Positions 1 through 64,000 of a stretch of DNA of 64,000 bases are shown in pieces. Where the stretch lies: the NCBI RefSeq assembly GCF_017355915.2, contig NZ_JAFEUV020000006.1, positions 1 through 64,000 on the forward strand, written 5' to 3'. The stretch is from Telluribacter roseus (GTDB taxonomy: Bacteria; Bacteroidota; Bacteroidia; Cytophagales; Spirosomataceae). Numbering within the stretch: position 1 is the first letter of the stretch; every line of letters starts with the position of its first letter. The notes under the pieces are model-generated. The model was not told the origin of the DNA. It searched no databases and was given only the letters and a program-made list of their open reading frames with translations. Made by a program: the position numbers and the translations under genes.

Positions 1-216
1 GGTGGACCCACCGCTGGTGCACCGGTTGTCACGCCAGTGGCATGGCCGGGTAGCTATGTGGGGAACAGATAAGCGCTGAAAGCATCTAAGTGCGAAACTG
101 GCCCGAAGATGAGTCTTCCCTAGAAGGGTCGTTGTAGACGACAACGTTGATAGGCCACAGGTGTACGCGCTGAAAGGCGTTTAGCTGAGTGGTACTAATC
201 ACCCAAGAGCTTGCTT
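1..216 (+). rRNA. 23S rRNA, 3' end (partial)
   Basis: This is the last part of a large-subunit rRNA, entering from the left edge. It shows the conserved end-of-23S phrases, including the AAGCATCTAAG block, the segment reading GAAGATGAG, and the GGTACTAATC block just before the 3' end. The mature end is placed near 216 by analogy with other 23S genes, so a few bases either way are possible. It is followed by a spacer of about 120 bp and the 5S gene, which is the usual order of a bacterial rRNA operon read on the plus strand. Confidence 0.95.
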
Positions 217-340
217 AACAGTATTTTCTTAGCTGCTTTTTCTTTTCTTTTTTCTTCTAACCTTGTCAAAGACAAAGATGCGGGTACAGTGGTCTTAGCT
301 CTAAACAGCTACCACGGTAGTACCTGACACTCCCCAGGCC

Positions 341-453
341 TGATGGTGGCTATGGGGCGGGTGATCACCTCTTCCCATCCCGAACAGAGAAGTTAAGCCC
401 CGCACCGCCGATGATACTGGGTCTTCGCCCGGTAAAGTAGGTAGCCGCCACAC
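341..453 (+). rRNA. 5S rRNA
   Basis: The stretch contains the invariant 5S core CCCATCCCGAACAGAGAAG (roughly 375-393) and then the AAGCCCCGC segment. The two ends pair to form the terminal helix (TGGTGGCTA near 344 with TAGCCGCCA near 442). Length of about 113 nt fits 5S. It lies 125 bp after the 23S 3' end and is followed by terminator hairpins, so it closes the rRNA operon. Exact ends are approximate. Confidence 0.95.
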
Positions 454-465
454 CCTATCAAGCAC

Positions 466-496
466 AAGGAGTCGCAGCACACGCTGTGGCTCCTTT
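466..496 (+). terminator. rRNA operon terminator hairpin 1
   Basis: The arms AGGAGTCGCAGC (467-478) and GCTGTGGCTCCT (483-494) pair around a short loop with two G-U pairs, followed by TTTGCTGTTT. It is located just after 5S, as expected for the end of the rRNA transcript. Confidence 0.75.
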
Positions 497-538
497 GCTG
501 TTTATACCTACCACTGCACTTCGTTAACAGCAATAGAG

Positions 539-570
539 GGCTCTTCCCACAAGGGAGGAGCCTTTTTTTA
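539..570. terminator. rRNA operon terminator hairpin 2
   Basis: A G+C-rich hairpin, GGCTCTTCCC pairing with GGGAGGAGCC around an ACAA loop (539-562), runs straight into a seven-T tract at 563-569. This is a textbook intrinsic terminator on the plus strand, giving the rRNA operon two hairpins in tandem. Confidence 0.85.
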
Positions 571-777
571 TATCTACTTCCAGTCATCAAACAACCTATT
601 ACTGCCTTTTGGAATTAGCTTACCTGACCAATAGGTTGGTAAGTATTTACTAATTTTCCACACTTGTTTAATACGCATTTAACAAAACTTCTAAACAGGT
701 CGTTGTCCAATTTGTAGATACTGTTCTATGCTTTGTAGAAAACTACGATAGTCATACCTATTAAATACTTCTGACCT

Positions 778-1278
778 ATGCTGGATCTTTCACCAAAAAC
801 AAACTGCGATACCTTTACAAGTATCCGAACCACAACTCCTTTGCTACTAGGAATGGAGTTTTTTACCAAGCCTGTCAAAAAGAATGAATGGGAGGAATTG
901 CAGGCAATGCATCAGAAAAAAGGCTGGATATATGACTTACGCCAGGCCAGACCTTATCTGGCTGGTCGTAAAAAGGCAGTAGTCGTGACAGACTTGTCAC
1001 AGCAGATCATCTGGACCAGCCAGGGCTTTACACGCATGACCGGGTATACTTTTTGTGAAGTCTTCAAAAAAAGACCTTCTTTTCTGCAAGGAGAAATGAC
1101 CCAGCCTGAGATCAGAGGCAAGATCAGAGAGTGTCTGGCTGAACGGGAACAATTCAAAGGAAGTATCATTAACTACCGTAAGTCGGGGCAGTTTTATACC
1201 TGTGATGTACACATTATTCCTGTTTTCAACGCTAAACAGGAACTGATGAACTTCATAGCTCTCGAGCAAGAGAAGTAG
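778..1278 (+). CDS. LOV-like PAS domain protein lacking the adduct cysteine
   Basis: A short stand-alone sensory protein of 166 residues. Residues about 65-165 form one PAS domain closest in pattern to LOV photoreceptors: TGY, then SFLQG, then a NYRKSG block and a final beta strand. In LOV domains the motif is GRNCRFLQ. Here it reads KKRPSFLQ (residues 97-104), so the flavin-binding cysteine is replaced by Pro100 and the neighbouring Asn by Arg. A normal flavin-cysteinyl photocycle is therefore not expected. No output domain is attached. The first 25 residues look unlike the family, and a second ATG at 853 (residue 26) is an equally good start. Upstream there is only a near-miss promoter box around 727-735. 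It stands alone between the rRNA operon and the acetyltransferase gene. Confidence 0.8.
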   Translation: MLDLSPKTNCDTFTSIRTTTPLLLGMEFFTKPVKKNEWEELQAMHQKKGWIYDLRQARPYLAGRKKAVVVTDLSQQIIWTSQGFTRMTGYTFCEVFKKRPSFLQGEMTQPEIRGKIRECLAEREQFKGSIINYRKSGQFYTCDVHIIPVFNAKQELMNFIALEQEK

Positions 1279-1322
1279 GTAAGGTACCAGAAGAATTCGG
1301 ACTACAAACTGCATAATAACCT

Positions 1323-1655
1323 ATGACAAGTAATCATGCGATTATACATGAGCCTGATAAGCTGCAATTCGTAATTCATACCGAATACGGAGAGGCAGTT
1401 CAGATGTATGAATGGGAAAATGGTGATATGGCTATCAATCATACGGAAGTACCCGTGGAGCTGGAAGGTAAAGGATACGGAACAGCTCTGGCAAGATATA
1501 CCCTTGAATATGCAGAGAAGGAGGGCATAAAGATCAAGCCTTACTGCCTGTTTATGGAGGAATACATCCATGCTCACGCCCAGCAGTACAAGCACCTCAT
1601 TGCGGATGATTTTGATCCGGATGCTATGATCAATGAGCAGTCGGAAGAGCCTTGA
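1323..1655 (+). CDS. small GNAT-like N-acetyltransferase (COG2388 type)
   Basis: A 110-residue protein of the minimal acetyltransferase-like family (COG2388, similar to NATD1/YjdJ). The acetyl-CoA binding loop appears as GKGYGTALA (residues about 50-58), preceded by the VPVELEGKG strand-loop and followed by a helix with an aromatic YCLFMEEYIHAH strand-helix segment typical of the family. The substrate is unknown. The stop codon at 1653-1655 directly abuts the stop of the convergent pseudouridine synthase gene at 1656. It begins 44 bp after the PAS gene and may be cotranscribed with it. Confidence 0.85.
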   Translation: MTSNHAIIHEPDKLQFVIHTEYGEAVQMYEWENGDMAINHTEVPVELEGKGYGTALARYTLEYAEKEGIKIKPYCLFMEEYIHAHAQQYKHLIADDFDPDAMINEQSEEP

Positions 1656-2237
1656 TTACAGGATCTTTTTGATTAGCTCTTTTCCTTCCACTTCTCTGAC
1701 TTCGCCAGGCTGCATAGTACCGAGTACCGTGTTGCCTATGGCCCAGCGTACGAGTCGGAGCGTGGGAAAGCCTACGGCCGCCGTCATACGCCGCACCTGT
1801 CGGTTTTTTCCTTCATAGAGTGATAGGGATACCCAGGAGGTTGGGATATTCTGCCGGAAGCGAATCGGAGGATTTCGCTCTGGTAATTGTGGTTCATCAA
1901 TAGCTACGGCACGCGCGGGAAGCGTTTCGTAGCTTTTTCCATTTATGGATATTGTCACTCCCTTTGATAAATTTTCACAAGCCTCTTCCGTGATAACACC
2001 TTCTACCTGTACGTAATAGGTACGGTAGTGTTTGTTGCGGGGTTCGAGTAGTTTGGTCTTTAGCCAATTATCATTGGTAAGTAATAATAATCCTTCACTA
2101 TCCGCATCCAGACGTCCTACGGGATATACATCCTTAGGAAATGTAAAGTCCAGATCAGCCAGAGTAGGTTTGTCGCCCTCCCGGCTGAATTGGGAAAGCA
2201 TTCCATAAGGCTTGTATATCAGAAAGTAACGGAGCAA
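1656..2237 (-). CDS. rluE: 23S rRNA pseudouridine synthase, RluE type
   Basis: A 193-residue member of the RsuA/RluB/E/F family of pseudouridine synthases. The catalytic motif GRLDADSEGLLLLTND (about residues 42-57) carries the essential Asp in GRLD. The N-terminal KPYGMLSQF strand and the QVRRMTAAVGFPTLRLVR block near residue 145-165 are family hallmarks. There is no N-terminal S4 domain, which together with the length matches RluE, the enzyme that modifies U2457 in E. coli 23S rRNA. The start is TTG at 2237, since an in-frame stop lies a few codons further upstream and no ATG intervenes. The specific rRNA position is inferred from family, not shown by the sequence. Confidence 0.9.
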   Translation of the reverse strand: MLRYFLIYKPYGMLSQFSREGDKPTLADLDFTFPKDVYPVGRLDADSEGLLLLTNDNWLKTKLLEPRNKHYRTYYVQVEGVITEEACENLSKGVTISINGKSYETLPARAVAIDEPQLPERNPPIRFRQNIPTSWVSLSLYEGKNRQVRRMTAAVGFPTLRLVRWAIGNTVLGTMQPGEVREVEGKELIKKIL

Positions 2238-2317
2238 AATATCAGAATAAGAATATATATCAAACTACTAAGTACTACCAGTACTAACCAGCACTGCCAG
2301 GCAATGTTTCGGTGCTT

Positions 2318-3085
2318 CTACTGAGCTATTTCCAGCCATACAGGGCAATGATCGGAATGGACAGCCTCACAGATCTGGCGGCAGTTGACCAACCGGTCAC
2401 GGAGCGTATCCGTTACAGACTGGTAGTCGATACGCCAGCCTTTGTTATTGGTCCGGGCACCCGCCCGGTAGCTCCACCAGCTGTATTCGGTGAGTTCAGG
2501 ATTTAGGTGCCGGAAGGCATCCGTAAAGCCGCTGCTAAACCACTTGGTCATCCATTCGCGTTCTTCGGGTAGAAATCCGGTAGTGTTCTTGTTGCGAATG
2601 GGGTCATGTATGTCATTGGGCGTATGGGCAATGTTATAATCTCCGCAGATGATCAGGTTCGGACGCGTCTGACGTAGCGTATGAGCATATTCAAAAAAGT
2701 CGTCCAGGAAGCGCATTTTCAGGTCCTGACGCACCTCGCCGCTAGTACCCGAAGGGAAGTAGCAGTTAAGGATGGTAACATCTCCGAAATCAGCCCGTAT
2801 CACACGTCCTTCGCAGTCATATAGTGAGAGTCCACAACCATCTACCATCAGGTCAGGCGTAGTCCGGGAGAGTATGGCTACTCCGCTGTATCCTTTTTTC
2901 TCGGCTGCATGCCAGCCCCTGACCTGATAACCCAAAGCCTCAAAGCCCGATAGGTCTACCTGATCCTGGGTAGCTTTTACTTCCTGAAAACAAAGTACAT
3001 CGTATGATTTATCGCTGAGCCAGTCGATCAGGCCATTCTTGATAGCCGCCCGAATGCCATTCACATTATAGGAGAGGATCTGCAT
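2318..3085 (-). CDS. xth: exodeoxyribonuclease III
   Basis: A 255-residue AP endonuclease / 3'-5' exonuclease of base excision repair. Conserved motifs of the exonuclease III (EEP) fold are present in order: SYNVNGIRAA (residues 5-14), CFQEVKA with the metal-binding Glu, GVAILSR, a GDYNIAHTPNDIHDP block with the Asp/Asn active-site pair, WWSYRAGAR, WRIDY and the final SDHCPV with catalytic Asp-His. Length equals the family norm, and the protein looks complete. It is transcribed on the minus strand and a long leader with a candidate structured element lies upstream (3086-3253). Confidence 0.95.
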   Translation of the reverse strand: MQILSYNVNGIRAAIKNGLIDWLSDKSYDVLCFQEVKATQDQVDLSGFEALGYQVRGWHAAEKKGYSGVAILSRTTPDLMVDGCGLSLYDCEGRVIRADFGDVTILNCYFPSGTSGEVRQDLKMRFLDDFFEYAHTLRQTRPNLIICGDYNIAHTPNDIHDPIRNKNTTGFLPEEREWMTKWFSSGFTDAFRHLNPELTEYSWWSYRAGARTNNKGWRIDYQSVTDTLRDRLVNCRQICEAVHSDHCPVWLEIAQ

Positions 3086-3145
3086 GGATAATAGCTGTTA
3101 GTTAGTAGCTTTTGGTTATTAGTAGTTAGGTGTTAACTTGTTGAG

Positions 3146-3208
3146 CCTATCCTTATCCCGTGTCTCCACTGGCCCCGACCACGTTTGGGTAACTTCTCGT
3201 TGGATAGG
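3146..3208 (-). other. candidate structured leader RNA upstream of xth
   Basis: The 7-base arms CCTATCC (3146-3152) and GGATAGG (3202-3208) are perfectly complementary and enclose about 50 bases. On the minus strand the interior contains a small hairpin with GTG and CAC arms capped by a GAGA (GNRA-type) tetraloop at 3158-3172. The element would lie in the 5' leader of xth if transcription starts at the -7 box at 3246-3253. I do not recognise a named riboswitch, and this may be chance pairing. Confidence 0.3.
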
Positions 3209-3245
3209 AAAAAAGCAACCGAAGTACTGCTTTCAAATCAGGTTG

Positions 3246-3253
3246 CAAAGCTA
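3246..3253 (-). promoter_or_regulatory. possible -7 box (TAGCTTTG) for xth
   Basis: On the minus strand this octamer reads TAGCTTTG, an exact match to the Bacteroidota -7 consensus TAnnTTTG. No good -33 TTG was found at the usual distance. It would give a leader of about 150 nt for xth. Confidence 0.35.
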
Positions 3254-3283
3254 ATGTCTATGTACCTAAACCCTAACACCTAT

Positions 3284-3322
3284 AACAAAAAACCTCCCGA
3301 ACCGTAGAAGTTCCGGGAGGTC
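3284..3322 (-). terminator. terminator of the MFS transporter gene
   Basis: Read on the minus strand, GTTCCGGGAGGT-type arms (3310-3321 with 3292-3302, one bulge) form a stable hairpin followed by six T residues (3292-3287 on the plus strand is an A tract). It lies 24 bp after the stop of the transporter gene. Confidence 0.85.
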
Positions 3323-3345
3323 TTGAAAAGATATTATAAAACCCA

Positions 3346-4563
3346 TCAGGCTACTACTACTTCGCCTTCCTGAACAGGTGCTTTGGTCTTGTTATCCTTG
3401 AAGAACAGAATGAACAGAAGCAGTACTACTACCGCAATGGCAGCAGGTACCATCCAGATCGCGGTCCAATTTTTCAGGCCATCCTGGGTATAGTAGTCGG
3501 CAGTAATACCCGAAAGCCATGAACCAATACCCATACCGATGCCGTAGGTAGCCAGAGTAATAAGTCCCTGAGCGGATGATTTAATCTTGGCACCGGCTTT
3601 GTTGTCTGTATAGATCTGTCCGGTCACAAAGAAGAAATCGTAGCATACACCGTGTAGAATGATGGCCATGTAGAACATCCACTCTCCTGAACCAGCATCG
3701 CCGTAGCCAAAGAAAATGAAGCGCAGAATCCAGGCAATCAGACCAACTACCAGCATCCACTTCACGCCTAAGCGGGTAAAAGCTACCGGAATCAGAAGCA
3801 TGAAGAAGAACTCCGAGGCCTGTCCCAGCGACATTTTATTCTCTACGTTAGCCATCCCCGAGTCAGTCAGGGATGGGTTAGCCATGGCGTAGTAGAAGGA
3901 AAGGGGGATACAGATCAGGACCGACGAGATAAAGAATACGGCAAAAGAACGATCCTTGAACAGCTTGAACGCGTCCAGACCGGCCACCTCGGAAAACGAA
4001 GTACCCTCCGATGGCTTGGGAGGTGTGTTGGGCAGGAAGAACGAAAAGATACCCAGGATAAGCGCTGAGTACATCGAAAGCTGGAAGATCGCCACCTTAT
4101 CACCTATTGCATAGTACCCTACGATGTTGGTAACCACGATCCAGGCTACAGTACCCATAACCCGGATGGGAGGGAACTCCGTCTCCGAATTCTTCATCTG
4201 CTGCATCGCAATGGAGCTCGTCAGGGCCAGGGTAGGGGCAAAGGTAAGGCAGTAGGTCAGGATCATCCAGAAGAAAGTATCAGCATCCTGAGTCTGGATC
4301 AGGAAGAAGAGTACCGCAGCCCCGGCCAGGTTGAGTACGCCCAGTACTTTCTGAGCGGCAAAATAGCGATCCGCGATCATCCCCACGAAAAAAGGAGCCA
4401 CAATCATGGCCAGCGAGAAGGCAGCGTAGGCATTACCTACCTGTCCGCCCGATGCACCAAGCTGTGTAAACATGTACTTACTCATTTGGCCATACCAAGC
4501 TCCCCAGACAAAGAACTGGAGAAACATCATGACCATCAATTGAATGCGAACGCTGGTCTTCAT
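3346..4563 (-). CDS. NupG-family MFS transporter
   Basis: A 405-residue inner-membrane transporter of the nucleoside:H+ symporter (NupG/XapB) branch of the major facilitator superfamily. About twelve hydrophobic segments are visible. Family features include the opening motif QFFVWGAWY (residues about 16-24), the loop between TM2 and TM3 with GMIADRYFAAQK (MFS motif A-like), and the central PPIRVMGTVAWI segment. In Bacteroidota, members of this branch often sit with sugar-catabolism genes and may carry sugars or glycosides instead of nucleosides. Neighbours here are a DUF2264 protein and a GH26 mannanase, which supports a carbohydrate role, but the substrate cannot be read from sequence. Confidence 0.85.
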   Translation of the reverse strand: MKTSVRIQLMVMMFLQFFVWGAWYGQMSKYMFTQLGASGGQVGNAYAAFSLAMIVAPFFVGMIADRYFAAQKVLGVLNLAGAAVLFFLIQTQDADTFFWMILTYCLTFAPTLALTSSIAMQQMKNSETEFPPIRVMGTVAWIVVTNIVGYYAIGDKVAIFQLSMYSALILGIFSFFLPNTPPKPSEGTSFSEVAGLDAFKLFKDRSFAVFFISSVLICIPLSFYYAMANPSLTDSGMANVENKMSLGQASEFFFMLLIPVAFTRLGVKWMLVVGLIAWILRFIFFGYGDAGSGEWMFYMAIILHGVCYDFFFVTGQIYTDNKAGAKIKSSAQGLITLATYGIGMGIGSWLSGITADYYTQDGLKNWTAIWMVPAAIAVVVLLLFILFFKDNKTKAPVQEGEVVVA

Positions 4564-4669
4564 ATAGTGAAAAGAAAAGAAGGGGTTTTAGTTATATGTT
4601 AACGTTAAATGTACAATATAAGATATTAATGTAAAAATTTTAAAAAGTCCGTAGATCTGACTCCAACCT

Positions 4670-5887
4670 CTAAATTGCATGATCTGCGGGTAAATCTACG
4701 CCACTCCATACCTTGCGCGAAGTCCAGTCAGCCGCCGGAGCCGCCCAGAAATCGTGCGACTGAGGTAAGCCAAGCGGGAGCAATGCCTCGGCGCACAGGT
4801 ACAGGCTACCGGTAGAAATATACCGCTCTCCCAGGGCCGGTTGATGCCCATACAGTCCGATCTGTAGCCAGCCTTTGGCGTCGAAGGTATCGGGGCGCTC
4901 CATTGTTTTGCGAATAACGGCCGTAAGAGCGGAACGAACCTGAGCGGGGGATACGCCTTCGGGAAGCTGCCCGACCAGGGCCATATTAGCCAGGTGCTGA
5001 AAAGCGCCCGCACGGTAGGCTATGGAGCGGCCGATGATCGGGAAGGTACCATCAGGAGCGATCAGGCGTTCCTGAATGGCCGCGTAGCGTACTGCCCTCT
5101 TCGTCACATTCTCATATATACTCTGATAGGTTTTGTCGGCCGGGGCTATGATCGTTAGTATATCAAAGAGGAAAGGCTGAATGACGTAGCTATTGTAGTA
5201 GTCCCAGTGGAAGTTGGGGCCGTCGCCGTACATACTATCGCCCATGTACCACTGCTCGTGCTGTCGGATGGCGTAGTCGAGCCGCATCTTGTCGTATTCG
5301 TAGCCGTACCTGGCAAAGAAGGCCTCTATCATGCCACTAAACAGGAGCCAGTTACTGAACCCGGGACGTATCACACGGCTGCTCTGGAAAGCCTTCACCA
5401 CATTCGATTTTACCTCATCGGACAGGCTGTTCCATAGGGCCGGAGCCCGGACCAGGCTGTGTGCGAGGAAAGCGGCATCTACCAGGGGCTGTCCACCCTT
5501 ATTGAAGTTCAGGAAGTCTTTGGCCGCAGGATTGGTAGCGTTGGCAAGCGCCTGCTGGGCCAGCCTGAAGTAGGTAGTATGTAATTTTTTTTCTTCGGTA
5601 TCCGATATAGTACTGAGGTTGAGCCAGGGACCAATACCCGCCATCAACCTTCCAAATGCTTCGAGGTGCGTATACTGGGGGCGGTCGTTAGTTTTGCCTT
5701 CAACGGGCATAGTGGCCTTGAGGGTATCATTAGCCAGATTACCCAGTACGGGCTTAGCCAGCTTGTCCAGGTGAGCCAGCCAGAAGGTACGGTCAGAAGG
5801 TGGGGGTGTGGATGCAAAAGCCCGCAGATTACCAGTACCCAGTATACTGGAGGTACCGAGAGTTTTGAGGAAGAGGCGTCGGAGCAT
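4670..5887 (-). CDS. secreted DUF2264 family protein
   Basis: About 405 residues. The chosen start is the internal ATG at 5887 because the protein then opens with LRRLFLKTLGTSSILG, a Tat/Sec-like leader typical of exported Bacteroidota proteins. A longer reading from 5929 adds 14 unlikely residues. The body matches the DUF2264 pattern: FGRLMAGIGPWL, the DFLNF-QPLVDAAFLA region, a NWLLFSGMIEAFF helix and the GDSMYGDGPNFHWDYYNSYV block (near residues 220-240) with conserved acidic and aromatic residues. DUF2264 proteins have an alpha/alpha-barrel-like pattern suggestive of polysaccharide-degrading enzymes, but the reaction is not established. It diverges from the GH26 gene, and the two may share a carbohydrate source. 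Confidence 0.85.
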   Translation of the reverse strand: MLRRLFLKTLGTSSILGTGNLRAFASTPPPSDRTFWLAHLDKLAKPVLGNLANDTLKATMPVEGKTNDRPQYTHLEAFGRLMAGIGPWLNLSTISDTEEKKLHTTYFRLAQQALANATNPAAKDFLNFNKGGQPLVDAAFLAHSLVRAPALWNSLSDEVKSNVVKAFQSSRVIRPGFSNWLLFSGMIEAFFARYGYEYDKMRLDYAIRQHEQWYMGDSMYGDGPNFHWDYYNSYVIQPFLFDILTIIAPADKTYQSIYENVTKRAVRYAAIQERLIAPDGTFPIIGRSIAYRAGAFQHLANMALVGQLPEGVSPAQVRSALTAVIRKTMERPDTFDAKGWLQIGLYGHQPALGERYISTGSLYLCAEALLPLGLPQSHDFWAAPAADWTSRKVWSGVDLPADHAI

Positions 5888-6071
5888 AGGAATATCAGTA
5901 GTAGGACAAATATGGTCCGTGCAGGCCATATTTGCAAGTAAACGTATGGTTACTATGGTTGTGGCTACTATTTATTTTTGAGTAGTTATAGAAGTAAAGA
6001 CGATTCTGATACTATTTTAACAGAAGCTGATATAAAATTTTATGCGGGCAGTAGCTACCCCCGATTCACGT

Positions 6072-6079
6072 TATTTTTG
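6072..6079 (+). promoter_or_regulatory. -7 box (TATTTTTG) of the GH26 gene
   Basis: An exact match to TAnnTTTG located 31 bp before the ATG at 6110. It lies in the divergent intergenic region between the DUF2264 and GH26 genes. A convincing -33 element is not seen. Confidence 0.5.
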
Positions 6080-6109
6080 AGGAAGTAAAAAGTGAATCTA
6101 AATCTTCTA

Positions 6110-7255
6110 ATGAAAAAGAATGTAATAGTAGCGGTAGCAGTGGCCCTGCTTTCGCTGGGGGCTGTACAGGCACAAAAGGGGAAGCCTATCGATAAGAAGG
6201 CTACTCCTGAAACCAAAGCTCTGTTCAAGAATCTTGATAAACTTTCTAAAAACCATACGCTCTTTGGGCATCAGCACGCGACCGAGTACGGTCATGGCTG
6301 GGCTGGTGAGGAGGATCGTTCGGATGTGAAGTCGGTGACAGGTTCGCATCCGGCTGTGATAGGGGTTGATTTCAGCGGGTTTTCAGGGCGCTCGCCGGAG
6401 GCTATCCGTAAAGCCAAAGAGGACCTTCGTAAGAATGTCGTAGATACCTACAACCGGGGTGGGGTTACTACCGTAGCCTGGCACTTTTCCAATCCGGTAT
6501 CGCCGGGCGGATTCTACTGGAAAGATTCGGTGTCGCTACCGGCGGTTAAGTACATCATTCCCGGCGGAGAGGCGCATGAGCAGTACAAAGAGATCCTGAG
6601 AGGGATTGGAGATTGGGCGCATAGCATACGAGGAGCCGATGGCAAGCTGGTGCCCGTTATCTTCCGTCCTTTTCATGAGTTTGACGGCGGCTGGTTCTGG
6701 TGGGGTAAGCCCCATACGTCGCGCGAAGAGTATATCTCCCTGTGGCGCTTTACGGTATCCTACCTGCGCGACAGCCTGGGCGTGCATAACTTCATCTATG
6801 CCTTTTCACCGGACAACCGGTTCAACACCGAAGAAGAGTTTCTGGAGAGGTACCCCGGTGATGAGTGGGTGGATATGGTAGGTATGGATAACTACGGCGA
6901 TATGGGACGTGACCGGTACGATCTGGCTACAGCTTCACGCAAGCTGAAGATTGTATCCGACTATGCGCAGAAAGCCGGTAAACTGGCCGCCTTCACCGAA
7001 ACCGGTCTGGAGTCGATACCGGATACCACCTGGTGGAACAATACCCTGCTGAAGGTGATGAGGACCGACAATATGAAGCTAGCCTACGTACTGGTGTGGC
7101 GGAATGATGTCCGTAGCCCCACGCACTACTACGCCCCCTATCCGGGACATACCAGTGTACCGGATTTTATCAAGTTTTACAACGATCCGTACACGCTATT
7201 CGAAAAAGACCTGAAAGAAATATACCGGAGAAAGAAGTTCCTTGGTATATTCTAG
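6110..7255 (+). CDS. secreted GH26 beta-mannanase-like glycoside hydrolase
   Basis: A 381-residue glycoside hydrolase of family 26 (mainly endo-beta-1,4-mannanases). The start at 6110 gives a clean signal peptide (KKNVIVAVAVALLSLGAVQA), and a GTG start at 6092 would only add six residues in front. Catalytic features: the acid/base Glu190 lies in FRPFHEFDGGWFWWG and the nucleophile Glu297 in AAFTETGLE. GHQHATEYG near residue 50 and SGFSGRSPE further on also match the family. The product should hydrolyse mannan or a related beta-glycan in the periplasm or at the surface. It is a single-gene unit with a TAnnTTTG box upstream and a strong terminator downstream. Confidence 0.92.
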   Translation: MKKNVIVAVAVALLSLGAVQAQKGKPIDKKATPETKALFKNLDKLSKNHTLFGHQHATEYGHGWAGEEDRSDVKSVTGSHPAVIGVDFSGFSGRSPEAIRKAKEDLRKNVVDTYNRGGVTTVAWHFSNPVSPGGFYWKDSVSLPAVKYIIPGGEAHEQYKEILRGIGDWAHSIRGADGKLVPVIFRPFHEFDGGWFWWGKPHTSREEYISLWRFTVSYLRDSLGVHNFIYAFSPDNRFNTEEEFLERYPGDEWVDMVGMDNYGDMGRDRYDLATASRKLKIVSDYAQKAGKLAAFTETGLESIPDTTWWNNTLLKVMRTDNMKLAYVLVWRNDVRSPTHYYAPYPGHTSVPDFIKFYNDPYTLFEKDLKEIYRRKKFLGIF

Positions 7256-7290
7256 AAGCAGTAGCGGCTGTACCACTACTTACTAGGTAC

Positions 7291-7326
7291 AACAAGAGCG
7301 GAGGACCACGTCCTCCGCTCTTGTTG
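7291..7326. terminator. bidirectional terminator between GH26 and kinase genes
   Basis: A perfect 16-base stem (7291-7306 with 7310-7325) has a 3-base loop. T residues follow on the plus strand and TT-rich sequence on the other. It separates two convergent genes and probably serves both. Confidence 0.85.
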
Positions 7327-7345
7327 TTTAGGGCTAAGTTTACTA

Positions 7346-9442
7346 CTAAGCCGGCAGTACGACTTTAAAGGTGGCGCCTTCGCCCTCGCGGCTTTCGGCC
7401 CAGATTTTTCCACCGTGCTTGAGAGCTACTTTCCTTACCAGCGCTAGTCCAATACCGGTACCTGCATAGGCATCCTTACTGTGCAGTCGCTGGAACATAA
7501 GGAATATCTTGTCCTGGTACTGTTGGTCAAAGCCTATCCCATTGTCCCGGATGGCGATCTTGTAGTACTCCCTGTGGCTATCCAGTTCAGGATGATTATG
7601 TACCTCAGCGGGCATAAACCTTTGGTAGGTTATTGAAATTTCAGGAGCTACGTCAGGCTTTGAGAATTTAAGAGCATTGCTCACCAGGTTATAAAACAAC
7701 TGGTGCATCTGCCGCGGTACAGCCCGAATAGTAGGAAGCGTAGCTACCTGAATCGTCGCCTGTTTTTCTGCAATAACCGGTTCCAGATCTGTTTTGACGG
7801 CCTCTATCACTTCATTGAGGTCTACCTGCTCGGGTTGCTCTTCCTGATTGAGGCTGGCAAAGTCCAGAACATCTTTAAGCGCCGCAATCATACGCTCGGA
7901 GGCTACCGCTATGCGGTCCAACCGTTTCTGCGAATCTGCTGATAGTGTATTACTGCTATCAGCTTTGATCATGTCCGTAAAGAGCTGGATCTTGCGGATG
8001 GGCTCCTTAAGATCGTGGTGCGATATGTACGTAAACTGCTCCTGCTCCGCGTTGATACGTCGTAGGGTATTGTTGGCTTCCAGTAGCTCGCGGGTACGTT
8101 CTTCCACCCGGCTTTCCAGTACTTCGGCTACCATTTTCTGGTCCTGAATGTCCGTAGTGGTTCCGTACCATTTGATGATGTTGTCCTGAGAGTCTTTCAT
8201 TGGAATACCCCGGGCCAAAAACCATCGGTATGTACCATCATGTCTCTTCAGGCGGTATTCTACTTCATAGATGCCTCCGGTGGCGCGGGCCTGTTGCCAC
8301 GCCCGCAGCGTACTAGTATAATCTTCCGGATGGAGCAGTTGGGTCCAGCCGCTGGCTTTTAATTCGTCATACGTCAGACCGCTGTACTCATACCATACTT
8401 TGTTGAAGAAGTTGGCAGTACCGTCGGGATCAGTGGCCCATGCCAGTTGTGGAATGGTATTGGTCACAAACTGAAGCTCCTGATACAGGCTATTCAGCTC
8501 CTTATTCTTATCGGTTATTTCCTGTTCGGCCTGTTTCTTTTCAGTAACGTCGATCAGGATGCCCGTAAATCCAATCGGGGACTGGTGACAATCATACATA
8601 ACTTTACCCCGCGCAATAGCCCACCGTTGCTGACCCTCGCTGTTGACTACCCGGTATTCAGCTTCGTATTCTTCACCCGTTTCAATAGCGCGTTGGATGC
8701 GCGCCGTTACATAGTCACGGTCCTCCTCAAAAATGGATTTAATAAAGATTTCAAGGGGAAGACCCTTGATGGCCTCCTGAGCATCCACTCCGAACAAGCT
8801 GGCTAGCTCAGCACTGCCGGAGAGGCAGTTCTCCACCATATCCCAGTGCCAGGTGGTGACTTTACCGGCTGCCAGAGCAGCATGAAGCTGAATCTGAGTC
8901 TTGTATAATTCGTCCTGCACCTTGGCCTGCTGGATGGAAGCCAGCCGTAGCTCTATTTCGTGCATGACCGTTTTGGAAAACCTGACCAGGCGTTCCTTTT
9001 CCCTTTCTGTAAAAGTTCTTTCTTTTTTATCGACGATACAGACAGTACCTATGTTGAACCCATCGGGAGTGATAAGAGGAGCTCCTGCGTAAAAACGAAG
9101 CCCAAAATCGCCGTGTACGAGCGGATTAGCCAGCAGGCAGGGGTCTGCAAGGGTATTGGATATAACAGTAGGCTCCTGGGATAGAACAGCCAGCGAACAG
9201 AGGCTTTGCCCCCGGTCTACGTTTTTGATGCCTGGCATACCTACATTCCCTTTAAAATGTACACGCTCCTTATCTACCAGAGAGATCAAAGCAATGGGAA
9301 CATCAAATACGTCGGCAATGATATGGGCTAAATTAGTGAATGATTTCTCAGGAGGAGAGTCCAGTAGTTGATACCTGTATAAAGCTTCCAGCCGCTGTGC
9401 ATCATTCTCCGGAATGATGTCTATCCCAAATGTATTGATCAT
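7346..9442 (-). CDS. GAF-PAS-PAS sensor histidine kinase
   Basis: A 698-residue cytosolic sensor kinase with no membrane segment. Domains in order: GAF (about 25-165, with SLCSLAVL and the FYAGAPL strand), PAS (about 185-305), PAS (about 320-440, with YRWFLARGIPM), a short coiled linker with EERTRELLEAN, HisKA (about 465-535) and HATPase_c (about 570-698). The phospho-accepting residue is His476 in SHHDLKEPIRK. ATP-binding boxes are visible as NALKFSKPD (N box), DNGIGFD (G1) and GTGIGLAL (G2). No receiver domain or response regulator is encoded nearby. It is the first of four related kinases in a row, and its C-terminal 230 residues are closely similar to those at 9658 and 13514. Confidence 0.92.
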   Translation of the reverse strand: MINTFGIDIIPENDAQRLEALYRYQLLDSPPEKSFTNLAHIIADVFDVPIALISLVDKERVHFKGNVGMPGIKNVDRGQSLCSLAVLSQEPTVISNTLADPCLLANPLVHGDFGLRFYAGAPLITPDGFNIGTVCIVDKKERTFTEREKERLVRFSKTVMHEIELRLASIQQAKVQDELYKTQIQLHAALAAGKVTTWHWDMVENCLSGSAELASLFGVDAQEAIKGLPLEIFIKSIFEEDRDYVTARIQRAIETGEEYEAEYRVVNSEGQQRWAIARGKVMYDCHQSPIGFTGILIDVTEKKQAEQEITDKNKELNSLYQELQFVTNTIPQLAWATDPDGTANFFNKVWYEYSGLTYDELKASGWTQLLHPEDYTSTLRAWQQARATGGIYEVEYRLKRHDGTYRWFLARGIPMKDSQDNIIKWYGTTTDIQDQKMVAEVLESRVEERTRELLEANNTLRRINAEQEQFTYISHHDLKEPIRKIQLFTDMIKADSSNTLSADSQKRLDRIAVASERMIAALKDVLDFASLNQEEQPEQVDLNEVIEAVKTDLEPVIAEKQATIQVATLPTIRAVPRQMHQLFYNLVSNALKFSKPDVAPEISITYQRFMPAEVHNHPELDSHREYYKIAIRDNGIGFDQQYQDKIFLMFQRLHSKDAYAGTGIGLALVRKVALKHGGKIWAESREGEGATFKVVLPA

Positions 9443-9594
9443 GCTTTAGAGAGGTTGTCTCCTTAATGTAGAATATGACTATTTTAAGGAAACGTTCTTG
9501 GATAACTTTAAGTTTAAAATCCTCAAAATGATAGTGTAGAGGCATCAGGTCTTAAACAAAAGCTTACTGAAGGCAAGAGGGCAGGGTATAATCA

Positions 9595-9633
9595 GGTAAA
9601 GAGGGAGAGCCTCAACAGCTCTCCCTCTTTACC
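9595..9633 (-). terminator. terminator downstream of the 1222-residue kinase
   Basis: A perfect 16-base stem (9595-9610 with 9618-9633, 7-base loop), G+C-rich in its middle. It lies 25 bp after the stop of the kinase gene at 9658 and so likely ends that transcript, separating it from the next kinase gene. Confidence 0.75.
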
Positions 9634-9657
9634 ATTTCTCTGTTTGGCAGAAAGCAG

Positions 9658-12600
9658 CTATTCCGCAGGGAGTATGATCCTGAAAGTGGCGCCGTCGCCG
9701 GGCTGGCTTTCGGCCCAGATCTTCCCTCCGTGCTTCACGACTACCTTCTTAGCCAGTGCCAGACCGATACCGGTACCTGCGTAAGCATCCTTACTATGCA
9801 GCCGCTGGAATATGACGAATATCTTTTCGGCGTAATTCTGGGCAAATCCAATGCCGTTGTCCTTTACCCTCAGCTCGTAGTAGTCCTTGCGGCGATCCAG
9901 GTCCGGGTGCTGGGCCACCTGCTCCGGGGCTACCCGCTGGCAGCTAATGGTAATAGCGGGCGGTACGCCCGGCTTGGAGAACTTGATAGCATTGCCCAGC
10001 AGGTTATAAAACAGCTGGTGCAACTGCCATTGTACGGCTACTATCGTTGGGAGAGGAGCTATGGCAATGGAAGCGTTCTTTTCGGTGATCAGTAGCTCGA
10101 GGTCGGACTGTACCGCTACCAGCACCGCATTCAGATCTACCTGCTTAGGCTGCTCCTCCTGATTGAGGCTGGCAAAGTTCAGCACGTCCGTCAGGGCGGC
10201 ATTCATCCGGTGGGCCGAGTCACTCACCCGGTCCAGTCGCTTACGTGAGGCCTCCGAGAGCTTATCGTAGCTATCAGCCTTAATCATTTCGGTAAAGATC
10301 TGGATCTTGCGGATAGGCTCCTTCAGGTCATGATGCGATACGTACGTAAACTGCTCCAGCTCCCGGGTTTTGTTTTCCAGTTCCAGGGTTCGCTCTCTTA
10401 CTTTTTCTTCCAGAAGGGCCTCGGCCTGTTTCTGAGCATCAATGTCGGTATTGGTACCAATCCACTGAGTCACGTTTCCATCCTGATCTTTTACGGGCAC
10501 CGCACGGGTCAGAAACCATCGGTAGGTACCATCTTTGCCACGAAGCGGGAAGGTAAGCTCAAAGGACTCCCCCCTGGGCCAGGCTTCTTTTGCAAAGGCT
10601 ACTACCCGTTCGACATGGTCGGGGTGGTGTACCTTTGCCCAGCCCCAGCCCTGCATTTCTTCCAGGGTAGTACCTGTGTAGTCATACCACCGGTCGTTGT
10701 ACCAATGGATCCAGCCATGGGCATCGGCCATCCAGGCCAGCTGGAATATGGAGTTCGCCAGCGTCCGGAACTGCTCTTCACGCTGGGCCAGAGTAGCTTC
10801 AAATTGTTTACGATCTGTGATGTCCAGCATGGCTCCTACCATCTGAGTGGCGCGCCCTTCCCCATTACGAAGGATGATGCCCCGATCATGTACGTAGGCG
10901 ATGGTACCATCAGCCCGGACAAAGCGGTACTCTTCCTGCCAGGCAAGTACCGTAGGGTCCGCAAAGGCTTTTTGAAAACTATCTGTTACTCTCTGCTTAT
11001 CGTCCTCATGAATGTGGCTGCTCCAGGCCCTCTCTATGGACAGGATGGAGTTGTCGTAGCCAAACAGCTGGGTATAGGCATCGTTAAAATAGATCTTGTC
11101 TTCGGGTATGTTCCAGTCCCAGATAGCGTCGCTGGTCGCTTTAGTGACCAGCTCATAGCGTTTGGTGCTTTCCCGTAGGGCTTTTTCCTTTTTATAGCTT
11201 TCCAGAATCACCTGTAAGATATTACTGGTCCGCTTGATGGTATTCTCCTCCAGTGAGGTAGGCGATTTGGGTTCGTGGTAGTAGCAGGCAAAGGTAGCGA
11301 TCACGGCTCCATGAGCGTCCAGTATAGGGTGTGACCAGCATGCTCTCAGATTGTGCTCCGCAGCCAGGTCCTGATAGCCATTCCAACGTACATCGTTTTG
11401 TATATCCGTAACAATGACTTTTTCTTTGAGATAAGCGGCTGTACCGCATGAGCCTGCGTATTCTCCTATTTCGGCCCCCTCAATGGAGTTGAGGTAAGCC
11501 GAAGACAGGTTAGGCGAAGCCAGATTGTAAATCCTGTTATTTTTTACTTCCAGAATGGAACAAAGCATTCCGGGATGTAATGTTTCGATCTGCAGTAAGT
11601 AGTATTCGACTATTTTATGAAGATTTGTTTTCTTCACTACGTTCATCTGCAGTATCTCTCTCTCCAGCTTTTCAAGAGCCAGATAGTAGTGGTTCTCCGA
11701 AACATCCCGCATAGCCCCGATCATGCGGATGGCTTGCCCCTGAGAATCTTTAAGAATAATTCCCCTATCCCGGATGTAGGCATAATCGCCGCTCTTTCGT
11801 CGTATGCGATATTCCTGCTCCCAGATGACCTCCTGTGTATCCTGGCTTTCACGTATTTGCTGAATGCTATCGGCTACCCGCTGTACATCATCGGGATGAA
11901 TAAAGGACAGCCAATAACCCATATTTAAAGATAATTCGGCAAGCTCAAAACCGAGCATACTCGTGAAGCCCGGGCCCCGGTACATCTCTCCGGTAGTTAT
12001 GTTCCAGTCCCAGATCGAGTCCTGAGTAGCTTTGGAAACCAGTTCAAAGCGTTCGTTGCTTTGCCGGAGTTCCTTTTCTCTTTCTTCCTTTTGCCTGATA
12101 TAATCTACCTGAGCAGACACATCCTGAATAACCCCGACGATCTGGTAAGGCTGCTGTTGCTCATTGAACATGGTTTCCCCCACGGAGTGGAGGTACCTGA
12201 TGGCTCCGGTCTGTGGGTCAGCAACCTTATACGTCAGATCGTGCCGGCTGTATTCCTGTGATTGGGTAGTTTGCCGGATGCTATTCTTGACTCGCTGCTG
12301 ATCATCGGGATGGATAGTGCCAAAGATAGCCTCCATATCCATCCCCTGAGTGGTCAGCCCTAGCCATTCCATCACCCGGTCGGAATAGGTGGCCGTATTG
12401 GTTCGCAAATCAACATGGTAGGTACCTAGCTCGGCTATTTCAATGGCAAGCCGCATCTCTTCTTCACTTTCCTTTATTTTTTGCCGCGCCAGCACCTGCT
12501 CCGTTACATCGTGCCCCAGCGCGAACACCCCGGTCGCTATGGTATCCGCTGATGATTCGTAGTAAGGCTTATAGACGAAGTCCAGGTAACGGATCTCCCG

Positions 12601-13326
12601 CTTGCCGTTGCGTACCAGGTCAATGGGATATTCATTGGCATAGAAGGCTTCGCCCGTAGTACGTACCTGGTCCAGAAGGTATCTGAATCCCTGTTCCTCC
12701 AGCTCCGGAATGGCCTGCATCAGGGGCTTGCCTACTACCTCGGCGGTTCGGTTCCATACGGTAAGTAGCTCTTCATTGGCCAGTTCTATTACATAGTTGT
12801 CACCCTTTACGATGCCAATGATCACCGGCGTCTGCATGAAAAGGTTATAAGCCTTTTCGATGCCTTTGATTTTAGCCTCCCGTTGTTTGGCCTTGACCTG
12901 ATCTGTAATATCAACGGAGGTCTGAATTACATAGACCACTTCTCCCTCCTGATTCAGGACCGGCCTATGCTCTGACCGCCAGTAGCGCTCCGTGAAGGTA
13001 CCATCGTCATTGGGCAGGTCGTACCGCTGAGCCGCTAGCTGATGGGGTACTTTATGGCTGATCACATAGTCAAGAGAAGCACGAATGTTTTTCTCCCCCG
13101 TGAAGTCAGGATCAGCCGGACTCTCGGGGAAGGGTTCAAAATGGCCCTTTCCGATCAGGTCCTCCCGCTTCTTGCCCGTTGTACGCAGAAAATCATCGGT
13201 TACAGCAAGAATAGTGTACCTGGGAGGGTTGGCCATGAGCAGGCAACTATTACCAGGCATAACCTCAAAAGCGGCTCTGAAATTGACAGAAGGCTCAATG
13301 ACTGAATCAGAATTCTCGAAATTCAT
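9658..13326 (-). CDS. multi-PAS/GAF sensor histidine kinase (1222 aa)
   Basis: A very large soluble kinase. Reading from the N terminus there are four PAS domains (about 15-145, 155-285, 295-410, 425-555), a GAF domain (about 575-720, with GSCGTAAYLKEKVIVTDI), two more PAS domains (about 730-850 and 860-985), then HisKA with phospho-acceptor His999 in SHHDLKEPIRK and HATPase_c with NAIKFSKPG, DNGIGFA and GTGIGLAL. PAC-type ends such as GAMRDVSE and GAMLDITD mark the PAS boundaries. There are no membrane helices, so the signals are probably small molecules, redox state or partner proteins. The gene has its own -7 box upstream and a terminator downstream. The partner regulator is not encoded here. 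Confidence 0.92.
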   Translation of the reverse strand: MNFENSDSVIEPSVNFRAAFEVMPGNSCLLMANPPRYTILAVTDDFLRTTGKKREDLIGKGHFEPFPESPADPDFTGEKNIRASLDYVISHKVPHQLAAQRYDLPNDDGTFTERYWRSEHRPVLNQEGEVVYVIQTSVDITDQVKAKQREAKIKGIEKAYNLFMQTPVIIGIVKGDNYVIELANEELLTVWNRTAEVVGKPLMQAIPELEEQGFRYLLDQVRTTGEAFYANEYPIDLVRNGKREIRYLDFVYKPYYESSADTIATGVFALGHDVTEQVLARQKIKESEEEMRLAIEIAELGTYHVDLRTNTATYSDRVMEWLGLTTQGMDMEAIFGTIHPDDQQRVKNSIRQTTQSQEYSRHDLTYKVADPQTGAIRYLHSVGETMFNEQQQPYQIVGVIQDVSAQVDYIRQKEEREKELRQSNERFELVSKATQDSIWDWNITTGEMYRGPGFTSMLGFELAELSLNMGYWLSFIHPDDVQRVADSIQQIRESQDTQEVIWEQEYRIRRKSGDYAYIRDRGIILKDSQGQAIRMIGAMRDVSENHYYLALEKLEREILQMNVVKKTNLHKIVEYYLLQIETLHPGMLCSILEVKNNRIYNLASPNLSSAYLNSIEGAEIGEYAGSCGTAAYLKEKVIVTDIQNDVRWNGYQDLAAEHNLRACWSHPILDAHGAVIATFACYYHEPKSPTSLEENTIKRTSNILQVILESYKKEKALRESTKRYELVTKATSDAIWDWNIPEDKIYFNDAYTQLFGYDNSILSIERAWSSHIHEDDKQRVTDSFQKAFADPTVLAWQEEYRFVRADGTIAYVHDRGIILRNGEGRATQMVGAMLDITDRKQFEATLAQREEQFRTLANSIFQLAWMADAHGWIHWYNDRWYDYTGTTLEEMQGWGWAKVHHPDHVERVVAFAKEAWPRGESFELTFPLRGKDGTYRWFLTRAVPVKDQDGNVTQWIGTNTDIDAQKQAEALLEEKVRERTLELENKTRELEQFTYVSHHDLKEPIRKIQIFTEMIKADSYDKLSEASRKRLDRVSDSAHRMNAALTDVLNFASLNQEEQPKQVDLNAVLVAVQSDLELLITEKNASIAIAPLPTIVAVQWQLHQLFYNLLGNAIKFSKPGVPPAITISCQRVAPEQVAQHPDLDRRKDYYELRVKDNGIGFAQNYAEKIFVIFQRLHSKDAYAGTGIGLALAKKVVVKHGGKIWAESQPGDGATFRIILPAE

Positions 13327-13406
13327 AAAGGGAAAATCAGCATAACATAACGATCACAGGCTATACCTCCACAATAGATATGTGCCTGATAAGGTGATTG
13401 TTGAAA

Positions 13407-13414
13407 CAAAGGTA
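13407..13414 (-). promoter_or_regulatory. -7 box (TACCTTTG) for the 1222-residue kinase
   Basis: Minus-strand match to TAnnTTTG about 80 bp upstream of the ATG at 13326, in the intergenic gap after the next kinase gene. No clear -33 partner. Confidence 0.45.
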
Positions 13415-13513
13415 AAAAAATGAAAGGTTGTACCTTATCATGGTCTATATTCTGCTGTATCATCAGCCGAATATCCTCATGCCAAGTAGATTAACGTACT
13501 AGTACCGAAGTTG

Positions 13514-16500
13514 TTATTCGTTGGCCGGTAATAGTACTTTGAATACCGCCCCTTCACCTTCCCGGCTTTCGGCCCAGATTTTCCCTCCGTGCCTAAGGGC
13601 TACTTTCTTGGCCAGCGCCAGTCCTATACCGGTACCTGCGTAGGCATCTTTGCTGTGCAGTCGCTGGAACATGAGGAATATCTTATTCTCGTAATCCTGA
13701 TCGAAGCCTATGCCATTGTCAGAGACGGCTATTTCGTAGTAGTCTTTGCTGTTGTCCAGGTCCGGCTGCTCCCATACCTGCGAAGGATGCGCCTTCTGAC
13801 TGGTAATGGTTATCATGGGTTGAGCATCCGGCTTGGAGAACTTAAGAGCATTGTTCAGCAGGTTATAGAATAGCTGGTGCATCTGCCGGGGTACGGCGCG
13901 GATGGTCGGAAGCACAGCCACCGAAATGGACGCCTGCTTCTCACTGATGACTACTTCCAGGTCTGTCTGAACGGTTTCCAGTACTTCATTCAGGTCTACC
14001 TGCTCGGGTTGTTCTTCCTTGTTTAGACTGGCGTAGTTCAGTACGTCCTTAAGGGCTGCACTCATACGTTCGGCCGCTGCGGTTACCCGGTCGAGGCGCT
14101 TCTGCGAAGCTGCGGTAAGCTTATCATAGCTGTCTGACCTTACCATTTCGGTAAAGATCTGGATCTTGCGGATGGGCTCCTGCAGGTCATGGTGCGACAC
14201 GTACGTAAACTGCTCCAGTTCGGCGTTGATTCGCCGCAGCGAGTTGTTGGCCTCCAGTAGCTCGCGGGTACGCTCTTCTACCCGGCTTTCCAGTAGCTCG
14301 GCCACCGTTTTCTGTTCCTGAATATCGGTAGACGTTCCGTACCATTTGATGATCTGTCCCTGCTCATCTTTGAGGGGTACTCCCCGGGTCAGAAACCAGT
14401 GGTAGGAGCCATCCCGACTGCGCAGGCGGTGCTCCACGGCATAGCTGCCACTCCCGGTGAGGGCTGTTTGCCATACCCGGGTAGTAGTCTCCCGGTCGTC
14501 CGGGTGTAAAATATCCAGCCAGCCATTACCCAGAAGTTGCTCGGTGGGCAATCCGGCGTAGTCCAGGTAGGTCTGGTTAAAAAAGTCACTTCTCCCATCG
14601 GGTAACGTATGCCATACCAGCTGTGGGATGAAGTCCAGTACAAACTGTAGTTCTTTGTTTTTTACTTCGGTCTCATGGCGGGCCAGTACCTGATCCGTCA
14701 CGTCAATGGCTACCGCCATAATACCCGATATGCTGCCGTCTCCTTCGTGGAAAGGTTCGTACACAAAGTTGATGTAGAGCGTTTCTACTTTTCCGCCCCG
14801 GGGAAGATTCACCGGCCGCTCACTGGCCCGGAAGGTTTCACCTGTAGTATACACATGGATGAGCAGGTCTTCCAGCCCCTGCTCCCTGGCTTCGGGTATT
14901 CCCTCAAAGATAGGTTTATGCAGGAGTTCATCAGCCCCTCGTCCCCACAGCTCAAACATACGGTCGTTGGCAATCTCTACGGTAAAGGAGGAGCCTTTGA
15001 GTATGCACATCGCCACCGGCGACTGCAGAATCATGTTACGGAAATTTCTTTCGCTCTCTACCAGCTGCTGCTTGGCCATTACCTGCCCGGTCACATCATT
15101 GGCCATCACCAGTACTCCCGTGATGGTACCATCGGCTTCCCGGTAAGGATTGTAGCTGAAATTGACGTAGCGGGTTTCCAGGTTGCCGTTCCTGCGCTTG
15201 AATACAGCCGGAGTTTCATTGCCATAGAAAGGCTCGCCGGTACGTAGTACATTCAGTAGCAGCCCTACAAACACCTGGTCTTTCATCTCGGGCAGGATCT
15301 CCAGGAAGGGCTTGTTGATAGCATCAGAGCCCACCTGCCAGAGCTCAAGCAGGGCCTGGTTGGCTACCTCGAGTACCAGATCCTCGCCTTTAAGAATAAG
15401 TATAGGATCGGAAGCCTGCTCCACTACGTTGCGGAACTTCTGTTCCTGCCTGATGCGGTCGGTGATGTCGCGGTAGTACCACGCCCAGCCGTAGTTGACG
15501 CCGCTCTCGGCAATAATACGGGTGCCCCGGCGCTCGATCACGCGGCCATCTTTGAGGAGTACCTCATCGTAGGCTTTTTCATGATTACCCGCATATACCT
15601 GCTCAGTGTTGCTGAGGAATGTCTGCGGATCGGCTACCATAGTCAGGGCATGGCGTAGCGCCGCTTTCCGATCCTTGGTGTCAGTCACTTCCTGTGGGAT
15701 GTCCCATATCTCGGCAAACCGCCGGTTGTGCAGAACCATATTGCCCTTAGGGTCCACGATAAGTACTCCGTCGGGAGTGACTTCGTTCTCGGCTTCAAAA
15801 AGCGCATTACGGAAGTCCAGGCGCTCATTGACTTCTTCAACCCGTTGCCGGGCCAGCACCTGCTCGGTCACGTCGTGCGCCATACCGATCACTCCAGTGG
15901 CTACCGTATCGGATGGATTGTCGTAGTAGGGCTGGTATACAAAGTCGAGGTAGCGGACTTCTTCTTTTCCGTCGCGGATCAGGGTCGAAGGACTCTCGTA
16001 GGCATAAAACGGCTCACCCGTCTCCCGTACCCGGTCCAGCAGGGGGATAAAGCCCTGGTGCTCCAGCTCGGGAATAGCCTCAAGCAGAGGCTTGCCTATG
16101 ACTTCGGGACCCCGTCCCCACAAGAAGAGCATATCTTTATTAGCCAGCTCAATGGTATACTCAGGTCCCTTGACAATGGCTATAATGACCGGAGCCTGCA
16201 TGAAAAAGTTGTAGACCCGCTCGATGTCCTTGATCTTAGCTTCCCGTTGCTCGGCCTTGATCTGCTCGGTTACGTCATCACTCGTATGAATAATATAGAG
16301 TACCTCGCCCTGGCTGTCAAGTACAGGTTTGCGGTGTACCTTCCAGTACCGCTCGTCGTAGGTACCTTCATCGTTGGGAATATCATAGCGAAGCAGAGGC
16401 AGTTGATGCGGCTTCTTATGGGTAAGTACATAGTCCAGCGAAGCACGCGCTTCTTGCTCGCCGGTAGTATCTTCCGGATTGCCCGGGAAAACTTCAAAAA

Positions 16501-16660
16501 GATCCCTGCCTACCAGCTCTTCTCTTGGTATACCCGTAGCGGTTACAACTCCATCGGTAACTGCCAGTATAGTAAAGTAGGGGGAGTTGGGCCGTAAAAG
16601 GGTACTAATGCCAGGCATAGCTTCGAAAGCAGCTCTGAAATCTACCGAGGTATCTATCAC
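13514..16660 (-). CDS. multi-PAS sensor histidine kinase (1048 aa)
   Basis: A soluble kinase with six PAS domains (about 5-140, 150-275, 285-400, 415-530, 540-655, 670-790), then HisKA with phospho-acceptor His824 in SHHDLQEPIRK and HATPase_c with NALKFSKPD, DNGIGFD and GTGIGLAL. Several PAS domains are internal near-duplicates: the phrases RYLDFVYQPYYD, RYVNFSYNPYRE and LYINFVYEPFHE occupy the same position in three of them, showing expansion by tandem duplication. The first PAS domain is clearly paralogous to the first PAS of the neighbouring 1222-residue kinase (both begin with VNFRAAFE/VDFRAAFE and AMPG/VMPG). Its own promoter box lies at 16733. No regulator is linked. Confidence 0.92.
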   Translation of the reverse strand: MIDTSVDFRAAFEAMPGISTLLRPNSPYFTILAVTDGVVTATGIPREELVGRDLFEVFPGNPEDTTGEQEARASLDYVLTHKKPHQLPLLRYDIPNDEGTYDERYWKVHRKPVLDSQGEVLYIIHTSDDVTEQIKAEQREAKIKDIERVYNFFMQAPVIIAIVKGPEYTIELANKDMLFLWGRGPEVIGKPLLEAIPELEHQGFIPLLDRVRETGEPFYAYESPSTLIRDGKEEVRYLDFVYQPYYDNPSDTVATGVIGMAHDVTEQVLARQRVEEVNERLDFRNALFEAENEVTPDGVLIVDPKGNMVLHNRRFAEIWDIPQEVTDTKDRKAALRHALTMVADPQTFLSNTEQVYAGNHEKAYDEVLLKDGRVIERRGTRIIAESGVNYGWAWYYRDITDRIRQEQKFRNVVEQASDPILILKGEDLVLEVANQALLELWQVGSDAINKPFLEILPEMKDQVFVGLLLNVLRTGEPFYGNETPAVFKRRNGNLETRYVNFSYNPYREADGTITGVLVMANDVTGQVMAKQQLVESERNFRNMILQSPVAMCILKGSSFTVEIANDRMFELWGRGADELLHKPIFEGIPEAREQGLEDLLIHVYTTGETFRASERPVNLPRGGKVETLYINFVYEPFHEGDGSISGIMAVAIDVTDQVLARHETEVKNKELQFVLDFIPQLVWHTLPDGRSDFFNQTYLDYAGLPTEQLLGNGWLDILHPDDRETTTRVWQTALTGSGSYAVEHRLRSRDGSYHWFLTRGVPLKDEQGQIIKWYGTSTDIQEQKTVAELLESRVEERTRELLEANNSLRRINAELEQFTYVSHHDLQEPIRKIQIFTEMVRSDSYDKLTAASQKRLDRVTAAAERMSAALKDVLNYASLNKEEQPEQVDLNEVLETVQTDLEVVISEKQASISVAVLPTIRAVPRQMHQLFYNLLNNALKFSKPDAQPMITITSQKAHPSQVWEQPDLDNSKDYYEIAVSDNGIGFDQDYENKIFLMFQRLHSKDAYAGTGIGLALAKKVALRHGGKIWAESREGEGAVFKVLLPANE

Positions 16661-16732
16661 TGAACTATTAAATTACTAAGTGGTAAAGGGGGACTAAAAT
16701 AAGTATTATCTGCTTACAAATGTTTGAGCTTT

Positions 16733-16740
16733 CAAATATA
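16733..16740 (-). promoter_or_regulatory. -7 box (TATATTTG) for the 1048-residue kinase
   Basis: Minus-strand match to TAnnTTTG 73 bp before the ATG at 16660. It suggests that this kinase is transcribed separately from the kinase upstream, which ends at 16775. Confidence 0.5.
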
Positions 16741-16774
16741 AATAAACCACTGACCGACTGCGTAACGGGTAACG

Positions 16775-19462
16775 TCAGGATACAGGTAAGTATACCTTGA
16801 AGGTGGCTCCCTCATCAAGCTCACTTTCGGCCGTTACGTACCCTTTGTGGTTCTCGACGACTTTCCGTACGATCGATAATCCTACTCCGGTTCCTTTGTA
16901 TTCTACCTTGCTGTGCAGGCGCGTAAATACATTGAATATCTTATCAGCATCCTTTTGCTCAAAGCCGATACCGTTGTCCCGTACTGTTATAAAATAAAAT
17001 TTCTTCTGCTGCTCGGCGGCCGGCAGGGGGAGTCCGGTTTCCTTTCCATAGAGGGTGGTGCATCGTACTACTACCTCAGGGGCTACGTCCGGCTTGCTGT
17101 ACTTGAGGGCGTTGCCGATCAGGTTATGAAAGAGCTGACGTAGCTGCCGCTCATCCCCATTCATGACAGGTAGCCTTTGTATGTCCAGGACAGCGTTCTT
17201 CTCAATAACAGTAGCCTCCAGATCACTGACTACCTCCTCTACCAACTGGTTGATATCTACCTCCCCGAAGGTAGTAGTACCCAGGGTGGCATTGGAGTAG
17301 TCGAGCAGGTTATGGATCAGCGCCCGCATCCGACCTGTAGTGGCCTGAATCCGCTCGATGATCTGGGCATTGCGCTCATCCAGCGCGGAGCCCAGATTGG
17401 ACTGCAGGAGGTCAAGGAAGAAGCTGATCTTGCGCAGGGGCTCCTGGAGGTCATGGGAGGCCGCGTAGGCAAACTGCTGCAGTTGCTCATTGACTACGCG
17501 TAGCTCTTCGGTCCGTTTCTGAACCAGTTGTTCCAGCTCTTCGGCACTCCGGCGCAGGGCCTGTTCCGCCTCTATTTCCAGCGTAATATCCCGTACTTCA
17601 ATGACCGTTGAGACGGGTACACCATTCTCATCAAAGATAGGGCTGGCCGCGCAGGTGACCGGGAAGGAGGTACCGTCTTTCCGGAAGAACAGGTCACGGT
17701 GGGCGCGCACGTCAAAGTTTTCGGGTAAGGCCCGGTCAATGGGGCAATCTTCCATCGGGTAGAAAGAGCCATCAGGCCGGTGGTGGTGAATGAGGTAGTG
17801 CAGTGGCTTCTGCCGGATCTCCTTCTGCGTAAAGCCGAACATTTTCTCTCCTCCCACATTCATGAACGTACAGTACCCGGTCTTGTCCATCATGAACAGA
17901 GTGGCCGTCGCGTTGTCGGTCATGGTACGGAAGAGGAGGTTCTGGTAGTTAATAGCCTCCTTGTCCTGCTTTTCTTTGGTAATATCCCGCTGCACGCATA
18001 CCAGCATGGTTTTGCCTCCGCTTTCGATGGAGGTAATGTGCGAGTAGGTATAAAAGTCGGTGCCGTCTTTGCGCCGGTTGTGCCATTCGCCGTTCCAGTA
18101 GCCGTGCTCCTGGATATGGGCTAGTACATAGGTTACCTTCTTTTGATTTTCTTCCGGGGTATAGGCGTTCTGGACCGTTACATGCTGGCCTACCAGTTCG
18201 CCCGGTTCGTAGCCAAACATACGGTCCTCGGCCGTATTAGTAAAAAAGATAAAGCCGTTCTCGTCGGATACCGACACCCCTTCCTCCATACTTTCCAGCA
18301 CTCTGGATTGCAGCTTCAGGGAGCTCTGCAGCTCTATAAACTCGTGGATATCGGTACAGGTACCTACCCACTGTACTATGTCGTTGCCTTCCCGGATGGG
18401 TACGGCCCGGGTGATGTGCCAGCGGTACTCACCATCCCGACGGCGGTACTGGAGTTCTACCTCGTAGGGTACCCCGTGTTCGAGGCTGTACTTCCACTTG
18501 TCGAGTACTTCGGCTTCTACCCCTAGTGATAGCACATTCGTCCAGCCGCTGCCAAGGGCTTCGGGTTCGGTCTGGCCGGTGTACTCGTACCAGCGTTCGT
18601 TGAGGTAGTCTACCTCTCCGGTGGGGCGGGCGGTCCAGGCCATCTGGGGGAGTGACTCCAGAATCGTACGCCGCAGGGCCTCCTGCTTTTTTCGTTCGGT
18701 AATATCCCGGAAGTACCAGGCCCAGCCGTAGGAGGCGCCATCATCCGCTACCACGGGTACACCATTACGCTCTATGACCCGGCCATCCCTGAACAGGATC
18801 TCATCGTAGCTTTTTGCTTCGTTGCTATTGTACAGGTGGTTGATCCTGGTCATGAAAGCCTGCGGATCGTCCAGTTTGGCCATGGCATACTCTACGGCCG
18901 CAAAGTCGTCCTGATGGTCCAGAACAGACTGGGGGATATCCCATATTTCAGCAAAGCGCCGGTTGTGGAGGAGTATCTTGCCGCGGGTATCGACAATCAG
19001 TACTCCGTCGGGGGTAGCTTCGCTCTGGGCTTCCAGTACGGCCGCCCGGAAGCGGAGCTGGTAGTACGTTTCGTCGCGGTACTTGCGGGCAAGTACGAGC
19101 TCTGTTACATCAGTACCCGTACCGATAAATCCTTCTATTACTCCTTTTTCGTTGCGTAGCGGATCGTAGGAGAAGTTGATGTAGAGGGTTTCCTTCACAC
19201 CGTTGCGTATAAGCTCGACGGGCTGCTCTTTGGCCTTATAAGACTCTCCCTCACAAACGACCCGGTATAGTATCTGATCAAAGCCCTGGCTCAGTAGTTC
19301 GGGGAAAACCTCGAATGCGGGTTTGTGCATGACCTCCTGCCTTGTTTTACCCCATAGCTCCAGCGCCAGGTCATTGGCTAATTCAATGGTGTATTCATTG
19401 CCGCGAAATACCCCCACGGCTATCGGGAGTTGCATGAGAAGAGTGAGGGCCTGTTGATCCAT
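16775..19462 (-). CDS. multi-PAS sensor histidine kinase (895 aa)
   Basis: The fourth and most divergent kinase of the array. It has five PAS domains (about 5-125, 135-260, 270-385, 390-515, 525-645), a coiled linker (EELEQLVQKRTEELRVVNEQ region), HisKA with His670 in ASHDLQEPLRK and HATPase_c with NALKYSKPD, DNGIGFE and GTGVGLSIV. The kinase core belongs to the phytochrome-like ASHDLQEPL group, a slightly different subtype from its three neighbours (SHHDLKEPI). The second PAS (EATPDGVLIVDTRGKILLHN) is nearly the same as the third PAS of the 1048-residue kinase, so sensory modules have been shared between paralogues. No transmembrane segment, receiver domain or partner regulator is visible. 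Confidence 0.92.
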   Translation of the reverse strand: MDQQALTLLMQLPIAVGVFRGNEYTIELANDLALELWGKTRQEVMHKPAFEVFPELLSQGFDQILYRVVCEGESYKAKEQPVELIRNGVKETLYINFSYDPLRNEKGVIEGFIGTGTDVTELVLARKYRDETYYQLRFRAAVLEAQSEATPDGVLIVDTRGKILLHNRRFAEIWDIPQSVLDHQDDFAAVEYAMAKLDDPQAFMTRINHLYNSNEAKSYDEILFRDGRVIERNGVPVVADDGASYGWAWYFRDITERKKQEALRRTILESLPQMAWTARPTGEVDYLNERWYEYTGQTEPEALGSGWTNVLSLGVEAEVLDKWKYSLEHGVPYEVELQYRRRDGEYRWHITRAVPIREGNDIVQWVGTCTDIHEFIELQSSLKLQSRVLESMEEGVSVSDENGFIFFTNTAEDRMFGYEPGELVGQHVTVQNAYTPEENQKKVTYVLAHIQEHGYWNGEWHNRRKDGTDFYTYSHITSIESGGKTMLVCVQRDITKEKQDKEAINYQNLLFRTMTDNATATLFMMDKTGYCTFMNVGGEKMFGFTQKEIRQKPLHYLIHHHRPDGSFYPMEDCPIDRALPENFDVRAHRDLFFRKDGTSFPVTCAASPIFDENGVPVSTVIEVRDITLEIEAEQALRRSAEELEQLVQKRTEELRVVNEQLQQFAYAASHDLQEPLRKISFFLDLLQSNLGSALDERNAQIIERIQATTGRMRALIHNLLDYSNATLGTTTFGEVDINQLVEEVVSDLEATVIEKNAVLDIQRLPVMNGDERQLRQLFHNLIGNALKYSKPDVAPEVVVRCTTLYGKETGLPLPAAEQQKKFYFITVRDNGIGFEQKDADKIFNVFTRLHSKVEYKGTGVGLSIVRKVVENHKGYVTAESELDEGATFKVYLPVS

Positions 19463-19739
19463 TTAATTATTTAAGTAGTAATAGAGGCAACCGTTACATG
19501 GGTACTGCTGATGACAAAGCCATTGTAAGGGAAGCAGTCGGGTTGAATATAAAAGTATACCGGATAACAGAGCAAACTATCAACCGGGGCGATATGTTAT
19601 GGTTGACCCGAAAAATAAGGTGCCGGTGCCCGAAGTACTATCTACTACTAAATCCACTAACTTCGGGCTGTCTATGTACACAAGTATCTTTATCATCAGT
19701 CCTGCTTTTAAGAAGAAATACTCCCTACCACCATTGCGT

Positions 19740-20678
19740 ATGAATCGCCGAACTTTCACCCAAAAAGCGCTGCAAACGGCTGCCTTTGCCGGTGTTGCCT
19801 CTTCTCTTCCGGGTTTTTTACAGGCTAGTGCCAGGTCTTTTGTCCGGTTGGGCGGGCCTGTATTTGTCAAGTACCAAAGCCCCGACGAGTGGGTAGCCGC
19901 TCTGAAAAAAGAAGGCTACCGCGCGGCCTACTGCCCGGTGCAGCCTAGTACAGCGGCTGATGAGATCAAAGCCTATGAGCAGGCCGCCAAAAAGGCCGAT
20001 ATCGTTATTTCGGAAGTCGGGGCGTGGAGCAATCCCATCAGCCCGGATTCTAAAATGGCCCGGGAGGCGTATCAGAAGTGTGTGGACTCACTAGCCCTGG
20101 CGGAGGCCATCGGAGCCAACTGCTGCGTGAACATCAGCGGATCTAAAAATCCAGACCAGTGGGCTGGGCCGCATAAGGATAACCTCACGCAGGATACCTT
20201 TGATGAGATAGTAGAGGTAACCCGCAGGATCCTGAACGAAGTAAAGCCTACGCGCACCTACTTCGCCCTGGAACCCATGCCCTGGACCTACCCCGACTCG
20301 GCCGATTCGTACCTGCGGCTCATCAAAGCCATCAACCACAAGCGCTTCGGGGTACACATGGACCCCATGAACCTGGTGGTTAGTCCCCGAACCTTCTATG
20401 GCAATGGCGAACTGATAAGAGAGTGCTTTAAGAAACTGGGCCCGCATATCCGCAGTTGCCACGGGAAAGATATCATACTTAAGGAAGATGCCTATACACC
20501 GCAGCTTTTCGAATGTCAGCCGGGCCTGGGCAATCTTGATTATGGAGTTTTCCTGAGCGAACTAAGCAAGCTACCCAATATCCCCCTGATGCTCGAGCAC
20601 CTGCGCACCCAGGATGAATACCGGCAGGCGGCTACGTATGTACGGTCCATAGGAGAAAAAGAAGGAATAGCTGTGTAG
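19740..20678 (+). CDS. secreted xylose-isomerase-like TIM barrel (sugar phosphate isomerase/epimerase family)
   Basis: A 312-residue member of the AP-endonuclease-2/xylose isomerase-like TIM barrel superfamily. The start was set at the ATG at 19740, giving a Tat/Sec-like leader NRRTFTQKALQTAAFAG. A longer frame from 19599 has no sensible N terminus. Metal-binding type residues are seen in FALEPMPWT (Glu), HMDPMNLV (His/Asp), SCHGKDI (His) and MLEHL (Glu). It lies 54 bp before a DUF1080 gene and is probably in the same operon. In Bacteroidota this pairing is linked to 3-keto-glycoside breakdown, where the TIM barrel may act as isomerase or lyase. The exact reaction is inferred. Confidence 0.85.
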   Translation: MNRRTFTQKALQTAAFAGVASSLPGFLQASARSFVRLGGPVFVKYQSPDEWVAALKKEGYRAAYCPVQPSTAADEIKAYEQAAKKADIVISEVGAWSNPISPDSKMAREAYQKCVDSLALAEAIGANCCVNISGSKNPDQWAGPHKDNLTQDTFDEIVEVTRRILNEVKPTRTYFALEPMPWTYPDSADSYLRLIKAINHKRFGVHMDPMNLVVSPRTFYGNGELIRECFKKLGPHIRSCHGKDIILKEDAYTPQLFECQPGLGNLDYGVFLSELSKLPNIPLMLEHLRTQDEYRQAATYVRSIGEKEGIAV

Positions 20679-20732
20679 CAGTATGCAGCCCGATCACGAT
20701 CAAACTACTCATTACTCTACTAATAAAACCCG

Positions 20733-21515
20733 ATGAAGAAATCAATTCTGAAAGCAGTTGCCCTGTTTCCTGCCCTGATACTAGGGTTGGGGATGATTAC
20801 CTATGTACAGGCTCAGGTAGGTGTAGGTACCAAGCCCCCCAAAGGAGCAGAGGTGCTCTTTGACGGCTCCCGTAAGATGCTCGACGAAAAGTGGACCTAC
20901 TGGGAGGGACCCCGCCTAGCGGCTACGCTGCCGATCAAGTGGACGGTGGTGAAAGACCCGACCGGGAAGGGCATGGCTCTCAACAGCAACGACCCCGCCG
21001 GCGCCGGTGGTAAGTACGGAGCCGCCGACATCGTAACCAAAGACAAGTTCCGGGACTTCCGCCTGCACGTGGAGTTCTTTATTCCCGAAGCTGGTGGTAA
21101 TAGTGGAGTATACCTCCAGAACCGCTACGAAATACAGGTACTTGATGGGGATACTACCTCGCACGGTATGGCGGCCGTTATTAACGAAACCCCTTCACCT
21201 TACCATGCCTATAACGGGCTGGGCAAGTGGAATGCCTACGACATCGTGTTCAGAGCGGCTCGCTTCGAGAACGGCAAGCGCACCGAGAAGGCCATGCTGA
21301 CGATGTACTTCAACGGCAAGAAAGTACATACCAACCAAACCATCAACCAGGTGTGGGGCGGGCCTAACTCAGGTATAGACGGAGGCAACGACGGAGGTAA
21401 AGGTATCACCGACACGCCGGGTGGTATCAAGCTGCAGGCCGAAGGCCACAACGTGCTCTACCGCAACATCTGGATCAGAGAGCTGGATCTGAAAGAAGCG
21501 GATACCAACTTCTAA
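20733..21515 (+). CDS. DUF1080 (3-keto-disaccharide hydrolase) secreted protein
   Basis: A 260-residue exported protein with an N-terminal signal (LKAVALFPALILGLGMITYVQA) followed by a single DUF1080 domain, a concanavalin-like beta sandwich. Diagnostic patterns are LFDGS (residues 42-46), DFRLHVEFFIP, GNSGVYLQNRYEIQVLD, WNAYDIVF and the final GGIKLQAEGHNVLYRNIWIREL. The Pfam family is now described as 3-keto-disaccharide hydrolase: it cleaves glycosides already oxidised at C3 by a Gfo/Idh dehydrogenase. It follows the TIM-barrel gene and ends at a strong terminator. A Gfo/Idh partner is encoded 13 kb away at 34586. Confidence 0.9.
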   Translation: MKKSILKAVALFPALILGLGMITYVQAQVGVGTKPPKGAEVLFDGSRKMLDEKWTYWEGPRLAATLPIKWTVVKDPTGKGMALNSNDPAGAGGKYGAADIVTKDKFRDFRLHVEFFIPEAGGNSGVYLQNRYEIQVLDGDTTSHGMAAVINETPSPYHAYNGLGKWNAYDIVFRAARFENGKRTEKAMLTMYFNGKKVHTNQTINQVWGGPNSGIDGGNDGGKGITDTPGGIKLQAEGHNVLYRNIWIRELDLKEADTNF

Positions 21516-21527
21516 CTACTATTTCTG

Positions 21528-21560
21528 AAAAGCCCCGCCCAGCGGGGCTTTTACTTTTTT
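21528..21560 (+). terminator. terminator of the TIM barrel-DUF1080 operon
   Basis: AAAAGCCCCGC pairs with GCGGGGCTTTT around a CCA loop (21528-21552), followed by ACTTTTTT. A classical intrinsic terminator 12 bp after the DUF1080 stop. Confidence 0.92.
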
Positions 21561-21703
21561 ATGCCTGGGCAAGTCGAAATAAGCCCTCTTTTTCCGGCTC
21601 AGGCATTAAATTTACAGTTCTCTTTTTATAAGCTCTATACATTGCTGAGCCTAGGTAATTGGAAGAATAGTTGAATAGTAATACCATTTAAATCAGACCA
21701 GTC

Positions 21704-21871
21704 ATGATTAAGATAACCAACGAAAGCGAATACGAAAAGGCGTCCGAGCGGGCCGACGAAATCTATAACGCCAAGCCGGGAACACCCGAAAAGAAAGAGC
21801 TCGATGAACTCCTGAAAGCCATCAAAGAGTACGATGAGGCGTTTATAAGGATGCTGAAGGAGAACGGCTAA
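21704..21871 (+). CDS. small protein resembling the N-terminal part of HigA-type (COG5499) antitoxins
   Basis: A 55-residue ORF. It reads as a compact, charged, all-helical protein beginning MIKITNESEYEKA and containing the phrase AKPGTPEKKELDELLKAI. That phrase resembles the N-terminal segment of COG5499 antitoxins (pattern: ITNEKEYE-AL--I--L-DA-PGTPEG-ELD-L---IE-YE). In those proteins a DNA-binding HTH domain follows. Here a stop ends the frame before any HTH, and no toxin gene (HigB/RelE type) is visible on either side. It could be a free-standing helical domain protein or an antitoxin remnant. Codon usage looks coding throughout. The match is from memory of the family pattern. Confidence 0.6.
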   Translation: MIKITNESEYEKASERADEIYNAKPGTPEKKELDELLKAIKEYDEAFIRMLKENG

Positions 21872-22474
21872 GGTATTTGATCGCCCTTGATCAGGAGCCT
21901 GATTAAAATGATTTTGGGTATATTTTTGTAGGCAGTAGGGGGAGGCCCTTCTACTTTAGTAAGGCTTGTAACCTGTTATAATACAGTTTGTAAGCCTTAT
22001 TTTTATTGATTCAGGCACAACATGGTCGTATCTGTTGAATTAGCCTATGCCTGCCTACTGGTTTTGTATTGTAAGTATCTTTATTTAATTATGGGATTAT
22101 TTTGCCAGTAGCGTAGCAGAACGCTTGATGAAATTCAGAATCTGTGGAGAGAGGGAGAGCTATAAAAAATAGAGAACTCCCGTAGCAATGTGGCCCCTTC
22201 CATCAACTTCCTGTTAGCCCCACTGACACTAGTTATTTTATCCTGACGGGCATTCTGAGATAGTCCCATAGACTTACCGGCTTCTGAATAATCAGTTAAG
22301 TTCAGGAAAGCTAGTGTCCGACTGGTAGATCCGTTTTTTTAATGTTTTGCTTTCAGCACACATACACACTATCAGGCTTTGTCATTTGTACTCAGCCATC
22401 TCTTTTGACTCAGCAAGCACCCCATTGCTTATCATCACTTCCTGGCTTTACTATTTTGACTATTTCGTACCTGT
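21872..22474. other. 600-bp non-coding, A+T-richer intergenic region with inverted repeats
   Basis: No convincing gene is seen. It contains a terminator-like hairpin just after the small ORF (AAGGCTT at 21961-21967 with AAGCCTT at 21992-21998, then a T-rich tract) and an imperfect long inverted repeat at 22225-22318: GACACTAG (22225-22232) with CTAGTGTC (22311-22318), and TCCTGA (22241-22246) with TCAGGA (22302-22307). The minus strand is open for about 55 codons across that repeat but lacks a good start. The region directly precedes the terpenoid operon and must hold its promoter. Confidence 0.5.
21961..22007 (+). terminator. possible terminator after the small HigA-like ORF
   Basis: Seven-base arms AAGGCTT and AAGCCTT are separated by 24 bases and followed by ATTTTTATT. 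The loop is long, so this is a weak call. Confidence 0.4.
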
Positions 22475-23626
22475 ATGAGCAATCGTAAAAACGTTGCCAT
22501 TGTATTCTTTGATGCTGCGTCGGGACATCGCTCGTCGGCGGTAGCCCTGGAAAAAGCGATCCGGCAACGGCGCCCTGATTGGAACGCCCGGGTTGTTAAC
22601 ATCACCGAAGTCTTTGACTATCATCCTCCCTTTGGCCGTATTGTGCACAGGGGCATCAACTACTTCAACTGGATGATCAGGCGGGACCGAGTGTTTGACC
22701 TGAAAGGGCTGATCAATCTGTCGCTGCTGTGCCATGATCTGGTGGGACAGAAGGGGCTGGAACGGATTAGTGAATACTGGAAAGGCTTCGTACCCGACGT
22801 AGTGGTATCCGTGACGCCCATGTACAATCCGGTGCTGTACCGCAGCGCCCGTCTGGCCAATCCGGGGGTACAGTGTGTTACCATCCCGGTGGACTTCGAG
22901 GAGGCCAAGCCCCGGTACTGGTTTACGCCGCTGATCGAGCAGCACTACCTCAACGCCACGCCCCGCCTGTCGGAGCAGGCCCGGGCGGCCGGTATACCCG
23001 ATCGGTACATCCACCCCATCGGCGGCATGATAGCCGACCCGGATTCGTACCAGGAGCGGCATCTGGATAAAAAGGCTGAGTTGCAACGACTGGGACTCAA
23101 CCCGGAACTACCCACTGGGTTTGTCTCCTTCGGGGGGCAGGGGTCGGCCATTGTACTGGATATAGCCAGAGAGCTGGCCCGGCAACGGCTGGAAGCCAAC
23201 ATTCTGTTTATGTGTGGTAAGAATGAAAAGCTGTATCAGCAACTATCCGCTCTTGACACACCGTACCCCAAGGTAGTGTTCAGTTACCTCAAAGAAACGC
23301 CCATTCACTACCAGCATCTGGCGGATTTTGCGGTAGGTAAGCCCGGCGCCATGACCATCACCGAAGCTTTGATTACCCATACCCCCATGCTGGCCATTGA
23401 GAGCCGGGGCATGAAGCCGGTGCAGAAAGGCAATGAAGAGTGGATCAGAGAGTCGGGGACCGGTAGGGTAGTGAAGCGGGTAAAAGACCTGGTACCGGCT
23501 ATCCGGGAGGTACTTGGCGATCCTGCCATCCGTGACACTATTCAACGCTACCGACATACAGCTATTCTGGAAGCGCTGGATAAGATAGAACTGATCATGC
23601 AACTCAAAGAACCCTATACTATATAA
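22475..23626 (+). CDS. MGDG-synthase-like glycosyltransferase (GT28 fold)
   Basis: A 383-residue cytosolic glycosyltransferase of the GT-B type related to monogalactosyldiacylglycerol synthase and processive diacylglycerol glucosyltransferases. The N-terminal domain opens with the family signature DAASGHRSSA (residues 13-22). The C-terminal nucleotide-sugar domain shows VSFGGQGS and VGKPGAMTITEAL (around residue 288-299), the region that binds the nucleotide sugar. It is predicted to transfer a sugar from UDP-sugar to a lipid acceptor. It is the first gene of a tight operon, only 13 bp before an isoprenoid synthase fusion, so the acceptor may be a terpenoid alcohol instead of diacylglycerol. 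A near-miss promoter box (TATTTTG, 22452-22458) lies 17 bp upstream. Confidence 0.85.
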   Translation: MSNRKNVAIVFFDAASGHRSSAVALEKAIRQRRPDWNARVVNITEVFDYHPPFGRIVHRGINYFNWMIRRDRVFDLKGLINLSLLCHDLVGQKGLERISEYWKGFVPDVVVSVTPMYNPVLYRSARLANPGVQCVTIPVDFEEAKPRYWFTPLIEQHYLNATPRLSEQARAAGIPDRYIHPIGGMIADPDSYQERHLDKKAELQRLGLNPELPTGFVSFGGQGSAIVLDIARELARQRLEANILFMCGKNEKLYQQLSALDTPYPKVVFSYLKETPIHYQHLADFAVGKPGAMTITEALITHTPMLAIESRGMKPVQKGNEEWIRESGTGRVVKRVKDLVPAIREVLGDPAIRDTIQRYRHTAILEALDKIELIMQLKEPYTI

Positions 23627-23639
23627 TATTTCTACTACT

Positions 23640-25928
23640 ATGTCTGTTCCCGTAAACCCTGATCCGAGTGCCGAAGTACAAGCTACACCTGTAATTGATT
23701 CGTATCCCAGCGACTGGCCCGATAGCGGCCCCATTGATCTGCAGGTACATGATCTGCCGCATGATTCGTCCACTATTGAGTGGTGGTACCAGAATGCCCA
23801 CGTAGCCAGTACCACCGGGCGTACCTTTTCCCTGTTTGCCTCCTTTTTCCGGATGGCCATTGGGCGGGATGAAGTGACCAGGCAATTTACCTACGCGCAC
23901 TCCATTACCTGGGCGCTGGTGGATGTGGACAACCAGACCTACCTGATGGACTCGGTTGTAGACCAGTGTGCGCCGGTGGAAGGTTTGAAAATGATCGAAA
24001 GAGGAAAAGATACGGCCGATAAGCTGCTGCAGCGGGCCCTGAAGGAAGTATTTGAGAAGGGCAACGTACCCCACCCGGACCGCATGCTGCTAGCCCCGGC
24101 CCTCGTCAATAAGACAACGCTGGACCTGGTGTACGACGCCAACCGGTTCAGAAAGCGGGACGATGGCACCTATCAGCTCATTCTGGATCATCCGGAGCAA
24201 GGTATAGCGGCCGAGCTGATATTTACGCCGCTGATCAGCCCGGTGCGCCACGGTGACAATGGCGTGGTAAAGGGCACCGGTGGGGAGGATATGTTCTACT
24301 ACTTTATTCCGCAGTGTGAAGTACATGGTACCATTACGACTCCCGACCAGCAGGTGCACGAGGTAGAGGGAAGCGGCTGGTACGACCACGAGTTTGGTAA
24401 GCCTACCAATGAGAATCCTGACGTGGACATCCACCACGATATCGCCTGGAACTGGGTATCGCTGCAGCTCAGCAACGGTTACCAGGTGTCGGGCTACGAC
24501 CTGTTTGATAACACCAAAGGGGGCGAAGGCTGTGGCCGCTGGGCTATCGTCATTGACCCGGAAGGAAACAGCCGTAATATCACCGACTTTAGTTTTACAC
24601 CCACCGAAATCTGGACCAGTTCACGTACGTTCACCCGCTACCCCACCCGTTGGCAGCTCCAGATCCCTGAGCTGGGGGTAGACCTGCGGATTCGGGCGGA
24701 GTTTCCGGAGCAGGAGTTTATTACCATCATATCCAAGCCAGCCTTCTGGGAGGGGCGCATTCGGGCGGAGGGTACCTTTGACGAAGGGGCCGTTACGGGT
24801 CTTGGCTTTATCGAGCGAAGTGGTTTTGCCAACATTGAAAAGCTGGAGGATTTCTTCAAAGCTGTCACCCGCGAAACCCGCAAATCGGTGGAGGCCATGC
24901 TTCCCCTGGAACCTACCGACGAGCAGTTTCTGCGACTGGTGGCCAGCGAGCCCAACCGGCACTTCCTGAATGGCCTAGATAAGGAGCGCTACGTGGAGCG
25001 GGTCATCCGCCCCATTCGTGAGATCATCGACCGCGGGGGCAAGTGCTGGCGCTCCTATGCGGTACTGGCCTGTATTGATGTAGTGGGTGGAAACTCGCAG
25101 AATTTTATGGACTGGCTGGTGTGGCCCGAGCTGCTGCATACAGGTTCGCTCATTATTGATGATGTCCAGGACCGCTCAGCTATCCGCCGGGGCGGACCTT
25201 CCTGCCACGAGGTACACGGCGAGGCGCTGGCCATTAACGCCGGTAATGCCTGCTACTTTATCGGTCAGGTACTTATGCTGGACGACCGCCTGACGCCGGA
25301 GCTGAAGCTGAAAGTATACGAGCTGTACTTCGAAACCATGCGGGCTGCTCACGCCGGACAATCCATTGACATCAGCGGCTTCTACGACCTTATGCCGGGG
25401 GTAGTGGAGAGTGGTGAAAGTCAGGAACTGGAAAAACGGATCCTGGGCGTACACCGCCTGAAGTCGGCCGTGCCGGCCAGTATGCTGGCCGAGCTGGGCG
25501 CTATGCAGGGGGGAGGTAGCAAGGAACAGGTAGCCGGGCTGGGTGACTTTTTTGAGGCCCTGGGGCTGGCGTTCCAGATCATCGACGACGTACTGAACCT
25601 GCGTGGCTTCAAGAATGACCTGAAAGACAAGGGCGAGGACATTACCGCCGGAAAGATAACCCTACCCGTGGCCCGGGCCATGGCGTACCTGCCCCACCCG
25701 GATCGGGAGTGGCTATGGCAGACGGTAAACTCAAAGCCCAAGGACCGCGAAACCATCGGGGCGGTGATCGAAAAGCTGGAAGCCTGTGGGGCCATTGACG
25801 CCTGTCAGCAGCAGGCCGAAGGGCTGGTGGAGGAGGCCTGGAAAAGGCTGGATAGACTGGTACCTGACTCGGCCGTTAAGATTCGCCTCCGGGCCTTTAG
25901 CTGGTACGTGCTGAACCGTCACTACTAA
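23640..25928 (+). CDS. AttH/CrtC-like domain fused to isoprenyl diphosphate synthase
   Basis: A 762-residue two-domain enzyme. Residues about 30-390 match the AttH/CrtC (carotenoid 1,2-hydratase, lipocalin-like) pattern, with EWWY (47-50), SGWYDHEFG (245-253) and WNWVSLQLSNGYQ. Residues about 420-762 are a trans-isoprenyl diphosphate synthase: the substrate loop GGKCWRS (466-472, normally GGKRLRP), the first aspartate motif DDVQD (507-511) with RRGGPSCHEVHG after it, and the second motif DDVLN (649-653), in which the last Asp is Asn as in eukaryotic-type GGPP synthases. It should make a prenyl diphosphate (perhaps GGPP), with the N-terminal half acting as hydratase, cyclase or other modifier. 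No phytoene synthase or desaturase is nearby, so an ordinary carotenoid role is unlikely. Fusion is direct with no stop or frameshift. Confidence 0.9.
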   Translation: MSVPVNPDPSAEVQATPVIDSYPSDWPDSGPIDLQVHDLPHDSSTIEWWYQNAHVASTTGRTFSLFASFFRMAIGRDEVTRQFTYAHSITWALVDVDNQTYLMDSVVDQCAPVEGLKMIERGKDTADKLLQRALKEVFEKGNVPHPDRMLLAPALVNKTTLDLVYDANRFRKRDDGTYQLILDHPEQGIAAELIFTPLISPVRHGDNGVVKGTGGEDMFYYFIPQCEVHGTITTPDQQVHEVEGSGWYDHEFGKPTNENPDVDIHHDIAWNWVSLQLSNGYQVSGYDLFDNTKGGEGCGRWAIVIDPEGNSRNITDFSFTPTEIWTSSRTFTRYPTRWQLQIPELGVDLRIRAEFPEQEFITIISKPAFWEGRIRAEGTFDEGAVTGLGFIERSGFANIEKLEDFFKAVTRETRKSVEAMLPLEPTDEQFLRLVASEPNRHFLNGLDKERYVERVIRPIREIIDRGGKCWRSYAVLACIDVVGGNSQNFMDWLVWPELLHTGSLIIDDVQDRSAIRRGGPSCHEVHGEALAINAGNACYFIGQVLMLDDRLTPELKLKVYELYFETMRAAHAGQSIDISGFYDLMPGVVESGESQELEKRILGVHRLKSAVPASMLAELGAMQGGGSKEQVAGLGDFFEALGLAFQIIDDVLNLRGFKNDLKDKGEDITAGKITLPVARAMAYLPHPDREWLWQTVNSKPKDRETIGAVIEKLEACGAIDACQQQAEGLVEEAWKRLDRLVPDSAVKIRLRAFSWYVLNRHY

Positions 25929-25947
25929 GAGCCGCGCATCAGAGGTT

Positions 25948-28230
25948 ATGGACTTTATACCGGCTGCTCTGCAGGATCCGGCTACCGTATGGGGGATATT
26001 CCTCCGGGGACTCGGACTGATCTACTTTATTGCCATTGTGCAGTTGTACCACCAGGTACTACCGCTGGCGGGCTCGATGGGTATATCATCCCTTGGGCCC
26101 CGGCTGGCGCAGATCCGGCGCGACTACCCCGGCTGGCGCAAGTGGCTGTACTTCCCGACGCTGCTCTGGCTCAGCCACAGCGACCGCTTTCTGAAAGGGC
26201 TGGTGGTACTGGGGAGCGTATCGGCGCTGGTGGTGCTGTACGGCGGGGCATTAGCGGGACCGGCGCTGCTGGTATGCTGGCTGGTGTACCTGTCGTTTGA
26301 CCTGCCCCTGTCGCTTTCGTACCCCTGGGACTGTGTATTGCTGGAGGCAGGTTTTTTGGCCCTGTTCCTGCCGGGATTACATCATCTACCTGATGTATCG
26401 GTGACGGCGCTGCCGCACCCGGCCGTAGCCTGGGGCTTCCGTTTGTTGATGTTCCGGCTGATATTTGGGTTTGGGAAGTTCAAGTTCTGGAAGTCCAATC
26501 CGCGCGATACCGGGTACTTCCGGGCGTTTATGATCAATATTCCGTTGCCTGCTTATCCGGCCTGGTACCTGTACCGCCTGCCAGGCTGGTTCTTTCAGGC
26601 TGTGCTGGGGTTTAGTTTTGTGGTGGAGGTAATAGCGCCCTTTTTTATCTTCTCTAGTAGTGAGCTTCGGCTGGTGGCGGCTCTGCTCATTAGCCTGCTT
26701 ATGGTGGGTATTCAGGCTGTCAGCAACTTTGGATTTTTCAACATCCTGACCATCGTCCTCTGTCTGCCGCTGCTGGATATACAGTCGTCTATCTTCGACC
26801 TTCGGGTGCAGGACCTGTACATGACGCCCGGTCATGTACTGACCAGTGTAGTCATGCTTGTACTGGTAGTGGGAGGCTTCCTCAATTTCTTCTTCAATAC
26901 CTGGTGTACCTTTACCTGGATGCACTGGCCCACGGCGCTCTTTATAAAATCCCGCTTCATGGCGGGGATGCTGAGCTTTTACCGGGCACTTGTTCGTTTT
27001 CGTATCACCCATTCCTACGGCGTATTTCCGCCATATAGTACGCCGCCTATCAAGCTGGTGCCCGTCATCGAAGGGAGCCAAGACGGTGTGACCTGGGAGC
27101 CGTACGAGTACCGGTACATCACTACCTCCGAGCATACGCCACCCCGCTTTGTAGCGCCCTACCATCCCCGCTGGGACCACGCTATCTTCTACGATGCCTT
27201 CGGGACCAACGACGCCAACTATATGTGGGGCGTAGTAGGCACCGGCAATCCCTACGATTTTACCCACGCTACCTCCCTAGAGGAGGTACTGCAGCGGATC
27301 CTGGAAGGAAATCAGGAAGTACATACAATTTTCCGGACGGTACCTTTCCCGGCAGAGGAGCCACCTCGGAGCGTGCGGGTAATGCTGTACCGTTTTCAGC
27401 CTGCTACTCCGGCTGAACGTAAGAGTACTGGGCAGTGGTGGGTGAAGAAGCTGGCTGGCCTCCACCTGCCGCCGCGCAGTCTGGATCCGGCTATTCAGAA
27501 AAAACGTTCTACCCAGCCGGAGCTGTTCCATTTTGATGCCGTATTCTGGCGTCGGTGGAGCCCGCGGATGCAGGAGCTGGACCGGATAGGAAGGGCGGGG
27601 CTGCCCGAGCTGGTACGGACTAACGCCGGGGAGGGGATAAACCTGCCTGCTAACTACTTCTGGAACCAGTTTCTGCCGGGTCTACGGCCCGATGTGCGTA
27701 ACTGGGAGGAGCTACCGGAGATAGTAGAGCAGCTCAAAGCGCAGTACAGCTTTGACCAGCTATGCGACCTGGAGGTGGTGTGGTATCGGCTGGTGCTGAT
27801 GCTGGCCGCGCGATTGGAACCTCACTACCTGGGGCAGCAGGCACCTCAGCTGAAGATAGAGACCTATTTCCACTTCGGCCTGTTCCTGAATCATATAGTA
27901 GGGAAGGGGCAGGAGGCCTACGAGCGGGTACTACGGTACCCGGCCGAAGCCGTTGACCATCTGGCTGACTTTGCCCCTGAAAGCGGTTTTTACTTCAACG
28001 CTATTTTCCGGTTCGATACGCAGGTATTCCACGCCCGCAAGCTACGCTGGCTGCGTCAGGTACAACCCGACTATACCGAAGAGGTAATTCCCGGCTTTGT
28101 ACGCCTGATCCCGTTCCTGAGTGAGCAGTTTAGAGGAATGGGCGAAGAGAACTGGCCCCACATGCACCGACGGCCCGACAACGGCGAGTGGGTAATCGAA
28201 GAATCCGTCGAACAACGCACCTACGCTTAA
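25948..28230 (+). CDS. lipase maturation factor (LMF)-like polytopic membrane protein with extra C-terminal domain
   Basis: A 760-residue protein beginning 19 bp after the prenyl synthase fusion. Residues 1-340 contain about eight membrane helices, with the LMF family marks DLPLSLSYPWDCVLLEAGFL and FGFGKFKFW (about 173-181). A soluble LMF domain follows with WEPYEYRY (383-390) and APYHPRWDHAIFY (403-415). Beyond residue about 500 there is an extra region of some 250 residues, rich in aromatic residues and helices, that I do not recognise. In animals LMF1 helps lipases fold, and bacterial functions are not established. In this operon it may be a membrane enzyme or a scaffold acting on the prenyl product. 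That is inference from position only. Confidence 0.8.
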   Translation: MDFIPAALQDPATVWGIFLRGLGLIYFIAIVQLYHQVLPLAGSMGISSLGPRLAQIRRDYPGWRKWLYFPTLLWLSHSDRFLKGLVVLGSVSALVVLYGGALAGPALLVCWLVYLSFDLPLSLSYPWDCVLLEAGFLALFLPGLHHLPDVSVTALPHPAVAWGFRLLMFRLIFGFGKFKFWKSNPRDTGYFRAFMINIPLPAYPAWYLYRLPGWFFQAVLGFSFVVEVIAPFFIFSSSELRLVAALLISLLMVGIQAVSNFGFFNILTIVLCLPLLDIQSSIFDLRVQDLYMTPGHVLTSVVMLVLVVGGFLNFFFNTWCTFTWMHWPTALFIKSRFMAGMLSFYRALVRFRITHSYGVFPPYSTPPIKLVPVIEGSQDGVTWEPYEYRYITTSEHTPPRFVAPYHPRWDHAIFYDAFGTNDANYMWGVVGTGNPYDFTHATSLEEVLQRILEGNQEVHTIFRTVPFPAEEPPRSVRVMLYRFQPATPAERKSTGQWWVKKLAGLHLPPRSLDPAIQKKRSTQPELFHFDAVFWRRWSPRMQELDRIGRAGLPELVRTNAGEGINLPANYFWNQFLPGLRPDVRNWEELPEIVEQLKAQYSFDQLCDLEVVWYRLVLMLAARLEPHYLGQQAPQLKIETYFHFGLFLNHIVGKGQEAYERVLRYPAEAVDHLADFAPESGFYFNAIFRFDTQVFHARKLRWLRQVQPDYTEEVIPGFVRLIPFLSEQFRGMGEENWPHMHRRPDNGEWVIEESVEQRTYA

Positions 28231-28245
28231 TGCCCGGAACCGCCT

Positions 28246-29136
28246 ATGAAATCAGTAGTTTTGCCCAACGGGCTATCCGTTCAAGCCTTCAACCGGCTGG
28301 AGCCGCAGGTGCTCTACCATGAAATATTCGCCACCGAAGCCTACGCCAAGCATGGTATCGTAGTGCATCCTGGCGATTGTGTATTCGATGTGGGGGCAAA
28401 TCTGGGCTTGTTTTCTATCTACCTCGCCCAGCACTATCCGGACCTGACCATTTACTCCATTGAGCCGGTGCCCGCCATGTTTGAGCTGCTGCGCCACAAC
28501 GCCGCCCGACACGTAGCCCCGGCTGCCACCTCGCACCTGCTGAACATCGGCCTCTCCAATGCCTCCCGCACCGCCACCTTTGCTTATAACCGCATTCTGA
28601 GCATGACGGCCGGTATGTACTCCAAGGAGCTGGAGGCTGGCGTCGACCGGCAAGCTACGGCGTATGCCTGGGTGCAGGCCATGGTGGCTGACGCGGCCCG
28701 GGCTGGGCAGCTCAACGCCCGAGCGGCGCGCGGCCTGAATCGGCTGCTGGCCACGCCGGGACTTCGTCTGCCGGTACTGGTGCTGCTGTCTGTGCCGCTG
28801 CTGCTGCTCCTGGGTTACCTCAAGCGTAGCACCAGGCAGGTAGCCTGCCAGCTACGCACCCTGTCGGAGGTGCTGCACGAGCAGCAGGTCGCGCGGGTAG
28901 ATCTGGTGAAGATCGATGTGGAAGGCGGCGAATGGGATGTACTGCGCGGCGTGCACGACGACGACTGGCCCCGCCTGCGGCAGCTCGTCATTGAGGTACA
29001 CGACCTGCACAACCGCGTGGCAGACATGACGGGTTTCCTGCAGACCCGCGGCTACGAAGTCATCGTCGATCAGGAAGATTGGAGCCTGCACCGGCTTATG
29101 CGCATCCACACCCTGTACGCCCGCCGCGTTGACTGA
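28246..29136 (+). CDS. FkbM family methyltransferase with a membrane insertion
   Basis: A 296-residue SAM-dependent methyltransferase. The SAM site is seen as VFDVGANLGLFSIYLA (about residues 46-61), with the acidic IEPVPAMFELL strand after it, and the FkbM C-terminal signature VDLVKIDVEGGEWDVLRG near residues 220-237. FkbM enzymes usually methylate hydroxyl groups. Unusually, a hydrophobic stretch LPVLVLLSVPLLLLLGYL (about 175-192) is inserted between the two halves, which could tie the enzyme to the membrane near the LMF-like protein. It starts 15 bp after that gene. The sequence around it is markedly G+C-rich. Substrate is probably the terpenoid product of the operon. Confidence 0.85.
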   Translation: MKSVVLPNGLSVQAFNRLEPQVLYHEIFATEAYAKHGIVVHPGDCVFDVGANLGLFSIYLAQHYPDLTIYSIEPVPAMFELLRHNAARHVAPAATSHLLNIGLSNASRTATFAYNRILSMTAGMYSKELEAGVDRQATAYAWVQAMVADAARAGQLNARAARGLNRLLATPGLRLPVLVLLSVPLLLLLGYLKRSTRQVACQLRTLSEVLHEQQVARVDLVKIDVEGGEWDVLRGVHDDDWPRLRQLVIEVHDLHNRVADMTGFLQTRGYEVIVDQEDWSLHRLMRIHTLYARRVD

Positions 29137-29302
29137 ATCGCTGTCATGGGCTAAGCACGGAGTGCACCGCTACGACCTGGAGCAGTTTGGGTTTACCAAA
29201 GAACAGATTAATCATACGTATAAAGTGTACATAGAGCGGTTAGGCCCCGAAGCTGATGAGCCAGCGGTGCCTAACTACCGAATCATAAAAATATATGAGT
29301 AA
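29129..29302 (+). CDS. small ORF, possible remnant of a sulfotransferase C terminus
   Basis: A 57-residue frame, +1 relative to the methyltransferase gene, running from TTG at 29129 (or GTG at 29162) to TAA at 29300-29302. It overlaps the methyltransferase stop and the first codons of the next P450 (the shared string is ATGAGTAA), an arrangement that suggests translational coupling. The residues HRYDLEQFGFTKEQINHTY resemble the C-terminal tail common in bacterial sulfotransferase-family proteins (pattern: h-Y-LE-FGLs---i---f--Y). No catalytic PAPS-binding region is present, so it may be the leftover of a lost gene or a C-terminal extension shifted out of frame. The family suggestion is from memory and weak. 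Confidence 0.4.
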   Translation: MTESLSWAKHGVHRYDLEQFGFTKEQINHTYKVYIERLGPEADEPAVPNYRIIKIYE

Positions 29303-30641
29303 AAAGCCCTCCTTACAAAGTCCCGGTACCCGCGAGACTAAGGAATTGCTAAAAAAGCACCCTCAGCAAGGCTGGGTGGAGCTGGTACAGAAGTACGGCA
29401 ACAGCTTTGTGTACCAGGGCAGCCTGGCTACCTGTGACCCGGTGGTGGTACAGAAGCTGTTGATGAACCGGTCCCATACCCGTAAGCGCTCGGCCGTTTA
29501 CAAGCTGATGGCCCGGATTATACCGGGAGCACCGGGCGTACTGTTTATGGATGGGAAGGAATGGCACCAGCATGTACAGGCAGTGATGCCGGTATTTACC
29601 AAAGCCCACGCCGATGCCCAGGCTCGTACCATTCATGAGACGGTAAAAGGTCGAGTACAGCAGTGGCCGGAGGGGCAGCCTCTACGCGACCTGTTCCAGT
29701 CTATCGTGGAGGTAGGGCTGCGGGTGGTGCTCAAGGTAGGCTATGGACTGGACCCCGACCAGGAACTGGCGGCTCGCTTTGGATACGAACTCATGGATTA
29801 CAAACGGCAGACCATGACTGCTACCGCCCGCCTGGATGAATTTGGCTTTTCGTGGGATCAGCTAAGGCAGATACCAGCCTTCATCAGAGAAAGGCGGGAG
29901 TGGCGGAAGCAGGTGGACCGGTTGCAGGGCCTGGTGAAGCAGATTCTGGAAGAACGCCAGCGGAACAACCACCATGGGCATGACTGGATTTCGCTCATGC
30001 AGAAAGGGGGTTTCTCCCTGGCCGAGGTAACCGACGAACTGAATCATATCTACGGCGCCTTCAACGCCATTGATTACGCCATTACCTGCGGCCTGTATGA
30101 GCTCAGCAGGCAGCCGGACTGGGCCAGGCGCATCCGTCATGAGTTGCATGGCGTACTTGGTAGCAGGGAGTACCCGACGCGGGAAGACTTCGACCGCCTG
30201 CCTGACACCATCCACTTCATGAAGGAGGTATTCCGGTACTATCCGGTAGCCATAGCCGTGATGCGCCGCACCGGTGAGCCCTTACCGGTAGAAGGTGGCG
30301 AATGGCCGGCCGACCAGGAGGTACTCATTCTGCTGCAATCTATGCACCACCACCCCGACTACTGGCACCAGCCCGAGGTATTCAACCCGGATCGCTGGAG
30401 CCAGCCGATGCGTGAGCCCCAGGCCTATATTCCTTTCCTGACCGGGCCGCGTCAGTGCATCGGGCGGCACCTGGCCGAACTGCACTTTGTCGTCACCCTC
30501 AGCGCTATTCTGCGGTATGCTGATATACAGGTTCTGGATCACGATGTGCCGCTGCTGCCTTACCTGATTCCCCGCTTTGCCGAGCCTATACCATTCCGGA
30601 TACATACTTTACAGCCGTATGCCGAGTCCAAGGTTCAGTAA
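29295..30641 (+). CDS. cytochrome P450 (first of two paralogues)
   Basis: A 448-residue soluble P450. The heme loop is FLTGPRQCIG with axial Cys388, the K-helix ExxR is Glu311-Arg314 (EVFR), and the PERF-like region is FNPDRW. The I-helix segment reads YGAFNAIDY (253-261) where most P450s have AGxDT or AGxET. The acid-alcohol pair that helps protonate and split oxygen is therefore absent or replaced, which suggests an unusual reaction or an alternative proton route. There is no N-terminal membrane anchor. No ferredoxin or reductase gene is in the operon. It probably oxidises the terpenoid made by the upstream enzymes. Confidence 0.9.
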   Translation: MSKKPSLQSPGTRETKELLKKHPQQGWVELVQKYGNSFVYQGSLATCDPVVVQKLLMNRSHTRKRSAVYKLMARIIPGAPGVLFMDGKEWHQHVQAVMPVFTKAHADAQARTIHETVKGRVQQWPEGQPLRDLFQSIVEVGLRVVLKVGYGLDPDQELAARFGYELMDYKRQTMTATARLDEFGFSWDQLRQIPAFIRERREWRKQVDRLQGLVKQILEERQRNNHHGHDWISLMQKGGFSLAEVTDELNHIYGAFNAIDYAITCGLYELSRQPDWARRIRHELHGVLGSREYPTREDFDRLPDTIHFMKEVFRYYPVAIAVMRRTGEPLPVEGGEWPADQEVLILLQSMHHHPDYWHQPEVFNPDRWSQPMREPQAYIPFLTGPRQCIGRHLAELHFVVTLSAILRYADIQVLDHDVPLLPYLIPRFAEPIPFRIHTLQPYAESKVQ

Positions 30642-31971
30642 GCCGAAGGGGCCGGGCGTGCGGGAGGCACAACGGCTTATACGAACCCATAAAAACAGAG
30701 CCTGGGTGGAGCTGGCGCTTCGGTACGGCAAGAGCTTCTTCTACCAGGGTACTCTGGTGACCTGCGACGCCCAACTGGTAGAGCAGCTACTGATGCAGCG
30801 GGTACACACCCGTACGCGCTCCATCGTATATAAGAAGCTAAACCAGATCATTCCCCTGGCGCCGGGACTGCTGTTTATGGATGGTGAGCCCTGGCAGCGA
30901 CGTCTGGAGGCGGTCATGCCCGCGTTCACCAAAGCCCGGGTCGATACCTATGCCGGCTACATGCACGACTGTATCGTCAGCTACGTGGAGCAGTGGGGGG
31001 CCAGCACTGCCATCCCTGATTTGTACCGTGAAATTGTAAATCTGAATGCGGAGCACCTCTTCCGGGCGGGGTTGGGGCTGGACCCGCAGACTGAACATGC
31101 GCGGGAGCTGGGCCAGGCACTGATTGACTTTAAATTTGATCTGATGGATCCAGATGCCCGGCTGGACTGGTTTGGTTTTTCGGAAAATCAGCTCCGGCGG
31201 TTTCCGGCCTTTCTGAAGGCGCAGTGGCGCCGCAGGCGCAAAGCCGGGCAACTACGCAGGGCGGTAGAACGGGTAAGTACTTCTGAGGTCGGCAGCTACG
31301 CACAGGGGCTAAACTGGATACATTGCCTGCGGGAGACCGGATTTACCAATGAGGAAGTGACCCACGAAGTGAATCATTTGTACGGAGCCTACAACGCACT
31401 GGATTACGCTTTTACGGGTGCCTTCTACGAGTTGAGCAGGCATCCTCAATGGGCGTTACTACTACGTAACGAGCTAGCGGAAGTATTGGGGCCGGAGGGG
31501 TACCCCACGCGCGATACCTTCCAGGCACTGCCCCATACGCTCCGCTTCATGAGGGAGGTATTCCGCTGCTATCCGGTTTCGATGGGGGTGTCGCGGCGGA
31601 CGGGGGAGGAGCTACGAGTAGGAGAGCTGACGCTGCCGGCCGGGCAGGAAGTACTGATTCTGTTACACGCGCTCCACCACCATCCCGACTACTGGGACCA
31701 GCCCGACACCTTCGATCCGGACCGCTGGAAAGAGGAGCCACGTTTCCCTTACGCCTACGTTCCTTTTCTGAAAGGGCCCCGCCACTGTATCGGACGGCAC
31801 CTGGCCGAGCTCAATTTTGTACTGGTACTAAATGCCATACTGCAGCGCTTTGACATACAGGTACATGATCACGAAGTACCTCTGGCACCGTATATGATGC
31901 CCCGATTTGAGCGGGAGCTGACCTGTACAATGGCCCGGCACAAAGAGCCATGTCCGGTAAAGATGAAGTAG
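30619..31971 (+). CDS. cytochrome P450 (second of two paralogues)
   Basis: A 450-residue P450 whose ATG at 30619 lies inside the end of the preceding P450, overlapping it by 23 bp. A longer frame from 30577 has no support. Heme loop FLKGPRHCIG with axial Cys390, ExxR as Glu313-Arg316 (EVFR), FDPDRW region present. As in the first P450 the I-helix is non-canonical: YGAYNALDY (255-263). The two proteins are alike along their full length (same FVYQG/FFYQG start, PGLLFMDG, GLDP and HHHPDYW blocks), so they arose by tandem duplication and then diverged. It is the last gene of the tightly packed operon that starts at 22475. Confidence 0.9.
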   Translation: MPSPRFSKPKGPGVREAQRLIRTHKNRAWVELALRYGKSFFYQGTLVTCDAQLVEQLLMQRVHTRTRSIVYKKLNQIIPLAPGLLFMDGEPWQRRLEAVMPAFTKARVDTYAGYMHDCIVSYVEQWGASTAIPDLYREIVNLNAEHLFRAGLGLDPQTEHARELGQALIDFKFDLMDPDARLDWFGFSENQLRRFPAFLKAQWRRRRKAGQLRRAVERVSTSEVGSYAQGLNWIHCLRETGFTNEEVTHEVNHLYGAYNALDYAFTGAFYELSRHPQWALLLRNELAEVLGPEGYPTRDTFQALPHTLRFMREVFRCYPVSMGVSRRTGEELRVGELTLPAGQEVLILLHALHHHPDYWDQPDTFDPDRWKEEPRFPYAYVPFLKGPRHCIGRHLAELNFVLVLNAILQRFDIQVHDHEVPLAPYMMPRFERELTCTMARHKEPCPVKMK

Positions 31972-32074
31972 TTAACTACATTTCTGTAAGTAGATAGCAG
32001 GCCGCAGGTCGTTTCAATAGGTAAGGCAGATATTTGATGGATTATCAGTTGCTTTCTAAACGATTCACAGTATT

Positions 32075-32986
32075 ATGAAACCGCTACTATCTGGTACCTG
32101 GATAGTGATTGTATGCCTGGCTACTTATGGGCTGGTTGTGGCTGGTAAAGTACAAGCTGAAGAGAGTGACAAGGCCCCTCCATACCGGGGTATTTACATC
32201 GATAAATTCACTACCATTCTGGGGAATGCCAGCCGGGAAGATTCGGTCCTGCGCTGGTGCGTGGGGCATGGGTTCAATGCCATTAGCCTGTATGATCTTA
32301 AAGATATAATAGGGCGTCCAGGCGCGCAGGACAGCCTGGCCCGCTTTATCCGAAAGGCACGGCTGGACTACGGTATAGCTGAGATAGCGGCGGTGCGAGG
32401 CATTGAGCAGGATTATGAACAGACGGCGCAGTATGACCAGTCGCGCTATGAGCCATCGGAGCGCTTCACGGCCTATAACCTCGAAAACGAATGGTGGAAT
32501 GGGGGGCCTGATTGCGATTTTGGCTGCTATACGCGTATTCTGGAGCAGATGCAGCGCCAGGCCCGCGCGACCACTCCTCCAAAGACTACCGAAGCCTACA
32601 TCGGCTGGTTTATCAATCCGGATCAGCAGGAGGCGAAGCAGGCCAGGACGCTGGTCAGGCACCTCGACCGCATCATGGTGCACGCGTATAGAAAGGTACC
32701 AGAGTTTGGGTACTTACGTGAGCGCCTGATGTACCTGGGGCAGGAGGCCCAAAAGCAGAACCGGACGCTGGATGTCATCGTTCTGTTCAGTGCAGAGCCG
32801 GAGTTTATGGCCGATTACTACCGGGTAACGGATCAGAACCATACCTTCGAGGCGTCGTACCAAAACCTGGTGGATCAGTTTACGAAGGCGGACTTTGACG
32901 GAAAGGCCAATATCCGTTTGATTGGGTACCAGTTGTTTGCCTATACCTTTGCCAGTGCTGCCCGTCCGCACATCTCAAAGCAGTAA
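32075..32986 (+). CDS. exported protein of unknown function
   Basis: A 303-residue protein with a signal peptide or N-terminal anchor (WIVIVCLATYGLVVAGKVQA). I do not recognise the family. The mature part starts with YRGIYIDKF and shows regularly spaced strand-helix units (GFNAISLYDL, YGIAEIAAVRG, TEAYIGWFINPDQ, IMVHAYRK, LDVIVLFSAEPEF), which looks like a TIM barrel of the glycoside-hydrolase-like kind, with candidate acidic residues in NLENEWW and FSAEPEF. It begins 103 bp after the second P450 and could be read from the same transcript or stand alone. No gene symbol is justified. Confidence 0.75.
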   Translation: MKPLLSGTWIVIVCLATYGLVVAGKVQAEESDKAPPYRGIYIDKFTTILGNASREDSVLRWCVGHGFNAISLYDLKDIIGRPGAQDSLARFIRKARLDYGIAEIAAVRGIEQDYEQTAQYDQSRYEPSERFTAYNLENEWWNGGPDCDFGCYTRILEQMQRQARATTPPKTTEAYIGWFINPDQQEAKQARTLVRHLDRIMVHAYRKVPEFGYLRERLMYLGQEAQKQNRTLDVIVLFSAEPEFMADYYRVTDQNHTFEASYQNLVDQFTKADFDGKANIRLIGYQLFAYTFASAARPHISKQ

Positions 32987-33035
32987 ATCATCCGCGAGAG
33001 TACTTTACTAGTATAGATCCTAAACCTATAATCTC

Positions 33036-33938
33036 ATGAGACACATCAGCCGAAAAGAATTCATAAAGGACCTGTCGCTGCTGGCGGGGATAGCCGCGCT
33101 ACCGGGTATGGCGCAGGCTACCCCGGAGTATCTGAAAGCTTCCAAGATGAAGCTGGGCATGGTAACCTACCTCTGGGGCAAAGATATGGATGTCCCTACG
33201 CTGATCAGGAGCTGTTCGGCGGCCGGTATTGGTGGCGTAGAGCTGCGTGTAGACCATGCGCACGGCGTAATGCCCCACCTGTCGGCGGCGGAGCGGAAGG
33301 AGGTGAAGAAGCGGTTTGCGGATAGTTCGGTGAAGGTAGTAGGTATGGGTACCAACCAGCAGTACGACTACCCCGACCCGGCGAAGCTGCGCGATTCAAT
33401 AGAGAAAACGAAGGAGTTCGTTAGGCTAAGTGCGGATGTAGGAGGATCGGGCGTGAAGGTAAAGCCTAATCAGTTTCACAAGGGCGTCCCGCACGAGCAG
33501 ACCATTGAGCAGATTGGCAAGGCGCTGAACGAACTGGCCAAGTACGCGGCGGACTTTGGACAGCAGATCCGCCTGGAGGTACACGGCAACGAAACGCAGG
33601 ACCTCCCCAACATCAAGGCCATGATGGACGTAGCCACCCACCCTAATGCCACCGTTTGCTGGAACTGCAACCCCGAAGACCTGAAAGACGGAGGACTGGT
33701 GCATAACTTCAACTTGGTTAAGGACCGCTTCGGGGATATTGTACACGTGCGCGAGCTGAACGATACCAGCTATCCGTACCAGCAGCTCATGGATCTTTTT
33801 GTGGGCATGAACTATGATGGGTGGATCTTGCTCGAATGCCGCACCGACCCTGCCGATAAGATACAGGCGCTCACGGAGCAGAAGAAGATATTCAATAATA
33901 TGGTAGCCAGTGCTCAGAAGAAAACGGGCCGGGGCTAA
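33036..33938 (+). CDS. secreted xylose-isomerase-like TIM barrel (second copy)
   Basis: A 300-residue member of the sugar phosphate isomerase/epimerase superfamily with a Tat-like leader (SRKEFIKDLSLLAGIAALPGMAQA). Barrel strands appear as KLGMVTYLWG, GIGGVELRVDHAHG, VKVVGMG, GSGVKVKPNQF, IRLEVHGNE (metal-binding Glu and His), VCWNCNP, IVHVRELND and GWILLECR (Glu). It differs clearly from the first copy at 19740, so the two probably handle different steps or sugars. It converges on the META-domain gene and is close to the Gfo/Idh gene at 34586. Location is likely periplasmic. The reaction is inferred by family. Confidence 0.85.
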   Translation: MRHISRKEFIKDLSLLAGIAALPGMAQATPEYLKASKMKLGMVTYLWGKDMDVPTLIRSCSAAGIGGVELRVDHAHGVMPHLSAAERKEVKKRFADSSVKVVGMGTNQQYDYPDPAKLRDSIEKTKEFVRLSADVGGSGVKVKPNQFHKGVPHEQTIEQIGKALNELAKYAADFGQQIRLEVHGNETQDLPNIKAMMDVATHPNATVCWNCNPEDLKDGGLVHNFNLVKDRFGDIVHVRELNDTSYPYQQLMDLFVGMNYDGWILLECRTDPADKIQALTEQKKIFNNMVASAQKKTGRG

Positions 33939-33977
33939 AAAAGCAGGAGCGGGAGGTCATTGACCTCCCGCTCCTGT
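33936..33977. terminator. bidirectional terminator between TIM barrel and META genes
   Basis: A 16-base G+C-rich perfect inverted repeat (33944-33959 with 33961-33976). An A6 tract at 33937-33942 supplies the T tract for minus-strand transcripts. It ends the convergent META-domain gene and probably the plus-strand gene too. Confidence 0.88.
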
Positions 33978-33993
33978 CCATTAATTTCTAAGT

Positions 33994-34470
33994 CTATTTG
34001 CTTCGCTCAAAGTACAGACTCTGCGGGGAGTCGCCGCCGGTTGTAATGACCAGGGTCTGGCCGGCATTCTTCAACTGGTACGAAGCTGCATTTTTCAGGA
34101 GCTCAAAGTACCGCTGCTCAAACTGCATGGCTTCGGGTGAGCCCCCCATTCGGGTACTTCCCAGGTCGGCTACATTCAGCTTATGCTTGGAAGCGTCGGC
34201 CTGGTAAGCCGCAAAGTAGTGGTTGACCGACGAACGACCTGATAGCATCAGCTTTCCATTTTCATCAGCCTGTCCCTTAAACTCCAGAGTGACTTCGTAA
34301 GGAGATTCTGCCTTGTCGTCGAAGTGCTTGAACTTCCAGGTACCCGTAAGGTCAGCGTTGGCAGAGAGTCGTTCACTCTTTAGGGCATCGGCATCAACGC
34401 TTTCGGGTTGACAGGCGACTCCCATCATCAGAGTGGCTATCAGTCCCAAACTCAAAATTATTTTTTTCAT
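33994..34470 (-). CDS. META-domain lipoprotein
   Basis: A 158-residue lipoprotein. The start at 34470 gives the leader KKIILSLGLIATLMMGVAC with a lipobox ending in Cys20. A start three codons earlier is also possible. The rest is one META (HslJ-like) domain: LTGTWKFKHF, LEFKG, LSGRSSVNHYFAAYQ and the hallmark STRMGGSPEAMQFEQRYFELL. META-domain proteins are small envelope proteins linked in some bacteria to stress or drug resistance, with no known enzymatic role. A similar protein in Bacteroidota is usually anchored to the outer membrane. Confidence 0.85.
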   Translation of the reverse strand: MKKIILSLGLIATLMMGVACQPESVDADALKSERLSANADLTGTWKFKHFDDKAESPYEVTLEFKGQADENGKLMLSGRSSVNHYFAAYQADASKHKLNVADLGSTRMGGSPEAMQFEQRYFELLKNAASYQLKNAGQTLVITTGGDSPQSLYFERSK

Positions 34471-34585
34471 AGCTATCACTAATTGGTCTTGAACAGATTC
34501 TATACCGATTACACTACCAATAAGATTCTGCCAGAGCTAATTTGGTTGGAATCAGCATCAAACTATTTTATCATAGAGCTAATTT

Positions 34586-35896
34586 CTACACCCTCGGCAG
34601 TACCCAGGGCTTACGGTAGTTAGGGGTTATAAGAGCATTGGCTGCTTTGTTCTTACCAAACGACTGGCTCCGCTCGTCCCACACCAGCTTGCTGTCGGTG
34701 CGCAGGGCTATATTGCCCATGTGGGCATACATGGCTACCAACCGGCCGGTTTCGACGGGGCAGTTGGGCTCTTTGCGGTCCCGGATACACTCCAGCCAGT
34801 TCTGTACGTGGCGGTCGTGGCTTTCTTTCCAGCCTTTCTGAGCTATTTCGGGTGCTTTGAAACCCCCTTTATCCGATTCGGGAAATACCTCCCAGCTGTT
34901 GCGGTCAATGACCATGGTAGCGTCGTTGCCAATGAAGGCCAGACCGTATGAGCGTCCGTAGGGGCCTTTCTGTAAGCCTGCCGAGTGCTCCCAGCTGATG
35001 GTGTAATCGGGGAGCTGGTACAGCACGCTCAGGGTATCAAAGGTTTCGTGGTGGAAGTCAGGGTTATAGAAGTTGCCGCCCGAGGCTGACACGGAGAGAG
35101 GAGCCGTTTTTACGTCCCTGGCCCAGATGGCTATGTCGAGCAGGTGCGCGCCCCAGTCGGTCATAAGGCCCCCGCCGTAGTCCCAGAACATCCGCCACGA
35201 CCCATGGAACCGGCTCGGGTTGAACGTCCGCTGCGGAGCCGGGCCCAGCCACTGGTTGAAGTCCACTCCAGCGGGTACCGGCTGGTCGGGTACCTTGGGG
35301 CGTCCGGCGGCGTAGTTGAAGTTAGCCCAGCTATGTACCTTACGGATGGAGCCCAGGCCACCAGCCTGCATAAACCGGATGGCATTCTGCCATAGCTCGC
35401 CACTGCGCTGCTGCTGGCCTACCTGTACCACGCGGTTGTAGTGCCGGGCGGCTCTGACCATGGCGTTGCATTCGCCGATGGAGTTAGCCATGGGCTTTTC
35501 GACGTACACATCTTTACCCGCTTCGCAGGCGTAGGTCATAGCCAGGCAGTGCCAGTGGTCGGGAGTACCTACTATGACCGCGTCAATATCCTTGTTTTCG
35601 AGTAGCTTCCGGAAGTCGCCGTAGAGCTGGGGCTTTTTACCCTGCTTTTTCAGCACATCCTCGGCCCGGCGATTGAGTACGCTTTCGTCAATATCGCAGA
35701 GGGCGGCGCACTCCACGTTAGGCTGGTTAAGGGCATGGTTGAGGATGCCGTAGCCCATGCTGTTGCAGCCAATCAGCCCTACGACAACTTTCTCGTTGGC
35801 CGATGTACGTACTCTGGCAGCACGACTGGGATCAGGGACCAGAAACATAGCGCCGGCCGCGAGGGTGCTTCTTTCAAGGAAAGATCTTCGGTTCAT
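34586..35896 (-). CDS. exported Gfo/Idh/MocA family oxidoreductase
   Basis: A 436-residue NAD(P)-dependent sugar oxidoreductase. The ATG at 35896 is chosen because it begins a Tat leader (NRRSFLERSTLAAGAMF). A start at 35929 only adds an unlikely tail. The Rossmann motif is VVVGLIGCNSMGYG, followed by LCDID and the catalytic EKPMANSIGEC segment, in which EKP provides the Lys, and WGAHLLDIAIW in the substrate domain. Tat export fits a cofactor that is loaded before export. In Bacteroidota such enzymes oxidise the C3 hydroxyl of glycosides. Together with the DUF1080 and TIM-barrel proteins in this window it could form a 3-keto-glycoside pathway. The reaction is inferred. Confidence 0.88.
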   Translation of the reverse strand: MNRRSFLERSTLAAGAMFLVPDPSRAARVRTSANEKVVVGLIGCNSMGYGILNHALNQPNVECAALCDIDESVLNRRAEDVLKKQGKKPQLYGDFRKLLENKDIDAVIVGTPDHWHCLAMTYACEAGKDVYVEKPMANSIGECNAMVRAARHYNRVVQVGQQQRSGELWQNAIRFMQAGGLGSIRKVHSWANFNYAAGRPKVPDQPVPAGVDFNQWLGPAPQRTFNPSRFHGSWRMFWDYGGGLMTDWGAHLLDIAIWARDVKTAPLSVSASGGNFYNPDFHHETFDTLSVLYQLPDYTISWEHSAGLQKGPYGRSYGLAFIGNDATMVIDRNSWEVFPESDKGGFKAPEIAQKGWKESHDRHVQNWLECIRDRKEPNCPVETGRLVAMYAHMGNIALRTDSKLVWDERSQSFGKNKAANALITPNYRKPWVLPRV

Positions 35897-36141
35897 GGTA
35901 GGGTAGGGGTAAAGGTAGGTTACTACCAAAAGAGCCTCCTGGTACCCGTTTACTTTTTACTCATTTATATTTTATACAATAGAAATAGCTTGGTAGCTAC
36001 TTTATTAATCTATCTGTTTATGTATTTGCTTTTCCCGCTACTAAGTGAGTGGAGTACGTGATAGTGGATTCGAGGAATTTAGTGAAGCGGACATTTTATG
36101 GATACGTTGATGCCCTAATTACTACATATACCTCTATCTGT

Positions 36142-37740
36142 ATGAAACGCACTATTGAAAAACCAGTAGTAGAAAAACTCTATTCACCTGGTCAGGCTAC
36201 ATCTGCTGGCCTGACGCATATCTTTCTCCTTTTTTCGGTCTTTCTGCTTTTGGTAGAAGGCTTCTCGTTTCTGCTTGGCTACGTACGGCCCGAGGTATCG
36301 TATAGCTTACTGCTTCTCTTCTTGGTGGGTGTTGCAGCTTTGATCAGAAAAAGCAGGGCCATTGATTTCAGAGCATTAGGAAGAGATATACGTCAACAGC
36401 AAGTACTGCTGATTTTTACGGCTGTTGTGTCGGCGATCATCCTGGCTATCTCAGGCATTGGAGGACTAGGTTATCAGCATCCGGATCATTACATGGGCGA
36501 TACGCTCTTAAATGAGCTGATGGTCAGAGAATGGCCTCTATGGATAGAAGAAGGAGAACTGAAACCCTTCTTTAAGGATTTCAGGACCAGTCCTCTTACG
36601 TACTACTATGGGCATTACATGCCCGCTGCTCTGGTGGGGAAGCTGCTTGGCTGGAAGGCGGCAGTGGTAGCTATGATTGTATGGTCTTATCTTAAGACCT
36701 ATACGGTACTTGTTTTAACCTTCTTATATGTGCTAAATACCACTGCGTCGCGGAGGACCACTCTGACTTTACTGGTGCTTATGGCTGTTCTTTTTGTTTT
36801 TACTTCCGGCCTGGGTGTAGTAGGATGGTATATAAGAAAGTTCATTGGACAAACGCCCGCCTTTGGTCTGGATAGTGCCGCGGTATGGGATTTTCCATTT
36901 CTCTTCACTTCCCATGCGCGTATATGGCTATGGGTTCCTCAGCACGGGCTGTCGGCCTGGCTAGCTGTTTTGCTGGTAGTGTATGCGCTAAATACTTCTT
37001 TCTATCTGCCCTATCTACTTGTCGTGTTAGCTCCGGTACTCATTACAACTCCATTTGCTGCGGTGGGGCTTGTTCCTTTTCTGGTTCTCCTGGCCGTAAA
37101 AACCTACCGGCGCAACCAATGGAAAGCACTATTCTCTGGTACTAATGTGGTAGTAGGAGGAGGGATCTTTCTTTGTGGAGCCTCATATCTTCTTTCAAAT
37201 ACATTCGGATTCCCTGTTAAGTTTTTATTCACTAGCGCGGACCCGCAGCTACTAGTACAGTACATCCTGTTTCTTCTGGTAGAGCTGGGACTCCCCGCTT
37301 TTCTGTTGTACAGGTACTGGCATGTGCTCCCTGCGGGTAGTCGTACTCTCTACACGGTAGCCCTAATGACGCTATGTTGTATACCATTCCTGATGATTGG
37401 GGCCTGGAACGACTGGTGTGCCCGGGCTTCTATACCTGCCATATTTGTGGTAGGTATATTACTTTGTCAGGGAGGAGTTCTTTTACTGGAAGAAAGAAAG
37501 TCTTTTTCGTATCTGGTGCTTGGCCTGGGGATATTGGGTATGGCCTCTACCGTATATCTAAGCGACCTGGGAACCAGTATAAAAGAGTACCGGATACAAC
37601 TACCCCGAAGGGTCACCATCGCTGATCACGGCGAAAGCCTGGCTACCTTCCAGCGTATTGGAAGCGGTGATTCCTTTTTCTTTAAGTACCTGGCCAAAGA
37701 GCGCCCCCATGACGGTTCTAGAGTGGCAGATAGTCATTAA
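36142..37740 (+). CDS. polytopic membrane protein, GT-C glycosyltransferase-like
   Basis: About 532 residues from the ATG at 36142 (an earlier start at 36049 would add 31 residues). I count roughly twelve hydrophobic segments. The first large extracytoplasmic loop carries GDTLLNELMVREWPLW and then FRTSPLTYYYGHYMPA, and charged residues just after the first helices are typical of GT-C fold glycosyltransferases and their relatives, which use polyprenyl-phosphate sugars. No family signature is strong enough to name it. The end overlaps by 23 bp the end of the convergent membrane protein at 37718, which looks like a distant analogue. Confidence 0.7.
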   Translation: MKRTIEKPVVEKLYSPGQATSAGLTHIFLLFSVFLLLVEGFSFLLGYVRPEVSYSLLLLFLVGVAALIRKSRAIDFRALGRDIRQQQVLLIFTAVVSAIILAISGIGGLGYQHPDHYMGDTLLNELMVREWPLWIEEGELKPFFKDFRTSPLTYYYGHYMPAALVGKLLGWKAAVVAMIVWSYLKTYTVLVLTFLYVLNTTASRRTTLTLLVLMAVLFVFTSGLGVVGWYIRKFIGQTPAFGLDSAAVWDFPFLFTSHARIWLWVPQHGLSAWLAVLLVVYALNTSFYLPYLLVVLAPVLITTPFAAVGLVPFLVLLAVKTYRRNQWKALFSGTNVVVGGGIFLCGASYLLSNTFGFPVKFLFTSADPQLLVQYILFLLVELGLPAFLLYRYWHVLPAGSRTLYTVALMTLCCIPFLMIGAWNDWCARASIPAIFVVGILLCQGGVLLLEERKSFSYLVLGLGILGMASTVYLSDLGTSIKEYRIQLPRRVTIADHGESLATFQRIGSGDSFFFKYLAKERPHDGSRVADSH

Positions 37741-39361
37741 AAAGCCGCTCGGGTAGCCAAGCTGGTGCCGTTTGGGTTACGTGAATAGCCGGATAATTAG
37801 CGACGGAATGTATTTTCTTTACAGGATCATAGACACCGATCGTATAGCTGCCCTCTACCAGCCACTGTTTAAGAATTTTCTGCTCATTTCTGAAAGAGTA
37901 CAATTGACCGCTACGTAGAAAATCAACCAGCGTATTGCGCTGCCGGTTCAGCGGGAAGAAGAATACAAAGTTCTCAGACGTTGCGTAGAGATAAAACGTC
38001 TGATTATGGACAAGCTCATTGTAACTGATCGTAATCAGATCACCCTGCTCGTCAATGGCTACCTTAGGACTAATCTGGTGACCGGACTCATGAGCCAGGC
38101 TGAATTCTTTACGAAGTGCCTCGAAAGGCGGTTCCCATGCCTTAAGTTTTATCAGGTTTTCGATCCGGTAGGCAAATGACTTGGTTCGTACCGTCTGCGG
38201 ATTGGTAAGTACCGTCTGTAGTTCGGCCAGTACCACATGTCGACGCTTATCGACCTCTGGAATATACCGCCAGGTAGTAAGGCCACAATACACTACGGCA
38301 AAGACCATACTCGCAAACCTCAGGTAGTTCTTTCTGTTACGGGGCACTATCCGGTACAGTGATATATACGTCAGCAACAGCGCGATGGAGGCGTAGATCT
38401 TGTAGCGGCTTTCGGTGTAGGCGTCACGTCCAAAGTTGATGATAAAGGCCGTAGCCCCTATGTACAGCAGCGTACCCAGTATGAATATAGATATAGGGTC
38501 AAGGGGCTGTTTGTTCCAGAGCTGTTTGAAGATGGGGTATAGTATGACCGCGCAGGTAACTATCCCTACCACTATGGCTAGTACATTGGTGTTCTCTTCC
38601 CTGAAATCAATCCAGCTACCCAAAAGTCCGAAGGTACCCAGTGCGTCCTCGATCCGTTTCATGATAGAAAATGGCTGACTGACCGAATTAAGCTCATAGT
38701 TGTGCAGATAATACAGCAGGCTAACTGATCCAATGGCGACGGTAGCCAGTAGCCATTTCCAGCGGAAGTTCAGGATAAATACCAGACAGAGAACGAACCA
38801 TATGGACATACCGCTACCACTTGAGAAGGTAGTCAGGATTGCCAGTACCAGTGCCGCCAGCTTGTGAGCTCGGCCGGGCTGAACGGACATCCATATACTT
38901 GCGGTTCCCAGACAGGCTACTGAGAGGTTCTGCAGCGAGCACTCAGCCCAGAAGATATTGTCATAGTGCTGAAAATGAAATAGTAGGAATACAAGAGGAA
39001 TAAGGGCCAGGAGGTCGCGTCTGATGCTATACATAACCTTCGCCATTATGCTCCATAAGATCACCAGATTGAGCGAACTGACCATAATAAGGTACTTCAG
39101 ATTGATCTCACCGGCTATATAATAGTATATAAGGGTAAGAAGCCGCGGAAAAGCAATACGATGCTCATTATGCTGTCTGACCAGGAAGTGTAACTTTCCC
39201 ACTAAAGTGTCAGCATTCAGATAAGCAATTAGAAAGTCAAACAAGCCATTATAATCGTCTATGAAAGGTGCATTCTCAGCATGGTGAAATGTAAAAATAA
39301 AAAAAAATATAAAATAGATGATAGCTGCGAGCAGCAAAAGACACTGTAAAGCTTTTGACAT
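37718..39361 (-). CDS. polytopic membrane protein, GT-C glycosyltransferase-like
   Basis: A 547-residue protein with about eleven membrane segments in the first 390 residues and a soluble C-terminal region of about 160 residues. The first periplasmic loop contains PFIDDYNGLFDFL and HNEHRIAFPRL, with paired acidic residues in the position seen in GT-C enzymes (Asp-Asp after TM1). The function is not recognised: a surface glycan or lipid glycosyltransferase is the best guess. It starts 28 bp after mutS on the same strand and may share its transcript. It converges on and overlaps the other membrane protein by 23 bp. Confidence 0.7.
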   Translation of the reverse strand: MSKALQCLLLLAAIIYFIFFFIFTFHHAENAPFIDDYNGLFDFLIAYLNADTLVGKLHFLVRQHNEHRIAFPRLLTLIYYYIAGEINLKYLIMVSSLNLVILWSIMAKVMYSIRRDLLALIPLVFLLFHFQHYDNIFWAECSLQNLSVACLGTASIWMSVQPGRAHKLAALVLAILTTFSSGSGMSIWFVLCLVFILNFRWKWLLATVAIGSVSLLYYLHNYELNSVSQPFSIMKRIEDALGTFGLLGSWIDFREENTNVLAIVVGIVTCAVILYPIFKQLWNKQPLDPISIFILGTLLYIGATAFIINFGRDAYTESRYKIYASIALLLTYISLYRIVPRNRKNYLRFASMVFAVVYCGLTTWRYIPEVDKRRHVVLAELQTVLTNPQTVRTKSFAYRIENLIKLKAWEPPFEALRKEFSLAHESGHQISPKVAIDEQGDLITISYNELVHNQTFYLYATSENFVFFFPLNRQRNTLVDFLRSGQLYSFRNEQKILKQWLVEGSYTIGVYDPVKKIHSVANYPAIHVTQTAPAWLPERLFNDYLPL

Positions 39362-39389
39362 TCGAGATAGTGATAGGAGGACGTGGGTA

Positions 39390-41999
39390 TTACAATATAA
39401 TTTTTTGCAATTCGCTTAATTTAAGCAATGCCTCAAGCGGAGAAAGTCTGTTTATGTCAACAAGCAGTAGCTTTTCTTTGACTTCTTCCAGCCTGGGGTC
39501 TGCGGCTTCAAATATGCTTAATTGAAAATTATTTTTAGGCATCTCACGTACCTTCTGCTGACGACTCTCCGGTACGTGATCCTTTTCTAGGTGTTGCATG
39601 ATCTCATTGGCCCGCAGCACAATGGGCTGAGGCATACCGGCTATCTGAGCAACATGTATGCCAAAGCTGTGTTCGCTGCCGCCCGGTTTCAGCTTCCTCA
39701 GAAAAATAACCTTATTATCTACTTCCTTAACGGCTACATTGTAATTCTTGATGCGGGGAAAATCCTCCGCCAGCTGGTTGAGCTCGTGGTAATGCGTGGC
39801 AAAGAGGGTTTTGGGACGCGAGTGTGGGTGATTATGCAGGTACTCTGCAATGGCCCAAGCGATGGACACGCCATCGTAGGTACTCGTACCCCGCCCGATC
39901 TCATCCATCAGTACCAGACTCCGGTCGCTCAGGTTGTTGAGAATACTGGCCGTTTCGGTCATCTCTACCATGAAGGTACTCTCACCCCGGCTCAAGTTGT
40001 CGCTGGCTCCCACACGGGTAAAAATCTTGTCAACCAGACCTATCGTGGCTGAGCGGGCCGGCACGTAGCAACCCATCTGAGCCATGAGCACGATGAGGGC
40101 CGTCTGGCGCAGCAGGGCTGATTTACCTGCCATGTTGGGGCCCGTAATGATTATGATCTGCTGGGTCTGGTCGTCGAGGAACAGGTCGTTAGGAACATAA
40201 CTTTCGCCAAGCGGGAGCTGCTGCTCTATAACCGGGTGACGACCTTCTTTTATGTCCAACTCCTTTCCTTCACTGATAACCGGCCGTACGTAATTTTGTT
40301 TGCGGGCTACCTGCGCAAATGAGCCAAGGGCATCCAGTACCGACACGATACGGGCATTCTGCTGGATGGCCGCCAGGTACTCCGATACCGCCAGGATCAG
40401 GTCATTGAAAATCCGCTGCTCAATGGCGAATATCTTATCCTCCGCGCTCAGTATCTTCTCTTCGTACTCTTTCAGCTCGGGCGTAATGTACCGTTCCGCA
40501 TTGACCAGCGTCTGCTTGCGGATCCAGTCGTTGGGCACTTTGTTTTTATGGGCGTTGGTTACTTCCAGATAGTAGCCAAATACCTTGTTGTAGGCAATCT
40601 TCAGCGACGGTATGCCCGTGCGCTCCATCTCGCGGTTTTGTAGTTTGAGCAGGTAGTCTTTGCCGGCGTAGGCAATGGCGTGCAGCTCGTCCAGGTCCGC
40701 ATCCACACCACTCTTGATCATGCTGCCCTGATTGGTCACAATGGGGGCATCTTCACGCAGCTCTACTTCAATCTTTTCCAGCAGGTACTCGCAGGCATTG
40801 AGCTGGTCGGCGTGCTTCCGGAAGGCGCCGTTCCTGGTGGCGTAGGTAGCTAGTAGCTCCTTGATGGGGGCTATCTGCTTCAGCGATTTTTTGAGCTGTA
40901 CCATCTCCCTTGGGCTGATCCGACGTACCGCTACCTTGGAGATAAGCCGCTCGAGGTCACCGATCTGCCGGAGATAGGTAGTGAGCGTTTCGTGTAGCTC
41001 TTCGTCTTCCAGCATCAGGTCTACGGTATTGAGCCGTTCTTCGATGGGCGTTTTTTCTTTCAGGGGCAGTACAATCCATTTGCGCAGCAGGCGTGCTCCC
41101 ATGGGCGTTACGGTCTGGTCCATGATCTGAATCAGAGGCACCCCGCCTTCCTGCTGGGGGTATACAAGCTCAAGGTTTCGTACGGTAAAGCGGTCCAGCC
41201 ATACGTACTTTTCCTCTTCCAGCCGGGTGATGCGGTTGATGTGGCTGGTCTCTTTATGTTCGGTTTCGAGTAGGTAGTGCAGAATAACCCCTGATGCCGT
41301 AATACCCAGCGGCAGGTTTTCGATGCCGAAACCTTTCAGCGTAGTAGTGCGGAAGTGGGAGGTCAGTTGTTCATAGGCAAATTCGTAGCCGAAGCACCAG
41401 TCTTCCAGCTGGAAGGTATGAAACTTGTCGCCAAAGCGCTCCACAAACTGCTGCTTCTCTTTCTTACAGAAGAGTACTTCCGAAGGCGAAAAGCCCTGCA
41501 GCATCTTATCCACGTAGGCCGCGCTGCCCTGCGTAGTCAGAAACTCACCCGTAGAAATATCCAGAAATGAAACGCCATGTAGGTCATCCTTACCGAAGTG
41601 TACTGCCGCCAGGTAGTTGTTCCGGCGGATGTCCAGTACGTTATCATTGAGTGATACGCCGGGCGTAACAAGCTCGGTAACGCCGCGCTTTACAATACCC
41701 TTGGCCGTTGCGGGGTCTTCCAACTGATCACAGATGGCAACCCGCTCGCCCGCCCGCACCAGCTTGGGCAGGTAGGTGTCCAGGGAGTGGTGCGGAAAGC
41801 CCGCCAGTTCTTCGTGAGCCCCACCGTTGTTACGTCTGGTCAGAACGATACCGAGTATACGTGAAGCGCGTACGGCGTCCTCTCCGAATGTTTCATAAAA
41901 ATCACCTACCCGAAAGAGCAGGAGGGCTCCCGGGTACTTTGCCTTAATCTGGTTATATTGTTTATTGAGAGGAGTTTCCTTCGTTGCTGACTTTGCCAA
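39390..41999 (-). CDS. mutS: DNA mismatch repair protein MutS
   Basis: An 869-residue full-length MutS, which recognises mismatches and starts repair with MutL. The mismatch-binding Phe-X-Glu motif is present in [13 protein letters not shown] (about residues 30-42). The connector, lever and clamp regions follow in normal order, and the ATPase domain has Walker [10 protein letters not shown] (about residue 620), [24 protein letters not shown] (Walker B and signature) and [10 protein letters not shown]. The C terminus ends with a short helical tail. A good promoter lies at 42084-42113. The nearest neighbour downstream is a membrane protein gene at 28 bp, with no mutL nearby. Confidence 0.97.
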
Positions 42000-42083
42000 A
42001 ACAGTATGGGTATTAAAAAATGAGTATTACCAAAACGAGCTTACCAGCTCATGCCCCTGAACCTATTGGCTGGAGCCGTTCTA

Positions 42084-42113
42084 CAAATTTAACCCTTCTG
42101 CGTGGTTTGGCAA
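42084..42113 (-). promoter_or_regulatory. mutS promoter, -33 TTG and -7 TAAATTTG
   Basis: On the minus strand there is TTG (42113-42111), 19 bases, then TAAATTTG (42091-42084), matching both halves of the Bacteroidota sigma-A promoter (TTG/TTTG, 17-23, TAnnTTTG). The start codon of mutS is about 85 bp further on. This is the best full promoter match in the window. Confidence 0.65.
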
Positions 42114-42135
42114 GGCAATGCCGGAGGTAACGGGA

Positions 42136-43845
42136 TTATTCAACCACAAACTTTACCTGCGTACTTTTTCCGCCCGCAGTTATCCGTAGCAGGTATACAC
42201 CAGACGGAGCCCTTATGCCAATGGGGTGTCGATCAGGCGCATCAGGGGACGAACTCGCCTGAAGTACCGGCTGCCCGCTCAGTGTAAAAACCTCTGCCTG
42301 CCACGGTCCCGGATGGGAGGGGAGTTCCACCCAAAAGGAGCCTCGGTTAGGGTTAGGATAGAGGAGTACCGATAGCTTGTCCGTTGGTTCAGGGGCTGTA
42401 ATCACAAAAGGGTCTGAAGCCATGGTACAGCCTGCCTCGGTAGTCTGTACTGTATAGGTACCCGCTTCCGTAGGGTACAGCTGTTGACGTACCGAATCTT
42501 TGATCGCTACTCCATTAAGATACCACTGATTAGTACCGGCACTGCTGGATTGTAGTATCAGCTTACCACCTGTTTGCTGAACAGAAATGGTCGGCTTCCC
42601 GACAACCAACAGGTCAGTTGCTGCTGATGCTACCGCTGAGTTGGTCGCTATGACTTGTACCCGGTAAGTACCTGATGGAAGATTGGGCGGGAGTGTGCCA
42701 CTGAGCCTGGTACCTTCTATGGATGTAGCAGGAAGCTCTACCGGGCTGCTACCATCCGATTGGGTGAGCCGGAGGCGAAGCTGGCTACCATTCTGAAGCT
42801 CTCCGTACTGCCAGTAAGCTACTTCCATGGCCGCACCGGCGCAGTAGGAGGTAGCGATGGGCTGGTGCAGGAGCCTCACCTGTCCGTCGATGTAGTACCG
42901 GTCCGCTGGGTCCGGATTGACCTGATTTCTGAGCGATAGTCCCCACTTCATGCGGTCGTACTGCTGCGGGGTCAGGCTGGTACGGCAGCCCCGGTAGTAC
43001 GACATCAGGTTGGTGACGTCGGGCCGGTACACCTCACGCCGGGGGTCCAGGGTACTCATAAAGCCCGACGAGCAGGATGATTGAGCCAATTGCCGGTCTG
43101 AGGTGATCAGTAGCAGGTACGGGTCGGCAGGAGTGTCGCAGATCTGGTCGCCGGCGTAGGCACAGTTGGCCCCGGTACCCCGGGTCACGTATTCTCTCGT
43201 GGCAGGATCCAGATTGCTGGCGCTGCCATGCTCGTGGGTATGGAGCAGGCCAAAGTAGTGGCCCATCTCGTGCGGTATGACCTCATTGATGATCTGGGAC
43301 TGGGGGATATTTCGGCTGGTAGAGACAAAGAGGGCATTCCAGGAGCGGGTGTTGCGGGCAGAGTCGAGGTTGGGCGGATAGGCGTAGCCATTGGAGCCGT
43401 CGGCATTGCCTACAAAATACAGGTTAACGGCATTCTGCACACTATGCGCCGAGGTTAGCTCCTTGTCCTCACTCATAGCCAGGTCGTAGAAATTATCATT
43501 CTGGATGTAGTGTACCTCACCCAGTTGAAAGAAACTGATCCCCATGGGAGCAAACTTGGTATTCAGCACCGCAAACACCTGATTGAGATAAGCGGCTACA
43601 TCACCCACTCCCTGCATAGTAAGTACATTATGTACCTTGACCGCTACGGTAGTGGCCTGCTGCCGGGCCGTAGCTCCCTGCCTGCTGCTATACTGTTCAT
43701 AGGCCTGCTGGTAAGCGAGCCGCACCTGTGCGGGGAGCAGAGGGGCCTTACATACTTCGGCCGGGTCATAATTTCCCTCCGTCTGCCCCGATACAGGGCC
43801 AGCCAGCAGGTGCATCAATAACAGGGAAAGTAGTAGTAGCCGCAT
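42136..43845 (-). CDS. M43 (pappalysin-like) zinc metalloprotease with T9SS sorting domain
   Basis: About 569 residues from the ATG at 43845, which opens a clear signal peptide (RLLLLSLLLMHLLAGPVSG). A longer frame to 43938 is not supported. The catalytic site is HEMGHYFGLLH (residues 192-202), the extended metzincin motif, with the Met-turn phrase NLMSYYRGC further on and Cys residues in DQICDTPAD typical of M43. Two Ig/PKD-like beta segments follow (about 330-480). The last 85 residues (LYPNPNRGSFWVELP to the end, with SGVYLLRI) are a type A T9SS sorting domain, so the protein should be exported and attached at, or released from, the cell surface. Substrate unknown. Confidence 0.9.
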   Translation of the reverse strand: MRLLLLSLLLMHLLAGPVSGQTEGNYDPAEVCKAPLLPAQVRLAYQQAYEQYSSRQGATARQQATTVAVKVHNVLTMQGVGDVAAYLNQVFAVLNTKFAPMGISFFQLGEVHYIQNDNFYDLAMSEDKELTSAHSVQNAVNLYFVGNADGSNGYAYPPNLDSARNTRSWNALFVSTSRNIPQSQIINEVIPHEMGHYFGLLHTHEHGSASNLDPATREYVTRGTGANCAYAGDQICDTPADPYLLLITSDRQLAQSSCSSGFMSTLDPRREVYRPDVTNLMSYYRGCRTSLTPQQYDRMKWGLSLRNQVNPDPADRYYIDGQVRLLHQPIATSYCAGAAMEVAYWQYGELQNGSQLRLRLTQSDGSSPVELPATSIEGTRLSGTLPPNLPSGTYRVQVIATNSAVASAATDLLVVGKPTISVQQTGGKLILQSSSAGTNQWYLNGVAIKDSVRQQLYPTEAGTYTVQTTEAGCTMASDPFVITAPEPTDKLSVLLYPNPNRGSFWVELPSHPGPWQAEVFTLSGQPVLQASSSPDAPDRHPIGIRAPSGVYLLRITAGGKSTQVKFVVE

Positions 43846-43972
43846 AGAAGCCCAGTGGGGTAATTTGATATACTTTTCATAAATATACGCACAAAGCGCT
43901 GAAATGGATGAAGGGAGGCCATCCTCCACCTCCGGCACCTGTTGGAGTAAGTCAGGTAAGCTACTTTCGTCG

Positions 43973-43980
43973 TAGATTTG
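43973..43980 (+). promoter_or_regulatory. -7 box (TAGATTTG) for the SpoU methyltransferase gene
   Basis: An exact TAnnTTTG match 38 bp before the ATG at 44019. The nearest upstream TTG (43942) is somewhat too far, so only the -7 half is supported. Confidence 0.5.
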
Positions 43981-44018
43981 GGCACCAAATGAAAATTATT
44001 TTACTATAATTCATAATA

Positions 44019-44555
44019 ATGCGTAAATTATCAATCGAAGAAATGGACCGCTTGTCGGTGGACCAGTTCAAAACCGCCGATAAATTTCCGTTTGTGATCG
44101 TTCTGGATAACATCAGGAGTCTGAATAACGTGGGGTCATTTTTCCGGACAGCTGATGCCTTCCGGGCGCAGAAGATCTACCTCTGTGGCTTTACGCAGAG
44201 CCCTCCGCACCGCGAGATCACCCGAAGCGCCCTGGGAGCCGAGCTATCGGTAGACTGGGAAAAGGTAGAAGATACCTGCGAGGCTGTAGAGCGACTACGC
44301 AACGAAGGGTACCGCATAGTGGCCGTTGAGCAGGCCGAAGGTAGCGAATTGCTGCAGGATTTTCAGGCCGAAAAGGATGTGCCTTATGCCTTTGTGTTTG
44401 GGAATGAGGTAGAAGGAGTAGCCGACGAAGTCATAGCCCTGGCAGATGCCTGCGTTGAAATTCCGCAGTTCGGAACCAAACATTCTTTCAATGTCTCAGT
44501 TTCTGCAGGTATTGTGTTATGGGAATTTATAAGACAACAATTAACAAATTCATAA
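44019..44555 (+). CDS. SpoU/TrmH family RNA 2'-O-methyltransferase
   Basis: A 178-residue SPOUT-class methyltransferase. The three SpoU motifs are present: NNVGSFFRTADAF (about residues 35-47, with the catalytic Arg), FGNEVEGV (about 127-134) and IPQFGTKHSFNVSVSAGIV (about 148-166, the knotted SAM site). It lacks an N-terminal substrate-binding domain, so it is one of the short forms. It methylates the ribose of tRNA or rRNA, and the particular target cannot be read from the sequence. It is a single gene with a promoter box upstream. Confidence 0.93.
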   Translation: MRKLSIEEMDRLSVDQFKTADKFPFVIVLDNIRSLNNVGSFFRTADAFRAQKIYLCGFTQSPPHREITRSALGAELSVDWEKVEDTCEAVERLRNEGYRIVAVEQAEGSELLQDFQAEKDVPYAFVFGNEVEGVADEVIALADACVEIPQFGTKHSFNVSVSAGIVLWEFIRQQLTNS

Positions 44556-44666
44556 TCTGGTGTAATTGGAATTAGAGACGGTGGACTTGTATTTTTAACT
44601 TTTATTTTGATGTTTTAACAAGTACCTCTGCTAGGTAAAGCAATCATTCTTTTTTACATATTATTT

Positions 44667-45176
44667 ATGAAATCTATCAAAAAGAAATTAACCGCTGATA
44701 TCGCCAGTGCTTTGGAAGGCAAGCTGGGTGATATAGACACCAATGCCAAGAAAGTAAAGAAAGCGGTTGAAAAAGCAGCCGAAAAGCTGGCTAAGAAGGT
44801 ACTTAAGCTAAAGAAGGAAGAGGAGAAAGATAAGGAGAAAGATCAGAAGAAAGCCAGGAAGAAGGAAGAGGATAAAGAAAAGAAAGCCCAGAAAAAAGCG
44901 ACTAAAAGGCTGGAAAAGGTCCAGAAGAACGCAGCAAGGGCTGCGGGCAAGAAATCTAAAAAACAAGCAGTAGAGGCGGTGTCTCCTGCGGCCGTAACAC
45001 TGGCAGCCGAGTCAGCAACGCTGGCAGCTCCTGCCCGAACTTCACGAGCGGCAGCCCCCAAACCTGCTGCTACCCGTGGTCGGGGCACTGCTGCCGGTCG
45101 TACCAGCAAAGCCACATCGGGTGCCAACGGGTCAGACAGCCAGGCCGAGCAGCCGGTCAATAATACAGAGCAGTAG
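44667..45176 (+). CDS. lysine/alanine-rich histone H1-like protein
   Basis: A 169-residue highly basic protein of low complexity. Residues 1-55 are predicted helical and coiled with KKVKKAVEKAAEKLAKKV, residues 55-105 are almost solid Lys/Glu/Ala charged repeats (KDKEKDQKKARKKEEDKEK type), and the C-terminal 65 residues are Ala/Thr/Pro/Ser-rich with isolated Arg and Gly (ATRGRGTAAGRTSK). This resembles bacterial histone H1-like DNA-binding proteins and suggests nucleoid or nucleic-acid binding. It could also be a membrane-associated low-complexity protein. It is encoded between a methyltransferase and a cupin gene. Low-complexity sequence makes homology assignments unreliable. Confidence 0.75.
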   Translation: MKSIKKKLTADIASALEGKLGDIDTNAKKVKKAVEKAAEKLAKKVLKLKKEEEKDKEKDQKKARKKEEDKEKKAQKKATKRLEKVQKNAARAAGKKSKKQAVEAVSPAAVTLAAESATLAAPARTSRAAAPKPAATRGRGTAAGRTSKATSGANGSDSQAEQPVNNTEQ

Positions 45177-45194
45177 TACACGAACCAGCGTATT

Positions 45195-45557
45195 GTGCCT
45201 TATATTAAGCAAGACAGACCTTTTGTAGTACCTACTACCGATGGCAAGCTCATCGAGGAGCACTACGGTCATGCTTCGGCTCATGGCGGAGCATTCAGTG
45301 TAGCCCATATGGTAGCGCCCCCCGGCTGGAGCGAGCCTTTTCAGACACCCGAGTTTGACGAGGTGACGATCCTGGTCAGCGGGCAGAAACAGGTAGAGGT
45401 AGATGGCGAGATGATCATCCTGAAAGCAGGTGAGACCCTACTGATTCAGCGCGGAACGCGCGTGCGGTACTCTAATCCGTTTGAGGAGCCTACCGAGTAC
45501 TGGTCACTGTGCGTACCGGCTTTTTCGCCGGATTCAGTCCACCGCGAGGAGATATAG
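45195..45557 (+). CDS. small cupin protein
   Basis: A 120-residue single-domain cupin that begins at GTG (45195), 18 bp after the preceding gene. The conserved double-stranded beta-helix pattern is visible: HGGAFSVAHMVAPPGW, the region EFDEVTILVSGQKQVEVDGE (cupin motif 1 like) and LKAGETLLIQRGTRVRYSNPF (motif 2). The usual two-His metal triad is only partly matched, so it may not be a metal enzyme. No substrate is evident. An intrinsic terminator follows directly. Confidence 0.8.
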   Translation: MPYIKQDRPFVVPTTDGKLIEEHYGHASAHGGAFSVAHMVAPPGWSEPFQTPEFDEVTILVSGQKQVEVDGEMIILKAGETLLIQRGTRVRYSNPFEEPTEYWSLCVPAFSPDSVHREEI

Positions 45558-45578
45558 TACTTTATTGTCAAGAGTCAG

Positions 45579-45616
45579 AAGATGCAGATTTCGTCCGGAA
45601 TCTGCATCTTTTTATT
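45579..45616 (+). terminator. terminator after the cupin gene
   Basis: Twelve-base arms AAGATGCAGATT (45579-45590) and AATCTGCATCTT (45599-45610), then T residues. The in-frame ATG at 45582 lies inside this hairpin, which argues that the next gene really starts at 45633. Confidence 0.92.
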
Positions 45617-45632
45617 TTCAAATATACACACC

Positions 45633-47315
45633 ATGATCCGTAGAATAGCGCCCCTATTGCTGCTGTTGGTCGGGCTTCAGTATACCTATGGACAGAGCTA
45701 CAACAGCGTAGTCATCACTGAAATTATGGCTGACCCGACTCCGGTGGTGGGGCTACCCGATGCCGAGTACATCGAGCTGTATAACCGCAGTCAGCAGCCG
45801 GTATCGCTGCGGGGATGGCGGCTCGTTATGGGTAATCGTTCCGCTGTTTTTCCTGATTCCCTACTGGCGCCGGGTCAGTATGCTATAGTATGTGGGCGCC
45901 CGTCTCTTCCCCTGTTAAGTACCTTCGGCAAAGTCATCGTTCTAAGCTCAGTTACTCTCCCTAACGAAGGGGCTACGCTGGCCCTGCGGGATGCAAGGGG
46001 GCAACTAGTCTTCGCGGTTACGTACTCACTCAACTGGTGGCCTCAGGACCGCCGGCAGGGCGGCTATGCGATCGAGATGGTAGATACGGATAATCCCTGC
46101 GGAGAGTTGGACAACTGGCGGGTATCGACCTCTCCGCGGGGAGGTACTCCGGCCACCGCTAACTCAGTCAGAGCGGCTAATCCGGACCTGCGGGCACCGG
46201 CTATCGAGCGGGTAGATGTAGCTACGGCTAACCAGATGACGGTACAGTTCAGCGAGAGGCTGGATAGCCTGAGTACCACTAACGCGGCGGCGTTTGCTCT
46301 GTCAGGAAGGCAGATCATAGGCCGTACCTTAGAAACACCTTCTTTCCGTAGGGTAACGCTCACGCTGGACGCCCCCCTGCAGGAGCGGCAGTCGTACGAA
46401 CTGAAGGTCCGTAATATAGCCGATTGCGCGGGTAATCTGCTGCGGGAAGAAAAGTGGACGCTGGGGCTGCCTACCCGTGCGGATTCGGGGGATGTGGTAC
46501 TGAGCGAAATTCTGTTCAACCCGCGCACGGGAGGTGTGGATTTTGTGGAAGTGTACAACCGTACTTCCAGCTACTTCAACCTCAAAGATTGGGCCTTGGG
46601 TAATGTCAGAGCCGGTGGACCGGCCAATCTTCGTATCCTGGCTACGGATGACCTGCTGCTGGGACCCAACGAGTACCTGGCTTTTACTACTGATCCTGCC
46701 GTGGTGCAGGACCAGTACCCGTCGGATAAGCCGCGGCGAATACTACGGGTACCATCCCTCCCGTCTTTTCCTAATGTGGAAGGAGGGGTGGTACTATTGG
46801 ATCAGGGTGGACGGCTCTTTGACCGTTTTGACTACCACGAGAACTACCACTCGCCTTTACTGCTCAGTCGCGAGGGCGTCTCTTTGGAGCGCATGTACTT
46901 TGACCAGCCCGCCAACACCCCTTCCAACTGGCATTCGGCCGCCTCCACGGTGGGCTATGCTACTCCCGGCTATGCCAATTCGCAGGGCATACCGGAGGTC
47001 GCGGATGGCTTTGTGGTAGAGCCGGAGGCTTTTACACCTGATGACGACGGGATGGACGATTACGCTTCTATCCGCTATACACTTTCGGCCGCCGGGCAGG
47101 TAGCCACAATCCGGATCTTCGATACAAGCGGCAGGCTTATAAAAAATCTGGTGCAGAATCAGTTGATTGGTACTACAGGAGATGTGCGCTGGGACGGAAC
47201 CGACGAGCGTGGCGAAGCCGTACGTATGGGTTACTACCTGCTGCTGATCGATACCTTTGATACCCGTGGCAACACGCAGCAGTACAAAAAGCGCGTAGTG
47301 GTGGTGAGGAGGTAG
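45633..47315 (+). CDS. lamin-tail-domain surface protein with a FlgD-like C terminus
   Basis: A 560-residue exported protein with signal peptide IRRIAPLLLLLVGLQYTYGQ. Two LTD (lamin tail) domains are visible: residues about 24-150 (VVITEIMADPTPVVGLPDAEY, EYIELYNRS) and about 290-420 (VVLSEILFNPRTGGVDFVEVYNR), with an Ig-like region between (AIERVDVATANQMTVQF). The last 100 residues contain FTPDDDGMDDYASIRY and WDGTDERGEAVRMGYYLLLI, a FlgD-Ig-like / gliding-motility-type C-terminal domain used by T9SS substrates in this phylum. Such proteins are cell-surface or adhesin-like. It is monocistronic, downstream of the cupin terminator. Confidence 0.85.
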   Translation: MIRRIAPLLLLLVGLQYTYGQSYNSVVITEIMADPTPVVGLPDAEYIELYNRSQQPVSLRGWRLVMGNRSAVFPDSLLAPGQYAIVCGRPSLPLLSTFGKVIVLSSVTLPNEGATLALRDARGQLVFAVTYSLNWWPQDRRQGGYAIEMVDTDNPCGELDNWRVSTSPRGGTPATANSVRAANPDLRAPAIERVDVATANQMTVQFSERLDSLSTTNAAAFALSGRQIIGRTLETPSFRRVTLTLDAPLQERQSYELKVRNIADCAGNLLREEKWTLGLPTRADSGDVVLSEILFNPRTGGVDFVEVYNRTSSYFNLKDWALGNVRAGGPANLRILATDDLLLGPNEYLAFTTDPAVVQDQYPSDKPRRILRVPSLPSFPNVEGGVVLLDQGGRLFDRFDYHENYHSPLLLSREGVSLERMYFDQPANTPSNWHSAASTVGYATPGYANSQGIPEVADGFVVEPEAFTPDDDGMDDYASIRYTLSAAGQVATIRIFDTSGRLIKNLVQNQLIGTTGDVRWDGTDERGEAVRMGYYLLLIDTFDTRGNTQQYKKRVVVVRR

Positions 47316-47456
47316 GGGTAAAAGGAGGAAAGGAATAAAGGAGGAGGGGAGGAAGGAGGAAAGTTGTCTATCAATTTATCGAAGCTAACTCTGCCGAAGC
47401 CAATGTTCCAACGGCCTATAGTGGCAGCCTAAGTCATAGAGCCTATTGCCTAAAGC

Positions 47457-47485
47457 AACATAGGGAGCTATTAGCTCCCTATGTT
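47457..47485 (-). terminator. hairpin at the end of the FG-GAP gene
   Basis: AACATAGGGAGCTA (47457-47470) and TAGCTCCCTATGTT (47472-47485) form a long perfect stem just 3 bp from the FG-GAP stop. The T tract is weak, so it is a hairpin terminator of moderate confidence. Confidence 0.6.
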
Positions 47486-47487
47486 AT

Positions 47488-50400
47488 CTACAAATCTACT
47501 TTGCGTTTATTTCCCTTTTGGTCTATGACTTCTACACTCACTACGTCTTTACTTAGTAAGAGTGAGTGGGACGACTGGGACAGGAACGAAGAGCCGTAGC
47601 CTATTTCTTCCCGCCGGGTTTGTCCATTCTTCAGACGCAGTAGCGCCGTAGTTTCCTGTGGAGCCAGTGTAATACGTTTTACTGGTTGGCTACCCGTGAA
47701 GAATTTCAGCTGGTCACGGTTCTGGGAGGCCGTAATCATGAGCTGTCCTTTGGCATTGGCTAGTCGTACTGCTCCTTTGGCGTCACCCCGAACGCAAAAG
47801 CCACTCTGCTGGGGGAGGAGCGGCTGGAAGTTACCCTTGCCGTCTCCTTTGAGTACCAGGCCATAGAAGGCATCGTACCGGCCAACGACCGTTTCGGAGC
47901 CGTAGTTATTACCCGTTAGTACCACGTCCAGGTTACCATCCTGATCCACGTCTTCGGCCACCATACCGTATAGTGGCGCAACCTGAGCCTGTATAGGTAG
48001 TTCGGTGATCTTGAACGTACCATTGCCCTGGTTTTCCAGGTAGCTGCTCTTCATCCAGTTAGCTCTCAGTACCAGAGCATCTTTTAGCTCTTCGGGTTTC
48101 AGGATGTCGTTGATGGTTGCCTGCGAAAATTTAGCGTACTCCTGGAAGCGCTGGCGGGCCTGGATTATCTGCTTACCCAGTTCATCACGGGTATTGTACG
48201 TAAATTCCTTATAGGTATCATCCTGAGCCTTGTAGTATACCGTCGGAATGGCGTCAAAGAACCCGTCGTTGTTGAAGTCCTTGGCGTACATACTGATCGG
48301 CTGACGGTCACTAGCACGGTTGAGGGTATTGGTACCCAGGTTACCGGCTATGTAGTCGATATCGCCATCGTTATCAAAGTCTCCGGCGGTGAGGCTGTTC
48401 CACCAGCCCTTATACGACTCCAGACCACTGGTAGCGGGCTGAAGCTTGCCGTTGGTGTTTTTCAGGAAAGTGAGCGGCATCCATTCACCCGCCAGCAGCA
48501 GATCTACCCAGCCGTCGTTGTCGTAGTCGGTCCACAGCGCGTCACAGATCAGCCCGATTCCGTTCAGATTCTGGGCTACCTGCGAGGTAACGTCGGTGAA
48601 TTTAACCTGGCCTTTGGATGAATCATTGCGGAGGATATAGCTGGATACCGGTTTGGGATAGGCACCGGGTTCTAGCCGGCCGCCCACAAACAGATCCAGG
48701 TCACCATCCCGGTCAAAGTCGGCCGCTTTGACGCAGGAGCCACTGCTCATGAACTGTGGTAGAGCCTGGTTAGCCAACTGGAAGTTGCCCTTACCGTCGT
48801 TGAGGTACAACCGGTCGAGCAGGGCAGGGGAGTTGGCCTGATGCTCGTAGCTACCGCTGACAATGTACAGGTCCAGATCCCCGTCATTCTCCACGTCAAA
48901 GAGTAGTACGCCCATATCTTCGGATATCTTCTCGATACCATCAGTACCCGGTAGTAAATCTTTTACTGCAAACTGACCAGCAGTATTCTGGATCATGAAG
49001 CGCCCCTTGTGCTGGTACGATCCTCCCACAAAGATATCATCCAGACCATCGCCATTGACATCGCCTACGGCCAGCGCCGGACCAAACTGTGAAAGCTTAT
49101 GCGGGAGCAGCTTCTGCACGTTGAAGTCGATCACATCCATTTCTTCGTGCTTATAACCTACGTTGAGCGTATTAGTGATATCATTAAAAAGTGCCGGAGG
49201 GGATGTACCCGCCGCTATAGACTGATTGGTGTCCATAGTGGCATTTTTTTCGTCAAGTGTCAGTACCTGATTGGCCTTTACATTTTTTAGAATCTGGGTT
49301 TTGCCTCCCTGCCATACTATTTTCAACTGATCCACCTGCTGTACCTTACCCAGTCCGAAGTGAGCTACCTGCTCCACCGTCGAAAGGTACCCACGGTAGG
49401 GAGTATGGTCATATACCTGCTTCTGTCCGCCCTGATACTGGATTTCAATCCAGGCTCCCAGGCCCATGGGGTTGGTCTTGCTGCCATTCAGTTTTACCCG
49501 CAGGTAGTTACTTTCTTCCGGCTTTTGCTGCACCAGGTTATTCCGGTATACAGAGGCCGAGTCATTGATGTTATTAACGATGTAGTCCAGGTCGCCGTCA
49601 TTATCCAGGTCGGCGTAGGCGGCTCCGTTGGAGAAGCTGGGCTCTTTGATCCCCCACTGATCCGTCACATCCTCAAACTGCAGATTCCCCTTGTTATGAA
49701 AAGCAAAGTTTTTGAGCTTAACCGACGGGATGTACTGGAGCATTTCCATCCTGGACATCAGGCTCGATACTTCCCCCCGATAAGCGATAAAGTCAAGATC
49801 AGTAATATCACGGGGGAAGCCATTGGTAACGATCATATCCCGCTTGCCGTCGTTGTCGAAGTCGGTGACCATGGGAGCCCAGCTCCAATCCGTCTCGGCC
49901 ACACCCGATAGTAAGCTTATATCGCTGAAAACCGGATGTCCACTAGTGGGATCAATCCCTTGGTTGAGCTGTAGGGTGTTGCGCGCATACTGGTGCTGGT
50001 AGCCAAATCGCTCGTTGTTCTGGTAGGTAACGTAGCTACCCGCCGGAGTCATCATTTTTTTGCGGTAGTTGGTCGCTGGCATCATGTCCAGCGCTATCAC
50101 ATCCACCAATCCATCGTTGTTGATGTCGCTGATGTCGTTACCCATGGCGGAGTGGGAAGTGTGCTTAAAGTAAGCAGCCGCCTGATCCGTAAAGGTTCCG
50201 TTGCCGTTGTTGATATACAGCAGGTCGTTGGTGAGGTAGTCGTTGGTCACGTAGATGTCCTTCCAGCCATCCTGGTTGATGTCGGTGATGTTGACACCTA
50301 GTCCGTAACCCTCTATAAGTATACCTGCTTCTTTGGATACATTAGTAAATACCGGATGGCCAAGGGCTTCGTCCCAATCATTGCGATAGAGGCGGTCGGT

Positions 50401-51048
50401 GCGCTTGGAGGAGCCATCCCGGATCTTCTCGTGGTACTTGTTGGGGAAGTTGCGGTCGTCCATTTCGTTGACCACCAGAAACAGGTCCGCATCTCCGTCG
50501 TTGTCGTAGTCGAAGAAGGCTGCCGTAGTCGTGTGGCTGGTATCGGCTACCCCGTACTCCCGGGCCATATCCTTGAATACAGGTACCCCGTCGGTGCCAG
50601 CCCCCTGATTAACATACAGCATATTGGCGCGTTCCTGAGCACCTTTCTTAGCCGTTGCACAGACGTATATATCGAGCAGGCCGTCGTTGTTGATGTCAAT
50701 GAGGGCTACCCCCGACGACCACCGCTTGTCGGCACTTACTCCGGCTTTGTCCGTAATATCTTCAAATTTAAAATCTCCTTTGTTCAGGTATAGTTTGTTG
50801 CTGGTGGTATTACCGGTAAAGTAGACGTCCGTCAGGCTATCATTATTGAAATCGCCCAGAGCAACTCCGCCACCGTTGTAGACGTACTCAAAAGCAAGAA
50901 TATTCATGGTATCGTTTTCGGTTATGCGGTTGGCAAAACGGATACCGGTGTCGTCTGGAGATAAAGAGGTAAACAGCGTGTCGTTATTCTTACACGAAGC
51001 AAAAAGTAGTCCTGTAATTAATAACAGATAGGGGGTGAGCCTGCACAT
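47488..51048 (-). CDS. FG-GAP/VCBS repeat lipoprotein with UnbV/ASPIC domain (CRTAC1-like)
   Basis: An 1186-residue exported lipoprotein (leader CRLTPYLLLITGLLFASC, lipid on Cys19). Two blocks of FG-GAP/VCBS repeats with calcium-loop phrases such as DFNNDSLTDVYF, DINNDGLLDIYV and DFDNDGKRDMIV form beta-propellers on each side of an ASPIC/UnbV domain (about 515-590, with GLGAWIEIQYQGG). This arrangement is the CRTAC1-like protein often found after a SusC/SusD pair in Bacteroidota. It is likely an outer-membrane surface-exposed protein acting with the SusCD transporter. No enzymatic motif is seen. A terminator at 51073 lies between it and susD, so expression levels may differ. Confidence 0.92.
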   Translation of the reverse strand: MCRLTPYLLLITGLLFASCKNNDTLFTSLSPDDTGIRFANRITENDTMNILAFEYVYNGGGVALGDFNNDSLTDVYFTGNTTSNKLYLNKGDFKFEDITDKAGVSADKRWSSGVALIDINNDGLLDIYVCATAKKGAQERANMLYVNQGAGTDGVPVFKDMAREYGVADTSHTTTAAFFDYDNDGDADLFLVVNEMDDRNFPNKYHEKIRDGSSKRTDRLYRNDWDEALGHPVFTNVSKEAGILIEGYGLGVNITDINQDGWKDIYVTNDYLTNDLLYINNGNGTFTDQAAAYFKHTSHSAMGNDISDINNDGLVDVIALDMMPATNYRKKMMTPAGSYVTYQNNERFGYQHQYARNTLQLNQGIDPTSGHPVFSDISLLSGVAETDWSWAPMVTDFDNDGKRDMIVTNGFPRDITDLDFIAYRGEVSSLMSRMEMLQYIPSVKLKNFAFHNKGNLQFEDVTDQWGIKEPSFSNGAAYADLDNDGDLDYIVNNINDSASVYRNNLVQQKPEESNYLRVKLNGSKTNPMGLGAWIEIQYQGGQKQVYDHTPYRGYLSTVEQVAHFGLGKVQQVDQLKIVWQGGKTQILKNVKANQVLTLDEKNATMDTNQSIAAGTSPPALFNDITNTLNVGYKHEEMDVIDFNVQKLLPHKLSQFGPALAVGDVNGDGLDDIFVGGSYQHKGRFMIQNTAGQFAVKDLLPGTDGIEKISEDMGVLLFDVENDGDLDLYIVSGSYEHQANSPALLDRLYLNDGKGNFQLANQALPQFMSSGSCVKAADFDRDGDLDLFVGGRLEPGAYPKPVSSYILRNDSSKGQVKFTDVTSQVAQNLNGIGLICDALWTDYDNDGWVDLLLAGEWMPLTFLKNTNGKLQPATSGLESYKGWWNSLTAGDFDNDGDIDYIAGNLGTNTLNRASDRQPISMYAKDFNNDGFFDAIPTVYYKAQDDTYKEFTYNTRDELGKQIIQARQRFQEYAKFSQATINDILKPEELKDALVLRANWMKSSYLENQGNGTFKITELPIQAQVAPLYGMVAEDVDQDGNLDVVLTGNNYGSETVVGRYDAFYGLVLKGDGKGNFQPLLPQQSGFCVRGDAKGAVRLANAKGQLMITASQNRDQLKFFTGSQPVKRITLAPQETTALLRLKNGQTRREEIGYGSSFLSQSSHSLLLSKDVVSVEVIDQKGNKRKVDL

Positions 51049-51072
51049 AACTCATTCAAGTAAGGGTAATGA

Positions 51073-51104
51073 AAAAGAGATGGTAAATTAATACCATCTC
51101 TTTT
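51073..51104 (-). terminator. hairpin between susD-like and FG-GAP genes
   Basis: Thirteen-base arms AAAAGAGATGGTA (51073-51085) and TACCATCTCTTTT (51092-51104) form a perfect stem with T tracts on both sides. It lies 30 bp after the SusD stop and probably ends or attenuates the susCD transcript before the FG-GAP gene. Confidence 0.8.
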
Positions 51105-51134
51105 AAAACGTTAGATTAATCAGGAAATTATTGA

Positions 51135-52877
51135 TTAAAAACCTGGGTTTTGCTTCAGAATATCAGCACCTAGAAGGTCAATCTGAGCCTGAGGGATTGG
51201 GAGGTACTCATCCTGGTTAGGAGTGAATTTTGCACCACCCAAAGCAGTTGTCAGGTACTTGCTTTCGTAAGCCAGGTAACCGTTCAGGTAAGGCGCTGCG
51301 ATACCCCAGCGTACCAGGTCATAGAAGCGGTGACCTTCATCCGAAAGTTCAAGCTTACGCTCAAAACGTACGGCCTGACGAGCACTTTCTTTGGTAGCAA
51401 ACTGTGAAGCAGGATATGGACTAATCACATAATTAGCAGCAGGTGCACCATTCTTCATTACGAAACCAGCCGGGTTAGCTGCACGGGCACGTACCATGTT
51501 AGTGTATTCCATAGCCTTAGTCAGACTACCCGCTTCGATTTCGGCCTCAGCAGCCATCAGCAATACGTCAGCAAAACGAATGATAGTTACGTTAAGCGCG
51601 GTATAAGCAGGAGTCCATGAGCTGTTATCCTGTAGAGAACCTACGTCCGAACGGTAGTAGATGAACTTCTTAGGAGCATAAGGACCACCGTTAGGCTGGT
51701 TACGAATCCAGGCGATACCTGGGAAATCCTGCCAATCCAGGTAAGGGATACCACGACGGCCTACTGCGTGGTCAAGACGAGGGTCAACCGGCTTGGTGTC
51801 TGGTGTGAAAGCAGCATCGGCAGCTACACCCATATCCGTTTTCAGCTCATTGGCTGGCTGACGGTACGACTCATCAAGCAAAGGCAGACCGTTAGCAGTA
51901 GTACGGAACGAGTTTACCAGCTCAAAGCTAGGCTGATTAAATCCACAACATCCGGCAGGTCCGTTAGGTCCTGTGTTGTAAGGATAGTTCAGGTCAAACT
52001 GTGGGTTAGCGTTGTTTACGCTACCGGTGTTAGCAGCCGCCTGGATCGCAAATACTGACTCAGCGTTATTATCGTTAGTTGCTCTGAAAATATCAGCGTA
52101 ACGAGGTACCAGCGCGTACTTCTTGCCATCAGAGGTCATACCATTGGCAATTACCTGATCGAACATAGCCTTAGCTTCGGCAAACTTATTCTGATACAGG
52201 TAAATCTTACCCAGGTATGCAGCAGCAGCCCACTTGTTGGCACGACCTACGGCTCCCTGTCTTTCAGGCAGGTTATCGAAGGCATGCTTCATATCTGCTT
52301 CGATCATTGGCCATATCTCCTTGTCGTTCTTTACCTTCTCAATACCTGATCCCACATCCACGGTCTCATCAACGTAAGGTACGTTCAGGAAGTTACGACG
52401 TAGTTCGAAGTAGTAGTGAGCACGCAGGAAGCGAGCCTCTGCACCGATACGTTGCTTTTCTGCGTCTGTTACATCGGTACCTGCCATGGTCAGCAGGTTA
52501 AGCACGTTATTAGCACGAGCTACCCCTTCGTAGAATCCACCCCAGGCCTCAGCGATTACACCCTGAGTAGTCTGGTACTCGTAGCGCTGGATAGGGTTGA
52601 TGTCGGAGAAGTCACCGGGGTCAGTTCCTTTGTTGGAGTCACCACCGCGGATAGATCCCCACACCCAGTTGTTGGCACTAGCCATACGGGCAGCGCGACC
52701 ATTAAGCTGGGCATAAGCCGAGATCAAAGCTCCTTCGAGTCCATTCTTACTGGCTAGCTGAGCCTGAGACAGCGTACCGGTAGGTCGGATAACAAGGAAA
52801 TCCTCATTACATGATACTGCAAGAAGCATGAGCGACATGGTAGTTGCTACAGCTCCCTTCTTTATTAATTTTCTCAT
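51135..52877 (-). CDS. SusD/RagB family nutrient-binding outer membrane lipoprotein
   Basis: A 580-residue SusD homologue that covers the SusC barrel and binds the ligand. It has a lipoprotein signal (LMLLAVSCNED, lipid on Cys). SusD family features: RPTGTLSQAQLASKNGLEGA at the N terminus, RIGAEARFLRAHYYFEL (the TPR-like helices), AYLGKIYLYQ, AAEAEIEAG, MVRARA and the C-terminal RFERKLELSDEGHRFYDLVRW block. It is encoded right after the SusC gene with a 103-bp gap carrying a hairpin. The specific ligand is not evident, and no CAZyme gene is adjacent. Confidence 0.95.
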   Translation of the reverse strand: MRKLIKKGAVATTMSLMLLAVSCNEDFLVIRPTGTLSQAQLASKNGLEGALISAYAQLNGRAARMASANNWVWGSIRGGDSNKGTDPGDFSDINPIQRYEYQTTQGVIAEAWGGFYEGVARANNVLNLLTMAGTDVTDAEKQRIGAEARFLRAHYYFELRRNFLNVPYVDETVDVGSGIEKVKNDKEIWPMIEADMKHAFDNLPERQGAVGRANKWAAAAYLGKIYLYQNKFAEAKAMFDQVIANGMTSDGKKYALVPRYADIFRATNDNNAESVFAIQAAANTGSVNNANPQFDLNYPYNTGPNGPAGCCGFNQPSFELVNSFRTTANGLPLLDESYRQPANELKTDMGVAADAAFTPDTKPVDPRLDHAVGRRGIPYLDWQDFPGIAWIRNQPNGGPYAPKKFIYYRSDVGSLQDNSSWTPAYTALNVTIIRFADVLLMAAEAEIEAGSLTKAMEYTNMVRARAANPAGFVMKNGAPAANYVISPYPASQFATKESARQAVRFERKLELSDEGHRFYDLVRWGIAAPYLNGYLAYESKYLTTALGGAKFTPNQDEYLPIPQAQIDLLGADILKQNPGF

Positions 52878-52930
52878 AGTATAATATCAAGAATTTTTGT
52901 CCTAAAACGATTATATCGTTAGTGTATTTT

Positions 52931-52971
52931 GTGAGGAGCAGCAATTTGTAAAGGAATTTTCTGCTCCTCAC
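52931..52971 (-). promoter_or_regulatory. intercistronic hairpin between susC-like and susD-like genes
   Basis: Eleven-base arms GTGAGGAGCAG (52931-52941) and CTGCTCCTCAC (52961-52971) are perfectly complementary. On the transcript (minus strand) there is no T tract after the stem, so it is more likely an mRNA-processing or stabilising structure than a terminator. Confidence 0.6.
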
Positions 52972-52980
52972 GAAGGGGTA

Positions 52981-55900
52981 TTAGAAGCTCAGGTTGATAC
53001 CAGCCGTTACGCTTCTTGTGATTGGGTAGTTTCCTACGTCAATACCGAAGTTAGTATCAGCGTTACCACCTACTGATGGATCCAGACCCTTGTACTTAGT
53101 AATTGTGAATACGTTGTTGGTTGATACGAATACACGCAGTCTCTGCATGCGAGCTCTGCTCAGCAGGTCGCCTGGCAGGGTATAACCCAGTGAGATGTTC
53201 TGCAGACGCACGTATGATCCGTCCTCTACATACCACGAGTTAGCCTGAGCGTTGGTACTGAAGTTAGAAGCCTTCTCGAAGATTGGCTGATCAGTATTTG
53301 TGTTCTGTGGTGTCCATGAATCCTTCACGCGCTCGCTGATAGCAGCACCGGCAAAAGTTGGGTAGAAGTCGGTGAACAGCTTAGACACGTTGAAGATCTT
53401 GTTGCCAAGTGACGTGTACAGGTAGGTGTTCAGGTCGAAGTTCTTGTAGGTCAGTGTGAAGTTCAGACCACCAGTGAACTTAGGAACAGGGCTACCCAGG
53501 TAAGTACGGTCATTAACATCGATCTTACCATCACCGTTGATATCAGCGTAACGGAAACGACCCGGAGCAGCACCTTCCTGAGTAGGAGCATTGCGAACTT
53601 CTTCAGCATTCTGGAACAGACCCAGTACCTTATATCCGTAGAACGATGACAGAGAATAACCTCTCTGGTTACGGATTGGGAAGATACCGCGGAAGCCCGG
53701 GTTAACAGTCAATAGATAATCCAGACCCGGTGCTACCTCTACGATTTTGTTCTGAAGTGTAGCAAAGGTAAGGTTCAGATCATAACCGAAATCGTTGCTG
53801 ATTCTACCACGGGTAGCAATCTGCAGGTCAATACCGCGGTTCATCATTTCACCGATGTTAACCGAAGGAACCGCAGCACGCCAGCCGGCTGTCTGTGTTA
53901 CAGGTACCTCAACTAGCAGGTCACGGGTATCTTTTTGCCACAGGTCAAGGATTACGTCCAGTCTACCATTCAGGAAGGTACCGTCGATACCGATGTTCTT
54001 AGTAACAGAGGTCTCCCACTTGGCATTGGGGTTACCAATACGGGTACGATAGAAACCTTCAGCAACGCTGCTGTTAGTACCGCTGATATCGTATACCGAC
54101 TCACCCAGGCTGGTACCGTAGAGGCTGTACTGGTTGTTGGGGTCTACGTTGTTAGAGTTACCCATAGTACCGTATCCACCACGGATTTTCAGATCCGTGA
54201 TCCAGGTCAGAGGCTTCATGAACTCCTCTGATGACAGACGCCAGGCAGCCGAGAACGCCGGGAATACCCCGTAGCGGTTGTTGGCACCAAAGCGTGACGA
54301 ACCATCACGACGGATCACCCCGGTCAGGATGTACTTGTCGTTGTAGATGTAGTTCACACGGCTGAACAGGGAGAAGAAGTTTACACCTCTGAACAGGTTA
54401 CTGTTTACTTGTCTTCCGGCAGCGGCCAGGGTAGTCAGCGTTACGTAGTCAACATCCTGCGAGAAGGGATTCAAACCGTTACCACTCATGTTACGTCCAT
54501 AGCCGGTATTCAGGGCTTCCTGACCTGCCAGAACATCCAGTTGGTGTACTCCGAACTGCTTCTTGTAGTTAGCTGTGTTGGTGAAAGTCCAGCCGAAAGA
54601 CTGGCCGGCACCTTCGTTGTATCCAAATGCTGAGTTGTTCTCAGAGTTTTCATACGAACGGCGGCTGTAGCCCCAGAAGTAGTTATTACCGTAGTTACCA
54701 GCCAGGTTGGTACGTAGTGTCAAGCCAGGGATTGGATCGAATTCCAAATAGATATTACCAATGGCGTTGGTACCAAAGCCACGGTTGTTACGGAGACCTT
54801 CGCGCTCAGCTACGGGGTTACGTGGGTTATTGAAGCCGGAGGCTACTGTACCCGCAAAACCACCGAACTCATCGTATACAGGAATGATAGAAGCCATACG
54901 GAAAGCACCCAGGATGCTGTTCTCATCAGCAGCTACACCAGCACCACCGTTACCACCACCTTGTCCAAGTACCTGACGGTAAGTCAGCTGGATATTCTCA
55001 CCAAAGCGCAGGTTCTTAAGGATGTTGAACTCTGAGTTAGCACGGAACGAGTAACGCTTGAAGCTGTTGTAAAGAAGGATACCCTGCTGATCCTGAGCAC
55101 CCAGGCCGAAGTAGAAGCGGCTGTTATCACCACCTCCGGAGAAGCCCAGTGTATGACGCTGGAGAGGAGCTGCGCGGGTGATGGCATCATACCAGTCAGT
55201 ACCCTCACGGTTCGCTCTGATAACCTGATAAACCGCACCAGCTCTTGGATCAACATTATACTTAGCTCTTTCAGCTTCCAGGTTTACCTGATAACCCTGT
55301 GCAGCGATAGCGGCACCCGATAGGTTACCTACACGCAGGTACTCCGGGATTACTGGGTTAGGGCCTGATCCAAACTGAGGGTGGTTGAAAACAGGAGCTC
55401 TTCCTTCCTGCATAGCAGCATTACGCTCAGCCTGCCAGGTCCACTCAGCAAAGTCAGTAGGGTTCAGCATGCGCTGACCTCTTCCCGGATCAGTTACACC
55501 GTACATACCGTCGTATGATACAGTCAGTTTCTTGGCATTCTTGCTACCTTTCTTGGTAGTATATACAATTACACCGTTAGCAGCGCGGGCACCGTAGATA
55601 GAAGCAGCAGCAGCATCTTTCAGTACAGTAGTTGACTCGATATCGTCAGGGTTAAGGAATTCAGTGTTACCTACAGGTACCCCGTCCACAATGTACAGAG
55701 GGGCGTTACCACCGAAAGCACCAAAACCACGCACACGTACCTGGCTGGCAGTACCGGGCTGTCCGTTCGTAATAACGGTTACACCCGCTACGCGTCCCTG
55801 TAGCTGCTGCTCCACGTTACCTGAAGGTACTACGGTCAGGTCCTTAGGACTAACGGTAGATACCGAACCGGTTGTTTCGCGGCGGCTGTCAATGGTATAA

Positions 55901-56250
55901 CCTGTAACGATTACCTCTTCCAGGTTCGAAACATCATCCTGCAGTGTAACGCTAATGTTGCTCTGATTACCTACAGGTACTTCCTGAGTCCTGTAACCTA
56001 CGAAGCTCACTACGAGTACATCATTAGCGGAGTTTACATTAATAGCGAAGTTACCCTCGCCATCCGTCGTGGTACCCGTCTGAGTACCTCTAAGCACAAT
56101 TGTGGCGCCTGGTACGCCTTGACCGTCACTCGCACCCACTACCTTACCCGTAACTCTGCGGGACTGGGCTACTGCCAAGTCCTGAAAAGCTACTGTAATA
56201 AGCAGTACCAAAAGGGTACTACGTAACAACCAGTAGATTTTTGTTTTCAT
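52981..56250 (-). CDS. SusC/RagA family TonB-dependent outer membrane transporter
   Basis: A 1089-residue outer-membrane transporter. It has a signal peptide, then a CarboxypepD_reg-like domain (about 30-110, VTGKVVGASDGQGVPGATIVLRG), a plug domain (about 115-235, with EEVIVTGYTIDSRRETTGS and YIVDGVPVG) and a 22-strand barrel ending in TAGINLSF, the aromatic C-terminal residue needed for assembly. No N-terminal STN domain or anti-sigma partner is encoded nearby, so control by an ECF sigma pair is not evident. Together with the SusD gene it forms a SusCD uptake unit. A perfect palindrome lies upstream. Confidence 0.96.
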   Translation of the reverse strand: MKTKIYWLLRSTLLVLLITVAFQDLAVAQSRRVTGKVVGASDGQGVPGATIVLRGTQTGTTTDGEGNFAINVNSANDVLVVSFVGYRTQEVPVGNQSNISVTLQDDVSNLEEVIVTGYTIDSRRETTGSVSTVSPKDLTVVPSGNVEQQLQGRVAGVTVITNGQPGTASQVRVRGFGAFGGNAPLYIVDGVPVGNTEFLNPDDIESTTVLKDAAAASIYGARAANGVIVYTTKKGSKNAKKLTVSYDGMYGVTDPGRGQRMLNPTDFAEWTWQAERNAAMQEGRAPVFNHPQFGSGPNPVIPEYLRVGNLSGAAIAAQGYQVNLEAERAKYNVDPRAGAVYQVIRANREGTDWYDAITRAAPLQRHTLGFSGGGDNSRFYFGLGAQDQQGILLYNSFKRYSFRANSEFNILKNLRFGENIQLTYRQVLGQGGGNGGAGVAADENSILGAFRMASIIPVYDEFGGFAGTVASGFNNPRNPVAEREGLRNNRGFGTNAIGNIYLEFDPIPGLTLRTNLAGNYGNNYFWGYSRRSYENSENNSAFGYNEGAGQSFGWTFTNTANYKKQFGVHQLDVLAGQEALNTGYGRNMSGNGLNPFSQDVDYVTLTTLAAAGRQVNSNLFRGVNFFSLFSRVNYIYNDKYILTGVIRRDGSSRFGANNRYGVFPAFSAAWRLSSEEFMKPLTWITDLKIRGGYGTMGNSNNVDPNNQYSLYGTSLGESVYDISGTNSSVAEGFYRTRIGNPNAKWETSVTKNIGIDGTFLNGRLDVILDLWQKDTRDLLVEVPVTQTAGWRAAVPSVNIGEMMNRGIDLQIATRGRISNDFGYDLNLTFATLQNKIVEVAPGLDYLLTVNPGFRGIFPIRNQRGYSLSSFYGYKVLGLFQNAEEVRNAPTQEGAAPGRFRYADINGDGKIDVNDRTYLGSPVPKFTGGLNFTLTYKNFDLNTYLYTSLGNKIFNVSKLFTDFYPTFAGAAISERVKDSWTPQNTNTDQPIFEKASNFSTNAQANSWYVEDGSYVRLQNISLGYTLPGDLLSRARMQRLRVFVSTNNVFTITKYKGLDPSVGGNADTNFGIDVGNYPITRSVTAGINLSF

Positions 56251-56374
56251 AAAAAAGATTGATTGGTTAAGTGAATTAAATCGTAATTCGAAGAAGTACT
56301 TCCAGACTATCCAAAGCAGGCTGCTAACTAACTATGGATGAATAGGGCAGTTTTCCGAACTACACTACTAAGAT

Positions 56375-56393
56375 GTAGAATAACTTATTCTAC
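56375..56393. promoter_or_regulatory. perfect palindrome upstream of susC-like gene (possible operator)
   Basis: GTAGAATAA (56375-56383), one central base, then TTATTCTAC (56385-56393): a perfect 9-bp inverted repeat about 125 bp before the start codon. A near-consensus -7 box (minus strand TATTTTG, 56398-56404) is directly beside it. It could be an operator or the first hairpin of the leader. Confidence 0.55.
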
Positions 56394-56519
56394 TGAACAA
56401 AATAAGTAAATTTTTAGGTAATAAAGTCCAAAAAAGGCTAAAAGAAAAATGAAAATTTTAAATCAGATAGTCCAAAAAGAGCTAATACAGAGAAAATGAG
56501 CTAATTTGCTATTATGTGT

Positions 56520-57293
56520 TTATCGGTTACAAATAGCAATGGCTGCAAGCAACCGCCCCGTCTGGCCTTTCTCGAGCCGGTAAGAAAAGTAATCCTCGTT
56601 GTGCAGTACCGTTGAATAGGGGGAAACTTCTACCTGATCTTCAGGGATTCCGGCGTCCCGAAGCTGGGCCAGGTTGGTCGCTTTCAGATCCACAAAGTAC
56701 TTTTGTAACCCATTGTCATAGCGCTTGTGCTCTTCCGCAAAGTGCCCGGCTACATCTTCCCCCACTTCAAAGGAGCATTCGTCAATACAAGTACCAATGT
56801 ACGCATAGCAGTCGGCCGGATCGGTACCATATTCATCCTGCATTTTCATCAGGGCCTTTGCTGTAATCTGCTGTACAGTGCCACGCCAGCCGGCATGGAT
56901 GGCCGCCACGGCCCGCTGTACCGGATCGTACAAAAGTACTGGTGTACAATCTGCAATGGTCACAGTTAGCACGATGTTTGCTCGATTGGTGACAAGTGCG
57001 TCGTATCCATCATAGTGTCCGGGTTGCGTAACCGTAAGAATATCGGAGCCATGAACCTGGTGCGACTTGGCTACCTGACTGGCCGAAACACCAAGTGCCT
57101 GCCAGAACCGCCGCCGGTTCTCTTCGATATGGGTGGCCGAATCACCAGTAGACTGACCGAGGTTGAGGGAGAAAAAAGGAGTTGGGCTTACGCCGCCGTG
57201 ACGGGTGCTCTCAGCGGCAATCACATCTGGAAACTGCTCGAACAGCGCAGGGCTGCGAAACATGGGTTTTGATGATAAAGTAGTGTAAGTCAT
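56520..57293 (-). CDS. pgeF: PgeF/YfiH family multicopper-oxidase-like enzyme
   Basis: About 257 residues from ATG 57293 (MTYTTL). ATG 57263 is an alternative and a start at 57341 is unlikely. This is the Cu-oxidase_4 (laccase domain) family, known as polyphenol oxidase, peptidoglycan editing factor PgeF or YfiH-type purine nucleoside phosphorylase. Metal-site residues are seen in KSHQVHGSDI (His), IADCTPVLLYD (Cys) and AAIHAGWRGTVQ (His). RHGGVSPTPFFSLNLG and IGTCIDECSFEVGEDV are further family blocks. Biochemical roles reported for relatives are purine nucleoside cleavage and prevention of mis-incorporation in peptidoglycan. Cytosolic. Confidence 0.9.
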   Translation of the reverse strand: MTYTTLSSKPMFRSPALFEQFPDVIAAESTRHGGVSPTPFFSLNLGQSTGDSATHIEENRRRFWQALGVSASQVAKSHQVHGSDILTVTQPGHYDGYDALVTNRANIVLTVTIADCTPVLLYDPVQRAVAAIHAGWRGTVQQITAKALMKMQDEYGTDPADCYAYIGTCIDECSFEVGEDVAGHFAEEHKRYDNGLQKYFVDLKATNLAQLRDAGIPEDQVEVSPYSTVLHNEDYFSYRLEKGQTGRLLAAIAICNR

Positions 57294-57383
57294 ACGTATT
57301 TTATTGATTCTGTCAGAAAAAGCAGGAGTAGTAAAGATCACCGGTAGTACACCACAATCCTCACCATCCTTACTGATTAATAC

Positions 57384-59018
57384 ATGTTGCTACGTGTATG
57401 TTTGATTGTAACTATGTGGCTTTGCTGTGCGGGCGGCCCACTGCATGCGCAATATAACCTGCTTGGCTCTACAACAGCCATCGGAGGTGACTGTTACCGG
57501 CTGACCGAAGATAAAGGCTGGCAAAGCGGGGCGGTCTGGTACAGCGATACCCTTGATATCACGGCTTCATTCGATATCGAATTTACCATGAACTTCGGGA
57601 ATAATGATACTGACGGAGCAGATGGTATGGTATTTGTTATGCAGACGCGCGGCAACAATGCCCTGGGTACGAGGGGGCACGGCCTTGGCTTCGAAGATTT
57701 CAAACCTTCCCTTGGGATCGAATTTGATACCCACGAAAACCGGAGAGAAAGTAACGATCCGGGCTATGATCATATAGCCGTACTACGCGACGGCAACATT
57801 AACCATAGTAGCCCTCATAACCTGGCGGGGCCCGTACGGGCTTCGCGAACCAGCCGCAACATCGAGGATGGAAAAGATCACCTGGTGAGGGTGGTATGGA
57901 CGGCTTCACAACGGACGCTAGATGTGTACTTCGACTGCGAAAAGCGGCTGAGTGCCCAGGTGGATATGCAAAGCATATTTGGGAGGCAGAGTAGGGTATG
58001 GTGGGGGTTTACGGGAGGTACCGGGCAGCTGAGTAACAACCAGGTAGTATGTCTGAGCAGGGATATCGTGGTGAAAGACCAGTACAGGGGATGTAAGGGT
58101 GAGCCCGTCCAGCTCCTGGCGCGCAGCTCTTCCAATGGGGTGTACAAGTGGAGCCCGGCCGCACTACTGGATAACCCTACTTCCCAGAGCCCGGTGGCTC
58201 GCCCGACCAAAGATCAGGTATTTACGGTGGAGTACCTGGACCGCTGTAACCGACCCGTCCGGGAGACGGTGTTTGTAAAGGTGGCAGCTCCCTTCACGGT
58301 AGAGCTGGGTACTGATCGGGTACTATGTAACAGGGGAAGTACTACGCTGGCTCCCGTGGTGTCGGCTACCAGCCTGAGCCTTGACTACCGCTGGTCTACC
58401 GGTAGTACCCAGCCCAGCCTCACTACGGATACCAGCGGCCTGTATGTGCTGACGGTCAGTGCCGGTGCCTGTGAGGCGAAGGATTCGGTAGAAGTGGTGT
58501 TCCAGTCGGAAGCGGATGTAAGAGCACTCCCCATTATCCAAAACTACTGCTATACCGATCAGCCTTTATCACTGTCGGCTTCATCAGCGCGTGAAGTCAG
58601 CGAATACTACTGGTCCCACTCCGCCCAGACCGATCCCAGTGTCTGGGTAAATGATCCGGGTACGTATGAGCTCATTACTACTACTGAGTCGGGCTGTAAG
58701 TTCAGGGAGACCTTCATCGTAAAGGACGACTGCTACCTGTCGGTATGGGTGCCGAGTGCCTTTTCGCCCAATGCCGACGGGCAGAATGACGTACTCAGGA
58801 TTGGCTCGAGCCGACCCCTGGAGCTGTGGTGGACCATTTACGACCGCTGGGGCAGCGTGATCTACCACAGCCAGGATATGGCAGCAGGTTGGGACGGGTA
58901 CTACAAAGGCAGGCTTTGTCCTCCGGGGGCCTATGCCTGGAGGGCTCAGTACCGACTATTGGGCCATAGGCATGACCCCTACCATACCGAGCGGGGGATC
59001 GTGTGGATCATCAGGTAG
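57384..59018 (+). CDS. L-type lectin-like T9SS surface protein
   Basis: A 544-residue exported protein. Signal peptide LLRVCLIVTMWLCCAGGPLHA. Residues about 25-235 match the L-type (legume-like) lectin fold: YRLTEDKGWQSGAVW, DIEFTMNFG, GADGMVFVMQ, LGIEFDTHEN and WWGFTGGTG. Two PKD/Ig-like segments rich in Cys and Ser follow (about 240-450). The last 90 residues (WVPSAFSPNADGQNDVLRI, YDRWGSVIYHS, GWDGYYKGRLCPPGAYAW) form the gliding-motility type B T9SS C-terminal domain. It is predicted to be a surface carbohydrate-binding adhesin. It lies divergent to PgeF and convergent to the EEP gene. Confidence 0.88.
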   Translation: MLLRVCLIVTMWLCCAGGPLHAQYNLLGSTTAIGGDCYRLTEDKGWQSGAVWYSDTLDITASFDIEFTMNFGNNDTDGADGMVFVMQTRGNNALGTRGHGLGFEDFKPSLGIEFDTHENRRESNDPGYDHIAVLRDGNINHSSPHNLAGPVRASRTSRNIEDGKDHLVRVVWTASQRTLDVYFDCEKRLSAQVDMQSIFGRQSRVWWGFTGGTGQLSNNQVVCLSRDIVVKDQYRGCKGEPVQLLARSSSNGVYKWSPAALLDNPTSQSPVARPTKDQVFTVEYLDRCNRPVRETVFVKVAAPFTVELGTDRVLCNRGSTTLAPVVSATSLSLDYRWSTGSTQPSLTTDTSGLYVLTVSAGACEAKDSVEVVFQSEADVRALPIIQNYCYTDQPLSLSASSAREVSEYYWSHSAQTDPSVWVNDPGTYELITTTESGCKFRETFIVKDDCYLSVWVPSAFSPNADGQNDVLRIGSSRPLELWWTIYDRWGSVIYHSQDMAAGWDGYYKGRLCPPGAYAWRAQYRLLGHRHDPYHTERGIVWIIR

Positions 59019-59026
59019 CAGTCCGG

Positions 59027-60109
59027 CTACTCTTCCTTCCTCTGCTTTTCGTCACGGGTTTCTTCCCGGAGCTTTTCATCCGCTATCTCCAGGTCCTCCT
59101 CATCAGGCATGGGCTTCTCCTGCTGGTGAGTACCCTCGGGTTCGTATTCGAGCTGTACCCACATCGGGAAGTGATCCGATCCAAAGTAGGGCAGACGCTT
59201 GATATCGATGAGCCTGAAATCACGGGAACAAAAAATGTGATCGAGCGGAAAACGGATAAAAGGGTACCTGGCATGGAATGTATTAAAGAAGCCACGCCCG
59301 CGCCGAGGGTCCAGCAGTCCGCTGATCCGCTGGAATAGCCCCGTCGTATAGCTCCAGGCCACGTCGTTGAGGTCACCGGCCACGATTACCGGGTGGGGCG
59401 ATGCCTTGGCCAGCTTGGCTACGATCAGTATTTCTTTGTCACGCTCCGTCGAACGCGGATTTTCCTGCGGTACGGGGGGCGTGGGGTGTACGCAGTAGAG
59501 CTGCAGGAGCTCGCCCGAGGGCAGTTTGACTTTAGTAAATATGGAAGGTACGTCGTCTTCGACCAGGTAGTTTATAGTGCTATCCTGCAGTTCGTAGCGT
59601 GAAAAAACCATTAGTCCGTACGTATTGTCAAGCGGTTCCTCGACCCGGTAAGGGTAGCTGTCGCGCAGGGTTGACATGGCTTCTGCCCAGGCCGTATCCG
59701 TTTCGGACAGCACCAGTACATCCGGGTTACAGGATTTAATGAGCTTATGCAACCGGTCGAATAGTTTATTGTACTGGTATACATTGGCGATCATGATCCC
59801 GATGGTCCGGTCCTTATTGAACGTACTGGCGTTGAGCAACTGGATGTTCGAGAAAGGCAGGAAGGGGAGGATCTGGTAGCTTAGGTGCCCCAGGTTGAGC
59901 AGGAGTGCCCCGCCAAACGCCCATTCATACCAATACGTAAAATCATCAATGATAATATAAATAACTATGACGAGTGCGACTATGATCCATTTCTGGATAC
60001 GGGGGTACTCGAAAACTCTGAAAATCCAATAATCGGCTCGAATCAGAGGAAGCAGTGAAGCAATCAGCATAAATGTGCCAATAGCATACACGGTATACAA
60101 ACCTATCAT
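59027..60109 (-). CDS. membrane-anchored endonuclease/exonuclease/phosphatase family protein
   Basis: A 360-residue protein with three N-terminal membrane helices (residues about 1-90) followed by an EEP hydrolase domain. Catalytic features are IMIANVYQYN (Asn), DVLVLSETDTAWA (Glu), HPTPPVP, IVAGDLNDVAWS (Asp-Asn), PLDHIF and FGSDHFPMWVQL (Asp-His). The charged tail after residue 320 is rich in Glu and Lys. This is the COG3021/YafD-like type, whose natural substrate is unknown. It overlaps no gene and ends 8 bp from the convergent lectin gene stop. Confidence 0.88.
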   Translation of the reverse strand: MIGLYTVYAIGTFMLIASLLPLIRADYWIFRVFEYPRIQKWIIVALVIVIYIIIDDFTYWYEWAFGGALLLNLGHLSYQILPFLPFSNIQLLNASTFNKDRTIGIMIANVYQYNKLFDRLHKLIKSCNPDVLVLSETDTAWAEAMSTLRDSYPYRVEEPLDNTYGLMVFSRYELQDSTINYLVEDDVPSIFTKVKLPSGELLQLYCVHPTPPVPQENPRSTERDKEILIVAKLAKASPHPVIVAGDLNDVAWSYTTGLFQRISGLLDPRRGRGFFNTFHARYPFIRFPLDHIFCSRDFRLIDIKRLPYFGSDHFPMWVQLEYEPEGTHQQEKPMPDEEDLEIADEKLREETRDEKQRKEE

Positions 60110-60275
60110 GGGAGTAATGAGCTTTTTTGAATGATGTTTAATAGGAAACCAGGTGCAACCATTACCAAAAGGACCGTGCCACAGAGCCAGGAGGCTGTTT
60201 TTGCTTTAGCTATACTTAAAACAAAATCGGGCGCGATTTGCTTATTAAATTTTAGTTTCTACCAAACCGTTAGCT

Positions 60276-61505
60276 ATGCCCGAAACTTCCGAACAGAAAG
60301 CGGAGAAGTACCTGGACCTCGGACACTCAGAAGCCGAAAACCACGCCAGGGCTCAACAGAAGCAATATGAGGAACATGTCGAACGTACTACCGTAGTCAC
60401 CAGAGTTCTCTCTGAATTCTTTAAGACAAATATTATTGGCTTTACCTACCACTACCTGCGTAGCCGGTTTGGCCCCCGGCATCCGTACCAGGCCTATCCC
60501 CGCTTCGGTGACTCTGGTGTGTATAGGTTGCAGTCTTCCATTCCATCGCGCGAGGCCATTACCCTGGCTCTGATGAGCGACTGGGGCAGTGATACGGACG
60601 AGTCTGATGCCGTGGCACATCTGGTGGCACGTTATGCCCCTGATTATACGATACATCTGGGAGATATATACTTTGTAGGTACCCCCAAGGAGGTAGAGGA
60701 AAACTTCACCGCTCCGCATGCCTCGTGGTACTACGGAGCGTCGGGGAGTCTGGCTCTGGCCGGTAACCACGAAATGTACTCCAACGGCGACGCCTACTTT
60801 CAGAATCTGCTCCCAGCTATGTACGTATATCAGGGAGAGGAGCGCAAAACCCAGCAGGCGGGTTTTTTCTGTCTGGAAAATGACCACTGGCGCATCATCG
60901 GGCTGGATACTGGCTATACCTCGGTAGGTCGTCCGTTTATGGAAGTGATTTCACCGCCCGATTGTCACCTCCGCAAGGAGCAGATCGAGTGGCTGCGGGA
61001 TGTGGTACGCATCGGTGATCCGAATGATAAGCGCGGAATTGTACTAATGAGCCACCACCCCAATATTTCTTCTTTCCGGGATGATTATTTTAAGCCGGGT
61101 GAGCAGATCTGTGAGCTACTGGGTGAGGCAGACCGGCCCCTGGTGTGGTTCTGGGGACACGACCACCGGCTGGTGGTATATCACCTGGAGCAGAACCGGA
61201 AGGGGCCCAAGGCCTTCGGCCGGTGCATAGGGCATAGCGGAATGCCCGTAGAGATCAAATTGCCCCGAACCAAACAGGAGCAGGACCGGATCCTATACTA
61301 CGACCGCCGGATCCGTAAGCGCATAGGCCGCCACAGTCTGGGGTACAATGGCTTTGTGATGCTACACCTTAAAGACAATAAGCTGGTGGCCGAGTACCGC
61401 GACCTGGATGACAACCGGGTAATGGAAGAGGAATGGCTGGTGGATATACAAAACGGCCAGCTCAGCTGGAACGTAACGCATGTCCTGCCTGAGCTGGCTA
61501 TTTAA
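60276..61505 (+). CDS. calcineurin-like metallophosphoesterase
   Basis: A 409-residue cytosolic protein with no signal peptide. After an N-terminal helical region of about 100 residues the metallophosphoesterase core shows LMSDWGSD (Asp), IHLGDIYFVG (GD motif), LAGNHEMYS (GNHE), a MSHHPNIS His motif and WGHDHRLVVY (GHDH). All metal-binding motifs are intact. The substrate could be a phosphoester or a nucleotide, but no specific family is recognised. It is a single gene on the plus strand. Confidence 0.88.
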   Translation: MPETSEQKAEKYLDLGHSEAENHARAQQKQYEEHVERTTVVTRVLSEFFKTNIIGFTYHYLRSRFGPRHPYQAYPRFGDSGVYRLQSSIPSREAITLALMSDWGSDTDESDAVAHLVARYAPDYTIHLGDIYFVGTPKEVEENFTAPHASWYYGASGSLALAGNHEMYSNGDAYFQNLLPAMYVYQGEERKTQQAGFFCLENDHWRIIGLDTGYTSVGRPFMEVISPPDCHLRKEQIEWLRDVVRIGDPNDKRGIVLMSHHPNISSFRDDYFKPGEQICELLGEADRPLVWFWGHDHRLVVYHLEQNRKGPKAFGRCIGHSGMPVEIKLPRTKQEQDRILYYDRRIRKRIGRHSLGYNGFVMLHLKDNKLVAEYRDLDDNRVMEEEWLVDIQNGQLSWNVTHVLPELAI

Positions 61506-61524
61506 GGATAAAGTACTACTACTA

Positions 61525-61737
61525 TTAGTGAAGCGTGTGGTCAGAGTCGTGCAGTTCGTGCTCTGATACTCTGCCACTGTAGTAAGAAGCAAAGGCAACA
61601 GTTACTCCAATAAAGCCTATTATGAATACCAGCAAATCACCGAATACAGCCAGGATGATCAATAGCAGAATATAGATGCCTATATTGGCCCAAACTGGGA
61701 GATTAGGGGATGCGGCTTTCGTATTTGTTACAGTCAT
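61525..61737 (-). CDS. small membrane protein of unknown function
   Basis: A 70-residue protein with one long hydrophobic stretch that can form two helices (NIGIYILLLIILAVFGDL and VFIIGFIGVTVAFASYY). The N terminus is short and polar and the C terminus is acidic with several His residues (SEHELHDSDHTLH), a possible metal-binding tail. The ATG overlaps the stop of a possible upstream ORF (ATGA). Function unknown. Confidence 0.65.
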   Translation of the reverse strand: MTVTNTKAASPNLPVWANIGIYILLLIILAVFGDLLVFIIGFIGVTVAFASYYSGRVSEHELHDSDHTLH

Positions 61738-61973
61738 AAGTCGATTAAAGTTAGAATAGCATTGAATATGGGGGCGAAAATAATAAATAAACCTATATGA
61801 TACAGCTCCTTTGCCATTAAACTCGAACTGCTATTGCAGATCTGCCCCGACAGCGCCGCAAATGCTGTATAGAGACTATGCAGCAAAAGTCGTTCCACCA
61901 GCCAGTGACTACCCGCCGGACTCGACACAGCCAGGATAGCCTGATCTACAAAATGTACAACCAGAGGAGGCAC
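61734..61973 (-). CDS. doubtful 79-residue ORF upstream of the small membrane protein
   Basis: A 79-residue frame whose stop overlaps the start of the next gene (ATGA), with one C-terminal hydrophobic segment (LYHIGLFIIFAPIFNAIL). No family is recognised. The overlap favours a real gene, the odd composition does not. The rest of the gap up to 62068 shows no other gene. Confidence 0.3.
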   Translation of the reverse strand: MPPLVVHFVDQAILAVSSPAGSHWLVERLLLHSLYTAFAALSGQICNSSSSLMAKELYHIGLFIIFAPIFNAILTLIDL

Positions 61974-62068
61974 GGCAGGAAAAGGGGATTTTGATGGTTC
62001 GGCCCAATGCTATTACTTCACGGGGCTAAATCCACCTTTCCTTCCATCATACCTAACATTAATACGCA

Positions 62069-63547
62069 ATGCCGTTCATCATTGGAGCTGATATTGGAAC
62101 CACAAACGTAAAATCTGTCGCTTTTGACCTTTATGGTAATATATTGGCTCAGCATAGCGTAGGGTACCCCATCTACTATCCGCAGGACGACTGGAGTGAG
62201 CAGGATCCGGAAGAGATGCTGAGGGCTACAATACAAAGCATTTCTACTGTATACGAAATGTGCAAAAAGCACGGAGAACTGAAAGGCATTACCTTCAGCT
62301 CGGCCATGCATAGCCTGATAGCCCTGGATGAGCAGGGGCAGCCCCTTACCAGATCTATTATCTGGGCGGATAATCGTAGTGCCGACCTGGCGGATGCGCT
62401 GCGTCACTCGTCGGATGGCCGCCTGCTGTACCACCGCAATGGTACTCCCATTCATGCCATGACGCCCGCCTGTAAGCTGCTGTGGCTGCGTCAGCACCAG
62501 CCCGACCTGTTTGCCCGGGCTGCCATGTACGTAGGCATCAAAGAGTACGTCCTGTATAAGCTTACCGGCAAGTACCTGTCCGACTACTCCCTGGCGTCGG
62601 CAACGGGCTTGTTCAACATACGGAATCTTCGCTGGGACAACTGGACGCTCAACTTCCTGGGACTGGACGAGGCACAGCTCCCGCAGGCGGTGTCCCCTTT
62701 TCATATTGAAGAGCTGCCGGCGGTGAATAGGCTCGGACTACCAGCCGGTACGCCCCTGATCATGGGGGCCAGTGACGGGTGCCTGGCCAACCTGGGTAGT
62801 GGCGCCATGACTCCCGACTCCATGGCGGTTACGATTGGTACCAGCGGGGCGGCTCGTGTGATATCCAGAAGCGCCTATACCGACGAGCAGATGCGGACCT
62901 TCTGCTACCTGCTGGACGGAAAAACCTACGTAGTGGGTGGAGCCACCAACAACGGAGGCGTTATTTTTCAGTGGTTAAAAGATAATCTGTTTGCCGAATG
63001 GGGCTACGACACACTCTTTGAATCGGCCACCCGGATAGCCCCCGGAGCGGATGGGCTCTTGTTTATGCCCTACCTGCTGGGAGAGCGGGCTCCGCTCTGG
63101 AACTCGGCCGTACGGGGTGGTTTTATGGGGTTGGATATCAAACATACCAAGAGCCATCTGGCCCGGGCGGTTATGGAAGGTATCCTCCTCAATCTGTACA
63201 GCATCGGCAAGGTACTGATGGAGGATCGCAGCATCACGTCCATTTACGCCAACGGCGGCTTTGCCCGTAGCCCCATATGGGTACAGATGCTGGCCGATGT
63301 ATTTGGGATACCCGTCCGCCTAAATGACACGGTAGATACCGGCTCGGTAGGAGCGGCTATGGTAGGACTCAAAGCTCTGGGTATTATTAATGACTATGCT
63401 GAAGTACCTCTCTTTACGCCCGTCGGGCAGGTGGTAGAGCCTGATGCGGCCGCGCATGGGGCCTATGCCGGCGTATCTGACCATTTCAACCAGATAGCCC
63501 AACTCATGCTGGCGCAGGTACAGAAAGAAAAAGCCACCTCTGTTTAG
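62069..63547 (+). CDS. gntK: gluconokinase (FGGY family)
   Basis: A 492-residue sugar kinase of the FGGY family. The phosphate-binding loop is IGADIGTTNVKSVAFD (about residues 5-20), and the substrate region reads SSAMHSLIALDEQG and IIWADNRS. The second domain has GASDGCLANLGSGA with the catalytic Asp, then TIGTSGAARV and the adenosine region ANGGFARSPIWVQMLADVFG. The SAMHSLIALD stretch and overall length favour gluconate, so the enzyme should make 6-phosphogluconate for the pentose phosphate or Entner-Doudoroff route. Xylulokinase is the main alternative. It stands alone, with a terminator just after. Confidence 0.88.
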   Translation: MPFIIGADIGTTNVKSVAFDLYGNILAQHSVGYPIYYPQDDWSEQDPEEMLRATIQSISTVYEMCKKHGELKGITFSSAMHSLIALDEQGQPLTRSIIWADNRSADLADALRHSSDGRLLYHRNGTPIHAMTPACKLLWLRQHQPDLFARAAMYVGIKEYVLYKLTGKYLSDYSLASATGLFNIRNLRWDNWTLNFLGLDEAQLPQAVSPFHIEELPAVNRLGLPAGTPLIMGASDGCLANLGSGAMTPDSMAVTIGTSGAARVISRSAYTDEQMRTFCYLLDGKTYVVGGATNNGGVIFQWLKDNLFAEWGYDTLFESATRIAPGADGLLFMPYLLGERAPLWNSAVRGGFMGLDIKHTKSHLARAVMEGILLNLYSIGKVLMEDRSITSIYANGGFARSPIWVQMLADVFGIPVRLNDTVDTGSVGAAMVGLKALGIINDYAEVPLFTPVGQVVEPDAAAHGAYAGVSDHFNQIAQLMLAQVQKEKATSV

Positions 63548-63567
63548 CGAGGCATGGCTCAACCTAT

Positions 63568-63607
63568 AAATTAAAAGCGCAGGGCTTCTACCCTGCGCTT
63601 TTAATTT
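63568..63607. terminator. bidirectional terminator after gluconokinase
   Basis: Arms AAATTAAAAGCGCAGGG (63568-63584) and CCCTGCGCTTTTAATTT (63591-63607) are perfectly complementary with a 6-base loop and A/T tracts at both bases, so it can stop both convergent transcripts. Confidence 0.92.
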
Positions 63608-63624
63608 GATAGTAGTACACTATT

Positions 63625-64000
63625 TTACTTATCTGCCTCCTGCTTTACCGCTTCTACCATTTTCACGGTAATCATCTTTTTATTGGAGGAGTTGCCCCAG
63701 GAGTTCATGATGTAGTTCATGACATCGGCTACTTGCTCCTTGCTTAGGCCCGGATCAGGCATCATGTTGTCGTACTCGACACCGTTGACCTCGATGGCTC
63801 CCTGTAGACCAAACTTAACGGCATGGATGGCTTTCTCGGGAGTTTTCATCAGGTAGTCCGACTTGGCCAGGGGGGGGAATACACCTTCGACTCCTTCACC
63901 CGTGGCCTGATGGCAGGCTACGCAGTTGCCGGCATATACCTCCTTGCCGCGGGCTATGCTCTTCTGGAGTTCATCGTCCTGTCCGGGTAGTACAGCCGAA
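63625..64000 (-). CDS. c-type cytochrome (partial, 5' end beyond window)
   Basis: The C-terminal 125 residues of a longer gene that continues past the right edge. The heme-binding motif is in VYAGNCVACHQATGEG (CxxCH), followed by FPPLAKSDYL and later MMPDPGLSKEQVADVMNYI, with the distal Met ligand in the MMPDPG phrase. This is one class I cytochrome c domain, a form common as a C-terminal domain of Bacteroidota sugar or alcohol dehydrogenases or as a small electron carrier. A methionine at 63849 is internal and not the start. The upstream part cannot be seen, so the full identity is open. Confidence 0.85.
   Translation of the reverse strand, partial: SAVLPGQDDELQKSIARGKEVYAGNCVACHQATGEGVEGVFPPLAKSDYLMKTPEKAIHAVKFGLQGAIEVNGVEYDNMMPDPGLSKEQVADVMNYIMNSWGNSSNKKMITVKMVEAVKQEADK

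Follow-up and report, generated by a model that had tools for sequence, protein, structure and literature searches.

The window analysed here, a 64,000-nt stretch of DNA from Telluribacter roseus, carries six ORFs on the plus strand between positions 22475 and 31971, all confirmed where the initial annotation had placed them and each encoding a product that scores above a Pfam family cut-off. The first gene (22475..23626), named last in that annotation without a stated order, encodes a GT28-type glycosyltransferase of 383 aa. It is followed by a gene (23640..25928) for a 762-aa protein in which an N-terminal, lipocalin-like two-barrel CrtC/AttH domain (residues ~34-400; 23739..24839) is fused to a C-terminal trans-prenyl diphosphate synthase domain, the proposed GGPP synthase (residues ~402-762; 24843..25928). 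Next come the genes of a lipase-maturation-factor-like (LMF-like) membrane protein of 760 aa (25948..28230), an FkbM-family methyltransferase with a hydrophobic insert (28246..29136) and two cytochromes P450, P450a (29295..30641; 448 aa) and P450b (30619..31971; 450 aa from the ATG). For P450b the ATG at 30619 is the more likely start, a TTG at 30577 being also possible. Intergenic distances are, from first to last, 13, 19, 15 and 158 bp, with a final overlap of P450a and P450b, which bears out the originally described spacing of short gaps or overlaps and one 158-bp interval. A 57-aa ORF (29129-29302) that had been taken to fill this interval was rejected as a gene for want of conservation, the corresponding interval of the genus-mate being shorter and the leftover frame containing stops. 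Two downstream ORFs were also left out of the operon, 32075-32986, which has no match at the genus-mate locus, and 33036-33938, which is present in the genus-mate and unmatched at the two remaining operons. With a G+C content of 0.57-0.58 the operon looks rich in G+C; at third codon positions its genes (0.66-0.76) nevertheless resemble three flanking genes (0.61-0.71), and the idea of horizontal transfer based on composition was therefore dropped.

GT28, the fusion, the LMF-like protein and the paired P450s recur together in four genomes from two orders, the window genome included, so that the co-occurrence elsewhere of the fusion, the LMF-like protein and the P450s, on which the initial annotation had made its reading depend, was indeed found. 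Proteins of the genus-mate operon share 84-95% identity with those of the window. In another genus of the same family all six genes are present at 46-63% identity, with GT28 relocated, and in a different order of the same class the operon (38-54% identity) occurs without FkbM. GT28 and both P450s thus have counterparts in 4/4 operons and FkbM in three of the four. Recurrence in three other genomes indicates that the gene set is more than a chance arrangement. Between the window and its genus-mate, dN/dS is 0.06-0.14 across all six genes, which are under purifying selection between the two congeners. In the phylogenetic tree the four operon fusions cluster together (support 89/89, not starred), within a six-row set (95/95) that also contains two solo fusions, from Flavobacterium and genome G083.

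The N-terminal half of the fusion matches Lipocalin_9 (4e-24) and CrtC (6e-19) above the Pfam cut-offs, and in the predicted model of the fusion (pLDDT 87.8) a fold of the AttH/kievitone-hydratase type is followed by that of a prenyl synthase. These two domains and the predicted two-barrel fold place this half in the CrtC/AttH lipocalin-like superfamily. Its best fold match is AttH from Nitrosomonas europaea (2ICH, Z 35.0), with which it has the WxD and WxW motifs in common, although AttH is a stand-alone protein, deposited as putative AttH. Kievitone hydratase from Nectria haematococca (7A0Q; Z 32.1, 300 residues, 3.0 A) also has the two-barrel fold and a prenyl group as its substrate, but it is an unfused, secreted fungal enzyme of prenylated isoflavonoids with 17% identity to the window protein; its addition of water to a prenyl double bond is described in PMC6013536. 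CrtC from Rubrivivax gelatinosus (RgCrtC) has the same Pfam domains (PF07143/PF17186), the Asp proton donor and the three Trp positions, whereas the window protein is fused to a prenyl synthase and no adjoining carotenoid genes were found beside it. CrtC protonates a terminal prenyl bond without a cofactor (PMC4717167, PMC12402844); its Asp is the proton donor and the key Trp residues stabilise the carbocation. Mutants of RgCrtC D268, W110, W283 and W285 show lowered or lost hydration, and the enzyme hydrates C12-C20 terpenes, e.g. geranyllinalool (25%) and geranylgeraniol (4%) (PMC12402844).

The proposed proton donor of the fusion, D249, gives way to Glu in two of the 16 rows of alignment A5 and is Asp in the remaining 14; W49 occurs in 16/16 and W270 and W272 each in 15/16 rows. 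The Polyangium fusion is without both Trp residues of the WxW motif, and in alignment A6 position 249 is Gln in a single Streptomyces row (L060). D249, W270 and W272 are in register with CrtC D268, W283 and W285 in a profile alignment (probability 5%, E 0.007); as this single-sequence profile match is weak, the residue mapping to RgCrtC rests on two motifs. W49, which lies outside the profile alignment with annotated CrtC, may in our reading be the counterpart of RgCrtC W110. Three further RgCrtC residues, His239, Trp241 and Tyr266, are not kept, being aligned to D217, F219 and W247 in the same weak profile alignment, and the active-site pattern is nearer to AttH than to CrtC. The predicted fold and the retained proton-donor and Trp positions strengthen the earlier suggestion that hydration or cyclisation falls to this half.

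The C-terminal half of the fusion matches polyprenyl_synt (9e-44), and its model superimposes on the GGPP synthase 1WY0 with Z 36.2. It has the first Asp motif, DDxxD (507-511), followed by RR, the second motif DDxxN (649-653; DDVLN in the window) and the active-site K and Q, as in trans-prenyl diphosphate synthases; D507, D508, D511, R516, R517, K608, Q646, D649 and D650 are invariant in 16/16 rows of alignment A5 and 14/14 rows of A6. The small residues G502/S503 precede DDxxD, small residues at this place being the rule for chains of C20 or longer, and on this rule the product of this half would be C20 or longer. Cation chemistry and a prenyl synthase are likewise united in one chain in the chimeric terpene synthases, presumably of fungal origin, copalyl diphosphate synthase (9Q3I/8V0F) and the sesterbrasiliatriene synthase PbSS (9WYX), late segments of which are matched by the prenyl half of the fusion. 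In contrast to these enzymes, the N-terminal half in the window is a lipocalin-like CrtC/AttH domain and not a class I/II terpene synthase.

As first reported, no canonical cyclase is visible: a Pfam scan of 35 ORFs of the window, each of >=140 aa, which did not take in ORFs 778-1278 and 44667-45176, gave no match to a terpene cyclase, squalene-hopene cyclase, UbiA or phytoene synthase. With no class I/II or UbiA-type cyclase and no phytoene synthase among these 35 ORFs, the locus is not a canonical terpene cluster. A phytoene/squalene-synthase homologue does lie elsewhere in the genome of the window (contig C22), and in all four operon genomes a single SQS_PSY homologue that exceeds the cut-off is present outside the operon, so that a carotenoid substrate is possible. 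The CrtC-like half might then hydrate a carotenoid end, with the prenyl half merely supplying GGPP and the P450s, FkbM and GT28 yielding an O-methylated carotenoid glycoside, and in one photosynthesis cluster of Roseobacter crtC does occur near a polyprenyl synthetase gene. We consider this unlikely, as phytoene synthase, desaturase and lycopene cyclase are all absent from the 35 ORFs, the fusion of a GGPP synthase to a hydratase would unite distant steps of the carotenoid route, and the AttH-like active-site pattern does without CrtC His239/Tyr266.

Among the candidate tailoring enzymes, GT28 exceeds the cut-off of Glyco_tran_28_C (24.5 bits vs 22) and matches MGDG_synth below cut-off; its NCBIfam match to diglucosyl-DAG synthase (2e-14) is far under the cut-off of that model. 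It is closest to diglucosyl-/monogalactosyl-diacylglycerol synthases. The FkbM protein belongs to its family by fkbM_fam (93 bits vs a cut-off of 37.7) and also matches Methyltransf_21 (1e-17). P450a and P450b match p450 (2e-46 and 6e-45), and the ExxR and FxxGxRxCxG residues that identify P450s are invariant in 8/8 operon P450s. The I-helix acid-alcohol pair AGx(E/D)T of ordinary monooxygenase P450s is lacking in them: the acid position is Asn in seven and Ser in one of the eight, and the T position is Ala in all (alignment A7). In the HMMER alignment of P450a with 7WZL and P450 4B1, E/D likewise falls on Asn and T on Ala. The resemblance of GT28 to diacylglycerol glycosyltransferases, together with the hydrophobic stretches in the LMF-like protein and the FkbM insert, could point to a polyprenyl or isoprenoid membrane lipid that carries a sugar, instead of a secreted metabolite. 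This seems improbable to us, given that the scarce and scattered occurrence of full-length LMF (2/390 genomes drawn from the order, a sample that does not contain G001) ill suits a core lipid and that two distinct P450s are kept as a pair.

The LMF-like protein carries the LMF1 (89.7 bits, cut-off 27; 3e-25) and LMF1_C (75.5 bits, cut-off 34.2; 6e-21) domains of the lipase maturation factor family, whose members are known mainly as lipase chaperones; Pfam revealed no lipase domain in the six operon genes. It differs from LMF1/LMF2 in its divergence, its location in a biosynthetic operon and an additional C-terminal domain of ~250 aa (27490..28227), which has no Pfam match and a best PDB sequence match of E 0.15, was seen only in these operons, and is conserved in those of G556 and G1127. 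In the genomes searched, the full-length form occurs only alongside the fusion. Comparison of LMF and HTTM profiles by hhalign, run with no control family, gave probabilities of 65% (E 6e-5), 25% and 0.4% according to the alignment used, and in the 65% match the invariant LMF Lys (K179) falls on the Lys of the AGxxK segment of HTTM, a segment also present in vitamin-K gamma-carboxylase structures. These sequence comparisons give weak hints that the LMF-like protein may be related to the vitamin-K-carboxylase (HTTM) superfamily. Such a relative, and not the CrtC half, could be the cyclase or perform the first oxidative step, working on the prenyl chain at the membrane, as its exclusive occurrence with the fusion and the 65% profile match with K179 in register would allow. 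We regard this as distinctly unlikely, since the match drops to 25% and 0.4% in the other alignments, the single-sequence model of the protein has a pLDDT of 39.9, and most fusion carriers tested are without such an LMF (present in 0/9 of one set), yet retain the CrtC half. The genome of Polyangium has a fusion as well as an LMF that is relatively close to the window protein (34%), and 19 kb around this LMF contain no match to other window proteins at E <= 0.01.

On balance, we somewhat favour the view that this conserved operon directs the synthesis of a C20 terpenoid that is tailored and glycosylated, with the CrtC/AttH half acting on GGPP. We infer the reactions, the C20 length, the order of the steps and the product of the operon as follows. 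The C-terminal half of the fusion would condense IPP and an allylic diphosphate to GGPP, the far prenyl end of which would be protonated in cis by the CrtC/AttH half via D249. The resulting cation would either take up water to become a tertiary alcohol at the chain end or close to a ring, hydration being the likelier, and the CrtC/AttH half would thereby stand in for the missing cyclase. Both P450s would then oxidise the scaffold, GT28 would glycosylate it and FkbM, where present, would O-methylate it, with the LMF-like protein serving a further membrane step as catalyst or as carrier/scaffold. Arguing for this C20 route are the presence of the gene set in four genomes, the grouping of the operon fusions, the low dN/dS, the fold, the D249/Trp register and the activity of RgCrtC on C12-C20 terpenes, as well as the invariant prenyl residues and the company of GT28 and fusion in Tolypothrix and Membranihabitans; it is weakened by the incomplete retention of CrtC residues and by fusions that elsewhere usually lack the other operon genes. 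The terpenoid operon of the initial annotation gains partial support from the co-occurrence and from a strengthened AttH/CrtC role, and gives up the small ORF as a gene. A bolder proposal, which we find doubtful, is that the fusion founds a new class of bifunctional terpene synthases, in which a lipocalin-fold, Asp-initiated, class-II-like cyclase is joined to its own GGPP synthase in at least five phyla, and that the LMF-like protein is a vitamin-K-carboxylase-superfamily enzyme acting on the same terpenoid.

Terpenoid clusters are normally located by their cyclase, and this operon, being without a canonical one, would escape such a search. Yet the gene set recurs in more than one order, and the fusion, its key enzyme, reaches into several phyla, in many cases unaccompanied by the rest of the operon. 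A CrtC/AttH half that acted on the C20 chain made by its neighbour would bring a non-canonical fold to the hydration or cyclisation of terpenes and would be a terpene hydratase that is ready for use and needs no cofactor. In keeping with the earlier claim, no described pathway of this composition was found in the open-licence PMC literature, where lipocalin fold, terpene cyclase and CrtC together also returned nothing and the closest match to a CrtC-geranylgeranyl fusion was a carotenoid review. In the same literature, no LMF-family protein linked to a terpenoid pathway was found among the matches listed, and nothing linking LMF with gamma-carboxylase; LMF, terpene and gene cluster together led to one paper (PMC6273070), apparently on a Streptomyces polyketide cluster. 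With no such tie among these matches, the operon also offers a testable handle on the family.

The fusion is far more widely distributed than the operon, spreading over at least five phyla and found, as a lower bound among the matches listed, in Bacteroidota, Myxococcota, Cyanobacteriota, Actinomycetota and others; viral contigs scanned with the LMF and fusion alignments gave no confirmed relatives. Other operon genes adjoin the fusion at 0/17 loci in one set and 1/4 in another, some of these loci being cut by contig ends. With the window GT28 as query, tblastn (E <= 1e-3) missed the GT28 genes at L047 and L055, which are of the EryCIII type, so that the lack of homologues at the 17 loci refers to the subfamilies of the window. 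Other tailoring genes occur at three of the 17 loci (L047, L049, L055). The P450b query has matches in 10/13 fusion genomes, which we read as generic P450s. Eight ORFs near actinobacterial fusions (L059, L060, L065) had no Pfam matches, their frames being perhaps wrong in this G+C-rich DNA. In Tolypothrix, GT28 and the fusion form one polypeptide, and in Membranihabitans GT28 lies 34 bp downstream of the fusion. ABC-transporter genes, given no weight in the reading above, adjoin some fusions (L047, L048, L056 and L061), the set at L061 including a periplasmic binding protein.

The six closely packed plus-strand genes described at 22475-31971 in the initial annotation were recovered as ORFs with Pfam domains above cut-off. 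They encode a glycosyltransferase with a GT28 C-terminal domain (22475-23626), a fusion protein carrying CrtC, Lipocalin_9 and polyprenyl_synt domains within a single 762-aa chain (23640-25928), a lipase-maturation-factor-like (LMF-like) membrane protein with LMF1 and LMF1_C domains (25948-28230), an FkbM methyltransferase (28246-29136) and two P450s, P450a (29295-30641) and P450b (30619-31971). Successive genes are separated by 13, 19, 15 and 158 bp, and the two P450 genes overlap. The reported absence of a visible cyclase or phytoene synthase was likewise borne out: scanning of 35 of the 37 window ORFs of at least 140 aa (all except 778-1278 and 44667-45176) revealed no terpene cyclase, SHC, UbiA or phytoene synthase. 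The flanks look ordinary: besides genes for sugar metabolism, a TonB-dependent receptor and homologues of MutS and SusD, they contain PAS histidine kinases, four of which, all large, follow one another on the minus strand upstream of the operon (7346-19462). Downstream, the operon is followed by a 303-aa protein (32075-32986) with no convincing family match and no match at the locus of the genus-mate.

The gene composition of the operon is real and conserved, as observed directly in the genes, their distribution and the selection acting on them. Among 59 genomes (that of the window and 58 relatives), only the window genome and its genus-mate encode the complete fusion together with the LMF-like protein; in the genus-mate the six genes stand in the same order, with identities of 90, 92, 87, 95, 87 and 84% and dN/dS values of 0.06-0.14. 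A search of 395 genomes drawn from the class recovered strong matches to the CrtC/AttH half (E <= 5e-121 in a frame of at least 695 aa) in five genomes including the window's. One of these, G556, belongs to a different order and family and encodes GT28, fusion, LMF-like protein and both P450s in the order of the window, without FkbM (identities of 42, 54 and 38% for the first three and 41 and 45% for the P450s). In G1127, from another genus of the same family, the order is fusion-LMF-FkbM-GT28-P450-P450, with identities to the window of 63% (fusion), 46-63% (LMF), 53% (FkbM), 53% (GT28) and 61 and 54% (P450s). The five-gene core is thus present in all four operons found and FkbM in three, and the proposed neighbourhood of fusion, LMF-like protein and paired P450s recurs in all three other genomes. 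No description of this composition was found in the open-licence PMC literature searched. The four operon fusions form one group in the tree, with support that is not strong (89/89), and join two solo fusions in a 95/95 set. Since in all three other genomes each window P450 has its nearest relative of the pair in its own counterpart, by a narrow margin for P450a in G556 (41 vs 37% identity), the P450 pair probably predates the split of the operon genomes.

The full-length LMF form was found only in the four operons. It measures 760 aa (764 in G556), vs 481-564 aa in the 17 ordinary LMF relatives taken, and its C-terminal domain matches nothing in Pfam, with a best PDB sequence hit at E 0.15. 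The full-length profile matched 12 of 390 genomes from the window's order, at full length only the window's and G1127, and G556 alone among five genomes searched from its own order. This same profile, which finds its targets among the 390 genomes, matched none of nine other fusion carriers; a single-sequence search found LMF in 3 of 13, limited to residues 13-521. In G1127 the LMF frame consists of two overlapping ORFs (L180:10492-12785), broken just past the conserved GFGKxKF segment in a genome of one contig; the gene may be truly disrupted or the split may stem from a sequencing error. Comparison with HTTM profiles, run without an unrelated-family control, gave a probability of 65% (E 6e-5) for the broadest alignment and 25% and 0.4% with others. 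In the former, the invariant LMF lysine (K179) falls on the lysine of the HTTM AGxxK segment, itself aligned with AGVKK of vitamin-K gamma-carboxylase, whose lysine we take to be the base of that carboxylase. Kinship with HTTM and vitamin-K gamma-carboxylase may be considered a lead.

The AlphaFold2 model of the fusion, built from 14 sequences (the window and 13 contig loci), reaches a pLDDT of 87.8 and a pTM of 0.87. Its N-terminal half resembles AttH (2ICH; Z 35.0, 303 aligned, 2.7 A) and kievitone hydratase (7A0Q; Z 32.1, 300 aligned, 3.0 A), and its C-terminal half resembles synthases of GGPP and longer prenyl chains (1WY0; Z 36.2, 324 aligned, 2.3 A). The prenyl motif residues are invariant across all fusions aligned. 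CrtC residues were mapped through a profile alignment of the fusion with a CrtC annotated on a Roseobacter plasmid, a weak match (probability 5%, E 0.007) that yet places the G(W/Y)xD and WxW motifs in register. The proton-donor position, D249 in the window fusion, is Asp in 14 and Glu in 2 of 16 fusions in one alignment, and Asp in 11, Glu in 2 and Gln in 1 of 14 in a second; W49 is present in 16/16 rows of the former and W270 and W272 in 15/16 each. Hydration by Rubrivivax gelatinosus CrtC requires D268, W110, W283 and W285, and its substrates include C12-C20 terpenes, with geranyllinalool hydrated to 25% and geranylgeraniol to 4% (PMC12402844); an m/z 59 fragment is reported there for prenyl units with a terminal hydration. 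An earlier study identified His239, Trp241, Tyr266 and Asp268 of CrtC as essential and compared them with squalene-hopene cyclase (PMC4717167). The window fusion keeps the Asp268 counterpart but not the other three, and therefore is, on these residues, a CrtC relative rather than CrtC. According to PMC6013536, the CrtC domain also occurs in kievitone hydratase and in the epoxide-rearranging PenF and AsqC, which lends support to acid-initiated chemistry of the fusion at a prenyl group.

All eight operon P450s (29295-31971 and those of L140, L162 and L180, the other operon loci) retain the ExxR and Cys-ligand motifs and lack the usual I-helix acid-alcohol pair, with Asn (7/8) or Ser (1/8) at the acid position and Ala (8/8) at the Thr position. 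Alignment of P450a to solved P450s places GAFNA at AGx(E/D)T, with Asn in place of the acid and Ala in place of Thr. Such sequences may indicate atypical oxygen activation or reaction type. The FkbM protein contains a hydrophobic insert at about residues 173-190, similar in G1127, which suggests membrane attachment.

In the best reading, the operon would constitute a pathway to a C20 terpenoid that is oxidised, glycosylated and in most cases O-methylated, and the hydratase-type domain joined to a GGPP synthase would take the place of a cyclase. Observation covers the genes with their conservation and selection, the domain families, the predicted fold and the motifs; from these we infer all reactions, their order, the chain length and the product. 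The main alternative is a carotenoid glycoside route, because every operon genome has one phytoene/squalene-synthase homologue outside the operon.

The fusion is widespread and mostly occurs without the other operon genes, as plasmid and contig loci largely lack their homologues. Of 272 plasmid records with a tblastn match, three extend over 80% or more of the query; two of these are Tolypothrix plasmids and one is from Streptomyces canus. Among the best 80 of 561 confirmed contig candidates, 13 span both halves (counted by hand), from Bacteroidota, Myxococcota, Pseudomonadota, Actinomycetota and Planctomycetota and a Methanoculleus MAG. A search of 17 fusion loci, made up of those 13, a partial one and the three plasmid loci, with some cut by contig ends, detected no counterpart of the remaining operon proteins at E <= 1e-3, in a test blind to GT28 subfamilies other than the window's; among four further class loci with the fusion, one (G556) has the operon. 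GT28 enzymes accompany the fusion in three different arrangements. In Membranihabitans an EryCIII-type GT28 gene lies 34 bp downstream, and on the plasmid of Tolypothrix sp. PCC 7712 (L047:12655-17184) sulfotransferase, GT28, CrtC/AttH and prenyl synthase form a single 1509-aa frame, near ABC exporter genes (membrane fusion protein, DevC permease, ATPase) and insertion sequences. A Nitrosomonas stercoris plasmid (L049:14365-19081) encodes a related prenyl synthase whose N-terminal half has diverged, adjoined by genes for an LCM-type methyltransferase and a flavin monooxygenase; the tailoring set of this related enzyme differs from that of the operon. At the Streptomyces canus locus and in a proteobacterial MAG, divergently oriented ABC transporter genes adjoin the fusion gene, possibly serving export of the product.
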